From the NCBI GenBank assembly GCA_017396005.1, contig JAFQNG010000073.1, positions 1-48,643 of the forward strand: 48,643 bases of DNA. The letters run 5' to 3'. The notes under the pieces are model-generated. The model saw nothing but the letters and a program-made list of their open reading frames with translations. It had not been told where the DNA came from and ran no database searches. Source of the stretch: Desulfovibrio sp. (GTDB lineage: Bacteria > Desulfobacterota > Desulfovibrionia > Desulfovibrionales > Desulfovibrionaceae). The number at the start of each line of letters is the position of its first letter. Within the stretch, counting starts at the first letter, position 1. Below are positions 1 through 48,643 of the stretch, piece after piece. The position numbers and the translations under genes are program-made.

Positions 1-20
1 ATTTCCGGGCCTAGCCTGGA

Positions 21-81
21 CGCTGCCGGGGTTCTTCACACTGAAAGGCAATGTGAGGGGATAGGCTCGACCCCGGCAGCG
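21..81. repeat. Long inverted repeat, possible structured RNA
   Basis: Positions 21-32 and 70-81 form a perfect 12-bp stem. Inside it a second 5-bp stem (36-40 with 52-56) could form. No T-run follows, so it is not a typical intrinsic terminator on the + strand. It lies at the left edge just beyond the 3' end of the repressor gene, inside the mobile element. It could be a small RNA, a terminator for a gene outside the window, or a protein-binding site. I do not recognise a family. Confidence 0.5.
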
Positions 82-131
82 ATACAGATAAAGGGTTGTG
101 CCATGTGGCGTTCAGCTTTTCTCAAAACGGA

Positions 132-611
132 TCACTCGTGCCCTTCGCCTACCTTGCCGGTATTTGTCACAGCGGCTTGGTCGCTGGCACCCTCAATGAG
201 CAGGCGCGTGGTGAGCTTGCGGTTGAGGCGATCTGCCTCCCGAAGCTCAGCCTCCACTTCGCTCAGGCGTTTTTTAAGATCCTCATACTCCTTGCGCGAT
301 ACAGCCGCTTCATCAACAGCGAATGACTCTCCTTGGACAGGTGCATCAGTCTGTAATATTGCAGTCTTTTTGGCTGCTTTCGGTTCAACGAACATCTCTC
401 CCTCTCCCCAGAGCAGCCAGTCGCGGCTCACTGTCGGGTAGGTACGAAGAATGTCCATTATGAGAGTAAGCCGGATTTTCCGTTGGCCTTCCTCGTTAAG
501 GTAGCCATTGAAAGTGGATTGCTGCCAACCGATTTTTTTAGCAAAGGCAGTTTGACTATTTTTTTCAACTTTTTCAATAAGTTGCAAAATTCTATTGAAT
601 AAATTTTTCAT
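132..611 (-). CDS. CI-like phage repressor, N-terminal HTH type
   Basis: This 159-aa protein has an N-terminal helix-turn-helix region (about residues 15-65: a conserved QTAFAKKIGW-type start, then QSTFNGYL) of the Bac_phage_CI repressor type, which binds operators to hold a prophage silent. The C-terminal part (about 105-140) is charged and predicted coiled coil. No LexA-like serine/lysine autoprotease domain is visible, so induction by self-cleavage is not supported. It is divergent from the gene at 697, and the 85-bp gap holds a promoter and an operator-like dyad, the usual layout of a lysogeny switch. Its ribosome binding site is weak and AT-rich. The family call is by motif recognition only. 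Confidence 0.75.
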   Translation of the reverse strand: MKNLFNRILQLIEKVEKNSQTAFAKKIGWQQSTFNGYLNEEGQRKIRLTLIMDILRTYPTVSRDWLLWGEGEMFVEPKAAKKTAILQTDAPVQGESFAVDEAAVSRKEYEDLKKRLSEVEAELREADRLNRKLTTRLLIEGASDQAAVTNTGKVGEGHE

Positions 612-629
612 TAATAATCATTTTTTCGT

Positions 630-659
630 TTGACATGCAACCGAAAATACGGTTAACAT
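630..659 (+). promoter_or_regulatory. Early promoter with overlapping operator-like dyad
   Basis: TTGACA at 630-635 is followed after 18 bp by TAACAT at 654-659. Between them lies the inverted repeat AACCG (639-643) / CGGTT (650-654). A repressor bound here would cover the promoter of the rightward early genes and probably the leftward promoter of the repressor gene too. The motif is seen directly; assignment to the repressor is inference. Confidence 0.5.
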
Positions 660-696
660 TCTTTCAACAAAACATTTCCAGCAAGTTGAGGTTCTC

Positions 697-1107
697 ATGT
701 CCGACCTTGGTATCAGAAAACCGGCACTTTTCTCAGCCCACCCCGGCCATGCTGTCATCATGGAGCACCTGCATGAAACCTTTCTGGCTGTTTGTGCCAG
801 TGAGAATTTTGATAATTCCTTTTCGGCCAACAGAGCTGCCCTTTCTGGTTTGTTTCATCTTTACGAAATATTGAACCACCTTCAGGAAGAGGGTCGGCAA
901 AGCCCGATAAAAGGTTTTGAGATTGATGTATCAAAGGATTTTCCTCTGGCTGTCAGTTTGCTCAACATACATTTGCGGCGCAGTGATCCTCAAGAGGTAA
1001 AGGAAAATGCCTTTCGTGTAGCCTATGTACTTCAAAACTACAAATACATGCTCGGGAGCCTGAATGGCGAAACTGTCAGTCGGATAAGAGATTTCCTTCA
1101 TGTGTGA
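697..1107 (+). CDS. Hypothetical early phage protein
   Basis: This 136-aa protein is the first gene of the rightward operon, directly behind the operator region, with a GAGG ribosome binding site 5-6 nt before the ATG. It appears soluble and largely helical with no membrane segment or cysteine pattern. Its 3' end overlaps the 3' end of the opposite-strand gene at 1076-1429 by about 30 bp. I recognise no family. Position suggests a Cro-like or anti-repressor slot, but no HTH is evident, so no function is claimed. Confidence 0.55.
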   Translation: MSDLGIRKPALFSAHPGHAVIMEHLHETFLAVCASENFDNSFSANRAALSGLFHLYEILNHLQEEGRQSPIKGFEIDVSKDFPLAVSLLNIHLRRSDPQEVKENAFRVAYVLQNYKYMLGSLNGETVSRIRDFLHV

Positions 1108-1429
1108 GTTTTTTTTCGAGCAGTTCAGGTTTTTCTCCGAGAAGGGTACTTCTTCTGAGTATACTCAAGGCCGCACGGGCAGAATCAAAAAGATGGGATG
1201 TAGTATCGCTTTCGTTAATCAGGCCAGCAGCGTAATGCATGGCTGTGCGTACAGTACGGATATATTCACGAACACCATGCATATTGGAAATGGAATTTAC
1301 AGTGGCGGCACGGTGCAGAAAATCCAACAGAAATTCTACCGTACCGAGTGAGGCCAGAGCCTTTTCCCTGGAGTGTTCCGCTTCAGAGAGCAGGTCATCC
1401 AGTCGCTGAAGTACCAAGGGGATACGCAT
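1076..1429 (-). CDS. Hypothetical element-borne protein
   Basis: This 117-aa, helix-rich, soluble protein is encoded against the flow of the early operon. A longer version starting at 1450 is possible. I prefer 1429 because a GGTGG-type ribosome binding site precedes it. Its start is only 36 bp from the divergent start at 1466, so the two genes share a very short control region. It resembles nothing I can name. Small opposite-strand genes in prophage early regions are often morons expressed in the lysogen, but that is inference. Confidence 0.4.
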   Translation of the reverse strand: MRIPLVLQRLDDLLSEAEHSREKALASLGTVEFLLDFLHRAATVNSISNMHGVREYIRTVRTAMHYAAGLINESDTTSHLFDSARAALSILRRSTLLGEKPELLEKKLTHEGNLLSD

Positions 1430-1465
1430 AAACCCACCACCGTACAACATTTTGAAGAGGCAAAC

Positions 1466-1759
1466 ATGCAGTCAATGAAAACATTATCACAAAATGACCT
1501 GACCCGGCAAGAACGGCTCTTTATCTGGATGCGGCGCGAAGGGCACACCAACAGGGCTGTTGCCAAGGCGTTGGGGGTAGGAATCACCAGCATTACGCGC
1601 TGGATCGCAGCTGACACTATCCCTACCCGTCGACATCGACAGCTTGTGGATTTTGGTTTTCCCGAAGAACTGCTGCCTCCTGCCAAGGATATTTCTTCCG
1701 GCCCAAAGCTGGGCAGCAGCTGGCCAGAATCCCGTAAACGGGCGACTGCTGCCCAGTAG
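1466..1759 (+). CDS. Small HTH DNA-binding protein
   Basis: This is a 97-aa protein; the start at 1466 is chosen for its GAAGAGG ribosome binding site. Residues about 12-45 (TRQERLFIWMRREGHTNRA then VAKALGVGITSITRWIAAD) form a clear helix-turn-helix of the transposase/phage regulator kind. It probably binds DNA as a regulator of the element, possibly the Cro counterpart of the repressor at 132-611. The C-terminal third is basic and probably disordered. Confidence 0.6.
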   Translation: MQSMKTLSQNDLTRQERLFIWMRREGHTNRAVAKALGVGITSITRWIAADTIPTRRHRQLVDFGFPEELLPPAKDISSGPKLGSSWPESRKRATAAQ

Positions 1760-1824
1760 GGGCAGATACATCACGCTAGCTACTTTTTCACTGTGCGTCA
1801 CGCAAACCAGAAGGAAATATTCGC

Positions 1825-2274
1825 ATGTCAAACCTCACCGCCATATGCCAGGCAATGGTCAAGAACGCGCCCAACGGGCTCTCAGCCGAGCAGGTAGCTG
1901 ACGTGCTGGGCCGCCCGTATCCCACCATGATGAGCGAGCTTTCGCAGCAGCCCGGCCACAAGCTGGGGGCAGAGGCCATGCTGGCTCTGATGCGGGCCAC
2001 GGAAGGGCGTGCGCCCATGCACTATATGGCGCGTGAGCTCAACGGTGTCTTTGTGGAAATGCCGCACGTGCGCGTCTCCGGACACGAAGTGACCAGGGGC
2101 CTTGTGGCCTGCATCAGCGAGTTTGGAGAATTTGCGGCACAAGTAGCCCGTTCTCTCGATGACGGCAGCATAAGTGCAGAGGAGCTGGCCCGTATCTGTG
2201 CCGAAGGGCAGGACGCGCTTACGGCCATCCTCAAGGTCATGGAGCTGGCTCGGCAGGCTCGCAAGGAGCAGTAA
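1825..2274 (+). CDS. Phage regulatory protein, CII (CP76)-like
   Basis: This 149-aa protein has the overall pattern of the Phage_CP76/CII family: an N-terminal HTH-like segment (about 18-50), a stretch matching the family spacing around residues 45-60, and helical C-terminal residues (about 85-145) that in the family mediate oligomerisation. CII-type proteins activate repressor or integrase promoters when the lysis-lysogeny decision is made. It sits in the early operon between a Cro-like HTH gene and several tiny genes. The assignment rests on pattern rather than a database match. Confidence 0.6.
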   Translation: MSNLTAICQAMVKNAPNGLSAEQVADVLGRPYPTMMSELSQQPGHKLGAEAMLALMRATEGRAPMHYMARELNGVFVEMPHVRVSGHEVTRGLVACISEFGEFAAQVARSLDDGSISAEELARICAEGQDALTAILKVMELARQARKEQ

Positions 2275-2289
2275 GTAGAAAATGAAAAT

Positions 2290-2320
2290 GCCCCTGTGCT
2301 GGTCACAACAGCACAGGGGC
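2290..2320 (+). terminator. Strong hairpin between early genes
   Basis: A perfect 12-bp stem (2290-2301 with 2309-2320, 7-nt loop) lies 16 bp after the CII-like gene and just before the ribosome binding site of the next gene. There is no T-run, so it may act as an RNA-processing or stability element, or as a site for an antiterminator, rather than a simple intrinsic terminator. Confidence 0.5.
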
Positions 2321-2343
2321 CAAACTCCCGAAGGAGTAAACGG

Positions 2344-2499
2344 ATGAACAAACACTATTTCACCCCACCCCGTACTGTCAAGCCCGTGAGCTATATTTTG
2401 ACCCTCAATGGCAGCAAAATGCGCGTCCAGGCCAGCCACAGAGCCATGCTTGAGCTTGTACGTCTGCTCTTGCCCAGAGCGCAGGAGGTGCGAGCATGA
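2344..2499 (+). CDS. Small hypothetical protein (51 aa)
   Basis: The start at 2344 follows an AAGGAG ribosome binding site with good spacing. The product is 51 aa, basic, with no recognised family. Its stop codon overlaps the start of the next gene (ATGA), so the two are translationally coupled. Small genes of this type fill the early regions of many temperate phages. Confidence 0.55.
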   Translation: MNKHYFTPPRTVKPVSYILTLNGSKMRVQASHRAMLELVRLLLPRAQEVRA

Positions 2500-2612
2500 T
2501 CTACGCCTTTGCACTGCTTTCAGCTGTTGCACTGGGTATCGCTCTACTGGGGGAGTACAAGGAACAACAGCGGCTACACCATATGGCTGATGAAGTGAGG
2601 AACCGCCGATGA
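2496..2612 (+). CDS. Tiny single-span membrane protein (38 aa)
   Basis: This 38-aa ORF begins ATG ATC TAC at 2496, overlaps the preceding stop by 4 nt, and its own stop overlaps the ATG at 2609 by 4 nt. Residues about 3-18 are hydrophobic (AFALLSAVALGIALLG) and the tail is charged, giving a one-pass membrane protein. The double overlap makes it the missing link of a continuous coupled gene chain, the best evidence that it is translated. Function unknown. Confidence 0.55.
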   Translation: MIYAFALLSAVALGIALLGEYKEQQRLHHMADEVRNRR

Positions 2613-3094
2613 AAGCACTGACCATCTATACTGCTGCGTCTTTCAGGATGATCCACGCCGTGAAGCTTTTTCATATGGCTGTGCGTGAGCGCATCCCCAA
2701 TGTCACCATCCTGGACTGGACAACCAAGGCCACACCTCCAGACGGCCTTACCCCGGCCCAACGCCGGGAATGGTTTGACACTGAGCAGAGTGGCGGCCAG
2801 GTCTACGCCTTTTGCCGAGACGCCTGTGTCAGTGCGGATGTGGTGATCTATCTCGGCCAGTCCGGTCAGGACGCGGGCGTGGAAGTGGGCATGGCAGTAT
2901 CGGCGGGTGTGCCTGTCATCGGTGTGCGCGGCCCCCTGGAGGCGCCCGGCCTTATGCTTCACGGGGCAGTGAATGTCTGGTGCTACGACATAGAGCAGGT
3001 CATTGTGCTGCTCACCCGTCTGGCCGGGCAGTGCTCTGGAGTGGATTGCCTGGACTGCAAGGCCCTGGACATCTGCACCAGGGCAGAGAGGTAA
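2609..3094 (+). CDS. Nucleoside 2-deoxyribosyltransferase-like protein
   Basis: This 161-aa protein has a Rossmann-like pattern: an N-terminal strand ending in TAASF, a helix, then the segment VSADVVIYL and the loop GQDAGVEVGMAVSAGVPVIG, which matches the nucleoside 2-deoxyribosyltransferase fold where the acidic residue of the G-x-E-x-G loop is catalytic in true enzymes. Phages use such proteins in nucleotide salvage, but related fold members have other roles. The C-terminus has a cysteine cluster (CSGVDCLDCKALDIC) that could bind metal and is not standard for the enzyme family. Fold moderately sure, reaction not. Confidence 0.55.
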   Translation: MKALTIYTAASFRMIHAVKLFHMAVRERIPNVTILDWTTKATPPDGLTPAQRREWFDTEQSGGQVYAFCRDACVSADVVIYLGQSGQDAGVEVGMAVSAGVPVIGVRGPLEAPGLMLHGAVNVWCYDIEQVIVLLTRLAGQCSGVDCLDCKALDICTRAER

Positions 3095-3097
3095 ATC

Positions 3098-3568
3098 ATG
3101 CAGGAGTATACCCCTTCATTCCCTCCTGTGCCCATACAGCATTCGCGCTGCGTCATGGCCGTGAGTGTGGCAAAGGCTGTCATGCAGTTATTCAAGGAAC
3201 CTGCTGACAAGGCATTGATCGGGCAGCTGCAGAAGATACGGCGCTGGCTGGATGACTGTGAAAAGCAGATCAGAGAACGCCCGCTTTCCCGTGGGGCACA
3301 GCGCGACATTGATCGCAAACTGAGCCATCTGGACGCAGCCTTCAATGTGAAGGACCTGGATGACGAGGCGCTCTTCCAGCGCGTCTGCACTTTGGTCTGG
3401 ACGGCAGATACCTTCATTCTGGATGTGCGCTGTACCTGTCCAGAGTTTCGCACGGCGCGTTGCTGGCGTTACTTATGGCAGACCTGGGGCACCCTGGCAG
3501 AGGCATTGCTTAAAATTTGCCCCGGTGCGGATGAGCAGGGCTGTGCCCTGTATGAGAGGGCGGCATGA
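3098..3568 (+). CDS. Hypothetical phage protein (156 aa)
   Basis: A soluble 156-aa protein starting 3 nt after the previous stop and ending in a 4-nt overlap with the next gene, so it belongs firmly to the early operon. The middle is helical and charged; the C-terminal half has several cysteines (CTCPEFRTARC, then CPGADEQGC) that might bind a metal. I recognise no family. Confidence 0.55.
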   Translation: MQEYTPSFPPVPIQHSRCVMAVSVAKAVMQLFKEPADKALIGQLQKIRRWLDDCEKQIRERPLSRGAQRDIDRKLSHLDAAFNVKDLDDEALFQRVCTLVWTADTFILDVRCTCPEFRTARCWRYLWQTWGTLAEALLKICPGADEQGCALYERAA

Positions 3569-4041
3569 GCGAATTGTACCCTGTTGCAGACTGGCCCGGT
3601 TACAGCGTCAACCGCCTGGGGCAGGTCTTCAGCGAATACGGCGACCTGACCTGTGACAGCAGCGGCAAATACACGCTTCGTCACAGGTCAGGCAGGAAGC
3701 AGAAAAAGCTGCATGTGGGCACTATCATGGAACTGGCCGGCCTGCTCGTAAGCACGGATTCGTATCAGCAGCAGGAAGATGAAGAGGTGGCCGCTCTGCG
3801 GCGTGAATGTGACGCCCTGCGGGCCGTGGAGGCAGAACTGCGAGCCCATCTGGCAATGGCAGAGCAGACCATTGCCCGTGGCCGCAAGCTCAACGGCCAC
3901 CTTCTCCACCTGGTGCGCGGTAGGCAGCAAGACTCCGAGCCGGATCGGCACAGAGAGAAAACATCAAGGCATACGGCAAGGGTAAGGCAGGCTGCACAGG
4001 ATCAGCCGGAGCCGCTGGATTTGTATGAATGGGATATGTGA
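3565..4041 (+). CDS. NUMOD4-like N-terminus with coiled coil
   Basis: Residues about 5-25 (PVADWPGYSVNRLGQVFSEY) fit the NUMOD4 motif, a small DNA-binding module normally attached to HNH homing endonucleases. No HNH nuclease follows; residues about 70-112 form a heptad-rich coiled coil and the tail is basic. It may be a DNA-binding protein derived from a homing nuclease. It overlaps the previous gene by 4 nt and lies 11 bp before the excisionase start. Confidence 0.5.
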   Translation: MSELYPVADWPGYSVNRLGQVFSEYGDLTCDSSGKYTLRHRSGRKQKKLHVGTIMELAGLLVSTDSYQQQEDEEVAALRRECDALRAVEAELRAHLAMAEQTIARGRKLNGHLLHLVRGRQQDSEPDRHREKTSRHTARVRQAAQDQPEPLDLYEWDM

Positions 4042-4052
4042 GAGAGGTCCAT

Positions 4053-4373
4053 ATGAGCCAGATCGTTGTCATAAGCCCTACAGAATTGCATTCGCTGGTG
4101 GCCAGAGCTGTGCAAGAAGGTGTACAGTCAGCCATACGGTCAACAAGTCAGCCCCTGGCAGATATGAATGAGAAGCAGGCTTCTCTGTACCTTGGAATTG
4201 CAGCTGATACTCTTCGCGGTTGGCGTGTGCAGAAAACAGGGCCTGCCTATTATAAATCTGGACGTTCGGTACGTTACTCCAAAACAGATCTGGATGAATG
4301 GAAGCGGGCTAATCGGGTTCTGACTGCGGATTCTCTGGAAATTCAGGAGCGCCTTCATGGAATGTCGTACTGA
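4053..4373 (+). CDS. xis: Excisionase-like HTH protein
   Basis: A 106-aa protein with start at 4053 behind GAGAGAGG. Residues about 38-90 carry a winged-helix MerR/excisionase-type HTH: MNEKQASLYLGIAADTLRGW followed by a basic wing with KSGRSVRYSKTDLDEW. Such proteins bind near the attachment site and steer the integrase toward excision. It is the last gene of the early operon, and its 3' end overlaps the 3' end of the integrase on the other strand by 65 bp, so transcription of one may interfere with the other. Confidence 0.7.
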   Translation: MSQIVVISPTELHSLVARAVQEGVQSAIRSTSQPLADMNEKQASLYLGIAADTLRGWRVQKTGPAYYKSGRSVRYSKTDLDEWKRANRVLTADSLEIQERLHGMSY

Positions 4374-5520
4374 TGGTTTGCGCCGTAATGCTGCGCGTGG
4401 CGTCCATAAGATGGCTATACCTCTTGGTCATTTCAAGAGAATGATGACCAAGTCTGTCTGCGATGGTGAGCTGCCCCTGTCCTCCACAGGCAAGCCAGGA
4501 AGCGTAGGTGTGTCTGAGGGTATGAAAGACAACACGCTGTCGCCTGTCCTGAATTTTGAGCATGACAGAGCTGCCGTCTGGCCGTCTGATGACTTCGCCG
4601 GTATCATTCAGGCCAAGGGCGTCCACCGCACGGTTGAAAGTTTCGGATGCTGCTTTCATGACGCCCCCGTCACGAGCCGGAAAGAGCAGATCTGTCAGCG
4701 ATCTCTTAGGCAATGTGTGCAGGGCAGCAGCCACCTCATCCGTCATGACGGCGTGGCGGGCACGTCCACTCTTGGATTCTGCAATATAAATGGTATTGCT
4801 TTCAAAGCGCACATCCCCACAGCGCAGACGGGCAATTTCTCCGAAGCGCAGGCCGCAGTGCAGGCTGACCAAAGCCATGAGCCATGTCTGCCTGCTTCTG
4901 CGATACAGCTCGTCCAGCAAGGCTCTGGCTTCCTGGGGAGTGAGAAAACGCTCACGAGAGCTATTCGTCTTGGGCATAGTAAGCCCGTTAAAAGGCATCG
5001 GCCCTGTGTAGAGCTTCCACAAGCTCATGCGCCGCATGATTCTTCGGACAAGCCCTATCGCATGGCGTATCGTCTGGGGGGATTTTCCGGCGGCTCGCAT
5101 GTCACCCATGAGCTGATCAAGGCGGTGAGCAGTGATCTGATGCAAGGGGAGGGAACACAGAGGCTTGAGGTGGCCACGGATCAGGCTTTTATCAGGGGCG
5201 CTGTTTTTGCCACTGGCATCAAGCCATTCTATAAGATACCGCTCCCATGCCTGGCCCAAAGTCATGGAAGAAGCGCGAGGCATGGGAACTCCGCCCATAG
5301 CCGCAGATGTTTTGGCTTCATTGACCAGCCGAGACCGCATCTCAGCGGCAAGCGCAGCGCTGAACCCTTCGCTGGCCCAACCTACATCCTTGCGCACTCG
5401 CTTGCCGGTGGCATCTCGGTAGTCTATGGTAAAGCAGACATCAGGACGCCCCTTGTAACGGCGTTCGCTGCTTTCCCTGGCTTGAACCCCGGCGTACTTT
5501 GTGCTTTTGCGCTTGCTCAT
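4309..5520 (-). CDS. int: Tyrosine recombinase (phage integrase)
   Basis: This 403-aa integrase inserts and excises the element at the neighbouring tRNA-Arg gene. An N-terminal arm-binding region (about 1-70) and a SAM-like core-binding domain (about 85-180) precede the catalytic domain (about 190-380). The catalytic set is visible: R225 (CGLRFGEI), K250, H333-x-x-R336 (HTLRHTYAS), H359 (LGHHSLEMT) and Y368 (KRYSHL). I place the start at 5520 (MSKRK) instead of further upstream because the protein begins there with a typical integrase sequence. The gene ends head-on into the excisionase and its start lies about 160 bp from the attachment half-site. It looks intact. Confidence 0.93.
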   Translation of the reverse strand: MSKRKSTKYAGVQARESSERRYKGRPDVCFTIDYRDATGKRVRKDVGWASEGFSAALAAEMRSRLVNEAKTSAAMGGVPMPRASSMTLGQAWERYLIEWLDASGKNSAPDKSLIRGHLKPLCSLPLHQITAHRLDQLMGDMRAAGKSPQTIRHAIGLVRRIMRRMSLWKLYTGPMPFNGLTMPKTNSSRERFLTPQEARALLDELYRRSRQTWLMALVSLHCGLRFGEIARLRCGDVRFESNTIYIAESKSGRARHAVMTDEVAAALHTLPKRSLTDLLFPARDGGVMKAASETFNRAVDALGLNDTGEVIRRPDGSSVMLKIQDRRQRVVFHTLRHTYASWLACGGQGQLTIADRLGHHSLEMTKRYSHLMDATRSITAQTISTTFHEGAPEFPENPQSEPD

Positions 5521-5679
5521 CGTGCGACCCCATTGCGACCGTGGATCGTAGTTTGCGACATGATTGCGACCTATCGGCAATCTCTCGTAATCTCTCAAAA
5601 AGCTAGAACTGCTTGGATTTACTGTGTTTCCTACAACAGTACACGGGGGCAAGCAAGCACATCTTTTACACAGATTCGC

Positions 5680-5724
5680 CTCCTAAGCTGTAGGCCGCAG
5701 GTTCGATTCCTGCCGGGCACACCA
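5680..5724 (+). other. attR: 3' fragment of tRNA-Arg(CCT)
   Basis: The segment contains the anticodon loop CTCCTAA (anticodon CCT at 5682-5684), the 3' anticodon strand, the T arm (GCAGG at 5697-5701, TTCGATT loop, CCTGC at 5709-5713), the 3' acceptor strand and an encoded CCA at 5722-5724. The bases before it do not pair with the anticodon 3' strand, so the 5' half is missing. Next to an integrase this is the right-hand half-site left by integration. The intact tRNA and attL should lie left of the window. Confidence 0.85.
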
Positions 5725-5732
5725 AGAAAATC

Positions 5733-5770
5733 AAGGGGTTACGGAAAATCACCGTAGCCCCTTTAAAATT
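5733..5770 (+). terminator. Terminator of the tRNA-Arg gene
   Basis: A 12-bp stem with one G-U-type mismatch (5733-5744 with 5752-5763, 7-nt loop) followed by TAAAATTTT. It follows the tRNA fragment directly and is most likely the original host terminator of the tRNA gene, which supports the view that host DNA starts right of 5724. Confidence 0.75.
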
Positions 5771-5771
5771 T

Positions 5772-5821
5772 TGTCACCCACCTGTCACCCAGATGGATAC
5801 TGTCACCCGTCTGTGTCACCC
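5772..5821. repeat. Four TGTCACCC direct repeats
   Basis: TGTCACCC occurs at 5772-5779, 5783-5790, 5801-5808 and 5814-5821, with start-to-start spacings of 11, 18 and 13 bp. The cluster lies 50-100 bp beyond the attachment core. Irregular spacing argues against a simple tandem array; arm-type sites of a recombinase, perhaps from another element that used the same tRNA, are one possibility. Confidence 0.55.
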
Positions 5822-6235
5822 ACATTCAGCCCCACACCATCAGCACAATCTGGCCTCATTCCCTGCCATCGAAAAAAATTTTTTTGATGCCACACACAGA
5901 CCCTGTCATCAGCAGAGACAGACCGCCCGGCAGAAAAGAAAGCCATCAGCCAGCCCCCAGACCACAGACCATCCCAACATCCAGCAGACAGCCCCAGACC
6001 GTAGACCGTCTTTTGCCCTGCAGGAGGAGGAAGCCCCTTTCCTGCCAGGTATCCCCAGCCCGAAGGACATCCCCAGACCAGAGGACATCACAAAGACTGC
6101 CATAGACCAGAGACAACCAGAGAGCCGGAGAGCATCCCCAGACCATCCCCAGAGCATCCCCATGCCATCGAGGAGCCGACACCGCCGCCACAGCTCCACC
6201 GCAGGCCAGAGCCTTTTGCCGTATGGCAGGCCAAA
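5822..6235. other. Low-complexity, non-coding repeat-rich stretch
   Basis: About 410 bp without a convincing gene. From about 5940 the + strand is dominated by C-rich, T-poor sequence with degenerate units built on CCCCAGACCATC-like words (for example around 5960, 5990, 6060-6080 and 6135-6165). Open frames exist on both strands only because of the skewed composition; their translations are low-complexity and lack ribosome binding sites. The right end (6169-6218) is a copy of a segment repeated at 7075. Confidence 0.5.
6169..6218 (+). repeat. Direct repeat copy 1 (~50 bp)
   Basis: This segment matches 7075-7122 nearly base for base, from CGAGGAGCCG through CACCGCCGCCACAGC to CAGGCCAGAGCCTTTTG, with one substitution and a 2-bp length difference. 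In this copy no gene is evident; in the second copy the same bases encode the proline-rich tail of the 105-aa protein on the + strand. Confidence 0.75.
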
Positions 6236-6263
6236 CAAAAAGGCCCCCAAGAACGAGGGCCTT
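6236..6263 (-). terminator. Intrinsic terminator for the small membrane genes
   Basis: Stem AAGGCCC (6240-6246) with GGGCCTT (6257-6263); on the minus strand it is followed by a run of five T (6237-6241 read in reverse). It lies 24 bp after the stop of the 23-aa gene and defines the end of that tiny operon. Confidence 0.7.
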
Positions 6264-6286
6264 GAAGAGCAAAGGTTAGATGCTGA

Positions 6287-6358
6287 TTATGTGGAGTATA
6301 TCCCGTATAGGCCGACAGCTACGACAAAAATGAACATTAGTATCAGGTAGGTAGTCAT
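6287..6358 (-). CDS. 23-aa single-span membrane microprotein
   Basis: The ORF reads MTTYLILMFIFVVAVGLY plus five more residues, almost entirely one transmembrane helix with a short polar end. The ATG is preceded by an AAAGGGGG ribosome binding site that lies inside the last codons of the upstream 55-aa gene, and an intrinsic terminator follows at 6236-6263. Start signal, coupling and terminator together support translation. Size and shape recall accessory subunits such as CydX/KdpF or type I toxins, but I cannot assign it. Confidence 0.55.
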   Translation of the reverse strand: MTTYLILMFIFVVAVGLYGIYST

Positions 6359-6359
6359 A

Positions 6360-6527
6360 TCAGTCCCCCTTTTTTGTCAACCAAAGGCCAAACGTGAAGG
6401 CCGTTATTGATAGTGCCAGCGCAAGCAGTCTAAGCGATGTATCCAGTGTGGGCTGAAAGCCGCCCACAATGAACGCTGCTACACTCGTATTTGAAAGCCA
6501 TGTTGCAAGATAACGCTTGATTTTCAT
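6360..6527 (-). CDS. Small two-span membrane protein (55 aa)
   Basis: Start chosen at 6527 behind GGAGAAGG; a TTG start at 6545 is possible. The 55-aa product has a short basic N-terminus (MKIKRYLATWLSN), a first hydrophobic span (about 14-25) and a second (about 33-50), ending KKGD. It is first in a two-gene unit with the 23-aa gene, whose ATG lies 1 nt beyond its stop. No function recognised. Confidence 0.6.
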   Translation of the reverse strand: MKIKRYLATWLSNTSVAAFIVGGFQPTLDTSLRLLALALSITAFTFGLWLTKKGD

Positions 6528-6611
6528 TTTCCGGCCTTCTCCCAAACTCTAAGCCCTTTGCCTACCCCTGTCCACAAGGCATTCCTCTACGGGAACTCAA
6601 GGCGATATGCC

Positions 6612-6806
6612 ATGAAAAAGAAAATTCAGTTTAGCCTTACCGTGGAGGATATTCGCCGGGCCAATGATCAGGTCATGGGCAAGATCCCTTCACGCCACCT
6701 CAGTGATGATGATCGGGCACTGCTTGCTCGGATCAAACAGCTTTGTGGTCCGCTTCAGGATGGTCCACGCTTGCGTGAGCTGTACCGTGAGGCCGTGGGG
6801 CGCTGA
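6612..6806 (+). CDS. Hypothetical small protein (64 aa)
   Basis: The start at 6612 follows AAGGCG. The 64-aa soluble, charged protein begins MKKKIQFSLTVEDIRRANDQ and looks all-helical. Its stop TGA shares one base with the ATG of the next gene, so both are probably co-translated. I do not recognise it; it is divergent from the small membrane operon on the other strand. Confidence 0.55.
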   Translation: MKKKIQFSLTVEDIRRANDQVMGKIPSRHLSDDDRALLARIKQLCGPLQDGPRLRELYREAVGR

Positions 6807-7123
6807 TGCCGGAGCGCCAATATAACTTTATTTTTTCCAAATTGGTGGAAAAAGACGATGATATGTTGGGGTTACTGGCATATGGTCTCTACAAGCAGCA
6901 GAAAATGGAATATATCGCTCAATTCAAAAAAGAGCATGGGCGAGGCCCTTCGCATGAAGAGTTAGCCACTTCCCATGATTTGACATCATCCCCAACACAG
7001 ATAGAGAATTATAAGCAGCTTGCTGAGATACGGCTCAACTCCATCGAAGTGGCGGATGGTCAGGGCTACGATGGCGAGGAGCCGTCACCGCCGCCACAGC
7101 CCCCGCAGGCCAGAGCCTTTTGA
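6806..7123 (+). CDS. Hypothetical protein with Pro-rich tail, possibly truncated
   Basis: A 105-aa protein coupled to the 64-aa gene. Residues about 6-75 (FIFSKLVEKDDDMLGLLAYG, then KQQKMEYIAQFKKEHGR) resemble a family of small accessory proteins that normally continue into a C-terminal membrane segment; that family recall is from memory. Here the protein ends in a proline-rich tail (PSPPPQPPQARAF) encoded by the repeat at 7075-7122. The tail may therefore derive from repeat-mediated replacement of the original C-terminus. Confidence 0.45.
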   Translation: MPERQYNFIFSKLVEKDDDMLGLLAYGLYKQQKMEYIAQFKKEHGRGPSHEELATSHDLTSSPTQIENYKQLAEIRLNSIEVADGQGYDGEEPSPPPQPPQARAF

Positions 7124-7211
7124 AGAAAGCCGTTGCTAAAAGGGCTACGCCAAGCATCGCAAACACGCTGGCCCAATGTTTTCTCTTCTTCATTGGTGAC
7201 GGATTCTCCAT
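7035..7211 (-). CDS. Possible 58-aa membrane protein
   Basis: The minus strand carries an ORF beginning MENPSPMKKRKHWASVFAML with a hydrophobic span (about 14-29) and a basic tail. A start at 7193 is equally possible. It follows the DUF1640-like gene in the same direction (22 bp after its stop) but overlaps the + strand 105-aa gene by about 90 bp, and its 3' half lies in the repeat. Only one of the two overlapping genes may be real in this stretch. Confidence 0.3.
   Translation of the reverse strand: MENPSPMKKRKHWASVFAMLGVALLATAFFKRLWPAGAVAAVTAPRHRSPDHPPLRWS
7075..7122 (+). repeat. Direct repeat copy 2 (~48 bp)
   Basis: Second copy of the segment at 6169-6218. The two copies lie about 900 bp apart in the same orientation and bracket the small-gene cluster 6236-7075. 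Confidence 0.75.
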
Positions 7212-7232
7212 TTTTGAGCTGTGTCTGGTTGC

Positions 7233-7511
7233 CTACTTGATGAAGGCAATCACGGCTACAAGCATGGCCGTCTGGGCTATAAGCATGCCTGTCATCCATT
7301 TCAGGATTTCATGCTTGTTAGCCTCAAGTTTATGACTGAGACGCATTTCAACTTGCAGTACGTCCATTTTCGTAGCCAGTTCTTTGGCCGCCACCATCTC
7401 ATCCAAGGCGTTTTTCTGAGCCTTGGCAAAGGCCTCTGCCTGTTCTGCAGGCATGCCAGCTGCCTGCAGTGTCTTGCTATACGCAAGGGTGTCAAAGGTG
7501 ATTGCAACCAT
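7233..7511 (-). CDS. DUF1640-like coiled-coil membrane protein
   Basis: A 92-aa protein starting at 7511 behind AGGAGG with ideal spacing. The N-terminus (MVAITFDTLAYSKTLQAAG) and the following region rich in A, E and K match DUF1640/CCDC90-type proteins: a short strand-helix head, a coiled coil (about 30-70) and a single C-terminal transmembrane helix (about 72-91). Bacterial members have no firm function; they are frequent in mobile and accessory regions. Family call is confident, role unknown. Confidence 0.7.
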   Translation of the reverse strand: MVAITFDTLAYSKTLQAAGMPAEQAEAFAKAQKNALDEMVAAKELATKMDVLQVEMRLSHKLEANKHEILKWMTGMLIAQTAMLVAVIAFIK

Positions 7512-7739
7512 GTCGGCCTCCTGATGTTCCACAATAAGTACTTTCTAAGATGTTGTCGAACTCTTTAGCCGGTTGTCAGCCAGCGGGCTTAGCACTGCAG
7601 TTGCAAATTAAGCTGTTTTCGAGGAAGAGCAACCCGACCGCAGGGGACATTAAGGCCTTCAACGCTATCGAAACTATCCTTAAGCAGAAGCGCGGCCACG
7701 GCGCGGCTGCATGGCGCAGACGCATCTGCCCATCCTACT
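7512..7739. other. Gap with possible gene remnant
   Basis: About 230 bp between the DUF1640-like gene and the flagellin remnant. One + strand frame from about 7620 to 7756 reads as plausible protein (SNPTAGDIKAFNAIETILKQ, then basic residues) but has no start signal and runs into the AT-rich block; it may be a leftover fragment of another gene. Composition shifts sharply from GC-rich to AT-rich at about 7745. Confidence 0.35.
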
Positions 7740-8806
7740 TTGACTATGATAGCTAATAGTAGTTTTGATCCTGTTGTGTATAGTTATTCTACGAATGTTA
7801 TAAATAAGGATTTTATTACAGAGGATGGTTTTCTTTTATTTTCTAATATGTATGCAAATCTTGATGAAATAAGCACTAGTAGCTCTCCTCTGTTTAACTG
7901 GAGAATTAATTCTGCAACATCTACTAAACTTCCAGATGATATAGTATATAAAATTGAACAAAATAATGGTGTGTTATCTGTTCTAGATAAAGATGGGAAT
8001 AATATACCTAGCGTAACTATAGGTAGCTCATCTAATACAGAAATAACGATACAAACTCCGTCTGGCACCATAGTGTTAGAAACTGTTGGGTCTACTCCTA
8101 GCAATCATGAGTTGTCTACGAATGATTTTTGGTTTTCATTTAAATACAGTGATCCTGATGTATTTACTACACAAATGAAACCAATAATTGAAAATGAAAG
8201 TATTTATGCAGGTGCAAGAGTTACAGCAGTTAATCCAGGTGGTTTTGATAACATACATAATACGTCGTCTATAGGTTATGATATTAATTTGAATAATGAT
8301 AATATTGTTGATGTTCAAACTACAATTACAGCAAATAGAATTGATCGAGCATTAGATCACTCTGATATACGAGAGCTTAGAATAAATCTACGTGAACCTC
8401 CCAGAGTAACAAAAATTCATTTTGGTACAGGGAATGATGAGCCTGAAGATTACTATTATATTGATACTATAGACTGTACAACGCGAGGCCTTGGAATAAG
8501 AAATGCAGACGTAAAAACACAGGACAACGCGCAAAAACCCTTGTTTCCCTGAATGATGCCATAGTAAAAAAAGATAATGCACGAGCATACTTCGGTGCCA
8601 TGCAGAACCGGTTGGAAAATACCATCAGCAATCTGACCATACAGGCGGAAAACCTGCAGGCTGCGGAATCCCGTATTTCAGACGTTGACGTGGCTACAGA
8701 AATGACCGAGTTTGTTCGTAACCAGATTTTGACCCAGTCTGCCGTAGCTATGCTTTCGCAGGCCAATTCGCTGCCGCAAATGGCCATGCAGCTCATAGGC
8801 GGCTAA
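7740..8806 (+). pseudogene. Flagellin remnant: no N-terminal domain, frameshifted
   Basis: The 3' part (8540-8803) encodes the conserved flagellin C-terminal domain: LVSLNDAIVKKDNARAYFG, then NRLENTISNLTIQAENLQ, RISDVDVATEMTEFVRNQIL and a tail ending LPQMAMQLIGG. Upstream, 7740-8537 is one open AT-rich frame of about 266 codons ending in DTIDCTTRGLGI and a TQDNAQK stretch that should lead straight into the C-terminal domain. One base is missing at about 8535-8539 (an A5 run followed by CCC), so the frame stops at 8552. The flagellin N-terminal D0/D1 helices are absent; the open frame begins in the variable central domain. It cannot form a normal filament subunit as it stands. The intact open variable region suggests either a recent break or use as a recombination cassette. 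A sequencing error at the A-run must be considered. Confidence 0.85.
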
Positions 8807-8874
8807 GCGCTTGCAAGGGGAGAGGCAGTGGGTCAGAAACCAGACCGCTGAACGGTTTGAGTAAGCTGTACCGT

Positions 8875-8914
8875 AGAAGGGCAAGGGGATGGGCCTCTTG
8901 CCCTTCTGCATTTT
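8875..8914 (+). terminator. Intrinsic terminator after flagellin remnant
   Basis: A perfect 11-bp stem (8875-8885 with 8897-8907) followed by GCATTTTA. It probably is the original terminator of the flagellin gene. The 244 bp from 8915 to 9158 hold nothing else I can identify apart from the lapG leader. Confidence 0.75.
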
Positions 8915-9158
8915 ACTATACAGGCCCCTGGATTATCCGAGTAGCTTACCATACGGGGCAATCCCCAGCTCTGCAGCAGATAAATGACCAGAGCTCAGAA
9001 AAACTGTCCTTTTTGGGAGGTGCACTATGTATTTCTCGGTAACGCTAACTCCCTATAATGATTGTAGTATTAACCGCTGAAGATTGACAATGCCTTGACA
9101 CAGAGGGCGGCTCTATGCATGCTGGTCAAACATACGTATTTTTGGAGCACACATATAT

Positions 9159-9863
9159 ATGCAAAGACAGGGGCAGAACAGACCGCACAGTAACAGGCGG
9201 GAAGCAGGATTATGGCTGACAGTCAGTATGTGCATGTTCTGTCTGTTGCTGAACCTGCTCTGTTCTGCTGCGTCTGCGGCTGCACCTGATCTAGCAGAGC
9301 CTCCCAGGGTGCATCTTTTCGGGACAGTGGAGCTCAGGCGGCCGCTCAAGTCACTGCCGGCCTGGGTGCAGCTGCTGGCCCGCAATCTGAAAGAACCTGT
9401 CTTCCATCCAGACAGGCCCTTCAACAAAAAGACCACCTGGGCGCACCTCAGGGACGGAGCTGCAGACAAAAAAGGCCTTTCCCTCTTGCGTTATGTCAAT
9501 GCGTTCTGGAACCGCTGGCCCTACAAAGAAGACATCCATAACTGGGGCCGACAGGACTACTGGGAGATCCCGGCTGAATTCCTGAAAAAATCAGGCGACT
9601 GTGAAGACTACGCCATCATCAAGTATTTTACTCTCAAAGAACTGGGTATGCCGCCGGAGCAGATGCGCATTGTGGTGGTGCGCGACACCCTGCGCAATCT
9701 GGCCCACGCTGTTCTTGTGGTTTATCTTGAGCAGGATGCCTATGTGCTTGACAATCTCAGCAGCGCAGTGCTCTCGCATACCAGGCTCCGTCACTACACA
9801 CCACAATATTCTGTCAATGAATCCGGTCGTTGGGCACACCTCAAGGGCCGTAAGCTCCCATAG
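9159..9863 (+). CDS. lapG: LapG-like periplasmic cysteine protease
   Basis: This 234-aa protein is a bacterial transglutaminase-like cysteine proteinase (BTLCP, LapG). In the known Lap systems LapG cuts the N-terminal region of a giant surface adhesin and releases cells from biofilm when c-di-GMP is low. A hydrophobic signal segment (about 17-42) sends it to the periplasm. The catalytic triad is visible as C148 (SGDCEDYA), H183 (LAHAVL) and D198 (VLDNL); D147 and E149 beside the cysteine correspond to the calcium-binding residues known in Pseudomonas LapG. The start at 9159 follows GGAG. It is followed after 9 bp by a membrane sensor with a degenerate HD-GYP domain, the slot where lapD sits elsewhere, and the export system lies on the opposite strand. 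Confidence 0.9.
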   Translation: MQRQGQNRPHSNRREAGLWLTVSMCMFCLLLNLLCSAASAAAPDLAEPPRVHLFGTVELRRPLKSLPAWVQLLARNLKEPVFHPDRPFNKKTTWAHLRDGAADKKGLSLLRYVNAFWNRWPYKEDIHNWGRQDYWEIPAEFLKKSGDCEDYAIIKYFTLKELGMPPEQMRIVVVRDTLRNLAHAVLVVYLEQDAYVLDNLSSAVLSHTRLRHYTPQYSVNESGRWAHLKGRKLP

Positions 9864-9872
9864 GATGACTGT

Positions 9873-11957
9873 ATGGCAGAGACACACGCCATTGTGCAGG
9901 ATCAGACCCAGGGCAATCAGAGGAAGCTGGTATTGGCAGGCGGCATTGTATTGATGCTGCTGGTAGCGATGGGCGCATGGGCACTTTGCGCCACCGAGTT
10001 TCGATACAGTAGCCAGGAAATACTCAACAGACAGCGTGAGATAGAACAGCTGCGTCTTAACAGCCTGCACGAGGCTGTTCATGTCTGGCGTGACAGGCTG
10101 AGAGAGCGTGTACGCCTTCTCAGTACGGCTGAAATGCTGCGCCTTTTTGCCATGGATGCCCAGGCGCAGAGTCAGGAGGCATTGGCTGCCTTGCGTCAGG
10201 AGCATGCCGTACAGCAAAGCGATGAAGGCCTGCAAGCGTTGGCAGAGCAGGCTTCCTATCTGCGAGGACTGCTGCAGGATTTGGCTCAGCGCAATCACTG
10301 GCAGCAGATATGTGTGCTGCACCCCAATGGGCAGACACTGGTACAGTCAGGCGATACTCTGCCCCTTGGCCCCATGCAGGAAAAGCTGGTCAGAAAGGCC
10401 GCAGCAGAGAGAAAGCTGGTTTACGGGCCCGTATATTCACATAACGGAGAACTTGTGCTGAATGTGGCTGATCCCCTTTTGCCTGTCATGGATACAGGGC
10501 AAGGGCAGGTTGTAGGCGTACTCCTGGTCACGGTACCTATGCAGCAGACATTACAGACGTTGCTGACTGGCCAGGCTGATGGTGTACGCCCTTGTATCAT
10601 TGATTTGGCAGGCATGGCCCCGTCGCTCATGGTCATGGACGGGCAGAGGGTTTTCTCTCGCCATTTGGCAGGTGATCCGGCGCAACAGCTGCAGCTTGCC
10701 TTTGGGCGTCGCCCCTCCCCGGAAAGCCCCGGGCAGGAGGTGTACGCCCTGGGAGGCAAGTTGGACAGCCCGCATTGGATACTGATGCTAGAGATACCGG
10801 CTGCACGGGTTGACAGCCTGCTGCAGGAAGAAAAAAATAAGATCTACGGCCTGGGCGTACTGGGTGGTATTGGCATCATCCTCCTGCTGGCATTGATACT
10901 GGCATCCCTCATAAGTCGTTCACACAAGGCCACAGCCCGGCGTTTCCAACGGCTTTATGCTCTTATCCGACAGCAGAAGGTGATGCTGGACAGCATCAAT
11001 GCCTCCCTGCAGGTCGGGCTCCTGCTTACAGACGGCGATGGGCGTATTGTAGTATGCAATCCGGCTTTCTGTCGCATGATCGATAGTGCCGAAGAGACCC
11101 TGCTGTACAGCAATCTGTTCACTGTTCTACCTGCCGACACGGCCAAGGTTCTGCAGGAGGGCATGGGCCGTGCCACTCGAATGCATGAAGATTTGTATAG
11201 TCTTGAGGTATCCCTGCCAGCGCCAGACCGGGAAGAAATGCGGCTCTACAGGGTCAGCCTTTTCCCCTTTACGGGACAGGCACATACGGGTGAAGACGTA
11301 CAGGGTGGCTGTGTGAGCATTTTTCAGGATATTACAGAATTCCGACGCAGGGCTGAGGCAGCCCGCGAGCGACAAAACAGTACCATGTTGGCCTTGGTGC
11401 GGGCTATCGAAAGTGTGGACAGCAATCTGGTAGGGCATTCGCAGAAGATGGAGCGCGTTATCAATCTCCTGGCCCAGGATATGCAACTACCGGAACAGGA
11501 AAGAGAAACCCTGAGTCTCGCGGCCCGCTTGTCGCAGGCAGGCAAGATATTTGTGCCGCACCATCTTTTGAGCAAGCGTGAGAAACTCAGCCCTGAGGAA
11601 CAGGCTGAGGTCCTGCGCGCACCGGAATACGCCTTCAAAGTGCTTAGCGGTATGCAATTTGGTCTGCCAGTGCCTGAGGCTGTTTACGAGATGGGCGAAC
11701 GCGTGGACGGCACTGGTCTGCCACGCGGCCTCAAAGGTCAGGAAATCAGCCAGAATGCCAGAATACTGGCTGTGGTCAATGCCTTTTGCGCCATGGTCAG
11801 TGCTCGTTCCTACCGCAAGTCTATGAGTTGCGAGGCAGCTCTGCAATTGCTGGCAAACGATCCTGGATTTGACCCGCTTGTGGTAAAGGCCCTTGCCCAT
11901 GTACCTGTCTCTGCCCTGCAGGAGGCAGTGGCAGAAACAGATAGCAGGCTCGGATAG
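9873..11957 (+). CDS. Membrane sensor: periplasmic domain, PAS, degenerate HD-GYP
   Basis: This 694-aa protein has a transmembrane helix (19-40), a large periplasmic sensor domain (about 42-322, probably Cache-like), a second helix (326-347), a coiled linker, a PAS domain (about 368-490) and an HD-GYP-like domain (about 500-690). The HD-GYP signature has lost its metal ligands: the His-Asp pair is S554-Q555 (RLSQAGK), the His-His-Glu motif reads M607-G608-E609, GYP reads GLP (615-617), and the later Asp is N636. It is therefore very unlikely to hydrolyse c-di-GMP. It is directly behind lapG (9-bp gap), so I infer a LapD-like role: sensing cytoplasmic c-di-GMP or a periplasmic cue and holding LapG through the periplasmic domain. 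Confidence 0.8.
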   Translation: MAETHAIVQDQTQGNQRKLVLAGGIVLMLLVAMGAWALCATEFRYSSQEILNRQREIEQLRLNSLHEAVHVWRDRLRERVRLLSTAEMLRLFAMDAQAQSQEALAALRQEHAVQQSDEGLQALAEQASYLRGLLQDLAQRNHWQQICVLHPNGQTLVQSGDTLPLGPMQEKLVRKAAAERKLVYGPVYSHNGELVLNVADPLLPVMDTGQGQVVGVLLVTVPMQQTLQTLLTGQADGVRPCIIDLAGMAPSLMVMDGQRVFSRHLAGDPAQQLQLAFGRRPSPESPGQEVYALGGKLDSPHWILMLEIPAARVDSLLQEEKNKIYGLGVLGGIGIILLLALILASLISRSHKATARRFQRLYALIRQQKVMLDSINASLQVGLLLTDGDGRIVVCNPAFCRMIDSAEETLLYSNLFTVLPADTAKVLQEGMGRATRMHEDLYSLEVSLPAPDREEMRLYRVSLFPFTGQAHTGEDVQGGCVSIFQDITEFRRRAEAARERQNSTMLALVRAIESVDSNLVGHSQKMERVINLLAQDMQLPEQERETLSLAARLSQAGKIFVPHHLLSKREKLSPEEQAEVLRAPEYAFKVLSGMQFGLPVPEAVYEMGERVDGTGLPRGLKGQEISQNARILAVVNAFCAMVSARSYRKSMSCEAALQLLANDPGFDPLVVKALAHVPVSALQEAVAETDSRLG

Positions 11958-11977
11958 TTGTTACGGCTTTGCTCCTT

Positions 11978-14074
11978 CTACTGCTGTCTCTGTAGATCTG
12001 CCAGGAATGCCTGCCCCTGAGGGCTTGTCAGGAGATCCCGCAGGGCCTGTAGTATGGCTGGGTCATACCTGTGGGCTTCTTCGTCCAGTATGTGCAGGGC
12101 CTGCTTGATGTTGAAAGCCAAACGCCAGGAACGCGGCCGCACCAGAGCACAGAAGGTATTGGCCACAGCCAGAAAACGTGCCGGCTCACAGATATTCTCG
12201 CCCCTGAGCCCCTCGGGATAGCCCGAGCCGTCCATGCGCTCGTACATCTGCGTGATGGCCTCCAGCACTGGCAGACCGAAGTCTATGCCGCTTAGGGCCT
12301 CACGGGCATAGGCCACATGGCTTTGCAGAAGGCTGCGTTCTTCTTCGTTGAGTGAACCGGCCTTGGTGAGCAGGTCACGCGGCAGACGTATCATGCCGAT
12401 CTGTGAAAGGCGGGCCGCTGTGTGCAGGATCTCCCTGTTCTCCTGATGGCCCCTCCCCATATGGTCGGCCAGCAGTTGGGCCAGCCGGGCCGTGAAGCCG
12501 GATTGCCCTGCCAGATAGGGATCCACAGTCTCAATGGCGCGTACCAGGACGTCCACAGTCTTGTGCACCATGTCTTCGGCCCGCTGCCGGGCCGCCACCA
12601 TGGCAGAAATATCGCTGTAGACTGACACAACACCCACCAGTTTGCCGTGATCCTCGAAAAAAGGCGTACTGGAGCCCACAAAATGTCGTTCCTGGCCGTT
12701 CAGTACCAGCGTTCCCTCAAAATGAGCGGCAGTGCCCCTGTCATGTACAGCCCGCGTACGCCTGACAAGACTGCGCGCAAGGCTGTCGGGCAACTGCTCA
12801 TGGGGCAGGCCACGCATGTGCCGTACCTCACGCCCTGCCATGCCGGCATAGCTTTCGTTGGCGTAGTAGATGACGCCATTGAGGTCATTGAGCACTATGC
12901 CTTCTGAAAGACAGGCGTTCATATTGTCCATGATCTGCTTCTGCTGCTGCAAAAGCTGGTAGAGATGGCGTATCTGGGCGGTGACAGTACGTTCCTGCCG
13001 TGCCACCAGCCACCACCAGAGAGCCAGCAGCACAATGCCTGTAAAGGCAATGAGCAGGCAGCCTGCCAGGACAACGTTCTGGCGCAGACGCACATAGGGC
13101 TGCATGACCGTATGGGCATCTGTGCTCTGCATGACCAGCCACGGCATGTCAGGTACGGGCAGAGCCAGGCTATAGACCTCATGGCTGTTAGTCTGGCCAG
13201 CGGGGATGGGCAGGCTACGCAGGGCTTGGGGCAGGGTTTCGTTGTCCAGATGCCAGTCAGGCAGGGCCAGGCTGCCGCGCACGTCCAGCATGCGCAGATT
13301 GGACCCCTGGCTTTCCAGTATGGCCGACGTGATCAGGCCGTCCGGCGTAACACTGCTGGCTGCCCTGACTACTGCCGTCACATCCAGGCTGTAGAGCAGA
13401 AGCCCTGACACCAGTGTACCAGACCTGTCCACGTAGCGTGGGGCAAAGACAGGGCAGGCCACATCCATCAGCAGGGCCTCACCTGTCTGGCGTACGGGCA
13501 GCATGACAGGCCGGCGCGTATGGCGCGCCTGCGTGAGTGCTGCCAGCTGATTGCTGTCTGGCAGCGTCTGTCCTGGCGCTGCCAGATAGGTCTCAAGGCG
13601 GGTATTGACAAACCAGGCTGCGTTGATGTCATGTCCCTGCATAAAATTCTGGAGCAGCTGGAGCATGATTGGCAGACGGTTGGCAAGACTGTCAAGGGGG
13701 GCGTGGCCGGTATGATCCTCTGAATCCTGCGTTGCGTCCTGTTCTTCCGGTGACAGTATCTGCCGCTGCGCCATTTCACGAAGGGCAGCGGCGGGCAGAG
13801 ACGAGGCTTCAGCCTCTACGGAAAAGAGGCGCACAATGTCCTGCTGCAGAAAGTGCTGCACATAGGCTTTGTGATCCCCGTACCAGACCGTGAGCAGAGC
13901 TGCCTGATTGCCTGCCTTGACCAGCATTTCCTGCTCATTGTCGTGCAGCAGGCGTTGCCGGGCATCCTGCAGAAACCAGTGGGCCGTCAGCAGTACTGTC
14001 AGGACGGCAAGGGCCAGCAGGGCCAGCATGAGGGCCACGGCGCGCCGTTTATGGACAATTAGATTCTGGAGCAT
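11978..14074 (-). CDS. Second membrane sensor with PAS and degenerate HD-GYP
   Basis: A 698-aa paralogue of the preceding gene, encoded convergently with a 20-bp gap. Layout: transmembrane helix (about 12-32), periplasmic region (about 35-330) with a Cache-like pattern ending PDMPWLVMQSTDAHTVMQPY, second helix (about 334-356), PAS (about 378-492), HD-GYP-like domain (about 500-690). The catalytic His-Asp is L556-S557-Q558 (S and Q replace H and D), the His-His pair is M610-Y611, and the late Asp is N639; GSGYP (616-620) and H586 remain. The same positions are lost as in the first protein, so the losses are probably ancestral and the fold is kept for binding. It lies upstream on the same strand as the secretion genes' 3' end (14097), hence likely the distal gene of that operon. 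Confidence 0.8.
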   Translation of the reverse strand: MLQNLIVHKRRAVALMLALLALAVLTVLLTAHWFLQDARQRLLHDNEQEMLVKAGNQAALLTVWYGDHKAYVQHFLQQDIVRLFSVEAEASSLPAAALREMAQRQILSPEEQDATQDSEDHTGHAPLDSLANRLPIMLQLLQNFMQGHDINAAWFVNTRLETYLAAPGQTLPDSNQLAALTQARHTRRPVMLPVRQTGEALLMDVACPVFAPRYVDRSGTLVSGLLLYSLDVTAVVRAASSVTPDGLITSAILESQGSNLRMLDVRGSLALPDWHLDNETLPQALRSLPIPAGQTNSHEVYSLALPVPDMPWLVMQSTDAHTVMQPYVRLRQNVVLAGCLLIAFTGIVLLALWWWLVARQERTVTAQIRHLYQLLQQQKQIMDNMNACLSEGIVLNDLNGVIYYANESYAGMAGREVRHMRGLPHEQLPDSLARSLVRRTRAVHDRGTAAHFEGTLVLNGQERHFVGSSTPFFEDHGKLVGVVSVYSDISAMVAARQRAEDMVHKTVDVLVRAIETVDPYLAGQSGFTARLAQLLADHMGRGHQENREILHTAARLSQIGMIRLPRDLLTKAGSLNEEERSLLQSHVAYAREALSGIDFGLPVLEAITQMYERMDGSGYPEGLRGENICEPARFLAVANTFCALVRPRSWRLAFNIKQALHILDEEAHRYDPAILQALRDLLTSPQGQAFLADLQRQQ

Positions 14075-14096
14075 GGGCTTTCCTTGCGGATACGGG

Positions 14097-15899
14097 CTAG
14101 CGTTCGCGCAGGGCGTTTTCCCTGGCTTTCAATATGGGTTTGAGGATGTAGTCCAGCACGGTTTTCTTGCCGATGAGGATGTCTGCCACCACCAGCATGC
14201 CCGGAATGATGGGCAGTATTTCGTTCTGATAGCGTATGGCCGTTTCGCCGGTGCGAACCTTGGCCAGATAGTAGTAATTGCCCTGTCTGTCTTCGATGGT
14301 GTCGGCGCTGATGTGCTCCAGTTTGCCGGACAGGCCGCCGTAGATGGAAAAGTCATAGGCCGATACCTTGATCATCACGTCCTGACCGGGTCGCAGAAAA
14401 GCCACATCCCTGGGCAGCACACGGGCTTCTACCAGCAATGTGTCGTCCAGGGGGACCAGATCCATGATGGGTTCGCCGGGCTTGACCACGCCGCCTACGG
14501 TCGTGATGTGTATCTGCTTGACCGTGCTGCGAACAGGTGCGCGCAGTTCTGTGCGTGTGACACGGTCACTGCCTGCCGACAGGGTCTCACGCAGGGAGGT
14601 CAGCTCCAGGCGGAGGTTATTGATCTCTTCGGTGACAGTGCTTTTCTGTTCGGCCTGTCGCGAGGCAATGCGCTGTACAGCCTCTTCGGCAGCTGCCTGG
14701 GCCCTGGGTATGCTGGCCGCCAGCATGTCCACCTGGCCCTGGAGTTCCACCACCTTCTGTTGCAGGCCCAGATATTCCATGCGGGAGAAATTGTTGCGCT
14801 GCACCAGCCTGCGGGCGGTCTCCTGCTGTTCCAGGGCAATGGCCAGGCTGCGGTCCAGCTGCATCTTGCGGGCACTCTGTTCTTCCACCTCATGGCGGCG
14901 CTGAACCTCCTGTGAACGGAGCACATCCAGCTCTGCTGCCAGCTGCTCCCGGCGAGAGGACCAGGCATTGCCTTCGTCCCGCACGATCTGCTGCAGGCGC
15001 GCAAGGCTTTCGCTGTCCAGGGCATGGCCCAGCAGCGCCTGTCCCCAGCGCGGAAGATCCGGCGGGAAGACAGGTTCGTTGTCCCGCAGTTCCGCTTCCA
15101 GTCGCAGGATGGCCATGCTGTTCTTCATGGCCTTGTTGACGGCATCTCGGTAGGCAGATTCGGCAAATTCATTGTCCAGTCGGGCCAGTATGGCGCCCTT
15201 TTCCACGATCTGATTTTCGTGCACCAGGACGGCCCGCAGTATGCCGCCTTCCAGATTCTGTATGGTCTGCGTGCGCTGCGAGCCCACCACTGAGCCTTCG
15301 GCATGGGTCACTTCGTCAATCTCGGCAAAGCCTGCCCAGACCAGCAGGCAGGCCAGCATGACAGCCACGCTTACCGAAAGCAGGCGTGCCCCGAAACGGG
15401 GCCGCCGGCTGAGTGCGGCGTCCAGCTCATGGGCAAACTGTATGTCGTCAGGGCTCAGGCCGCGCAGAGGGGCGTCCATGAGGGCAAAAAAGCCGGCCTG
15501 TCCGTCAGGGGCATCCTTGGGAGCGTCAGTACGCTCTTTTTTGCCGGTCAGGGATGCCCAGGCCAATTGCAGGGAGCGGCGCAGGGTGCGGTCAGGTTTC
15601 TGCTCCTGCGGGCCAGGGACAAAAATGCGCTGTATAAGCGGGGAAAGACGATCCAGCCATCGCCGGGAAGCCCGATTTGTCTCCTGAGCGGCAGGGGGTG
15701 CGGTCAGGTGTACAGGGAGGGCAGCGACTGGCTGTGTATTTTCTGTGGCCGGCATGGGCGTGCTGTCCAGCAGGAGGGCCGCAAAAGCGGCACTGCTGGC
15801 CCCGTTCATGCCGGGCATGGCATCAGTTGTCTCATGGCTGCGTCGGCTCTGCTCATTGTCCTGCACAGGAGGCTGTGTGGGGGAAGACGGTGTGCCCAT
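14097..15899 (-). CDS. lapC: Type I secretion membrane fusion protein (HlyD/LapC-like)
   Basis: The 600-aa adaptor links the inner-membrane exporter to the outer-membrane channel. Start at 15899 is set by a GGGAG ribosome binding site inside the end of the exporter gene (TGA-C-ATG). It has one transmembrane helix (about 171-191) followed by AEIDEVTHAEGSVV, a biotinyl-lipoyl-like beta domain, a long alpha-hairpin coiled coil (about 245-460) and the HlyD C-terminal domain (VVKPGEPIMDLVPLDDTLLV, GQDVMIKVSAYDFSIYGGL). The cytoplasmic N-terminus of about 170 residues, poor in structure and rich in P, A and Q, is far longer than in typical HlyD proteins. Confidence 0.9.
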   Translation of the reverse strand: MGTPSSPTQPPVQDNEQSRRSHETTDAMPGMNGASSAAFAALLLDSTPMPATENTQPVAALPVHLTAPPAAQETNRASRRWLDRLSPLIQRIFVPGPQEQKPDRTLRRSLQLAWASLTGKKERTDAPKDAPDGQAGFFALMDAPLRGLSPDDIQFAHELDAALSRRPRFGARLLSVSVAVMLACLLVWAGFAEIDEVTHAEGSVVGSQRTQTIQNLEGGILRAVLVHENQIVEKGAILARLDNEFAESAYRDAVNKAMKNSMAILRLEAELRDNEPVFPPDLPRWGQALLGHALDSESLARLQQIVRDEGNAWSSRREQLAAELDVLRSQEVQRRHEVEEQSARKMQLDRSLAIALEQQETARRLVQRNNFSRMEYLGLQQKVVELQGQVDMLAASIPRAQAAAEEAVQRIASRQAEQKSTVTEEINNLRLELTSLRETLSAGSDRVTRTELRAPVRSTVKQIHITTVGGVVKPGEPIMDLVPLDDTLLVEARVLPRDVAFLRPGQDVMIKVSAYDFSIYGGLSGKLEHISADTIEDRQGNYYYLAKVRTGETAIRYQNEILPIIPGMLVVADILIGKKTVLDYILKPILKARENALRER

Positions 15900-15900
15900 G

Positions 15901-18117
15901 TCACGCTCCCACAGCCGCAGTGCCGACCGCTGCTCCTGCGGAGACCGCAGGTTTTCTGCCCTGGCGCAAACGTTGCAGAACCTTGTCGCGCGGGCCATCC
16001 ATGCGTATGCGGCCTTCCTCCAGGACAATGAGACGGTCCACCATGCGCAGCATGGACAGGCGGTGCGTGATGAGGATGACCGTGCGCCCCTGCATGGCTT
16101 CGTTCAGGCGCTTTTGCAGCAGGAGTTCCGCATCGGTATCCATATTGCTGGTGGGCTCGTCCAGGATGAGCACATCAGGGTCGCGCACGAGGGAACGGGC
16201 CAGGGCCACGCTCTGCCGCTGCCCGCCCGAGAGGGCCTTGCCCTGTTCGCCCACCTGGGCTGCAAAACCGGCCGGGTCATCACGCAGAAAGCGCGTCACC
16301 CCGGCCAGTGTGGCAGCGCGCAGGATCATGTGGTCATTGATGGAGGGGTCATTGAGGGCAATATTGTCTCGTACAGTGCCGTAGAAGAGGGTCACTTCCT
16401 GCGGCAGCACGCCCACGCGACCGCGCAGATCCGAACCGGGGATCTGCCGGATGTCCACACCGCCGAATTTTACGGCACCTTCCGTAGGCTGATACAGGCC
16501 GAGCAACAGGCGTGACAGTGTGCTCTTGCCCGAACCCATGGGCCCGATGATGCCCACGCGCTCACCGGCCCGTATTTCCAGCGAGACCCTGTCCAGGGCC
16601 AGGCGCTGCCGGCCGGGGTAGGCAAAGGACACAGCCTCCATGCTGAAGGCGGGCGTCAGGGAGCCGAAATCCATGAGGGTACGTTCGGCCTGATTCTCCG
16701 AGGGCAGTTGCATGAGCATGTCCAGGGCCTTCAGGGCAATATGCGAATTCTGCAGGCGGGTGAGCAGACCGGCCAGCTGCAGCAGGGGGGCCATGATGCG
16801 GCCCACCAGAATATTGCAGCCGATGAGGGCTCCCATGGTCATGAGCCCTTCACCGATGCGGTATACCCCCCAGACGATCATGGCCACGGTCACCAGCTGG
16901 GTGACAAGCATGGAGGCAGCCACAGCAAGGCTGCTGTACTTGCGGGCCTCACTGGCAGAGCGGGCCGAATGCCCCACCACGTTTTCCCAGAGGCGCTGCA
17001 TACGGCTTTCTGCCATGCAGACCTTGATGGTTTCCAGACCGCTGACCATTTCTACCAGCAAGGCGTTTTTCTGCATGCCCTGTTTGTAGCCGGCCTCGGC
17101 ACTCAGACGCGAACGCCGCTGCAGCCAGAGGCCCACCAGCAGGAGCACGGGCACTGCCGCCAGGGGCAGGAGAGCCAGGGGGCCGCCCATGAAGGCCAGA
17201 AGGAAGACAAAGATGAACATGAAGGGCAGGTCAATGCAGGCCAGCAGGCTGGAAGAACTGAAAAATTCCCGCAGCTGCTCGAATTCGCGCAGATTGTTGA
17301 TGAGAGCACCGGTGGATTCGGGCTTTGCGTCCAGCCGCATGGTGAGCATCTTGTCCACCAGGGCGCTGGAAAGCACCACATCGGCATTGCGGCCGGCCAC
17401 ATCCACAAAATGCGTACGCAGTGAGGTCAGCAGAAAGTTGAAGGCATAGATGATGAGTATGCCCACAGCCAGTACCCAGAGGGTTTCCAGCGCATTGTTG
17501 GGCACTACCCGGTCATAGACATTCATGACAAAGAGGGGGCTGGCCACAGCCATGAGATTGATGACCAGGCTGGCCAGCGCCACATGACGGTAGATGGGCG
17601 CGTAAAAGGCCAGTACGTCCCAGAACCAGCGCTTACCCTTGGCAATGCTCAGTTTTTCCACCCTCTCCTGCGGAGCCTCGGCCACAGCGGCAAAGAGGGC
17701 ATAGCCCGAATAGTCCTCACGCAGGGCCTCCAGAGGGACGTCCTGCGGGCTGTCGCAGGTTTCGGGAAAAATGACACGGGCTGTGCTCTCGGTACGGGAG
17801 AGGAGGACGCAGGCTCTGTCTCTGGTCAGCAGCAGAATGCAGGGCAAGACCAGCGGGGATATGTCTTCCAGGTGCGGCCGGTACAGTATTCTGCCCGAGA
17901 GGCCTGCCTTGCGGGCAGCCCGCAGACAGGCCTGCGGTGTGACCCGGCTGCCTGAAAGTCCGGTCAGCAGGAACTGCGGTGAAACCGTCTTGCCGCGCAG
18001 GCGCAGGAGTACAGAAAGGCAGCGCAGCAGACCGGGCATGAAGTCCACATCAGAAGGCCGAAGCGGCCCCATGTCAGGCATGGGGCCGCTTTTCACAGGC
18101 GGCTCGTTTTGGGCCAT
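15901..18117 (-). CDS. lapB: Type I secretion ABC exporter (LapB-like)
   Basis: The 738-aa exporter pumps an RTX-type adhesin across both membranes. It has an N-terminal C39-like peptidase fold (about 20-150) lacking the catalytic Cys motif, the form that binds but does not cut substrate in LapB/HlyB-type exporters, then an ABC transmembrane domain with about six helices (about 172-460) and a nucleotide-binding domain (about 495-720) with Walker A GPMGSGKST, signature LSGGQRQ, Walker B VLILDEPTSNMD and the switch His in ITHRLS. It lies 12 bp after the TolC-like gene and 1 bp before lapC, as an operon. The expected giant adhesin gene is not adjacent. Confidence 0.92.
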   Translation of the reverse strand: MAQNEPPVKSGPMPDMGPLRPSDVDFMPGLLRCLSVLLRLRGKTVSPQFLLTGLSGSRVTPQACLRAARKAGLSGRILYRPHLEDISPLVLPCILLLTRDRACVLLSRTESTARVIFPETCDSPQDVPLEALREDYSGYALFAAVAEAPQERVEKLSIAKGKRWFWDVLAFYAPIYRHVALASLVINLMAVASPLFVMNVYDRVVPNNALETLWVLAVGILIIYAFNFLLTSLRTHFVDVAGRNADVVLSSALVDKMLTMRLDAKPESTGALINNLREFEQLREFFSSSSLLACIDLPFMFIFVFLLAFMGGPLALLPLAAVPVLLLVGLWLQRRSRLSAEAGYKQGMQKNALLVEMVSGLETIKVCMAESRMQRLWENVVGHSARSASEARKYSSLAVAASMLVTQLVTVAMIVWGVYRIGEGLMTMGALIGCNILVGRIMAPLLQLAGLLTRLQNSHIALKALDMLMQLPSENQAERTLMDFGSLTPAFSMEAVSFAYPGRQRLALDRVSLEIRAGERVGIIGPMGSGKSTLSRLLLGLYQPTEGAVKFGGVDIRQIPGSDLRGRVGVLPQEVTLFYGTVRDNIALNDPSINDHMILRAATLAGVTRFLRDDPAGFAAQVGEQGKALSGGQRQSVALARSLVRDPDVLILDEPTSNMDTDAELLLQKRLNEAMQGRTVILITHRLSMLRMVDRLIVLEEGRIRMDGPRDKVLQRLRQGRKPAVSAGAAVGTAAVGA

Positions 18118-18129
18118 GCCGTCTCCAGT

Positions 18130-19551
18130 TTAATTGAACCAGCCTGGTTCAAAGAATTCCCGCTGGTCAGCAGGGTCTTCCTTGGGCCTGTTCTCCAGTG
18201 GTGCCGTGTCAATGGAAAGGCCGGGCAGGAGCTCGCCTGTGAGAGCGCAGAGGCGATAGGCCCCAACCAGTATGTTGCCTTTAGCGGTTTCGGCCTGACT
18301 GGCCGAGTTGTAGAGCTCGCTCTCGGCGTCCAGTACGTCCAGCAGACTGCGTGTGCCCAGAAGAAACTGCTCCTGATAGGCGCTGCGGGTATACTGATTG
18401 TACTCCACAGCCCGGGAATAGAGCTTGTGCTGTTCCTGCGCGGCTAAGTAGTTGATCCAGGTGCTGTCAATGTCCAGCTTGAGGTCTTCAGCGTAATTGT
18501 ACATGAGCTGACGCGACTGGCGGATACGCGCTGAAGCGGCCTTGCGTTCTGCCACATCTGCCCCGCTGTTGAAGACATTCCAGCGCATGACGCCCAAGAC
18601 ATCAAAGCTGTAGACATAGCGGTCGTCAGCCCCGCCCCGGTCCGTATAGTCAGGCCCGGCCTCCAGGGTGAAGTGCGGATAGAAAGTGGATTCCGCCAGC
18701 TCCTTGTCTGCCTGCAGGGCGCGTATGTCCTGCAGATAAGCGGCCAGTTTGGGATTGTGCTTGAGGGCCAGCTCATAGACGCTGGAAGGATTCTTGAAGG
18801 TCTGTGGCGGCATGGGCACGGCCTTGAGCTTGATGGCGGCAGGAAGACCGGTGAGGCGGGTATACGTCTCTTCAGCAACCGCAAGGGCGGCTCGCACTTC
18901 AGACAGGCCTGACTCTGCCCTGGCCAGACGGGACTGGGCCTGACTCACATCAGCGGCCGTGTCTGCCCCCAGAGAGGCACGGTCCTGCGCTTGGCCCAGA
19001 ATGCTTCTGTGGCGCTGTACATTGCGTTCGGCCAGGGCGCAGATGGCCCGTTGGCGCAGGAGGTCAATATGGGCAATGATGCCGTCCAGCGAAAGGGAGG
19101 TTGCCGTATCGAACACCCGGGCCCTGACCGAATCCAGTGTGGAGCGGGCACTGCGCACACGCGAGCGCGTGGCAAAACCGTCCCATATGGGCTGTACGAG
19201 ACGGGCGCTGATGCCCAGGAGGCCGTACATCCTCTTGTCCAGGTCCTGGTTTCTGGTGGTGCTGTCGCTGAGCAGGCTGCCACCGGCACGACCCTCTACG
19301 TCCACACGCGGGCCGAAGCCTGCCCGGGCGCGCTCCACTTCATGGGTCAGCACCTGACGGTTTTCCTGTATTTCTCGCAGACTGCGGTGTGTGCGCAACA
19401 CACCGTAGATGCTGTCCTTGACACTCAGGGCCTGGCCTGGCGGAGGCGGGGGCGGGTAGTCTGGCGCTGTGCGTGCAGTGCCGGTGGCAGAAAAGGCTGG
19501 AAAGGGCGATCCCACAAGGAAGATCAGCAGGCAGGCAGATATGAGACGCAT
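18130..19551 (-). CDS. lapE: TolC-like outer-membrane channel (LapE-like)
   Basis: A 473-aa outer-membrane efflux protein, start at 19551 (MRLISACLL) after an ACGAGG ribosome binding site. Residues 1-21 are a signal peptide. The rest shows the duplicated OEP pattern of long helices and short strands (for example RARAGFGPRVDVEGRAG early; FYPHFTLEAGPDYTDRGG later), ending in a Pro-rich and acidic tail. It is the first gene of the secretion operon. The 234-bp region upstream (19552-19785) must hold the operon promoter; TTGAAA on the minus strand near 19695 is a weak -35 candidate, with no clear -10. Confidence 0.9.
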   Translation of the reverse strand: MRLISACLLIFLVGSPFPAFSATGTARTAPDYPPPPPPGQALSVKDSIYGVLRTHRSLREIQENRQVLTHEVERARAGFGPRVDVEGRAGGSLLSDSTTRNQDLDKRMYGLLGISARLVQPIWDGFATRSRVRSARSTLDSVRARVFDTATSLSLDGIIAHIDLLRQRAICALAERNVQRHRSILGQAQDRASLGADTAADVSQAQSRLARAESGLSEVRAALAVAEETYTRLTGLPAAIKLKAVPMPPQTFKNPSSVYELALKHNPKLAAYLQDIRALQADKELAESTFYPHFTLEAGPDYTDRGGADDRYVYSFDVLGVMRWNVFNSGADVAERKAASARIRQSRQLMYNYAEDLKLDIDSTWINYLAAQEQHKLYSRAVEYNQYTRSAYQEQFLLGTRSLLDVLDAESELYNSASQAETAKGNILVGAYRLCALTGELLPGLSIDTAPLENRPKEDPADQREFFEPGWFN

Positions 19552-19785
19552 AAAGACCTCGTGACATTTGCTCTCTGCGCGATATGCCGACAAAACGTCC
19601 ACATCGCCGCAGACAAGGCTAGCGGCAATGGCATATTGCAGAGACCGCGAGATTCCCGGTACTTTTTTAGCATGACACACTTATGTATTCTTTTCAATTG
19701 CCCTGTCTGCGTATACTGGCAGTAGCCCATACTGGCCCAATCCTGTATGAGAAATGATCAGGGTGAAGTGTGATGGCAGCAGATG

Positions 19786-21330
19786 TCAGGACAGGCTATG
19801 TGCCGCTGCCAGTGGCAGATGGGCTGCTGGGGAGATGATTTCAAGCCGCCCATCAACCATGCGGGCCCCACGGTTGATGCACAGGGGCGCGTCTTCCCCA
19901 TAGTGTGATACCATGACCATGTGCAGGCCTGTGGCAGCAAGCTGATCCAGCAGGGCCAGATAATGGTCGCGGGCCTGCGTGTCCAGATTGGAGCAGGGCT
20001 CGTCCAGCAGCAGAATGTCAGGCCTGCCCACCAGGGCGCGGGCCAGAAAGAGACGGCGCAGCTGGCCGCTGGAGAGGCGTTGTATGGAGGCTGTTGCCAG
20101 CATGCGGCTTTCTTCTGCTCCCAGCAGACTGTCCATGATTGCGCGTGCCTCTGCTGTTTCGGCCTGGCTGAAATCCCGGTAGATGCCCACGCTGTTGTCA
20201 AAACCGGAGCAGACCAGCTCCAGCCCAGTGAGGGGATAGTCGTACAGGGCCTGGCTGAGATCCGACACCAGCCGTATCCCGCGGCGTATCTGTGCCAGAT
20301 TTTTCGCCATACATCCCTGTCCCGGCAGGAAACGCTCTATACTGCCGCCGGCAGCAGCAAATTCGTCTCCGGCCAGCAGACGTAAAAGAGTGGATTTGCC
20401 CGAACCGTTGGCCCCGCAGATGCGCCAGTGCTCGCCCTGATGCATGCTCCAGTGGATGTCATGCAATACTTTGTGTCTGTCAACGTATACAGAGACATTT
20501 TTCAGACGAAAGAGTGCGTGTGGACCGATGACGGCAGGGACAAGAGATTCGCGTGGCTCGGTGCAGCGCATCGTTTCTGTGCTTGTTCGGCGCAGAGCCG
20601 GCGCTGTGGCCAGCAGTTGCCCCTGATCCAGCCAGCGCCGTTCGCAACACCATGATGGTATCTGCTCTGGACGATGGGCTGTAAAGATGACGGTGGTCTG
20701 TGCGCTGTGGCTCTCCAGCAGATCAAAAAAGGCGTTGCGATGGGCAGCGTCCAGACCGTCGCAGCATTCGTCCAGCAGGAGTAGCCGTGGCGCGCGCATA
20801 AGTGCCCGCCCCAGCAGAAGGGTGCGCAGCTGCCCCTGCGAGAGGGTGGGCAGGCTGCGTTTCAGAAGATGCTCAGCCCGCAGCTGTCGGGCCAGGGCCT
20901 CGGCAAGGGCATGCTGTGCGGCAGGCGGGCGACTGTAGAGCAGTGGTGTATCTGCAAGGCCTGTGAGGAGAATATCAAGGCCGTTGATATCCCAGGCCTG
21001 ACGCTGCCACTGTTCCTGCTGTGCGGGAGAAACCAGAGCCGATATGGCACGCCCGGCCAGCAGCGATGTTTCCGGGCCCTGCGCCGTATGCCAGACAATA
21101 CGACCGGTTGCGGGCCACAGCTCTCCATGCAGCAGGCGCAGTAGCGTGGACTTGCCAGAGCCATTGGGGCCCAGCAGGGCACAGTGCCCGCCATTTTCCA
21201 TCTGCCAGGTGATATGGTGCAGTATGGTGCGGCGTTCTCTGTCACCCGGCAGAAAGAGACTCACTCCTTCCAGGGTGACCAGCGGTCCGGTGGAGAAGGA
21301 TGCAGGGCAGGGCGGTGCACCAGCAGACAC
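19786..21330 (-). CDS. ModF-like protein with two ABC ATPase domains
   Basis: A 514-aa soluble protein with two ABC nucleotide-binding domains in tandem. The first has Walker A GPNGSGKS (54-61), signature LSQGQLR (from 163) and Walker B LLLLDECCDGLD; the second has Walker A GANGSGKS (306-313), signature LSSGQLRR and Walker B ILLLDEPCSNLD. No membrane domain is present. This is the layout of ModF/PhrA, an ATPase of unclear role linked to molybdate genes in enterobacteria. No molybdate transporter is next to it; it sits 12 bp after a PHP phosphatase gene. The family is clear, the substrate is not. Confidence 0.82.
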   Translation of the reverse strand: MSAGAPPCPASFSTGPLVTLEGVSLFLPGDRERRTILHHITWQMENGGHCALLGPNGSGKSTLLRLLHGELWPATGRIVWHTAQGPETSLLAGRAISALVSPAQQEQWQRQAWDINGLDILLTGLADTPLLYSRPPAAQHALAEALARQLRAEHLLKRSLPTLSQGQLRTLLLGRALMRAPRLLLLDECCDGLDAAHRNAFFDLLESHSAQTTVIFTAHRPEQIPSWCCERRWLDQGQLLATAPALRRTSTETMRCTEPRESLVPAVIGPHALFRLKNVSVYVDRHKVLHDIHWSMHQGEHWRICGANGSGKSTLLRLLAGDEFAAAGGSIERFLPGQGCMAKNLAQIRRGIRLVSDLSQALYDYPLTGLELVCSGFDNSVGIYRDFSQAETAEARAIMDSLLGAEESRMLATASIQRLSSGQLRRLFLARALVGRPDILLLDEPCSNLDTQARDHYLALLDQLAATGLHMVMVSHYGEDAPLCINRGARMVDGRLEIISPAAHLPLAAAHSLS

Positions 21331-21342
21331 AGGGCCTCCGGA

Positions 21343-22179
21343 TCAGATGGGCATGCGGGTTACACGGCCACGATCAAAAAGCACATGTTCCCTGAAACCA
21401 AAGGCTTTGGCATAGGAAGCCAGACGGGCAAAGCCGTAGGCCACGTCATCCACGCCGTGGGCGTCAGAGGCAAAACTGATGGGTATGTGCAGTTCTGCTG
21501 CCATGCGCATGATGAGGGGCGCAGGATATATTTCCCGGCAGGCTTTGCGCAGACCTGCTGAAGAGACTTCCATGGCCATGCCCGCATCGCGCAGTACTGT
21601 CAGGCACTGGCGTACGCGATCCTGGCTTTCCGGCCTGTCCAGCCAGATATGGAACTGCTCCACCGAGAAGATTTTGATGAGGTCAGGATGGGCAGCTATC
21701 TGAAAAAGCCCTGAGCGCAGCATGGTTTCCCATGCGTCAAAATAGGATGTATACCATGCCTCACATTCTTCCTGTGAAGCCTGCTTCCATGGCCCTGCGC
21801 CGTCGTCGAAACCCCAGTGACCGATAAAGTGCACACTGCCGATAAGGTAGTCAAAATCAAAGGCCTGGCAGGCCCTGCGTACATAGTCTTCCTGTCCTTC
21901 CAGCCAGTCCATCTCCATACCGAAAAGCACACGGCAGAGGCCGCGCGCACCTTCCTGTGGCGCAGCCCTGAGCTCCAGAACCTCGCTGACATAATCAGGC
22001 AGATGACGGTTCAGGTGATCACGGTATTCATGCAGATAGTCAAAGCCCTCTGGTCGCGGCGAATGCTCGGAAAAGCCGAATACGGTCAAACCTTGCTGCA
22101 GGGCTGCTGTGTACATGGCGGCCGGCGTGTCGGCCCCGTGCGAATATTTTGTATGGCTATGCAGGTCTGTGTGTATCAT
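21343..22179 (-). CDS. hisK: PHP-family histidinol-phosphatase
   Basis: The 278-aa protein is a PHP-fold metal hydrolase of the HisK type, which removes phosphate from histidinol phosphate in the next-to-last part of histidine synthesis. Metal-binding motifs are visible: HTDLHSHTKYSHG at residues 3-15, the Glu of FGMEMDWLEG, GSVHFIGHW, the His of AAHPDLIK, and the closing SFASDAHG. No other his gene is nearby. It heads a two-gene unit with the ModF-like gene (12-bp gap). Related PHP enzymes hydrolyse other phosphoesters, so the substrate is likely rather than proven. Confidence 0.8.
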   Translation of the reverse strand: MIHTDLHSHTKYSHGADTPAAMYTAALQQGLTVFGFSEHSPRPEGFDYLHEYRDHLNRHLPDYVSEVLELRAAPQEGARGLCRVLFGMEMDWLEGQEDYVRRACQAFDFDYLIGSVHFIGHWGFDDGAGPWKQASQEECEAWYTSYFDAWETMLRSGLFQIAAHPDLIKIFSVEQFHIWLDRPESQDRVRQCLTVLRDAGMAMEVSSAGLRKACREIYPAPLIMRMAAELHIPISFASDAHGVDDVAYGFARLASYAKAFGFREHVLFDRGRVTRMPI

Positions 22180-22214
22180 GGGCTATGGATAGCCTTTTCT
22201 GTAGTCTGATGCAA

Positions 22215-22238
22215 GAGAGCCGCCCGCAGGCGGCTCTC
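22215..22238 (-). terminator. Hairpin after nfnB
   Basis: A perfect 10-bp stem (22215-22224 with 22229-22238) closed by a 4-nt loop, lying about 25 bp downstream of the nfnB stop on the minus strand. The downstream bases are only modestly T-rich. It probably ends the nfnAB message before the hisK-like gene. Confidence 0.6.
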
Positions 22239-22262
22239 CAAAGCAGGGCTGGCGCGAAAAGA

Positions 22263-23681
22263 TTAGGCAGTCAGGCGCTTCACGATTTCCTGCCCGGCCT
22301 TGCGGCCCGCACCCATAGCCAGGATGACCGTGGCTGCGCCGGTGACAATGTCTCCCCCCGCAAAGACATTGGGGATGGAGGTTTCGCCGGTTTCTTCATT
22401 GACTTCAATATAGCCCCATTTGTTCTGTGCCAGATCAGGTGTGGCATCCAGCAGAATGGGGTTAGAGCGTGTGCCCAGGGCCACGATAGCCAGGTCAGTG
22501 GGCAGGTCGTAGACAGCGCCTTCCACGGGCACAGGGCGGCGGCGACCAGAGGCGTCAGGTTCACCCAGCTCCATTTTCTGCAGGGTGACGGACTGCAGGC
22601 GCATTTCGGCGTCACCGTTGAAGCGCAAGGGTGACGCCAGCATGGCGAACTGCACGCCTTCCTCCTCAGCGTGTTCGATTTCTTCATGACGGGCGGGCAT
22701 TTCAGCTCTGGTGCGACGGTAGACGATGTGCACGCTTTCAGCGCCCATGCGCAGAGCAGTACGGGCCGCGTCCATGGCTACGTTGCCTGCACCGAATACA
22801 GTGACATTTTTGCCCGGGAAGGCCGGTGTATCCTGTCTGGGGAAGTCATAGGCCCGGCCCAGATTGACGCGCGTCAGGTATTCGTTGGCCGAGAAGACGC
22901 CCACCAGATTCTCGCCAGGCACACCCAGGAAGACCGGCAGGCCTGCGCCTACGCCGATGAAGATGGCATCATAGTCCTTACGCAGGTCAGCCACGTCCAG
23001 AGTGCGTCCGCCCACGCTGTTGAGGTGAAAGTTCACCCCGGCATGGGCAAGACCATTGACTTCTGTAGCCACCACGTTCTTGGGCAGACGGAAGGCCGGG
23101 ATACCGTAGATGAGCACACCCCCAGGTTCGTGCAGGGCCTCGAACACATCGACCTTGAGCCCCGCAGCGGCACAGACGCCCGCACAGGTGAGGGAGGCCG
23201 GGCCCGAGCCGATACAGGCTATCTTTTTGCCGGGGATGGGCCGGGCGCAGGCATTGGTGCCTGTCACCTGCTCACAGGCAGTGGAGGCAATATAAGTATC
23301 GGCCACATAGCGTTCCAGACGGCCGATGGCCACAGGCTGGCCCTTGGCATTGAGGATACACTTGCCTTCGCATTGATTTTCCTGGGGGCAGACACGTCCA
23401 CAGACTGCAGGCAGACTGTTGGTGGACTTGATAATACGGTAGGCGGCATCCATATTGCCGCGTGCTACCTCGGCGATAAAATCACGGATAGGCACTTCTA
23501 CCGGGCAGCCGCTCACGCACAGGGGCTTTTTGCACTGCAGACAGCGATCAGCCTCCTGCATGGCCATTTCACGGGTATAGCCCAAGGCCACCTCGTCAAA
23601 GTTGGTACGGCGCACATCAGCGGGCTGACAGGGCATGTCGACCCGGGGGGCAATGGTTTTCTTGGTTTTCTTAGTTTCCAT
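22263..23681 (-). CDS. nfnB: NfnB: large subunit of ferredoxin:NADP transhydrogenase
   Basis: This 472-aa protein is a GltD-like flavoprotein. With NfnA it forms the electron-bifurcating NADH-dependent reduced ferredoxin:NADP+ oxidoreductase. The N-terminus carries two [4Fe-4S] sites: C47, C50, C55, C59 and C94, C98, C104, C108. A dinucleotide fold (GSGPAS, about 164) binds FAD and a second (VFGAGNVAMD) binds NADPH. Start at 23681 overlaps the end of nfnA by 11 bp. The absence of a large glutamate synthase gene and the pairing with the nfnA-type gene favour Nfn over GltD; a SudAB sulfide dehydrogenase is the homologous alternative. Confidence 0.85.
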   Translation of the reverse strand: METKKTKKTIAPRVDMPCQPADVRRTNFDEVALGYTREMAMQEADRCLQCKKPLCVSGCPVEVPIRDFIAEVARGNMDAAYRIIKSTNSLPAVCGRVCPQENQCEGKCILNAKGQPVAIGRLERYVADTYIASTACEQVTGTNACARPIPGKKIACIGSGPASLTCAGVCAAAGLKVDVFEALHEPGGVLIYGIPAFRLPKNVVATEVNGLAHAGVNFHLNSVGGRTLDVADLRKDYDAIFIGVGAGLPVFLGVPGENLVGVFSANEYLTRVNLGRAYDFPRQDTPAFPGKNVTVFGAGNVAMDAARTALRMGAESVHIVYRRTRAEMPARHEEIEHAEEEGVQFAMLASPLRFNGDAEMRLQSVTLQKMELGEPDASGRRRPVPVEGAVYDLPTDLAIVALGTRSNPILLDATPDLAQNKWGYIEVNEETGETSIPNVFAGGDIVTGAATVILAMGAGRKAGQEIVKRLTA

Positions 23682-24513
23682 GGCTATCCCTGTTGTAGGC
23701 GTCAAAGGAGATTCTTTCCTGATCACGGTAGGCTGCCAGGCGGCGGCGCAGTTCCGCAAAGTCCACTTCATGGCCATCGAATTCCGGCCCGTCTACGCAG
23801 GCAAACTTGGTTTTGCCGCCAACACTTACGCGGCAGGCACCACACATACCGATGCCATCCACCATGATGGGATTGAGGCTGACCGTGGTCTTGACGCCAA
23901 AGGGGCGCGTCGTGTCGGCCACTGCAGCCATCATGGGTACCGGGCCCACGGCCACGGTTTCAAAGACAGTCTTGTCGCTTTCAAGGCGGTCGCGCAGCAG
24001 GTCGGTCACAAGGCCCTTGTGCCCGTAACTGCCGTCATCGGTAGAGATAAGCAGCTCGTCAGCAAAGGAGGCCAGCTCTTTTTCAAAAAGCAGCAGATCT
24101 TTGCTGCGCGCACCAATGATACCCACCACGCGGTTGCCCACACGAGAGTGACCCTTGGCAATGTGGTGCATGGCGGCAATGCCTGTGCCCCCGCCCACAC
24201 AGATGACTGTGCCCTTCTTTTCGATATGCGTGGGCTTGCCCAGAGGGCCGCAGAGGTCAAGAATGCTGTCGCCGGCCTTGAGTTCTTCCAGCAGAGCCGT
24301 GCTCTTGCCCAGCACCAGGTATACGATGGTGACAGTGCCCGCCTGGGCATCAGCATCAGCAATGGTGAGGGGAATACGTTCGCCAGTGGGCGTCATACGC
24401 AGCATGACAAAATGGCCCGGCCGGGCCTTGACAGCCACCTCAGGTGCGTGCAGCACCAGTTTACTGGTTTTGCCCGGAATCAGGCTTTCCTTGTGCAGTA
24501 TGGGGGTGGGCAT
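23671..24513 (-). CDS. nfnA: NfnA: small FAD/[2Fe-2S] subunit
   Basis: A 280-aa protein of the ferredoxin-NADP reductase / dihydroorotate dehydrogenase electron-transfer family. It has an FAD-binding beta barrel (about 1-100; GHFVMLRMTPTGERIPLTI), an NAD(H)-binding fold (VICVGGGTGIAAMHH) and a [2Fe-2S] motif near the C-terminus (DGIGMCGACRVSVGGKTKFAC). In Nfn this subunit takes up NADH and hosts the low-potential exchange with NfnB. It is the first gene of the nfnAB pair. Both subunits are important for redox balance in Desulfovibrio growing on organic acids. Confidence 0.85.
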   Translation of the reverse strand: MPTPILHKESLIPGKTSKLVLHAPEVAVKARPGHFVMLRMTPTGERIPLTIADADAQAGTVTIVYLVLGKSTALLEELKAGDSILDLCGPLGKPTHIEKKGTVICVGGGTGIAAMHHIAKGHSRVGNRVVGIIGARSKDLLLFEKELASFADELLISTDDGSYGHKGLVTDLLRDRLESDKTVFETVAVGPVPMMAAVADTTRPFGVKTTVSLNPIMVDGIGMCGACRVSVGGKTKFACVDGPEFDGHEVDFAELRRRLAAYRDQERISFDAYNRDSHGN

Positions 24514-24625
24514 AATACCTCCTCAGAGTTTTTCAGCATTTTAGACAGGAACGTATCCAGAGGCAAGCTCTCTTCTCGCGGCAGTCTGCCTATGCCACAT
24601 TTAGAAAGTTTTTTGAAAAAAGCCC

Positions 24626-24652
24626 TAAAGTTTCCTAATGAGATGTCGATAG
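24626..24652 (+). promoter_or_regulatory. Sigma-28 (FliA) type promoter
   Basis: TAAAGTTT at 24626-24633, an 11-bp spacer and GTCGATAG at 24645-24652 match the flagellar sigma-28 consensus TAAAGTTT-N11-GCCGATAA in 8/8 and 6/8 positions, with exact spacing. It points at the gene starting at 24757, about 100 bp downstream. Confidence 0.8.
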
Positions 24653-24756
24653 ACGTAAATGAGTGGGGAAAGGGAGAATATATAACGCTGAACAAGGGAG
24701 GCGGGTCAGACCACCCCGATGCAGGGAAGCAGTGATCCATTCAGGGAGGAATGGAC

Positions 24757-25038
24757 ATGTCGCTCGGTATATCTGACGCATTCCTGACGACAGTGGCTCG
24801 GCAGAGAGGCGCGGAGCTGGAGAGCAATGCAGAGCTTTCCATGCTGACGCGTTATCTTGCCGTTCTGGAAGACAATAAGAAGGCAAGCAGCTTTATCCCA
24901 GATGATGCTGCTCTGGCCTTGGATATGGCCGGTTTCGTGCGTAACCGGCTGCACGGCGGGAGAGCTGCATCCGGCAGTTCCATAGCTCGTCTGGCTCTAT
25001 CGCTGGTGCACACCAGCCCTGATTGCCCTGTGCAATAG
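24757..25038 (+). CDS. Unrecognised protein behind a sigma-28 promoter
   Basis: A 93-aa soluble, helix-rich protein starting at 24757; GGAGGA lies 6 nt upstream, and an ATG at 24751 sits too close to it. I recognise no family. The near-consensus flagellar promoter upstream and the terminator at 25181-25204 make it a single-gene unit of the late flagellar or chemotaxis regulon. FlgM, a small chaperone or a motility modulator are possible by size, but none of their motifs is evident. Confidence 0.6.
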   Translation: MSLGISDAFLTTVARQRGAELESNAELSMLTRYLAVLEDNKKASSFIPDDAALALDMAGFVRNRLHGGRAASGSSIARLALSLVHTSPDCPVQ

Positions 25039-25180
25039 CGCGGCCCGCCCGCGCATGCGGGCGCATACTTTGCCTCAGCAGCGCCTTTTGGCTGCAAGAG
25101 GCTGACACCCTACGCATCACTTTTCCGTGACATGCTGGGGTGACGCAGCTGATCCGTGTTCCTGTCATATCCCACTCTTG

Positions 25181-25210
25181 AAAAGGGGCCCCAAGGCCCC
25201 TTTTAACATT
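25181..25210 (+). terminator. Intrinsic terminator
   Basis: A perfect 10-bp stem (25181-25190 with 25195-25204, loop CCAA) whose 3' arm ends in TTTT. It also has AAAA on the other side, so it could work in both directions. It closes the sigma-28 unit. Confidence 0.8.
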
Positions 25211-25277
25211 GTCTATCCTGCGCGTTGACGCAGGACAGGGCCATTGATAGGCTGCCAGGGTCAACAGGATGGGTCAT

Positions 25278-26360
25278 ATGGCACGCATTTTATACGGTAT
25301 TCATGGTACTGGGCATGGGCATGCCATGCGTGGGCTGACTATTGCTCGCCGTCTGGGCCGGCACGAATTTCTTTTCGTGGCCGATGACGATGCTCCCGAG
25401 GTGCTTGAGCCAGAATTCCCAGTTTTCCGCCTGCCCAATCTTGGCACAAGATTCCGGGGTTACAGGGTGGATCTGCCTGCCACAGTGGCTCATGCCATAC
25501 CTCTTCTTTGGCGGCAGAAGCTGTACATTGACAGGCTGCTGCGGCTGATGGATACCTTCAAGCCCGATGTCTGCATAACCGATTTGGAATATTTTGTGCC
25601 GCGAGCGGCAGAGAAGGCTGGTTTGCCCTGCCTGACGCTGGATCATCAGCACGTCATTACCTGCTGCAGACACCATTTGCCACCTGATATGTGGTGGGAC
25701 GCCTTTCTGCAAGGCCTGACCCCGCGTTATCTCTTTCGTCCTACCTCAGAGAATCTGATCATATCCTTTTATGCGCCACCAGTCCTGCCTTGCTATAAGG
25801 CGCGTCTTGTCCCGCCCATCCTGCGAGACAGCGTAATGGCTCTTGCCCCGCGAGATGAAGGGCATGTACTGGTCTATCAGAGCAATGCCACGCATCGCAG
25901 GCTCATTGATTTTTTACGTACTGCCACTGACCGAACTTGCTATGTTTATGGCTATGAGCGTACAGAAGGGAGCGAGGGCAATGTTGTTTTCATGCAGAAG
26001 AGTGAGGAGGGTTTTCTGCGCCTTCTGGAGGGGTGCAGCTATGTGGTGCAGGGTGGTGGCCATACCCTCATGGGTGAGGCTTTGCATCTGGGCAAGCCCA
26101 TCCTTACTCTGCCGCTTAAGGCCATGGTAGAACAGCGTTTTAACGCCCTCTACATTGAGCGGCTGGGCTATGGCATGCAGGCTGACATGCACACGCTGAC
26201 GCCGGAAGTATTACACTGTTTTGAAGCGCGTCTGCCCGGGTTCAGGGCAAACATTGGGCAGGGCTGTTTTTGTGGTAATGAGATGGTCTTTGGTCTGACA
26301 GATCACTTTATCCGGCACGGCGTATTGCCGGAAAAGGAAACACCGGCTGTGAAAGAATAG
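25278..26360 (+). CDS. Glycosyltransferase, MJ1255/VC2487 family (GT-B)
   Basis: The 360-aa protein has a GT-B fold with MurG-like features. The N-terminus (ARILYGIHGTGHGHAMRG) holds the glycine-rich acceptor loop; the C-terminal donor half has VVQGGGHTLMGEALHLGKPI, the nucleotide-sugar binding loop of GT28-type enzymes. The family is known only by sequence (MJ1255/VC2487), with unknown sugar and acceptor. Start at 25278 has AGGA at good spacing; 25269 is the alternative. It stands alone, ending in a hairpin. Confidence 0.75.
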   Translation: MARILYGIHGTGHGHAMRGLTIARRLGRHEFLFVADDDAPEVLEPEFPVFRLPNLGTRFRGYRVDLPATVAHAIPLLWRQKLYIDRLLRLMDTFKPDVCITDLEYFVPRAAEKAGLPCLTLDHQHVITCCRHHLPPDMWWDAFLQGLTPRYLFRPTSENLIISFYAPPVLPCYKARLVPPILRDSVMALAPRDEGHVLVYQSNATHRRLIDFLRTATDRTCYVYGYERTEGSEGNVVFMQKSEEGFLRLLEGCSYVVQGGGHTLMGEALHLGKPILTLPLKAMVEQRFNALYIERLGYGMQADMHTLTPEVLHCFEARLPGFRANIGQGCFCGNEMVFGLTDHFIRHGVLPEKETPAVKE

Positions 26361-26374
26361 CCCTTCACAGCCGG
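26343..26374. terminator. Hairpin between convergent genes
   Basis: A perfect 11-bp stem (26343-26353 with 26364-26374) spans the stop codon of the glycosyltransferase gene and lies just before the end of livF on the other strand. A six-T run follows at 26385-26390 on the + strand. It may serve both genes. Confidence 0.55.
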
Positions 26375-26393
26375 GCACAACATTTTTTGCCGG

Positions 26394-27098
26394 CTACATA
26401 CCCAGATAGGCGCTGCGCACTTCGTCGTTCTGCAAAAGGCTCTGGGCAGAGTCAGCCATGACGATACGACCGTTTTCCATCACATAGCCCCGGTGGGCAA
26501 TACGCAGGGCCTGATTGGCATTTTGCTCCACCAGAAAGACAGTTGTACCATTGGTGTTGACCCGCTGGATGATGCTGAAAATCTGCTGGATGATGATGGG
26601 CGCAAGGCCCAGAGAGGGCTCGTCCAGCAGCAGCAGCTTGGGGCGGGCCATAAGTGCACGGCAGATGGCCAGCATCTGTTGCTCGCCACCAGACAGTGTA
26701 CCGCCAGGCTGGCGACGCCGTTCGGCCAGAATGGGGAAGAGGCTGAAGGCATAGTCTAGATCATCCTTGATACCCTGTGTATCGCGCCGTAAAAAGGCCC
26801 CCAGATCCAGGTTTTCGCTGACGCTGAGGTCAGGAAAGATCAGGCGGCCTTCCGGCACCTGCGAGATGCCAAGGGCCACTATCTCGTGCGGAGCTAGTTC
26901 ATGAATGGGCTGGCTGTTCCACAATATCTCGCCATGTCGGGGACGATTAATGCCGCATACCGTCATTAGCGTGGTGGACTTGCCCGCACCGTTGGCCCCA
27001 ATAAGGGTGACTATCTCTCCATCGTTCACTTCCAGTGAGACGTCACGCAACGCCTGAATGTTGCCGTAAAAGGTGTCTACATGCCGCATCTCAAGCAT
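26394..27098 (-). CDS. livF: Branched-chain amino acid ABC transporter ATPase LivF
   Basis: A 234-aa ATPase of the LivF type (short form without the extra C-terminal domain of LivG). Start MLEMRHVDTFYGN at 27098. Walker A GANGAGKST, signature LSGGEQQM, Walker B LLLLDEPSLGLAP. It is the last gene of the liv operon and overlaps livG by 8 bp. Together with LivG it powers uptake of leucine, isoleucine, valine or related amino acids. Confidence 0.93.
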   Translation of the reverse strand: MLEMRHVDTFYGNIQALRDVSLEVNDGEIVTLIGANGAGKSTTLMTVCGINRPRHGEILWNSQPIHELAPHEIVALGISQVPEGRLIFPDLSVSENLDLGAFLRRDTQGIKDDLDYAFSLFPILAERRRQPGGTLSGGEQQMLAICRALMARPKLLLLDEPSLGLAPIIIQQIFSIIQRVNTNGTTVFLVEQNANQALRIAHRGYVMENGRIVMADSAQSLLQNDEVRSAYLGM

Positions 27099-27876
27099 CA
27101 CTTTCCCCCAGATAGGCCTTGATGACGCGTGGGTTGGAGCGCACCTCCGCGGGGGTACCCGTGGCGATACAGGAACCGTATTCCATAACATAGATACGGT
27201 CCGAAAGCGACATGACCATGCTCATGTCGTGCTCAATGAGCAGGATAGATATCTGCCAGGTATCACGTATGTTACGCACCAGCGCTTCCAGCTCGTTGGT
27301 TTCCTGCGGGTTCATGCCTGCAGCCGGTTCATCCAGGAGGAGCATGCGCGGTTCAGTGGCCAGGGCCCGAGCTATCTCCAGGCGTCGCTGTGCGCCGTAG
27401 GAGAGATTGCAGGCCAGGTCGTTCCAGAGATCCTGCAGATGCAGATCTTCCAGCAGAGCATAACTTCTGTCAATGCTGTCCTGTTCTTCCCGGCGGCTGG
27501 CCTTGTCGCGCATCAGCGCCCCCCAGATACCGGCATGTGTACGGCAGTGCCGACCTACCATGACGTTTTCCAGAACGGTCATGTTACCGAACAGGCGGAT
27601 ATTCTGAAAGGTACGGGCCATACCGAGGGCCGTAATATGGTGCGGTTTTTTGCCGTTGAGCAGTGTTTTACCACCCTCTGCGTCATGCAGGCACATCTTG
27701 CCCTCGGTAGGGGTATATATGCCGGTGACACAGTTGAAGAAGGTAGTCTTGCCCGCGCCGTTAGGGCCGATAAGAGCCACGATTTCGTGGGCGTTCACAC
27801 GCAGGTCAAGATCGCTCAGAGCGCGCAGGCCACCGAAGTCCTGCGAGAGACCGCTGACTTCCAGTACCGGGTTCAT
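27091..27876 (-). CDS. livG: Branched-chain amino acid ABC transporter ATPase LivG
   Basis: A 261-aa ATPase with Walker A GPNGAGKTT, the LivG-typical GMARTFQNIRLFGNMTVLEN segment, signature LSYGAQRR, Walker B MLLLDEPAAGMNP and C-terminal GTPAEVRSNPRVIKAYLG. It overlaps livM by 4 bp. Confidence 0.94.
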   Translation of the reverse strand: MNPVLEVSGLSQDFGGLRALSDLDLRVNAHEIVALIGPNGAGKTTFFNCVTGIYTPTEGKMCLHDAEGGKTLLNGKKPHHITALGMARTFQNIRLFGNMTVLENVMVGRHCRTHAGIWGALMRDKASRREEQDSIDRSYALLEDLHLQDLWNDLACNLSYGAQRRLEIARALATEPRMLLLDEPAAGMNPQETNELEALVRNIRDTWQISILLIEHDMSMVMSLSDRIYVMEYGSCIATGTPAEVRSNPRVIKAYLGESDA

Positions 27877-29102
27877 GAGCGGCCCTCCAAGGTCTTTTTC
27901 TGCAATGCGCTGATTTTGTATTTGCGGCGTTCGCCGCTGACAAGACCCTGCGGGCGGAAGATCATCATAATGACCATGATAGCCCCGAAGATCAACATTC
28001 GGTATTCAGAAAAGGCACGCAGGTATTCCGGTGCGAGAATAAGGATCATGGCTGCGATGACCACCCCCACAATGGAGCCCATGCCGCCCAGCACTACCAT
28101 GGAAAGAATCATGGCCGACTCCATGAAGCCGAAACTGGAGGGGTTGATATAGGTGGTCTTGGCTGCAAAGATAACTCCGGCGAAGCCTGCCCAGCATGAA
28201 CCCAGGGCAAAAGCTGAAAGTTTGACACGGGTAATATCAATGCCCATAGCCTCGCAGGCTATCTCATCTTCGCGCAGGGCCTGCAATGCCAGGCCTACAC
28301 GGGAGTTTTTGAGCCGTGAAATGACTATGATGGTCAAGACCACTGCTGCCAGCACCAGATAGTAGATGTAGATGGTAGAGATGTTAATATCCATCTCAAG
28401 GCCAAAGAGGCCCGGACGGGGGATATTGCTGATACCACTGGGGCCGCCAGTCAGGCTGGGCCAGTTAAGTAACGCCAGACGTACTATCTCACCAAAGCCC
28501 AGAGTGACAATGGCCAGATAGTCTCCCCGCAGACGCAGCACCGGGAAGCCCAGTACCAGACCGAAAAGTACGGCCAGAAAGCCGCCTATGGGCAGACATA
28601 CCCAGAAACCCAGACCGAAAAACTGGTGCAAAAGACCATAGGCATAGGCACCAACGGCATAAAAGGCCACATATCCCAGCACCAGCTGACCGGCAAGACC
28701 TACCACGATGTTCAGCCCAAGGGCCAGCATCACATAAAGGAGTGCCGAGATCATGATATTGGTCTGGTAGATGGAACTGACCACAGGCATGGCCAGCATG
28801 ACCAGAGCCAGCAAAATCAATGCACCGCCCCTGTAATGTGGCTGTTCTTGCAGACGGCGCAGAGCGTTGCCCATGCTTTCGCCTATTGCGCCCAGAGAAA
28901 GTACGGGCAGTCCACGGCTCTTGCGGGCGAAACACCAGTCCCAGATAAGGGCCATCACAAAGACACCGACACCCAGCCAGAAGGCGCGCTCAGGGTACCA
29001 GTTGACGGTATTGTCGATGCTGTTGACCTTGATGCACATGACCGGGAAGGTCAGGATCATGAACCAGACAGCAGTGAGCAGAGCTTTTATGACGCGGCGC
29101 AT
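27873..29102 (-). CDS. livM: Branched-chain amino acid ABC permease LivM
   Basis: A 409-aa polytopic membrane protein of the LivM type with about ten hydrophobic spans, an N-terminal extension (about 1-100) carrying two extra spans, and the conserved GLNIVVGLAGQLVLGYVAFY and LALQALREDEIACEAMGIDI segments. Starts 2 bp after livH. Confidence 0.93.
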   Translation of the reverse strand: MRRVIKALLTAVWFMILTFPVMCIKVNSIDNTVNWYPERAFWLGVGVFVMALIWDWCFARKSRGLPVLSLGAIGESMGNALRRLQEQPHYRGGALILLALVMLAMPVVSSIYQTNIMISALLYVMLALGLNIVVGLAGQLVLGYVAFYAVGAYAYGLLHQFFGLGFWVCLPIGGFLAVLFGLVLGFPVLRLRGDYLAIVTLGFGEIVRLALLNWPSLTGGPSGISNIPRPGLFGLEMDINISTIYIYYLVLAAVVLTIIVISRLKNSRVGLALQALREDEIACEAMGIDITRVKLSAFALGSCWAGFAGVIFAAKTTYINPSSFGFMESAMILSMVVLGGMGSIVGVVIAAMILILAPEYLRAFSEYRMLIFGAIMVIMMIFRPQGLVSGERRKYKISALQKKTLEGRS

Positions 29103-29104
29103 GG

Positions 29105-30010
29105 CTACACCTTTTGCACCTTGGCTTTGCCCAGGATGCCGTCAGGGCGGAAGATCAGAATCAGGATCAGGATCCCGAAAGCCAGTATGTCTTCATAGTT
29201 ACCGGAGAAATAACCTGTAGCAAAGCTTTCGGCCAAGCCTAGTACAAGCCCGCCTACCATGGCGCCGGGGATTGAGCCGATACCACCCAGTACTGCCGCT
29301 GTAAAGGCCTTGAGCCCGGCCAGGAAGCCTATATTATAATTGATGACCTGCATGTGCGAAGCAATGAGTACCCCCCCCAATGCCGCCAGGCTGGAGCCGA
29401 TGATGAAAGTGAGAGAGATGATTTTGTCGGCATTTATGCCCAGCAGCAATGCCATTTTACGGTTCTGTGCCGTAGCACGCATGGCTTTGCCCATGCGTGT
29501 ATGGCGGATGAAGACAGTCAGGGCTACCATGGCCAGTGTGCTGACCAGAAGGATGAGAAAATTACTGGGGCTCAGCACTTCAATACTGTCCAGAAAGGGC
29601 ATTTCTGGCAGAAGATTGGGAAAGGGTACGAAATCCGAAGTCTGGGCAAGCAGTACGTAGTTCTGCAAAAAGATGGACATGCCAATGGCCGAGATGAGCG
29701 GCGAAAGGCGAGGAGCACCGCGCAGGGGCTTGTAGGCCACCTTCTCCAGTGTGTAGCCGTAGGCTGCACACCAGACAATGGCGGCAAGAGTCGCAACTAT
29801 GAGAATACCCCCAAAGGGGAAGCCGTAGATGCCCAGAACACCGGCCACCAGAAGCGCCGTAAATGCACCGAGCATATAAACTTCGCCGTGTGCGAAGTTG
29901 ATGAGCTCGATGATGCCGTAGACCAGAGTGTAGCCCAGAGCAATGAGGGCATAAATGCTGCCCCGGGTCAGACCGCCGAAAAAGAGCTCAATGAAAAACT
30001 GGATATCCAT
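29105..30010 (-). CDS. livH: Branched-chain amino acid ABC permease LivH
   Basis: A 301-aa permease with about eight hydrophobic spans. Signature segments are GSIYALIALGYTLVYGIIEL, INFAHGEVYMLGAF and the cytoplasmic loop MRATAQNRKMALLLGINADK. It is separated from the binding-protein gene by a 52-bp gap containing a hairpin. Confidence 0.93.
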   Translation of the reverse strand: MDIQFFIELFFGGLTRGSIYALIALGYTLVYGIIELINFAHGEVYMLGAFTALLVAGVLGIYGFPFGGILIVATLAAIVWCAAYGYTLEKVAYKPLRGAPRLSPLISAIGMSIFLQNYVLLAQTSDFVPFPNLLPEMPFLDSIEVLSPSNFLILLVSTLAMVALTVFIRHTRMGKAMRATAQNRKMALLLGINADKIISLTFIIGSSLAALGGVLIASHMQVINYNIGFLAGLKAFTAAVLGGIGSIPGAMVGGLVLGLAESFATGYFSGNYEDILAFGILILILIFRPDGILGKAKVQKV

Positions 30011-30024
30011 AACTGTCTGACGTA

Positions 30025-30053
30025 ACAGAGGGCGTGTATATCACGCCCTCTGT
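30025..30053 (-). terminator. Processing/attenuation hairpin between livK and livH
   Basis: A perfect 12-bp stem (30025-30036 with 30042-30053, 5-nt loop) directly after the binding-protein gene. In such operons a stem here stabilises the upstream message or lets only part of transcription through, giving excess binding protein over membrane parts. Confidence 0.65.
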
Positions 30054-30062
30054 AGGAATCTG

Positions 30063-31193
30063 CTACTGCAGGGTTAGGCTGTGATCCAGCTCAACAAATT
30101 TACCATTCTGAACCTGATAGATGGAGAGGGCCATGCCGGAGGCATCTCCCTTGGCGTTAAAGCTGATTTTGCCCAGAGGCGTATCAACCATCGTACTGCG
30201 CAGGGCGTCTTGCAGCTTGACGGTGTCGATACCACCGGTCTTTTCGATAGCGGCCAGCAGGCACTGAGCCGCCGCATAGGCATTGTAATAACCAAAGCCG
30301 GGTTCGCTGCCATAAACCTTGATATGGGCTTCACGGGCTTCTTTATAAAGCGGCAGAGCACTGGTATCTTTGGGATAGGATGCATATACGCCTTCGCTGT
30401 CTTTACCGGTCATCTTGAGGAAGGTTTCGTCCTTCACACCGTCAGGGCCGATGAAGGGGGTCTTTACGCGGTCGCGGCGCATCTGCTGTACCAGCTTGGA
30501 GGCCACGGGCTGATAACCACCGAAAACCACTATGTCAGGCTTGAGACGGCGGATTTTACGCACTACGGCAGAGAAGTCCACGGCATCGGGGCTGACAGCT
30601 TCAAAAAGCACGGTTTCAACACCGGCCTTCTCCAGCATGGTGCGGTTGTTATCGGTAAAACCCTTACCGTATTCGCCGTTATCGTGCAGATAAGCCACCT
30701 TCTTGACCTTGAGCTTTTTCAGCATGAAGTCGCTGGTCAGCTGTGCCTGGGCATTATCATGGGCTACTGTGCGGAAGAAGAGCGGGTGCTTACCGCTTTC
30801 AGTCAGGGAGGGAGCTGTAGCCGTGGGAGAAACCACGATGATCTTGGCTTCGTTGAAAATAGGCAGTGAGGCAGTAGTCGGCCCGGTACAGATGGGGCCC
30901 ACAACCACACCGGACTGATCGGAAATCAGTTTAGTGGCGGCATTGGTAGCCATTTCAGGTTTACACTGATCATCCTGAGCTATAACTTCGACTTTACGGC
31001 CCAGAATACCACCCCTGGCATTGGTCTGGTCAATGACGATTTTGACGGCATTGAGACTGGGAACACCGTATGAAGCCAAGTCACCGGAGTGAGCACCCTG
31101 TACGCCTATTTTTATGGTATCCGCAGCCTGAACAGGAGTGCCCAGAGCCACGCAGAGAGCCATTGCCGCAAAACAGGACAAGCCTTTTCTCAT
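30063..31193 (-). CDS. livK: Branched-chain amino acid binding protein (LivK/J-like)
   Basis: A 376-aa periplasmic type I binding protein. Start at 31193 follows GGAGG. Residues 1-23 are a signal peptide (MRKGLSCFAAMALCVALG ... AQA). The mature start TIKIGVQGAHSGDLASYG and GGILGRKVEVIAQDDQCKP, plus GVVVGPICTGPTTASLPIF, are typical of the family. It is the first gene of the livKHMGF operon. Confidence 0.92.
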   Translation of the reverse strand: MRKGLSCFAAMALCVALGTPVQAADTIKIGVQGAHSGDLASYGVPSLNAVKIVIDQTNARGGILGRKVEVIAQDDQCKPEMATNAATKLISDQSGVVVGPICTGPTTASLPIFNEAKIIVVSPTATAPSLTESGKHPLFFRTVAHDNAQAQLTSDFMLKKLKVKKVAYLHDNGEYGKGFTDNNRTMLEKAGVETVLFEAVSPDAVDFSAVVRKIRRLKPDIVVFGGYQPVASKLVQQMRRDRVKTPFIGPDGVKDETFLKMTGKDSEGVYASYPKDTSALPLYKEAREAHIKVYGSEPGFGYYNAYAAAQCLLAAIEKTGGIDTVKLQDALRSTMVDTPLGKISFNAKGDASGMALSIYQVQNGKFVELDHSLTLQ

Positions 31194-31341
31194 CTCTCTT
31201 TCCTCCATGGTTCTGCCGAAAATCCGGCACAGAAGATGTACGCAGGCGTACATCATGCTGACAACAATTTTGACTTTTTGCCTTATCATGGCGAAACTGT
31301 CAATGTGAGGCTATATTGCGCCTTTTTTCGCCGCCATGTGC

Positions 31342-32703
31342 TCAGGACACACGTTTTTTGTGACTGGAGCGCAAGTGCAGGCGCATGGGCGCATGGCTGA
31401 TCCCAAAAAGTCTGCGTAGAGCCCGCTCCAGATAGCGGGCATAGCTTTCAGGCACACGCTCGGCATCACTGACAAAAAATACGAAGGTCGGCGGGGCGGT
31501 CTCAGCCTGAGTCAGGTAGAAGAATTTGGCTCTCACCCGTTTGACCACAGGAGGTTGATGCCGGGAGAGGACTTCTTCCATGGCACGGTTGAGCTGGCCC
31601 GTAGGCACGCGCACTTGGCATTCTTCATAAATTTGTTCGGCCAGTGGAAGTATTTTGTGCAGACCACTGCGTTTCAGAGCAGAAACGGTCAGTATGGGCA
31701 CATGTTTGCAGAAGGCCAGTGTTTCGACCACGTTTTTTTTTAGTTGTTCCAGCGAGCGTTGTGGCACAAGGTCACATTTGTTGATCAGCACCATGAAGGC
31801 TGTCTTGCGGGTGTCGAGCATGTCCATAAGGCGTTTGTCCTGCTGACTCACACCCTCGGTGGCGTCCAGAAGCAGCAGAGTAACCTGCGCCTTGGTACTA
31901 GATTTGATGGCAGCATTGACAGAAAATTTTTCGACACTGTCGGTGATTTTGGTACGTCGGCGTACACCGGCTGTGTCCACAAAAATATAGTCCCTGCCGT
32001 CAAGGGTGAAACGTACATCTACACTGTCGCGCGTGGTGCCCGCCATGTCAGAGACGATCATACGTTCTTCGCCAGCCAGAGCGTTGATGAGTGAAGACTT
32101 GCCTGCATTGGGTCGCCCCAGCATGGCCAGGCGCAATGCGGGGGGGGGCGGTGCCGATGCGCTGCCCTGGGGCAGCAGGGCAGCAATCTCTTCACAGAGT
32201 GCGTTGATATTGTAGCCGTGTTCGGCTGAGACAGGCAGCATGGGGAAGCCCAGTCTGTGGAATTCGGCCATTTGCTCGTCTTCCCGCTCCATGCCGTCTA
32301 CCTTATTGACTACGCAGAGTGTAGGTAGACCCTTGCGCCGGATATGCGCTGCAAGGTGTTCGTCCAGTGGCAGCAGGCCATCGCGTCCGTCCACAACGAA
32401 AGCTATGGCAGCAGCTTCAGACATGGCCGCCTCAGCCTGGGCCAGGATATCACGTTCAAAGCCACGGATTCCCTCAGGCCCGTCAGTCACAGCAGCGTGG
32501 GCATCCAGCGTGATGCCGCCCGTATCTACGATACCAAAGTCGGGCAGGCTCTTGCGGCGTACGATGCCTTCCATACGGTCGCGGGTGACACCCGGGCGGT
32601 CATGGGTGATGGCCCGGTTGCTGCGGATGAGACGATTGAAGAGGGTGGACTTGCCCACATTGGGCCGCCCCACCAGGATAACTTGAGGCAATGTGTCGGA
32701 CAT
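31342..32703 (-). CDS. der: Ribosome biogenesis GTPase Der (EngA)
   Basis: The 453-aa protein has two tandem GTPase domains and a C-terminal KH-like domain and acts in assembly of the 50S ribosomal subunit. First domain: G1 GRPNVGKS (11-18), G3 DTGG, G4 NKVD. Second: G1 GRPNAGKSS, G3 DTAG, G4 NKCD. The C-terminal segment RVPTGQLNRAMEEVLSRHQPP is typical. Normal length. Confidence 0.96.
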   Translation of the reverse strand: MSDTLPQVILVGRPNVGKSTLFNRLIRSNRAITHDRPGVTRDRMEGIVRRKSLPDFGIVDTGGITLDAHAAVTDGPEGIRGFERDILAQAEAAMSEAAAIAFVVDGRDGLLPLDEHLAAHIRRKGLPTLCVVNKVDGMEREDEQMAEFHRLGFPMLPVSAEHGYNINALCEEIAALLPQGSASAPPPPALRLAMLGRPNAGKSSLINALAGEERMIVSDMAGTTRDSVDVRFTLDGRDYIFVDTAGVRRRTKITDSVEKFSVNAAIKSSTKAQVTLLLLDATEGVSQQDKRLMDMLDTRKTAFMVLINKCDLVPQRSLEQLKKNVVETLAFCKHVPILTVSALKRSGLHKILPLAEQIYEECQVRVPTGQLNRAMEEVLSRHQPPVVKRVRAKFFYLTQAETAPPTFVFFVSDAERVPESYARYLERALRRLFGISHAPMRLHLRSSHKKRVS

Positions 32704-32774
32704 GGCGCACCTTGGCAGAAAAATCGTGAAACAAAAAAGACTATCCTGTTTTGCTGCAGAAGAAAAGCCCTGAT

Positions 32775-33755
32775 TCAGGCGTTTTTTACAGCAGCAAACG
32801 TGGCTGTCATGGGTGGAGGCATGACATCCAGAGCATAGGGGGCAGGCCAGTGTGGCAGACAGGCAAAGTGCAGTCTGGTGGGCAGGCTGACCCGTAGAGA
32901 ATGCAGATACATACGTCCGTCAGAATGCAATGCCTCGCCGTATTTGGTGTCTCCCATTATGGGGTGGCCTTCCAGAGCCAGCTGGGCGCGTATTTGATGG
33001 GTTCTGCCTGTCAGAAGGTGTACCTGCAGCAGACTGTTTTGCGGGCTGCGACGCAGAGGCCGAATCAGACAGCGGGCTTCCTTTCCCATGCCGTCTTCCA
33101 ATGAGACAGGTCGCATTTTTTCAAAGCCCTGCTGCACCGTCTTGCGCAAAACGTGGCAGAGAAGGTGCTCTTCCGGCCAGGGCCAGCAGCCATGTACCCA
33201 AGCCAGGTATTCCTTGCTCAGCAGTCCCTGACGGATGCTGTCTTGCACGGTACGAAGAGCTGTATAGCTGGCTGCGACCAGCAGTACACCAGATGTATCC
33301 CTGTCTAGCCGATGGGCAGGGGTAGGGATGAAATCAGCCTGCATGTAATAAGTGTGCAGACGGCTCGCCAGACTGTCTCTGTGCCCGGTACCGGGATGCG
33401 TAGGAAGACCCGCAGGCTTGAAAAAGGCGAGGATATCCCCAGACTCACCCAGCAACGGCGGCAAGGGCGACTGCTTGCTGTTGGTGGAAATGGCAGGGGA
33501 TGCACCGCTTTGCGCTGCCATTTTCAGAGCAAAGGGGGGCAGTCGAATGATGTCACCTGTGGTGATGCGTGTGAAGGCTTTGCACCGGCCACCATTGAGG
33601 CGCACCTGTCCTGTCCGCAGCCAGCGGTGTAAGAGGTTTTGAGGCAGGTGCAGCCGGCGCTGCAGGCATTGCAGAATCTTTTGTCCGCTTTCGGCTTCAG
33701 TGACCGTGTGCAGTAGCGGGGCCGCTCCCTTTGGGCTATCACGCTGCGGCATCAT
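32775..33755 (-). CDS. RluA-family pseudouridine synthase
   Basis: A 326-aa enzyme with an N-terminal S4 RNA-binding domain (about 25-80) and an RluA catalytic domain (about 100-310). The catalytic aspartate lies in HRLDRDTSGVLLVA, and the later motifs LLTGRTHQIRAQLA and HPIMGDTKYG are present. It converts uridine to pseudouridine, most likely in 23S rRNA (RluC/D-like). It starts 5 bp after the upstream secreted protein gene and precedes der. Confidence 0.88.
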   Translation of the reverse strand: MMPQRDSPKGAAPLLHTVTEAESGQKILQCLQRRLHLPQNLLHRWLRTGQVRLNGGRCKAFTRITTGDIIRLPPFALKMAAQSGASPAISTNSKQSPLPPLLGESGDILAFFKPAGLPTHPGTGHRDSLASRLHTYYMQADFIPTPAHRLDRDTSGVLLVAASYTALRTVQDSIRQGLLSKEYLAWVHGCWPWPEEHLLCHVLRKTVQQGFEKMRPVSLEDGMGKEARCLIRPLRRSPQNSLLQVHLLTGRTHQIRAQLALEGHPIMGDTKYGEALHSDGRMYLHSLRVSLPTRLHFACLPHWPAPYALDVMPPPMTATFAAVKNA

Positions 33756-33760
33756 TTTCC

Positions 33761-34216
33761 CTATTGCGGCAACAGGCCCGGAAATGCGGTGCTGCTGACG
33801 TGTTCTTTCATAAATCGCAGGCCTTCTCTGGGGTTACCTACCAGGGTGGTTACCATAAAAACACTGTTTTGTACGGCAATCCAGGCCTGGCAGGGCTGTT
33901 TTTGACGTGAGAAATTAAAGTAGTAGCGCCCATTTTTTTGCATCGGCGCTTTATCTGCTTTATATTGTTCGGCAAAGATACGGGCGATGGTCTGTATGTC
34001 GGTACCGGCAGTTTCGCCTACCAGCAGACTGACCGAAGGATTCCCCGCACCCTTGACAAAAACGGCATTGGTCATGCCCATCTGTTCCGTGGGCGGGGTA
34101 ACGGCCTGCCAGCCGTCCGGCATGTTTACACTGAAAAATTTGCAGCTCAGTGTTTCTGCCCGGGCCCATAACGGCAGCAGACAAAATACGGCGAGCAGGA
34201 ACAGTTTCTTCACCAT
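33761..34216 (-). CDS. Secreted hypothetical protein
   Basis: A 151-aa protein with a clear signal peptide (about 1-20, ending ARA) and a small alpha/beta mature domain (SCKFFSVNMPDGWQAVTPP at its start). The pattern resembles small periplasmic proteins found in many proteobacteria whose role is unknown. It lies 20 bp after the formate-linked reductase gene and 5 bp before the pseudouridine synthase, so it belongs to the same transcription unit. Confidence 0.7.
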   Translation of the reverse strand: MVKKLFLLAVFCLLPLWARAETLSCKFFSVNMPDGWQAVTPPTEQMGMTNAVFVKGAGNPSVSLLVGETAGTDIQTIARIFAEQYKADKAPMQKNGRYYFNFSRQKQPCQAWIAVQNSVFMVTTLVGNPREGLRFMKEHVSSTAFPGLLPQ

Positions 34217-34236
34217 ACGTAATTTTTCCTGTCAGA

Positions 34237-36159
34237 TTAGAATTCTTCAGGCAGCTGCAACATCTCTTCATAGGTAAAAACAGGACCGTCAAGGCACATA
34301 TAGTGCGAACCTACCTTGCAATGACCGCATTTGCCCACACCGCAACGCATATGTGTTTCCAGCGATGTATAGATGTCTCTGGCGTGCATGCCCAGGTGCA
34401 GCAGATCTCTGGCTACCAGTTTGATGCGGCGTGGCGAGGCGCAGAGGACAGCCCTGGCATTGGGCCAGTCAAAAGCAAGCTGCGGCAGAAGATCATTAAT
34501 ATATCCTACATGGGCTGTGACTGCGTCTGTGGGCCGGGCCAGGGCATACTGCACACTGACGCCGGGCAGATTGCCCCATTTTTTCAGATCTTCTTTATAA
34601 ATCAGTCCTTCGTAGCGGGTAGCGCTGGCAATGACAGCGATACGCCCATAGCGCTGACGCTCTTCCAGCAGGCGGACAATAATGGTACGCACTGGGGCCA
34701 GACCTACGCCAGAGCCTACGATCAGCACATCCCTGCCTTCAAAACTGCTGTAAGGAAAACCAGTTCCATAGGGGCCCCGCAGGCCAACAATATCGCCAAC
34801 ACGGAGTTCGGCCAGGGCCGAGGTGACCTTGCCTACCTTTTTGGCACAGAATTCCAGCATGCCACCGTGCTGATCGCCAAAGGGAATAGAAAGCGCTATC
34901 TCTCCCACACCGAAAACAGTGACCATGAAGAACTGACCACTCAGACGAAATCTCTGCGCACGTTCTTCATCTGTATAACGCAGCACATAGCGGCGGATAT
35001 CCGGCGCTTCATCGCTGATGTCGACTATGCGTGCAGGATGGGGGGTATAAAGATTTTCGTCTTTTTGAGTGGGAATACGCTGCGGCATACAGGTCGGCAG
35101 TGGCTTGCATTGCTCCGGAGGCGGACAATCCTGCTGCAGGCTGTCTATAATAGTGCGGATGTCGATGCCCGCAGGGCAGACTTCAATGCAGCGGCCACAG
35201 CCCACACATCCCTTTTTGCCGAAGCGCTCTTCAATGTAGACCAGCTTATCCATTAGACGGTAACGCACGGCCGCTACCTTGCTGCGTGGATTGTGCCACC
35301 CTGCATTGCGGGTAAAGCCCTCTGTCTGACAGGAATCCTTGATACGAATACGGCGCCCTGATGTGGCGTTCAGCCGTTCTTCATTGCACTGAAAGCAGGT
35401 ACAGGTAGGGCAGACAGCAGTGCAGCCTGTACAGCCGATACAGGTGGGGCTTATTTCTTCCCACAGCTTGTGCGCGAAACCCTGCAGAGCTGCTTTACGA
35501 ATGTCGGTCAGGTCAGGTAAGTAGTCGAAGCTTGCGCGGCATTCGGCCTCCAGAATGGCAGTGCGCTGGCGCAGAGCATCCTGACTGACCGGCTGCAGCA
35601 GATCTTTGAGCGTAGCAAGCAGAGTCTTGCCTTTTTCCGTAGCGCATTCCAGCCAGTACAGGTCATCGTCCGGTGTCAGCAGTAGATCGAAGCCGCTATG
35701 GGCATGCGGGCCTGTGCCCGTAGCCGGGCAGAAACAGAACTGCCCCGGGCGGTTACAGTTCAGCCCTATAACTGTCAGGTTCTGGCGTCGCCTGGCGTAA
35801 TTGATGTCAGTGTACTCAGCAAGATAAAAGACATCCAGATAGTCCAGTGCCGCCAGATCACAGGGGCGTACGCCGTACAGGATAAGCGGGCTGTCTGCTG
35901 CTGCCGGGGGAGAGGCGCTATAGCTGCGCTCATTACCTTCCCAGTGAAAGAGCACGTCCTCATAGCCATTGAGGACATCCAGAGGTGACATATGCAGATT
36001 GATATAGTCCGGGCAGATATCAGAGACGGGGCTGTATGTAGCCAGCTGGATGGCATGATCTGTTTTACGCTGTGGGCAGAGAAGGCTGCCCTGTTTGCTC
36101 CAGGCCTGAAGAAGGTCGGGCAGACGGGCAGCATTGACGATATAGTATGAGGAGGGCAT
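34237..36159 (-). CDS. Fused Fe-S / flavin NAD(P) reductase partner of FDH
   Basis: This 640-aa protein fuses two units that are separate in sulfhydrogenases and anaerobic sulfite reductase (HydB/AsrA and HydG/AsrB). The N-terminal part (about 1-345) ends in two [4Fe-4S] sites: C240, C243, C246, C250 and C318, C321, C324, C328. The C-terminal part (about 372-640) is a ferredoxin-NADP reductase-like module with an FAD region, NAD(P)-binding DVLIVGSGVGLAPVRT (477-492) and a [2Fe-2S] site C606, C611, C614, C622. It begins 3 bp after the formate dehydrogenase stop. I infer that it carries electrons between formate dehydrogenase and NAD(P)H. Confidence 0.82.
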   Translation of the reverse strand: MPSSYYIVNAARLPDLLQAWSKQGSLLCPQRKTDHAIQLATYSPVSDICPDYINLHMSPLDVLNGYEDVLFHWEGNERSYSASPPAAADSPLILYGVRPCDLAALDYLDVFYLAEYTDINYARRRQNLTVIGLNCNRPGQFCFCPATGTGPHAHSGFDLLLTPDDDLYWLECATEKGKTLLATLKDLLQPVSQDALRQRTAILEAECRASFDYLPDLTDIRKAALQGFAHKLWEEISPTCIGCTGCTAVCPTCTCFQCNEERLNATSGRRIRIKDSCQTEGFTRNAGWHNPRSKVAAVRYRLMDKLVYIEERFGKKGCVGCGRCIEVCPAGIDIRTIIDSLQQDCPPPEQCKPLPTCMPQRIPTQKDENLYTPHPARIVDISDEAPDIRRYVLRYTDEERAQRFRLSGQFFMVTVFGVGEIALSIPFGDQHGGMLEFCAKKVGKVTSALAELRVGDIVGLRGPYGTGFPYSSFEGRDVLIVGSGVGLAPVRTIIVRLLEERQRYGRIAVIASATRYEGLIYKEDLKKWGNLPGVSVQYALARPTDAVTAHVGYINDLLPQLAFDWPNARAVLCASPRRIKLVARDLLHLGMHARDIYTSLETHMRCGVGKCGHCKVGSHYMCLDGPVFTYEEMLQLPEEF

Positions 36160-36162
36160 AGC

Positions 36163-38193
36163 TTAGACCTTTTCCAGCCGGATGGCGCTGATTTTATACT
36201 CCGGAGTCTTGCTGACAGGGTCAAGTGCAGGGCAGGTCAGCAGGTTGACCATGGCCTCGGCAAAATGCAGAGGGGCAAAGATGACGCCTTCCGGCACGCT
36301 GTCGGTAATATGCATGCGGGAGACGATAGAACCGCGACGGCTTGTGAGCCGCATGCGTGCGCCTTCGCGTATATTCAGGCGTCTGGCATCGGCTGGCGCT
36401 ATGTCTGCTGTCAGCTCGGGCAACTCGCGCTCCAGAATGCCACATCGGCGCGTCATGGTGCCAGTCAAATAGTGGGCGTGTCGCATACCCGTACTGAGCA
36501 GGAAGGGATATTCTTCGTCAGGCAGTTCTGCCGGGGGGACATGCGGTATGGCAGCAAAGAGGCCCCGACCACGCGTGAAGCCTGTCTGGTGCAGAATGGG
36601 CGTACCCGGATGTTCCTGATGCGGACAGGGCCAGCACAGGGATTGAGTGTCGAGACGTGCATGGCTCATACCGGCCATGATGGGGGTGAGCGCACACATT
36701 TCGTCAAAAATGTCGCACGGCTCGTCATTGGGCATGACATGGCCCAGTCTGCGTGAGAGTGCAGCTATGATCTGGCTGTTGGTACGCCCTGCGAGGGGGG
36801 GGATGGCCTGTCGTACTCGCTGTACCCGCCGCTCTGAATTGGTGAAGGTTCCTTCACTTTCAGCAAAGGATGCCCCGGGCAGGACCATGTGCGCCAGTTC
36901 TGTGGTTGGTGTGGGGAAAATATCGAGGCAGAGCAGAAATTCTGCTCTGGACAGAGCTTCGGCAGCGTGTCCGGCGTCCGGGTCACTGACCACGGGGTTT
37001 TCTCCCATGATTATCATAGCCTTGATGTGGCCATCATGCAGGGCGTGCATCATCTCGATGGTGGTCAGGCCGTTTCTGGCGGGCAGAGTACAGCCCCAGG
37101 CTGCCTCGAATTTGGCTCTCGCCGCACAGTCTTCCACCTTCTGATAGCCAGGATAGTAATTGGGCAGACCGCCCATATCGCACGCGCCCTGCACATTATT
37201 TTGTCCACGCAGGGGGTTGACCCCGGTATACGCTCGCCCGACCTGCCCGCAGAGCATGGCCAGGTTGGCCAGTGAGCGTACATTGTTCACGCCACAGCGA
37301 TGCTGTGTAATACCCAGGCAATAGACGATGGCACTGGCTTCGGACCGAGCGTAGAGCTCTGCCGCGCGCAACAGCATATCCTGCGGCACACCTGTCACAT
37401 CTGCCACATATTTCGGTGTCCACTGGCGCAGACTGTCGTGCAGCTCCTCAAAATTTTCTGTGCGTGTGCTGATAAAGTTACTGTTCTGCCAGCCATGTTC
37501 ACAGATGATGTGCATTAGCCCGTTGATCAGGGGTACATCCGTACCTGGCCGCAGGCGTAGATGTATATCTGCCAGCTTTGCCAGAGCGGTACGGCGAGGG
37601 TCAGCTACAATAAGTCTGCCCCCGTTGCGGCGTCCCTCTATGAGACGCATGCCTACCATGGGGTGTGCCACAGTAGTATTGGAGCCGATGACGAAGAGAC
37701 ACTTGCTGTGGGCCAGCTCAGCAAAGGAGTTGGTCATGGCACCGCTGCCGAAGGAGGTAGCAAGACCTGCCACCGAGGGGCCGTGTCAGAGCCGTGCGCA
37801 GTGATCTATATTATTGGTTCGCAGGGCACAGCGTGTGAATTTTTGCAAGAGGTAGTTCTCTTCGTTGGTGCAGCGGGCTGAGGTCAGCACTCCGATGCTG
37901 TCCGGACCGTATGTATCACGTATGTGTGCCAGCCTTGCAGCGGCTATATCCAGAGCATTGTCCCAGTCCAGGTTCTGCCACTGGCTGCCAGTGCGCAGAA
38001 GGGGCTTCCTGAGTCTGTCGGCATGCTGCACAAAGTCATGTACATTCCAGCCCTTGATACACAGTCGTCCTTCATTGACAGGGCTATGGGGAGTCGGGCT
38101 TGTGCGCAGGATGCGCCCCTGAGAGGTTTCAAGGGTCAACCCGCAGCCGCAACCGCAATAGGGGCAGGTCGTTGCAGTATGCCGAATATCCAT
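36163..38193 (-). CDS. fdhA: Selenocysteine formate dehydrogenase, catalytic subunit
   Basis: A 676-aa molybdo/tungstopterin enzyme read through an in-frame TGA at 37786-37788, which encodes selenocysteine at residue 136 in the context NNIDHCARL-U-HGPSVAGL, the formate dehydrogenase active site. Start at 38193 has GGAG. A [4Fe-4S] site uses C10, C13, C17 and C45. Later blocks include the dinucleotide-binding GRAYTGVNPLRGQNNVQGAC and the C-terminal molybdopterin domain. No Tat signal is present, so it acts in the cytoplasm, like E. coli FdhF. It is followed by the fused reductase, so it may oxidise formate with reduction of NAD(P), or run backwards. Normal gene callers split it in two at the TGA. 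Confidence 0.93.
37756..37788 (-). promoter_or_regulatory. SECIS element for selenocysteine insertion
   Basis: Eleven bases after the UGA, the mRNA can form a 7-bp stem GGUGGCA / UGCUACC (37774-37768 with 37762-37756, one G-U pair) closed by the loop GGUCU. Loop sequence and distance from the UGA match the bacterial SECIS bound by SelB, as in E. coli fdhF. Confidence 0.88.
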
Positions 38194-38247
38194 GTTTGCT
38201 CCAAAAGCTGTACGGGCCATACTCTTGCCCGAATAACGCTGAAAGCT

Positions 38248-38280
38248 GTGGCTCCGGCATTCTCTGTATGCCGGAGCCAC
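38248..38280 (-). terminator. Hairpin after the TPR operon
   Basis: A perfect 13-bp stem (38248-38260 with 38268-38280, 7-nt loop) lies between the TPR gene and fdhA. There is no strong T-run on the minus strand. It may end the upstream operon or protect its 3' end. Confidence 0.6.
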
Positions 38281-38294
38281 GGGTAAACGCTGTA

Positions 38295-38921
38295 TCAGGC
38301 CCGGTAGGGCTTGAGTTCTTCCAAAAAGCCCTCAGGCACATCAAAGCCCAGCTCAGCCGCCTTATCAGCGGCCTCAATGGCCTGGGCATATTCTTTCTGC
38401 TCGAAAAGAGCCAGGGCAAGATTGTTCCATGCAGGGGCGAAGCCGGGCTCTTTTTCCAGCAGTTCGCGGCAAAGTTTGGCACAGATATCAAGATCACCCT
38501 TCATGAAGTGGGCTGTCGCCAAGGAATTCTTGGCCTGTACGAATTTGGGATCCCACTTCAGAGCTTTGTTCAGTGCAGTGATAGCCTTATCTGGATCACC
38601 GCGTTGTATGTGCACGAAGCCAATGTTGCTCCAGGGTATGGCAAAGCGGGCCCGACAGTTGGCGGCTTCTTCATTATAGCGCAGACAGCCTTCCAGATCA
38701 CCGCGCTCAAGGCAGATGCCACCCAGCTGTACATAGGCCTCGGCCAGATGCGGAGAATTACGTACAGCCTCCAGCAGAGCTTCCTCGGCGGCGACAAAAT
38801 CTCGCTTACTCAGAAAAGCCAGACCCAGATTATAGTGATGGGTGGCGCACTGATCGTTGTTGGCGATCTCCTGCTTGAGGTCGGCGATGTACTCGTCCAG
38901 ATCGTCATAGCGTGCTTTCAT
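38295..38921 (-). CDS. TPR-repeat protein
   Basis: A 208-aa soluble protein made of about five tetratricopeptide repeats (for example NLGLAFLSKRDFVAAEEALL, QLGGICLERGDLEGCLRYNE, NIGFVHIQRGDPDKAITALN, NSLATAHFMKGDLDICAKLC, NLALALFEQKEYAQAIEAAD). TPR proteins act as binding scaffolds. Its ATG overlaps the stop of the 130-aa gene by 4 nt, so it belongs to a three-gene operon with that protein and the YkgJ-type protein. Function unknown. Confidence 0.85.
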   Translation of the reverse strand: MKARYDDLDEYIADLKQEIANNDQCATHHYNLGLAFLSKRDFVAAEEALLEAVRNSPHLAEAYVQLGGICLERGDLEGCLRYNEEAANCRARFAIPWSNIGFVHIQRGDPDKAITALNKALKWDPKFVQAKNSLATAHFMKGDLDICAKLCRELLEKEPGFAPAWNNLALALFEQKEYAQAIEAADKAAELGFDVPEGFLEELKPYRA

Positions 38922-39310
38922 TCGATGTGTCCTTCCTGTTTCAGGAGTTCATGATACCAGAGGCAGAAGTCGAAAATCCCCTGATATTTTTCATCCTTGT
39001 TGACTACGCCCAGAGCGCATTGCAGTGCGCCCTTGCCGTAATCGTTACTGTAAGGGCCACGGCGGGCAGCCTCGCGCAAAAAGGCCCCAACCAGCTGCTG
39101 CGTGGTGCGCTTGGTCACATCCATGCGCATGTCCAGTGGTTCATTGGGTTTCTGGAAAGGATCCCAGTTTTCGTAGCCGATGCGGTCCACGAATTTACGC
39201 CGACGCGGATTCATCTTTTCGTAGATGTCACGCTTGAGCTGCTCCTGCTCGTCAGTCAGTTCCTGCGGTGTGCCGTCGCGAAAAACAGTGGCGGGTATAA
39301 TACTATACAT
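38918..39310 (-). CDS. Conserved-looking 130-aa protein, unknown function
   Basis: Start at 39310 (MYSIIPATVFRDGTPQELTD) behind GAGG, 8 nt after the YkgJ-type gene. The protein is soluble, charged and helical; a notable stretch is MNPRRRKFVDRIGYENWDPF. Two cysteines lie near the C-terminus. I cannot name a family. Its tight packing between a metal-binding cysteine-cluster protein and a TPR protein suggests a shared complex or assembly task. Confidence 0.65.
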   Translation of the reverse strand: MYSIIPATVFRDGTPQELTDEQEQLKRDIYEKMNPRRRKFVDRIGYENWDPFQKPNEPLDMRMDVTKRTTQQLVGAFLREAARRGPYSNDYGKGALQCALGVVNKDEKYQGIFDFCLWYHELLKQEGHIE

Positions 39311-39318
39311 GGGCTGCC

Positions 39319-39987
39319 TCAGCGTTCGGGTCTTGCCGGGCCGATACCCAGATAGACTTCGTCGTAACGGGTGATGAGCGCCATGGAAAGCGGCACATAG
39401 GTTTCGTGCAGTTCTGAAAAACGGGACTTTACGGTAGCAGCTATTTCGTGGCTGAGGGCTTCCAGTCGGCCCTGTAATTTGTCCATCTGAACGGTGGGGT
39501 AGCCCTGGCCCTGTTCGAAGGCGGAAAAACCGCAAACATGGCCCTGCCCGCCGATGGCTGTAGGAATACCGTAGATGCGGCAGGTGATAGGGCGAAAGTC
39601 ATAACAAAGGCAGCGGTCATCCTCATCCAGCAGAGGACATCGCAGACGGATTTGCGCTGCGCGGGCCATAACAGAAGCCGGGCTTTCCCCATCCTTCTCG
39701 GCGCGGTAGAGTTCGCGTTTGAGTCGCGTCAGGCGGCGGTCCGTCTCGGAGGCGCGTGTCAGAATGGCCGAGCGTTGAGGACCATAGGGTATGCTGCGAG
39801 CAAAGGCCTGATTGATGTACATGGCTTCTATCAGTGACAGGTCAAACAGGGCATGGCAGCAGTCGCTGCAGCCTTCCTTACAGGTAACGCAGGAGGGGTA
39901 GTCCTGCCGGATGCGTGCAAAGAGGCTGTCGACTTCAGCCCGCAGGCTTTCATAGCGGGCAAAAATAGGCGTTAGATCGGGAATCAT
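39319..39987 (-). CDS. YkgJ-family cysteine-cluster protein
   Basis: A 222-aa protein with the UPF0153/YkgJ CxxCxxxCxxCC-type cluster near residues 33-44 (CVTCKEGCSDCC) and the conserved second set in RCPLLDEDDRCLCYDFRPIT followed by CRIYGIP, expected to bind zinc or an Fe-S cluster. The family has no firm biochemical role. It is the first gene of the operon with the 130-aa and TPR genes. Confidence 0.8.
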   Translation of the reverse strand: MIPDLTPIFARYESLRAEVDSLFARIRQDYPSCVTCKEGCSDCCHALFDLSLIEAMYINQAFARSIPYGPQRSAILTRASETDRRLTRLKRELYRAEKDGESPASVMARAAQIRLRCPLLDEDDRCLCYDFRPITCRIYGIPTAIGGQGHVCGFSAFEQGQGYPTVQMDKLQGRLEALSHEIAATVKSRFSELHETYVPLSMALITRYDEVYLGIGPARPER

Positions 39988-40065
39988 GGTTATCCTGTGG
40001 TTGAAGCGGAGCGTACAAACAGAAACATGTTATCCTTGTTCGACCTTGCGGGCAAGATATAAGAA

Positions 40066-40129
40066 GACCGCCGGGCGCAAAACGCCCGACGGTCTGAAAC
40101 TCGTCAGCCTGTCTGTAGCGGCAGACAGG
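40066..40129 (-). terminator. Tandem hairpins after ferredoxin gene
   Basis: Hairpin 1: 40066-40077 with 40083-40094 (12 bp, one mismatch). Hairpin 2: perfect 8-bp stem 40108-40115 with 40122-40129. Both lie in the 166-bp gap between the ferredoxin gene and the YkgJ-type operon and probably end the ferredoxin message. Confidence 0.6.
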
Positions 40130-40153
40130 CATCAGGCTTGCGGCCTGGAAATT

Positions 40154-40342
40154 TTAGGCTTCTTCAACGGTGATGGCGCTAGGTTCACAGACCTCCACAC
40201 AGGATTCACAGCCCAAACATTCTTCGGCGTTGATGGGGTCAGACTTGCCGTCTTTGATTTCATACACTTCCACAGGGCAGACGTCTACGCATTCGCCACA
40301 GCCCACGCACTTGTCGGTGTCAACACTTACATTGTAACCCAT
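40154..40342 (-). CDS. 2x[4Fe-4S] ferredoxin
   Basis: A 62-aa ferredoxin, start at 40342 after GGAGGACAC. Cysteines C12, C15, C18, C22 and C42, C45, C48, C52 give two [4Fe-4S] sites, with CEP in place of the usual CP at the end of the second. It closely resembles small Desulfovibrio ferredoxins, which carry electrons for pyruvate oxidation and for Nfn. It is a single gene with its own terminator. Confidence 0.92.
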   Translation of the reverse strand: MGYNVSVDTDKCVGCGECVDVCPVEVYEIKDGKSDPINAEECLGCESCVEVCEPSAITVEEA

Positions 40343-40461
40343 TGTGTCCTCCAAAAAAAAATCGTTTTGCAGTGTCGGCTCAGAGCCGCCTTCCAAGGCA
40401 TAGCCTCAGCCCCATGCCCTGTCAAGTATCTGTAGAAAAAACCATTTTTTAAGAAGGCTGT

Positions 40462-41799
40462 TTACAGTACCAGGCGGGCGTAATAGCCGCGTCCATTGCG
40501 AACTATCTGTAAAAGTATCTGCCCCGCCAGTCGCTCGGAGCGGAAGGTCTGCAAAAGATCGTCCATGTTATTGATGCGTGTGCCACCTACGGCGGTAATG
40601 ATATCGCCCACACGCAAAAAAGAGGCAGGGCCGTTCCGCTGTACTTTTCTGATACGCATGCCCTGTCGGGCAGGCTCTACGGCAAGGCCCCAGCGTTCTT
40701 CCAGGAGTTTTTTCGCAGTGGCATCATCAAAGGGGGCAGGGCGGATATCCAGTGTCAGTATTTTGTCGTCTCTGCGTATGTTCAGGCGCAGGTTGGCGTC
40801 TTGGGTCTGATTACGCAGGAGATTGACATAATCCCGCCTGTCTCGCAGTGGAGAGCCATTTATCGTTTCAATGATATCCCCTGGCATAATACCTGCCCCG
40901 GCAGCCGGGCTTTCCCTGAAGACCGTGCCTACCAGTAAGCCGCGAGCTTCCCTGAGCCCTAGGGCTGCGGCCATGCGGCTGTCCACATCTTCACCGAAGA
41001 TGCCCAGCCAGAGTGGAGCTACTCTCCCTGTTTCCATCAGATCAGTCATGACCCGGCGGGCTTTATTGACCGGTATGGCGAAGCCTATGCCTTCAGCGCG
41101 GGCGTCCACAGCAGTATTGATGCCAATGAGTGCACCCTCCATATTGAGGAGAGGCCCGCCGCTGTTGCCGGGGTTGATAGCTGCGTCGGTCTGGATGAGG
41201 TCAGTGAAGACACCACCGGCACTGCGGATGGTGCGGTCTAGGGCCGATATGACGCCAGTGGTGACAGTATGGTTGAAGCCAAAGGGGTTGCCAATGGCGA
41301 TGACGGTCTCGCCCGGCAGAATGTCGCTGGAATCACCCAGTGCCACTGAAGGTAAATCATGCGCACCACGTATGGCCAGAACAGCGATGTCGAAATCAGG
41401 TTCAGCGCCTTTAACTTCAGCCTCAAAACTGCGTCCGTCCTGCAAATGTACCATGACTTCGGTACTTCCGGAGATGACATGGGCGTTGGTCAGCACCAGG
41501 CCTCTGGTCCCGTCTACGATAACCCCGGAGCCAAGGCTGACACGCTTTTGCTGCCTGGGACCCACAGCAGGGAAACCGTCTAGCCCGCGACCGAAAAACT
41601 GCTCCAGTGCGCTCAGGCGCTGGCCTTCGATAATACGTGTGCTGGTGATATTGACTACAGCCGGGGCCACGGCCTGTACAGTGCGGACTATGGGGGTCAG
41701 CCGGGGGCTGTCGGGTGCAGGTGCGGCGACTGCAGACAATGGCGAAAGGCTGCTTACGAGACAGAACAGCAGAGCAAGGCTGGCAATGATGTGTGGCAT
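40462..41799 (-). CDS. HtrA/DegP-like periplasmic serine protease
   Basis: A 445-aa Do-family protease with a signal peptide (about 1-26). The catalytic triad is H107 (LTNAHVI), D137 (PDFDIAVL) and S213 (NPGNSGGPL). Two PDZ domains follow (about 280-360, with LGIFGEDVDSRMAAALGL; and about 375-440). It degrades or refolds damaged envelope proteins. It is divergent from cobT with about 105 bp between the starts. Confidence 0.92.
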   Translation of the reverse strand: MPHIIASLALLFCLVSSLSPLSAVAAPAPDSPRLTPIVRTVQAVAPAVVNITSTRIIEGQRLSALEQFFGRGLDGFPAVGPRQQKRVSLGSGVIVDGTRGLVLTNAHVISGSTEVMVHLQDGRSFEAEVKGAEPDFDIAVLAIRGAHDLPSVALGDSSDILPGETVIAIGNPFGFNHTVTTGVISALDRTIRSAGGVFTDLIQTDAAINPGNSGGPLLNMEGALIGINTAVDARAEGIGFAIPVNKARRVMTDLMETGRVAPLWLGIFGEDVDSRMAAALGLREARGLLVGTVFRESPAAGAGIMPGDIIETINGSPLRDRRDYVNLLRNQTQDANLRLNIRRDDKILTLDIRPAPFDDATAKKLLEERWGLAVEPARQGMRIRKVQRNGPASFLRVGDIITAVGGTRINNMDDLLQTFRSERLAGQILLQIVRNGRGYYARLVL

Positions 41800-41904
41800 G
41801 GGAGCTCCCGTGGGCAGGGTAAGGATGTTGCTCGGGCAGATAAGACGTGGTCCGTCATACGTCAAGCCCTTGCGCCTGTATGGAGGACAGGCTACATATC
41901 GACT

Positions 41905-43023
41905 ATGGACAAAACAATGGATGTGGCAACGCCTTCTTGTGAGCTGGAGCGCCTTTTCCCGCAATACCACATAGCGCCTCTAGATAAAAGGCTGCTGGAG
42001 CAGGCTCAGAAGCGTCTGGACAGTCTGACAAAACCTCCCGGCAGCCTGGGAAGGCTGGAAGAACTGGCCCAACGACTTTATGCCATGCGAGGGCAAATGC
42101 CCCTGAGTGTCAGCCCTGCACTCATGCTGACAGTGGCGGCCGATCACGGTATAGCCGCACAGCGTGTCTCTCCTTTTTCTCAGGCCGTGACCCGGCAGAT
42201 GGTCATGAATTTTCTGCAGGGTGGTGCGGCTGTCAACGCCCTTTGTACCTGCGGTGGTATGGATTTACGCGTGGTGGATGCCGGTTGTTGTGGCGGGCCA
42301 TTGAAGGCACACCCCATGTTACTGGGCCGCCGCCTCGGCAATGGTACGGCAGATATGAGTAAAGGCCCGGCCATGAGCCGGGAAACATGCCTGGAGGCAT
42401 TGCGCATAGGGATTGAGCTGGCTCATGATGCAGCGCGGCAGGGCTATGCCTGTCTTGGCGTAGGTGAAATGGGCATTGCCAATACAACGGTTGCTGCAGC
42501 CCTCTACTGCTCTCTTCTGGGGCTTGACCCGCAGGATATGGCTGGGCCCGGTGCAGGGGCTGGGCCCGAAATGATGCTGCACAAGGCTGCAGTGATCAAA
42601 ACGGCGATGGCGGCCAACGCCCGGGCCCTGACCTCCAGCGATCCACTGGCGATTCTGGCCGCTGTAGGTGGTTTTGAGATAGCTGTTATGTGCGGCATCT
42701 TATTAGGCGCAGGCATAGAAAGGCTGCCGGTACTGGTGGACGGTTTTATCTGCGGTGCAGCCTATGCGGCAGCCTTGGCCTTTGCGCCGCAACTGGCAGA
42801 ATACGCCATCCTGGCTCATGTATCGGCTGAGCCGGGTCATATCAGAGCCATGGCTCGTCTGGGGCAGGAGCCGCTGCTGCATCTGGGCCTGTGCCTGGGT
42901 GAAGGCACAGGGGCTGTTTTGGCCTGGCAGCTTTTGCGTGGGGCAGCAGCCTGTTTTAATGACATGGCCACATTTGCTGCAGCTGGCGTTAACGCCGAAA
43001 CAGTCCACAGGATAGAATTATGA
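41905..43023 (+). CDS. cobT: Nicotinate-nucleotide:dimethylbenzimidazole phosphoribosyltransferase
   Basis: The 372-aa enzyme activates the lower-ligand base of cobalamin by moving phosphoribose from nicotinate mononucleotide. Typical segments are SLTKPPGSLGRLEELA, ADHGIAAQRVSPF, GVGEMGIANTTVAAAL and the catalytic-Glu region LGLCLGEGTGAVLA. Start at 41905 is chosen by length and N-terminal match; 41917 is possible. Its last bases overlap the following ATPase gene by 4 nt. Confidence 0.92.
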   Translation: MDKTMDVATPSCELERLFPQYHIAPLDKRLLEQAQKRLDSLTKPPGSLGRLEELAQRLYAMRGQMPLSVSPALMLTVAADHGIAAQRVSPFSQAVTRQMVMNFLQGGAAVNALCTCGGMDLRVVDAGCCGGPLKAHPMLLGRRLGNGTADMSKGPAMSRETCLEALRIGIELAHDAARQGYACLGVGEMGIANTTVAAALYCSLLGLDPQDMAGPGAGAGPEMMLHKAAVIKTAMAANARALTSSDPLAILAAVGGFEIAVMCGILLGAGIERLPVLVDGFICGAAYAAALAFAPQLAEYAILAHVSAEPGHIRAMARLGQEPLLHLGLCLGEGTGAVLAWQLLRGAAACFNDMATFAAAGVNAETVHRIEL

Positions 43024-44015
43024 ATCAGGCAGAACAGTATGATACTGCACTGTTACTGTTGCAGGGGGTGAGTCGCTGGTTTTCCGTACGGCGCGGCCTG
43101 CTGGCTCAGGCACGGCAACTGCTGGCAGTAGACAAGGTAGACCTGCACTTGGAGCGGGGAGAGAGTCTGGGACTGGTTGGCGAGTCAGGCTGTGGCAAAT
43201 CTACCTTGGGGCGGCTGGCTTGTGGCCTGCTGCAACCTTCTCAAGGCCAGGTACTGCTGGAGGGGCGCAGTCTACCTCCTGCAGGTGCCAGCAGCTGGGC
43301 AGCCGGGCGCATACAGATGATTTTTCAGGACCCTTTTTCTTCACTCAACCCGCGCATGCGAATCTGGGCATCCGTAGCCGAGCCCTTGGCAGCCCGGGGT
43401 GTACCCCGTGCCCGCTGCCGCGAGGCGGCTGAGGAGATGTTGACCGCTGTTGGTCTGCAGGGCCTTGGGGAGCGGTATCCACACGAATTTTCCGGAGGAC
43501 AGCGACAGCGCATCGCTGTAGCCCGCGCCCTTATTACGCAGCCTGATGTAGTGATTTGTGATGAGCCTGTTGCGGCTCTGGACGCCTCAGTACAGGCCCA
43601 GACCCTCAATCTGCTGCGCGAAGTGCAAGAGCGCTTCAGACCGGCGTATCTTTTTATTTCTCACGATCTGGCTGTGGTGGGCTTTTTTTGCTCGCGTATT
43701 GCAGTCATGTATCTGGGGCAGTTGGTGGAAGAAGGCCCGCGTGAGGGCTTTTTTTCCGGTCCGGCCCATCCCTACAGTCGTGCCCTGCTGGCGGCCATGC
43801 CTGCAGCTGCCACAGACACTGGTCAGCCGTTGCTGCATCCCCTGGAGGGTGAACTGCCCAGCCCCCTGGCCCCCCCTTCTGGTTGCCGTTTTCATCCTCG
43901 TTGTCCAGAGGTGTCCCCTGTCTGTCGCAGAGAGGCCCCGGCCTGGAAGGAACTGAGCCCGAGCTGGCGGGTACGCTGCCATTTTTCGCGCGGGATGCCG
44001 TGTAGACAGGGTTGA
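43020..44015 (+). CDS. Oligopeptide/dipeptide ABC transporter ATPase (OppF/DppF type)
   Basis: A 331-aa ATPase with Walker [10 protein letters not shown], signature FSGGQRQR, Walker [13 protein letters not shown], and the C-terminal oligo-HPY domain ([29 protein letters not shown]), whose cysteines can hold an Fe-S cluster. Normally this subunit is encoded beside a second ATPase (OppD), permeases and a binding protein; none follows. It is coupled to cobT. It may serve a peptide or nickel/cobalt-type transporter encoded elsewhere. Confidence 0.85.
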
Positions 44016-44163
44016 CAGAAGGGCCTAACTTGTTTGCGACAGATGGGCGCTCAGTTTTGAGTTTTATCAGCAACAGGAGAGCTGTAATGGTTATGAGTGG
44101 CACATTGGACAGGCATGATTTGTCCCTGTTTGCTGAGGTGTTTTTTCGCGTGTTACCCCAGAC

Positions 44164-44198
44164 GAAAAAAGCACTCACAGATTTTTCTGTAAGTGCTT
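44164..44198 (-). terminator. Intrinsic terminator of tRNA-Lys
   Basis: A 12-bp stem with one G-U pair (44169-44180 with 44187-44198, 6-nt loop) followed on the minus strand by six T. It lies 8 bp after the tRNA 3' end. The 190-bp stretch 44016-44206 holds nothing else convincing. Confidence 0.9.
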
Positions 44199-44206
44199 GA
44201 AATATT

Positions 44207-44282
<76 letters not shown>

Positions 44283-44362
44283 GTGCCGTGAAAATGTGTT
44301 TACGCTCAAGAGTATTCCTTGTCAAACGATTTTTCTCAAAACCGTCAAAAAATTTTTTACCC

Positions 44363-46198
44363 ATGCTGAAGATCCTTGAAACATTTGGTACAAAAGGTAC
44401 AGGCCTGCTGTGTTTCTGCGTATACCTGTTTTGCCTGCTGGTGTGCAGTGCCCCTGCGGCTACAGTTTCTGATACGTCAGATGTTTCGGTGACATTTGAT
44501 TTTGCCCGCAAAGATGACGCCATTGTTGCTGCGGTGCGTGTAACCCTGCCGCAGGGCTATCACGCCTATGCACATCAGAGTGGAGAGGCGGGGCGGCCTA
44601 CCGTGCTGACTATGCGCGTAGATGGCGGCGATAAATTGCCTGTCTGGTATCCTGACGGGGCGTTGCAGCGTGATTATTTTGACCCGCAGCTGAGTGTAGC
44701 CGTTTATGAAGGGCCCGTAACGCTTTTTGTGCGCCTGCCTGCGCACGCTGTCGGGCAACCGTATCAGGCTGAATTGAGTCTGCTGCTCTGCTCCAGCCGA
44801 CACTGTCTTCCTGTCGATACCTCGTACAGTGGTCGTGTGCCGGATGTTGTATCGACTGAAGAGAAAAAAACCTGGGTTAATGATTGGCTGTTGCTGCATG
44901 CTGCAAAAAAAAATTCCGAGCAGCCTCTGATGGAGGAAGTGAAGAGAGCACTACCCCCACCGGAAGATTTCAATATACATCTGCAGCCACGCTATGCTGA
45001 CGCCAGTGCTGAGATATCAAGCCTCAGCAAGGCCTTGCTCCTGGGGCTTCTGGCCGGTCTGCTGCTTAATGCCATGCCCTGTGTTCTACCAGTGCTTACA
45101 TTGAAGATCTCCGGTTTGCTGTTGCTGGGTGGCGGTTCGGAAGGGGTACGGCGTTTCCGGGAGCACAATATCTGCTTTGCCGCCGGCGTGCTGACACTTT
45201 TTACCGCTCTGGCTCTGCTGCTGGGGCTGGCTGACCTGATGTGGGGGCAGCTGTACCAGAGTCAGAGTCTGATCCTTGTTATGTTGCTGCTGGTTTTCCT
45301 GATGGGCCTCTCCATGCTGGGGCTCTTCAGCCTGCCAGTTATTGACCTCAAGATTGGCGCTGACAGCAAACATCCACGGGTACAGGCCTATATGACCGGC
45401 CTGGTCGCTACCTTTCTGGCAACGCCGTGCAGTGGCCCTCTGCTGGGCGGTGTGCTGGCATGGGCGTTCACCCAGCCTCTGTTCACTCTGGTAACGGTTT
45501 TCTGGGCTGTGGGTATGGGAATGGCCTTACCTTATATAGTGTTCAGTATCTGGCCTGCCATGACGCGTATTTTGCCCCGCCCGGGAACCTGGATGCAGGT
45601 TTTCGAGCGCCTGCTGGGCTTTTTTTTGCTGGGAACAGCGCTATATCTGCTTTCCATTCTGCCGGCAGAAAAGCATATCCATGTACTCAGTGTACTTTTG
45701 CTGGTATCTGTGGGGGGCTGGTTATGGGGGCGCTACTGTGGTCTTGGTGCGCCAAGGCTGAGGCGCAGGCTTGCCGCTATAGCAGGGATATGCTTACTGG
45801 CAGCAGCGGTTGGCTGGCTGTTACGCCCTGTTGCACCTCTGCCGCACTGGCAGGAATGCAGCCCGGAAAGTTTTACGGCAGCGCTGGGAAGGAAAGCCAT
45901 GCTGGTAGAATTTACTGCGGACTGGTGCCCCAATTGCAAGTTTCTGGAAAGTACGGTCCTCAGTGACGAACGTGTACGGGAATGGCAAAAACGCTATGAC
46001 CTTACGCTGGTACGGGTGGATCTGACCAGTGCCAATGCCTGGGCTGTACGTTTGTTGGAGAGCCTTGGCAGCAAGAGCATTCCACTTACGGCACTGTTTC
46101 CGGCAGGAGAAGGGGCCACTTCGCCTCTGGTGTTGCGGGATGTCTATGGGGTCACGACATTGGAACAGGCTCTGGAAGATACCTTTGGGCGGCATTGA
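44363..46198 (+). CDS. dsbD: Thiol:disulfide interchange protein DsbD
   Basis: A 611-aa membrane protein that carries reducing power from cytoplasmic thioredoxin to the periplasm. Signal-like segment (about 10-35), an N-terminal immunoglobulin-like domain with the cysteine pair CSSRHC (DsbD-alpha), a membrane domain of about eight helices with the cysteines of LLNAMPCVLPVL and ATPCSGPLLGG, and a C-terminal thioredoxin domain with WCPNCKF. Start at 44363 lacks a good ribosome binding site; upstream ATGs fall inside the tRNA. Confidence 0.9.
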   Translation: MLKILETFGTKGTGLLCFCVYLFCLLVCSAPAATVSDTSDVSVTFDFARKDDAIVAAVRVTLPQGYHAYAHQSGEAGRPTVLTMRVDGGDKLPVWYPDGALQRDYFDPQLSVAVYEGPVTLFVRLPAHAVGQPYQAELSLLLCSSRHCLPVDTSYSGRVPDVVSTEEKKTWVNDWLLLHAAKKNSEQPLMEEVKRALPPPEDFNIHLQPRYADASAEISSLSKALLLGLLAGLLLNAMPCVLPVLTLKISGLLLLGGGSEGVRRFREHNICFAAGVLTLFTALALLLGLADLMWGQLYQSQSLILVMLLLVFLMGLSMLGLFSLPVIDLKIGADSKHPRVQAYMTGLVATFLATPCSGPLLGGVLAWAFTQPLFTLVTVFWAVGMGMALPYIVFSIWPAMTRILPRPGTWMQVFERLLGFFLLGTALYLLSILPAEKHIHVLSVLLLVSVGGWLWGRYCGLGAPRLRRRLAAIAGICLLAAAVGWLLRPVAPLPHWQECSPESFTAALGRKAMLVEFTADWCPNCKFLESTVLSDERVREWQKRYDLTLVRVDLTSANAWAVRLLESLGSKSIPLTALFPAGEGATSPLVLRDVYGVTTLEQALEDTFGRH

Positions 46199-46356
46199 AC
46201 CTGCCTTCCTGAACAGTGCTGTGGTATTGATAACTTTGTCTCTCTTGTCGGGCAGGACTTGCGGAGAAAGCCTCTGGCATATATAGTTGAAGAAGTTGAC
46301 TAAATTCGCCATCCCATGTCTGGTCTGCTGCGGCCGTATGACATACAGGAAACAGC

Positions 46357-47361
46357 ATGAAAAAATATATGCGCTATCTGGGGCCAGTGCTCATCACAAG
46401 CATTTTTCTGCTGGCGGTCTACCTTCTTTATCATAAGCTCAAGGCATACAGCATTACCGAAATCCAGGCCAGCATAGAGCAGATATCCTACGGCCGCATA
46501 GCCCTGTCGCTTTTTCTCATGGTCATCAACTATATGATCCTCGTTGGCTATGACTGGCTGGCGCTCAAGGCCATACACAAAAGTTTGCCCCTGCCGCGTG
46601 TGGGCTTGGTCTCCTTTGTGGGGCAGGCCGTCAGCTACAACTTCGGTGCTCTTCTGGGCGGCACCAGTGTACGCTACCGTTTTTACACGGCTTGGGGTTT
46701 TACTCTGTCTGACATTGTACGCCTGGTACTCATGCTGGCAGTGACCTTCTGGGTGGGAGCACTTGGTCTGTGCGGCATCATTTTTCTCATTGCCCCGCCC
46801 ATCATTCCTGACGAGCTTCTGCGCAACATGCCCATTACAGATGTGCGCATCCTGGGCGTCATCCTCATGCTTATTGCCTTTGCCTATCTGGCCCTGTGCT
46901 TTGTCATCCGCAAGCCTGTCCATGTCTTTGGCAGGGAATTCGTTTTTCCGGCACCCCACATTGCTGTAGCGCAATTTATTGTAGCGGGGATAGATCTGGT
47001 GGCTGCAGCTGCCTGCATGTGGGTACTGCTACCAGGTGAGGTAGGCCTGAGCTTTTTGGATTTTCTTCCCAGCTACCTCATGGCCCAGGTAGCTGTGGTG
47101 CTCACCCATGTGCCGGGCGGGGTAGGGGTTTTTGAGCTGGTCATCATCCACCTCTCCCACACAACGCATGAGCAGATGGTCTTTGCGGCAGTGCTGCTCT
47201 TTCGTCTCGTCTATTTCATCATTCCGCTGCTGGCGGCAGCAGTCATGCTGGCTATCTACGAAGCCCGCCAGAGCAGGAATATCTGGCGGGAGGTCTGGCA
47301 GTGGCTCACCGGGATTTTCCGCTCCCGGAAGACAGGAGAGAATACGAAAGAGCAGGTCTAG
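46357..47361 (+). CDS. YbhN/UPF0104 (MprF N-domain-like) membrane protein
   Basis: A 334-aa protein with about eight hydrophobic helices and the family motifs QAVSYNFGALLGGTSVRYRF and HVPGGVGVFELVII. It resembles the flippase-like half of MprF (LPG_synthase_TM) without the catalytic aminoacyl-transferase domain, so it is probably a lipid flippase or envelope protein. Ends convergently with pyrR. Confidence 0.85.
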   Translation: MKKYMRYLGPVLITSIFLLAVYLLYHKLKAYSITEIQASIEQISYGRIALSLFLMVINYMILVGYDWLALKAIHKSLPLPRVGLVSFVGQAVSYNFGALLGGTSVRYRFYTAWGFTLSDIVRLVLMLAVTFWVGALGLCGIIFLIAPPIIPDELLRNMPITDVRILGVILMLIAFAYLALCFVIRKPVHVFGREFVFPAPHIAVAQFIVAGIDLVAAAACMWVLLPGEVGLSFLDFLPSYLMAQVAVVLTHVPGGVGVFELVIIHLSHTTHEQMVFAAVLLFRLVYFIIPLLAAAVMLAIYEARQSRNIWREVWQWLTGIFRSRKTGENTKEQV

Positions 47362-47367
47362 CGATCA

Positions 47368-47898
47368 TCAGAGCGCAGGGCTGCTGATTCGCACGGCATC
47401 CCTGCCGTCATGTTCCTGCAGCAGCACGTCCACATGCTCCTCGGGGCTGGTTTGCAGGCAGCGTCCCACATAGTCAGGCTGAATGGGCAGTTCGCGGTGT
47501 CCACGGTCAATGAGCACCAGGAGTTCAACGGCACGGGGGCGGCCGTAGTCCAGCAGGGCCTCCAGGGCTGCGCGAATGGTACGTCCGCTGAAAATCACAT
47601 CATCCACAAGAATGACCACACGTCTGTCTAGTGTGCTAGGAATGGACGACTGGCCGATACGCGGCTTGCTGGTCAGGCTTGTCCAGTCGTCACGGTACAG
47701 ATTTATGTCCAGGGTACCCTGGACAACAGACTTGCCCAGATGATTCTTCAAAAGGGTAGCCAGCCGTCTGGCTAAGTCTGCCCCCCGCCGTTGTATGCCC
47801 ACCAGCATCACGTTTTCACAGTCGGCATGGCGCTCCAGCACCTGAAAGGCCAGGCGTTCGAGTATGCGGCCCATTTCATTTTTTTCCAGCAGAATCAT
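47368..47898 (-). CDS. pyrR: PyrR: pyrimidine regulator / uracil phosphoribosyltransferase
   Basis: A 176-aa protein, start at 47898 after AAGGAG. The PRPP-binding loop VVILVDDVIFSGRTIRAALE (about 94-113) and GIQRRGADLARRL (about 34-46) identify PyrR. It binds pyr mRNA leaders to cause attenuation and converts uracil to UMP. No pyr biosynthesis gene is adjacent, so it acts in trans here or mainly as an enzyme. Confidence 0.92.
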   Translation of the reverse strand: MILLEKNEMGRILERLAFQVLERHADCENVMLVGIQRRGADLARRLATLLKNHLGKSVVQGTLDINLYRDDWTSLTSKPRIGQSSIPSTLDRRVVILVDDVIFSGRTIRAALEALLDYGRPRAVELLVLIDRGHRELPIQPDYVGRCLQTSPEEHVDVLLQEHDGRDAVRISSPAL

Positions 47899-48010
47899 GC
47901 CTTTCTCCTTACGGCACAACGTTATTGTACATATATAGCTTTTTTCCCCAGGCAAGAAAAGTCGACTGCATACCATGACAAATTTTTCACGATAAACTTT
48001 TCCTGCGCTG

Positions 48011-48037
48011 TTGACATTGAATTTCAATTTGTATAGC
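48011..48037 (+). promoter_or_regulatory. feoA promoter with overlapping palindrome
   Basis: TTGACA (48011-48016) is overlapped by the perfect 6-1-6 palindrome ATTGAATTTCAAT (48016-48028), with TATAGC (48032-48037) as a possible -10, 15 bp from the -35. A metal-responsive repressor such as Fur bound here would block transcription of feoAB. The dyad is shorter than the Fur box I know for Desulfovibrio, so the regulator is uncertain. Confidence 0.5.
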
Positions 48038-48060
48038 TTCTTTGTATCAGGAGGTGGCTT

Positions 48061-48300
48061 ATGACGCTCAATGATGTGAAGACGCGCTCTCATTGCAAGG
48101 TCGCTCGTGTCACGGCAGGGGGGATGCTGGGGCAACGCCTCAGTGATCTTGGTTTCTGCCCTGGTGTGACAGTGCTTTTCGTGCGTCGTGCACCCCTGCG
48201 GGACCCGGTACATGTACAGATCGGTTCTTACCATGTGGCCCTGCGTGGCCATGAAGCCGGACAAATAGAAATAGAATCTGCCAAGCCTGCTCTGGACTAG
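48061..48300 (+). CDS. feoA: FeoA ferrous iron transport protein
   Basis: A 79-aa SH3-like protein behind AGGAGG. The segment GGMLGQRLSDLGFCPGVTVL is characteristic of FeoA. It is a small cytoplasmic partner of the FeoB ferrous iron transporter, which begins about 95 bp further on. Confidence 0.92.
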   Translation: MTLNDVKTRSHCKVARVTAGGMLGQRLSDLGFCPGVTVLFVRRAPLRDPVHVQIGSYHVALRGHEAGQIEIESAKPALD

Positions 48301-48394
48301 TCTTTCTTATATTTCAAGATGACCGTGCGTGGCACTGGTCGACAGTTTATTTTTTGGCGTGGCCTTATGCTGCTGCCATATGGGTGAGGTATTC

Positions 48395-48643
48395 ATGAAA
48401 AATGTGCTCACGGCCCTGGCTGGTCAGCCCAACTGTGGTAAATCTACCATTTTCAACATGTTGACCGGGGCACATCAGTATGTGGCCAACTATCCGGGTG
48501 TAACGGTGGAAAAAAAGAGCGGTGTCTTCAACCATGACGGCACACGCGTTGACCTTGTGGATCTGCCCGGTACATACAGCATGGCCTCCTGGTCGCCAGA
48601 AGAACAGGCCGCGCGTCAGTTTATCCTGGACGAGGAACCTGAC
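48395..48643 (+). CDS. feoB: FeoB ferrous iron transporter, 5' part
   Basis: The first 83 codons of feoB are present; the gene runs off the window. G-protein motifs: G1 GQPNCGKST (residues 10-18), ANYPGVTVEKKSG (switch I), G3 DLPGTYS. Start at 48395 follows GTGAGG. FeoB imports Fe2+ across the inner membrane, powered or gated by its GTPase domain. Confidence 0.95.
   Translation, partial: MKNVLTALAGQPNCGKSTIFNMLTGAHQYVANYPGVTVEKKSGVFNHDGTRVDLVDLPGTYSMASWSPEEQAARQFILDEEPD

Follow-up and report, generated by a model that had tools for sequence, protein, structure and literature searches.

The window analysed here is a stretch of 48,643 nucleotides from a Desulfovibrio sp. genome (contig JAFQNG010000073.1, C43 hereafter), and carries a gene for a lapG/dvhG-type periplasmic cysteine protease of the BTLCP kind at 9159..9863 on the forward strand (234 aa; PF06035, E=1.8e-21; 4fgo, 4.9e-25). 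After 9 bp it is followed by receptor A (9873..11957, forward strand, 694 aa), a member of the lapG-linked clade of the DvhD family, which converges on receptor B (11978..14074, reverse strand, 698 aa) of the exporter-linked clade of the same family, the gene ends at 11957 and 11978 leaving 20 bp between them. Receptor B lies 22 bp after the HlyD-family adaptor of a type I exporter (14097..16028; PF13437, 9.1e-17), in line with the ABC transporter (15901..18117; PF00005, 1.7e-32; PF00664, 1.4e-22) and the TolC-family outer-membrane channel (18130..19680; PF02321, 5.6e-50), all on the reverse strand. The true start of the HlyD gene is uncertain, as its TTG-started reading frame runs into the ABC gene. 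Receptor A thus stands after lapG but out of line with the exporter, and receptor B after HlyD and without a preceding lapG, so that the typical DvhD position, right after the protease gene and inside the export operon, is occupied by neither. This gene order is a variant arrangement, and the assignment of both receptors to the DvhD family rests on sequence.

The initial annotation had proposed an intact LapG, and the triad C148/H183/D198 was verified together with the DCE motif, in keeping with a BTLCP protease that has a C-H-D triad and a calcium motif. An N-terminal hydrophobic segment (residues 20-38) followed by AxA looks signal-peptide-like by eye, and a PDB sequence search returned 4fgo and 4u65 as solved relatives, both of which are named as LapG structures (PMC13090378).

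The description of a two-span membrane protein with a periplasmic domain, PAS and a degenerate HD-GYP domain 9 bp after lapG, and of a second such protein convergent with it and aligned with the export genes, was likewise borne out. Receptor A has hydrophobic spans at 19-37 and 329-347, PAS_4 at 378-492 and HD_5 at 508-668, and receptor B has spans at 12-30 and 334-352 with PAS and HD_5 matched. The top PDB match of both was DvhD, and by sequence both resembled its PAS/HD-GYP structure and, more weakly, its dCache structure (9rc0 and 9rc2: 2e-46 and 3.8e-08 for A, 1.5e-64 and 1.8e-08 for B), which together with the two spans, a dCache-like periplasmic domain, PAS and HD-GYP completes the DvhD-family features of the pair. 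The HD metal pair was replaced by SQ in both proteins, while the GYP motif reads GTGLP in A and is kept as GSGYP in B. It is therefore extremely improbable that one or both receptors are active c-di-GMP phosphodiesterases that merely adjoin lapG: the HD_5 matches are strong in both, and HD-GYP homology is common to them and active enzymes such as PmGH (4mdz), but the metal-binding pair is gone, H occurred at this position in 0/152 aligned relatives, and DvhD, which also carries SQ, bound c-di-GMP with a Kd of about 99 nM and did not hydrolyse it (PMC13090378).

LapD is built from a LapD_MoxY periplasmic domain and HAMP-GGDEF-EAL (PMC13090378). The window resembles the Pseudomonas LapG/LapD system in its protease, its exporter and the principle that an inactivated enzyme serves as c-di-GMP receptor in the inner membrane, but LapD_MoxY, HAMP, GGDEF and EAL were matched in neither A nor B. 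The earlier statement that no GGDEF or EAL domain occurs was correct for the window, with no match to either on contig C43; the genome (85.6% complete) yielded six GGDEF matches and one EAL match. The lone EAL protein is a PAS-GAF-GGDEF-EAL protein with no hydrophobic span and is therefore not LapD. A true LapD elsewhere in the genome, which the initial annotation had named as the finding that would speak against its proposal, was not found at this completeness. PF16448 exceeded the cut-off in 0/149 family genomes, and as the 14 control genomes also gave none, the sensitivity of this profile is unproven. G087 was rejected as a LapD carrier: its single PF16448 match was below cut-off (E=3.7e-4) and its genome had no lapG match.

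A close precedent exists in Desulfovibrio (Nitratidesulfovibrio) vulgaris Hildenborough, where DvhG/DvhD (also BfsG/BfsD; DVU1019/DVU1020) are encoded in the order dvhG then dvhD in the export operon, and where DvhD, an HD-GYP protein without activity, serves the LapG-type protease DvhG as its c-di-GMP receptor (PMC13090378). Control of DvhG by DvhD in a reconstituted strain is credited to Karbelkar et al. 2024, as cited in PMC13090378. The main point of the original proposal, an inactive HD-GYP protein standing in for LapD, is supported by the homology of A and B to DvhD; this substitution is already established (PMC13090378), and the finding as first stated is therefore not new. The two systems are alike in the LapG-type protease, the TolC-ABC-HlyD exporter and, on the present side as a candidate, an RTX adhesin with a retention-like start and a [TAP]AAG motif, and the window receptors share with DvhD the dCache-PAS-HD-GYP order, SQ in place of HD, and sequence homology. 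Unlike D. vulgaris, the window has two receptors of different clades: the exporter-linked one is not preceded by lapG, and the one next to lapG has lost pocket residues. This two-receptor variant was not found in the literature searched.

A candidate adhesin lies in the same genome (G000, contig C47, locus L256, 4820-9862), and was found via its RTX repeats and its similarity to an open reading frame beside HlyD in G011. It has a retention-like start and the motif MPAAG, with PAAG at residue 93. The similarity to the G011 frame suggests an N-terminal retention domain, and the RTX protein with its cleavage motif is a likely LapG substrate; the retention_LapA profile NF033682 matched 0/13 genus genomes.

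Two receptors were found in 48/79 genus genomes by search and inspection, several of these being counted from search matches alone without the receptors having been fetched; in fetched two-receptor genomes, lapG usually adjoins A and the exporter adjoins B. All 56 of the 79 genus genomes with lapG were among the 58 that bear a receptor, and lapG occurred in 0/21 receptor-less ones. It was present somewhere in 47/49 B-bearing genus genomes, a count that assumes a B in every two-receptor genome, and the two misses are 63% and 74% complete. Among the 73 named loci with sequence upstream, lapG directly precedes the receptor in 62, and the other 11 are B-type genes behind HlyD; B-type loci with such upstream sequence number twelve, and the twelfth (L125, Bilophila) has lapG. 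By search, nine genus genomes hold A only, with a completeness of 99% or more in four; in the five of the nine where the gene behind HlyD was in view (G146, G154, G176, G177 and G178), it is no receptor. In a receptor tree from which 22/174 sequences with identical last 250 residues had been dropped, window A fell in clade A and window B in clade B. The search with one receptor query (P0003) missed eight degenerate A genes, all from a single subgroup, which were recovered from lapG neighbourhoods, and the A of G183, split into two unjoined reading frames (414 and 139 aa), was left out of the alignment. Stop codons flagged inside the B of G153, G171, G204 and G205 do not interrupt reading frames of 689 aa.

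Pocket positions are given in DvhD numbering, with Y523, K582, Y621, R650, Y652 and R653 as canonical-site contacts. Bridging-site R569 was not conserved and K520 was found in 1/69 even within the D group, and both were therefore left out of the comparison. Window A reads N523, Q582, L621, R650, Y652 and R653, with three contacts lost and three kept, while window B reads Y523, R582, Y621, R650, W652, R653 and E668, with two conservative changes among the canonical contacts. The phosphate-contacting residue Y621 was kept in 69/69 of the D group, 17/17 basal A and 25/30 B, and in 0/35 genus-type A (35 of 36 being readable, as the A of G154 has X there); sequences added later gave 5/5 for B and 0/6 for A. 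Genus-type A proteins have Q, L, S, N, R, T, H, A or a deletion at this position, a variety that looks like lost constraint. Y621 was also absent from 8/8 readable A of the nine A-only genomes, so that A can exist without B, and from the A of G011, which belongs to another genus; it was kept in the A of G001 and G089 despite a B in both genomes. Seven A proteins have lost Y652 and the GYP motif as well, and the same seven lack PAS (an alignment gap, five having been domain-scanned); all seven genomes have a B match spanning nearly the whole query. The suggestion that PAS adds a redox or ligand input found no support here, and PAS is absent from 5/5 scanned A proteins of this one genus subgroup. 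B is not uniformly intact either: most of the pocket was lost in five genomes (G161, G168, G173, G210 and G213), and the HD-GYP residues H524, K561 and F563 are lost in B and kept in A. Because Y621 and Y523 are lost in A and kept in B, the copy adjoining lapG is the worse candidate of the two for the c-di-GMP receptor. Nevertheless, P567, L577, M646, R650 and R653 were kept in 36/36 genus-type A, and Y621 is not listed among the changes most harmful to binding, P567T, R650A and Y652A/R653A (PMC13090378), so that A may still bind c-di-GMP.

Periplasmic positions are given in B numbering. E317 was kept in all 86 receptors of the D group and basal A, in 72% of 36 genus-type A and in 0/24 lapG-less B, this set comprising 24/30 B without G073 and five fast sequences. 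These lapG-less B have also lost R154, F283 and S302. The B of G073, the one with its own lapG, keeps R74, P135, R154, G160, G200, F283 and S302, with D at 317; window A has lost R74, R154, G200 and S302.

Taken together, I favour an adhesin-release switch of the Dvh type in which two receptors of the DvhD family have diverged, at a probability of roughly 60%. The sequences show its parts, their homology, gene order, clades and residue losses, and a likely substrate with the cleavage motif; control of the protease by a receptor in response to c-di-GMP has been demonstrated in D. vulgaris, and every step in this organism is inferred. The RTX adhesin would be exported via TolC-ABC-HlyD, and its N-terminal retention domain would keep it in the outer membrane until LapG cuts it at the [TAP]AAG site and releases it, and at high c-di-GMP the inactive inner-membrane HD-GYP receptors would restrain LapG. 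At least one of A and B very probably controls the window LapG. How the two share this task is a more tentative matter: B, behind the exporter genes and without its own lapG, may sense c-di-GMP, and A, right after lapG, may be the LapG-coupled copy. As its pocket is partly dismantled, A would be influenced by B or by its own dCache/PAS input, or would respond weakly to c-di-GMP. It is doubtful that A alone controls LapG through a dCache or PAS signal other than c-di-GMP while B no longer acts on LapG and instead regulates an export-related process. Such a reading would suit the A-only genomes with their Y621-less A, the loss of E317, R154, F283 and S302 in lapG-less B where G073 B keeps them or changes only to D, and the case of G048, a genome with no PF06035 match in which a Y621-bearing receptor follows ABC and HlyD genes, so that receptors of this kind may function in the absence of LapG; against it, the pocket is kept in most B, and nearly all B-bearing genus genomes have lapG.

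Independent homodimers that share one LapG, each binding c-di-GMP, A through a remodelled pocket, and each restraining the protease, with two thresholds or two dCache/PAS inputs, are unlikely. The five residues kept throughout genus-type A, the likeness of both periplasmic domains to the DvhD dCache by sequence, and the tight co-occurrence of lapG and receptors across the genus fit this arrangement, but Y621 is invariant in the D group and basal A (86/86) and yet varied in genus-type A, seven A proteins lack Y652 and the GYP motif too, and periplasmic residues kept in the lapG-linked G073 B are gone from lapG-less B. For Desulfovibrio, a LapD-like receptor split over two proteins, with B as c-di-GMP sensor and A as a LapG-touching pseudo-receptor that takes its state from B via a mixed dimer, is rather improbable, and an obligate A-B pair is disfavoured because A-only genomes exist; if the split were true, the subgroup with PAS-less, GYP-less A and a kept B would be its finished form. 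Rate covariation between A, B and LapG (r 0.70-0.74 over 17 genomes, ABC and HlyD distances removed) leans on a fast clade, the B-LapG value dropping to r=0.22 (p=0.12) without three fast genomes, and was not relied on.

The two-receptor variant amounts to a natural dissection: linkage to the exporter, linkage to LapG and the c-di-GMP pocket are distributed over two proteins, genomes with A only, with both receptors or with a PAS-less A can be compared, and receptor A serves to test the importance of the pocket in a receptor encoded next to LapG. Font et al. called the way in which DvhD restrains DvhG hitherto unknown, and R154, F283, S302 and E317 emerge as candidate periplasmic residues for this restraint when B proteins without lapG are set against the lapG-linked B of G073.

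The window's lapG gene (9159-9863, + strand; Peptidase_C93, 1.8e-21), whose product has 4fgo and 4u65 as solved relatives, is followed after nine bases by the start of receptor A (9873-11957, + strand). Convergent with A lies receptor B (11978-14074, - strand), located behind the HlyD, ABC and TolC genes, which share its strand; both receptors carry PAS and HD_5 domains and two hydrophobic spans. Profile matches, open reading frames and motifs bore out the positions of all parts in the initial annotation, and they also confirmed its intact LapG triad (C148-H183-D198, with a DCE motif besides) and its loss of HD-GYP catalytic residues in both receptors, where SQ replaces the HD pair. Chance is excluded as the source of the locus: the open frames are long and match their profiles strongly, and the gene order is conserved across many genomes.

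The proposal that an inactive HD-GYP protein acts here as the LapG receptor turned out to be right but already known. In a PDB sequence search, the top match of both receptors was to the D. vulgaris DvhD structures, namely 9rc0 for PAS/HD-GYP (A 2e-46, B 1.5e-64); the match to 9rc2, the periplasmic dCache domain, was weaker (A 3.8e-08, B 1.8e-08). DvhD carries SQ for HD, binds c-di-GMP with a Kd of about 99 nM without hydrolysing it and alters its shape upon ligand binding, and the Dvh system is present in other Desulfovibrionales (Font et al., PMC13090378). The same paper cites Karbelkar et al. (2024) for control of the protease DvhG by DvhD via c-di-GMP in a P. fluorescens reconstitution, and a 2017 mBio paper had already noted an HD-domain sensory box protein in lapD's place (PMC5646257). 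The window locus is most likely a Dvh-type switch, in which the c-di-GMP-bound receptor would restrain LapG, so that the adhesin would stay on the cell.

A true LapD elsewhere in the genome was the alternative named at the outset, and none was found in this 85.6% complete assembly (2.26 Mb, 100 contigs): six GGDEF matches and one EAL match were obtained, and the lone EAL protein (PAS-GAF-GGDEF-EAL) has no hydrophobic span. LapD_MoxY_N was above cut-off in 0/149 family genomes, a count that comes without a positive control as 14 control genomes likewise gave none. The unusual feature of the locus is its gene arrangement. The literature searched, with subscription papers and the Font et al. supplement beyond reach, yielded no account of a single LapG accompanied by two DvhD-type receptors, and the division of roles between A and B is the testable point of the system.

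A survey of 79 genus genomes (receptor query P0003, E<=1e-30) found a receptor in 58 and lapG in 56, all among the 58, with two receptors in 48/58, a count that includes search hits, some of them unfetched. Using a 4.5 kb test for adjacency, both receptors stood beside lapG in the window genome, one beside and one away in 32 genomes, two both away in six, and a lapG-linked receptor only in nine; one of the six (G159) actually has lapG and then an A-type ORF running off the contig. Eight more genomes had lapG and one receptor away by search, and on fetched DNA a degenerate A adjoins lapG in all eight (as two ORFs in G183). Two receptor-bearing genomes were without lapG: G157 (two receptors, 63% complete) and G189 (one receptor, 74% complete). 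The window genome has one PF06035 match; a single lapG per genome is not universal, since six of the 56 (G149, G200, G197, G199, G173, G180) have two or three. The away copy follows HlyD in the fetched two-receptor genomes G040, G068, G102, G114, G137, G188, G153, G161, G166, G171, G205, G160, G163, G172, G201 and G204, and in the divergent G168, G173, G210 and G213. The lapG-A and exporter-B units face each other in the window and share one place in another layout in G153, G205 and G171.

A FastTree of 174 receptor sequences (152 after duplicate removal), midpoint-rooted and with the branching order of groups not settled, gave three groups: B (n=30, support 0.987), A (n=53, 1.0) and a D group (n=69, 0.775) that holds the Nitratidesulfovibrio sequences and a member (L130) matching 9rc0 at 2.9e-119. 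Group A splits into 36 genus-type sequences, including one from another genus (G011), and 17 basal ones, among them those of G001 and G089, which also have B. Of 121 confirmed loci, 80 were retained in the named scan, and seven of these 80 start at the receptor (L115, L135, L151, L174, L178, L180, L191). In 62 of the remaining 73, the mapped gene immediately preceding the receptor is lapG; in the other 11, which are B-type loci under Desulfovibrio or Desulfovibrionaceae titles (L114, L116-L124, L148), HlyD precedes B. The one B-type locus with upstream sequence that has lapG before B, L125 of Candidatus Bilophila faecipullorum (G073), suggests that lapG was later lost from the B operon. In G048 (L106 8752-14434), a receptor placed outside the A and B clades directly follows HlyD- and ABC-like genes and keeps Y621; the fetched 19 kb contain no lapG, and G048 is not listed with PF06035.

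DvhD contact residues were located in the receptors by alignment. Y621 is kept in 69/69 D, 17/17 basal A, 25/30 B and 0/35 readable genus-type A (0/6 A and 5/5 B in further sequences), Y/F523 in 69/69, 17/17, 29/30 and 7/36, and R650 in 69/69, 17/17, 29/30 and 36/36, respectively. Window A reads N523, Q582 and L621, position 621 being freely variable in A, while window B reads Y523, R582, Y621 and W652. Seven A proteins of one subgroup, labelled rumen after close B proteins in named rumen MAGs and not after the origin of the seven, lack the DGxGYP stretch and Y652; they align to A only outside PAS (BLAST), and all five scanned have an HD domain and no PAS. A simple story in which A loses the pocket and B keeps it is weakened by five B proteins that have lost most of it (G161, G168, G173, G210, G213) and by nine A-only genomes, whose A lacks Y621 in 8/8 readable cases. 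The changes most harmful to DvhD include those at R650, P567 and R653 (PMC13090378), all retained in A. Weighing these retained residues against the pocket losses, A of the rumen subgroup has quite probably lost c-di-GMP binding, and for window A the chances of such a loss appear about even.

On the periplasmic side, 36 columns were at least 75% conserved in 86 D-group and basal A receptors; genus-type A retains them at a mean of 0.57 and B, counted over 24 sequences without G073 and the five fast ones, at a mean of 0.51. In D group plus basal A, genus-type A and B, respectively, E317 is found in 100%, 72% and 0%, F283 in 98%, 81% and 12%, R154 in 95%, 67% and 8%, and S302 in 97%, 75% and 17%; P135 shows the reverse split (95%, 6%, 79%), and R74 and G200 are gone from both genus-type A and B. 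Window A keeps G160, F283 and E317 and has lost R74, R154, G200 and S302. The G073 B, the only B with lapG, has R74, P135, R154, G160, G200, F283, S302 and D317, a pattern that fits periplasmic residues going with LapG pairing, though it may also reflect that G073 branches first. In the HD-GYP part conservation is not all on one side: over 69 columns A retains a mean of 0.77 and B of 0.82, and H524, K561 and F563 are lost in B and kept in A.

A likely substrate, judged from sequence, is encoded on contig C47 of the window genome: an RTX protein of 1680 residues that carries MPAAG and whose start resembles an ORF beside HlyD in G011 (8.3e-46). Among 13 selected genomes of the genus, 10 have RTX repeats (10/10 with a lapG match, 0/3 without). 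Contigs C34 and C68 of the window genome (L254, L255) hold further long RTX-repeat ORFs of 1562 and 1961 aa without a match to the retention-like start, possibly other type I secretion substrates.

Receptor architecture varies further. LapG-linked A proteins with arrays of about four PAS (G185, L222 3241-6510, 1089 aa) and about three PAS (G186, L224 6492-9350, 952 aa) are the opposite of the PAS-less form. In the fast-evolving group (L194-L205, L233; G161, G168, G173, G210, G213) both receptors are without most of the pocket, and lapG stands without an adjoining receptor in G161, G168 and G213. In one ORF of G154 (L211 5891-9169), a DegT-type aminotransferase and a degenerate HD-GYP receptor are joined; as this ORF contains unknown residues, the join probably stems from a scaffold gap. 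Upstream of the window lapG, a 270-residue ORF without a Pfam match and a 68-residue ORF consisting of a flagellin C-terminal domain only (PF00700, 4.8e-21) resemble a flagellin gene that is incomplete or has been interrupted (7740-8806, + strand). Positions 1-5652, with a tyrosine-integrase-like ORF (4309-5652, - strand) preceded by small phage-like regulator ORFs, read as a mobile-element edge ~3.5 kb from lapG, and the sole tRNA gene detected in the window lies at 44207.
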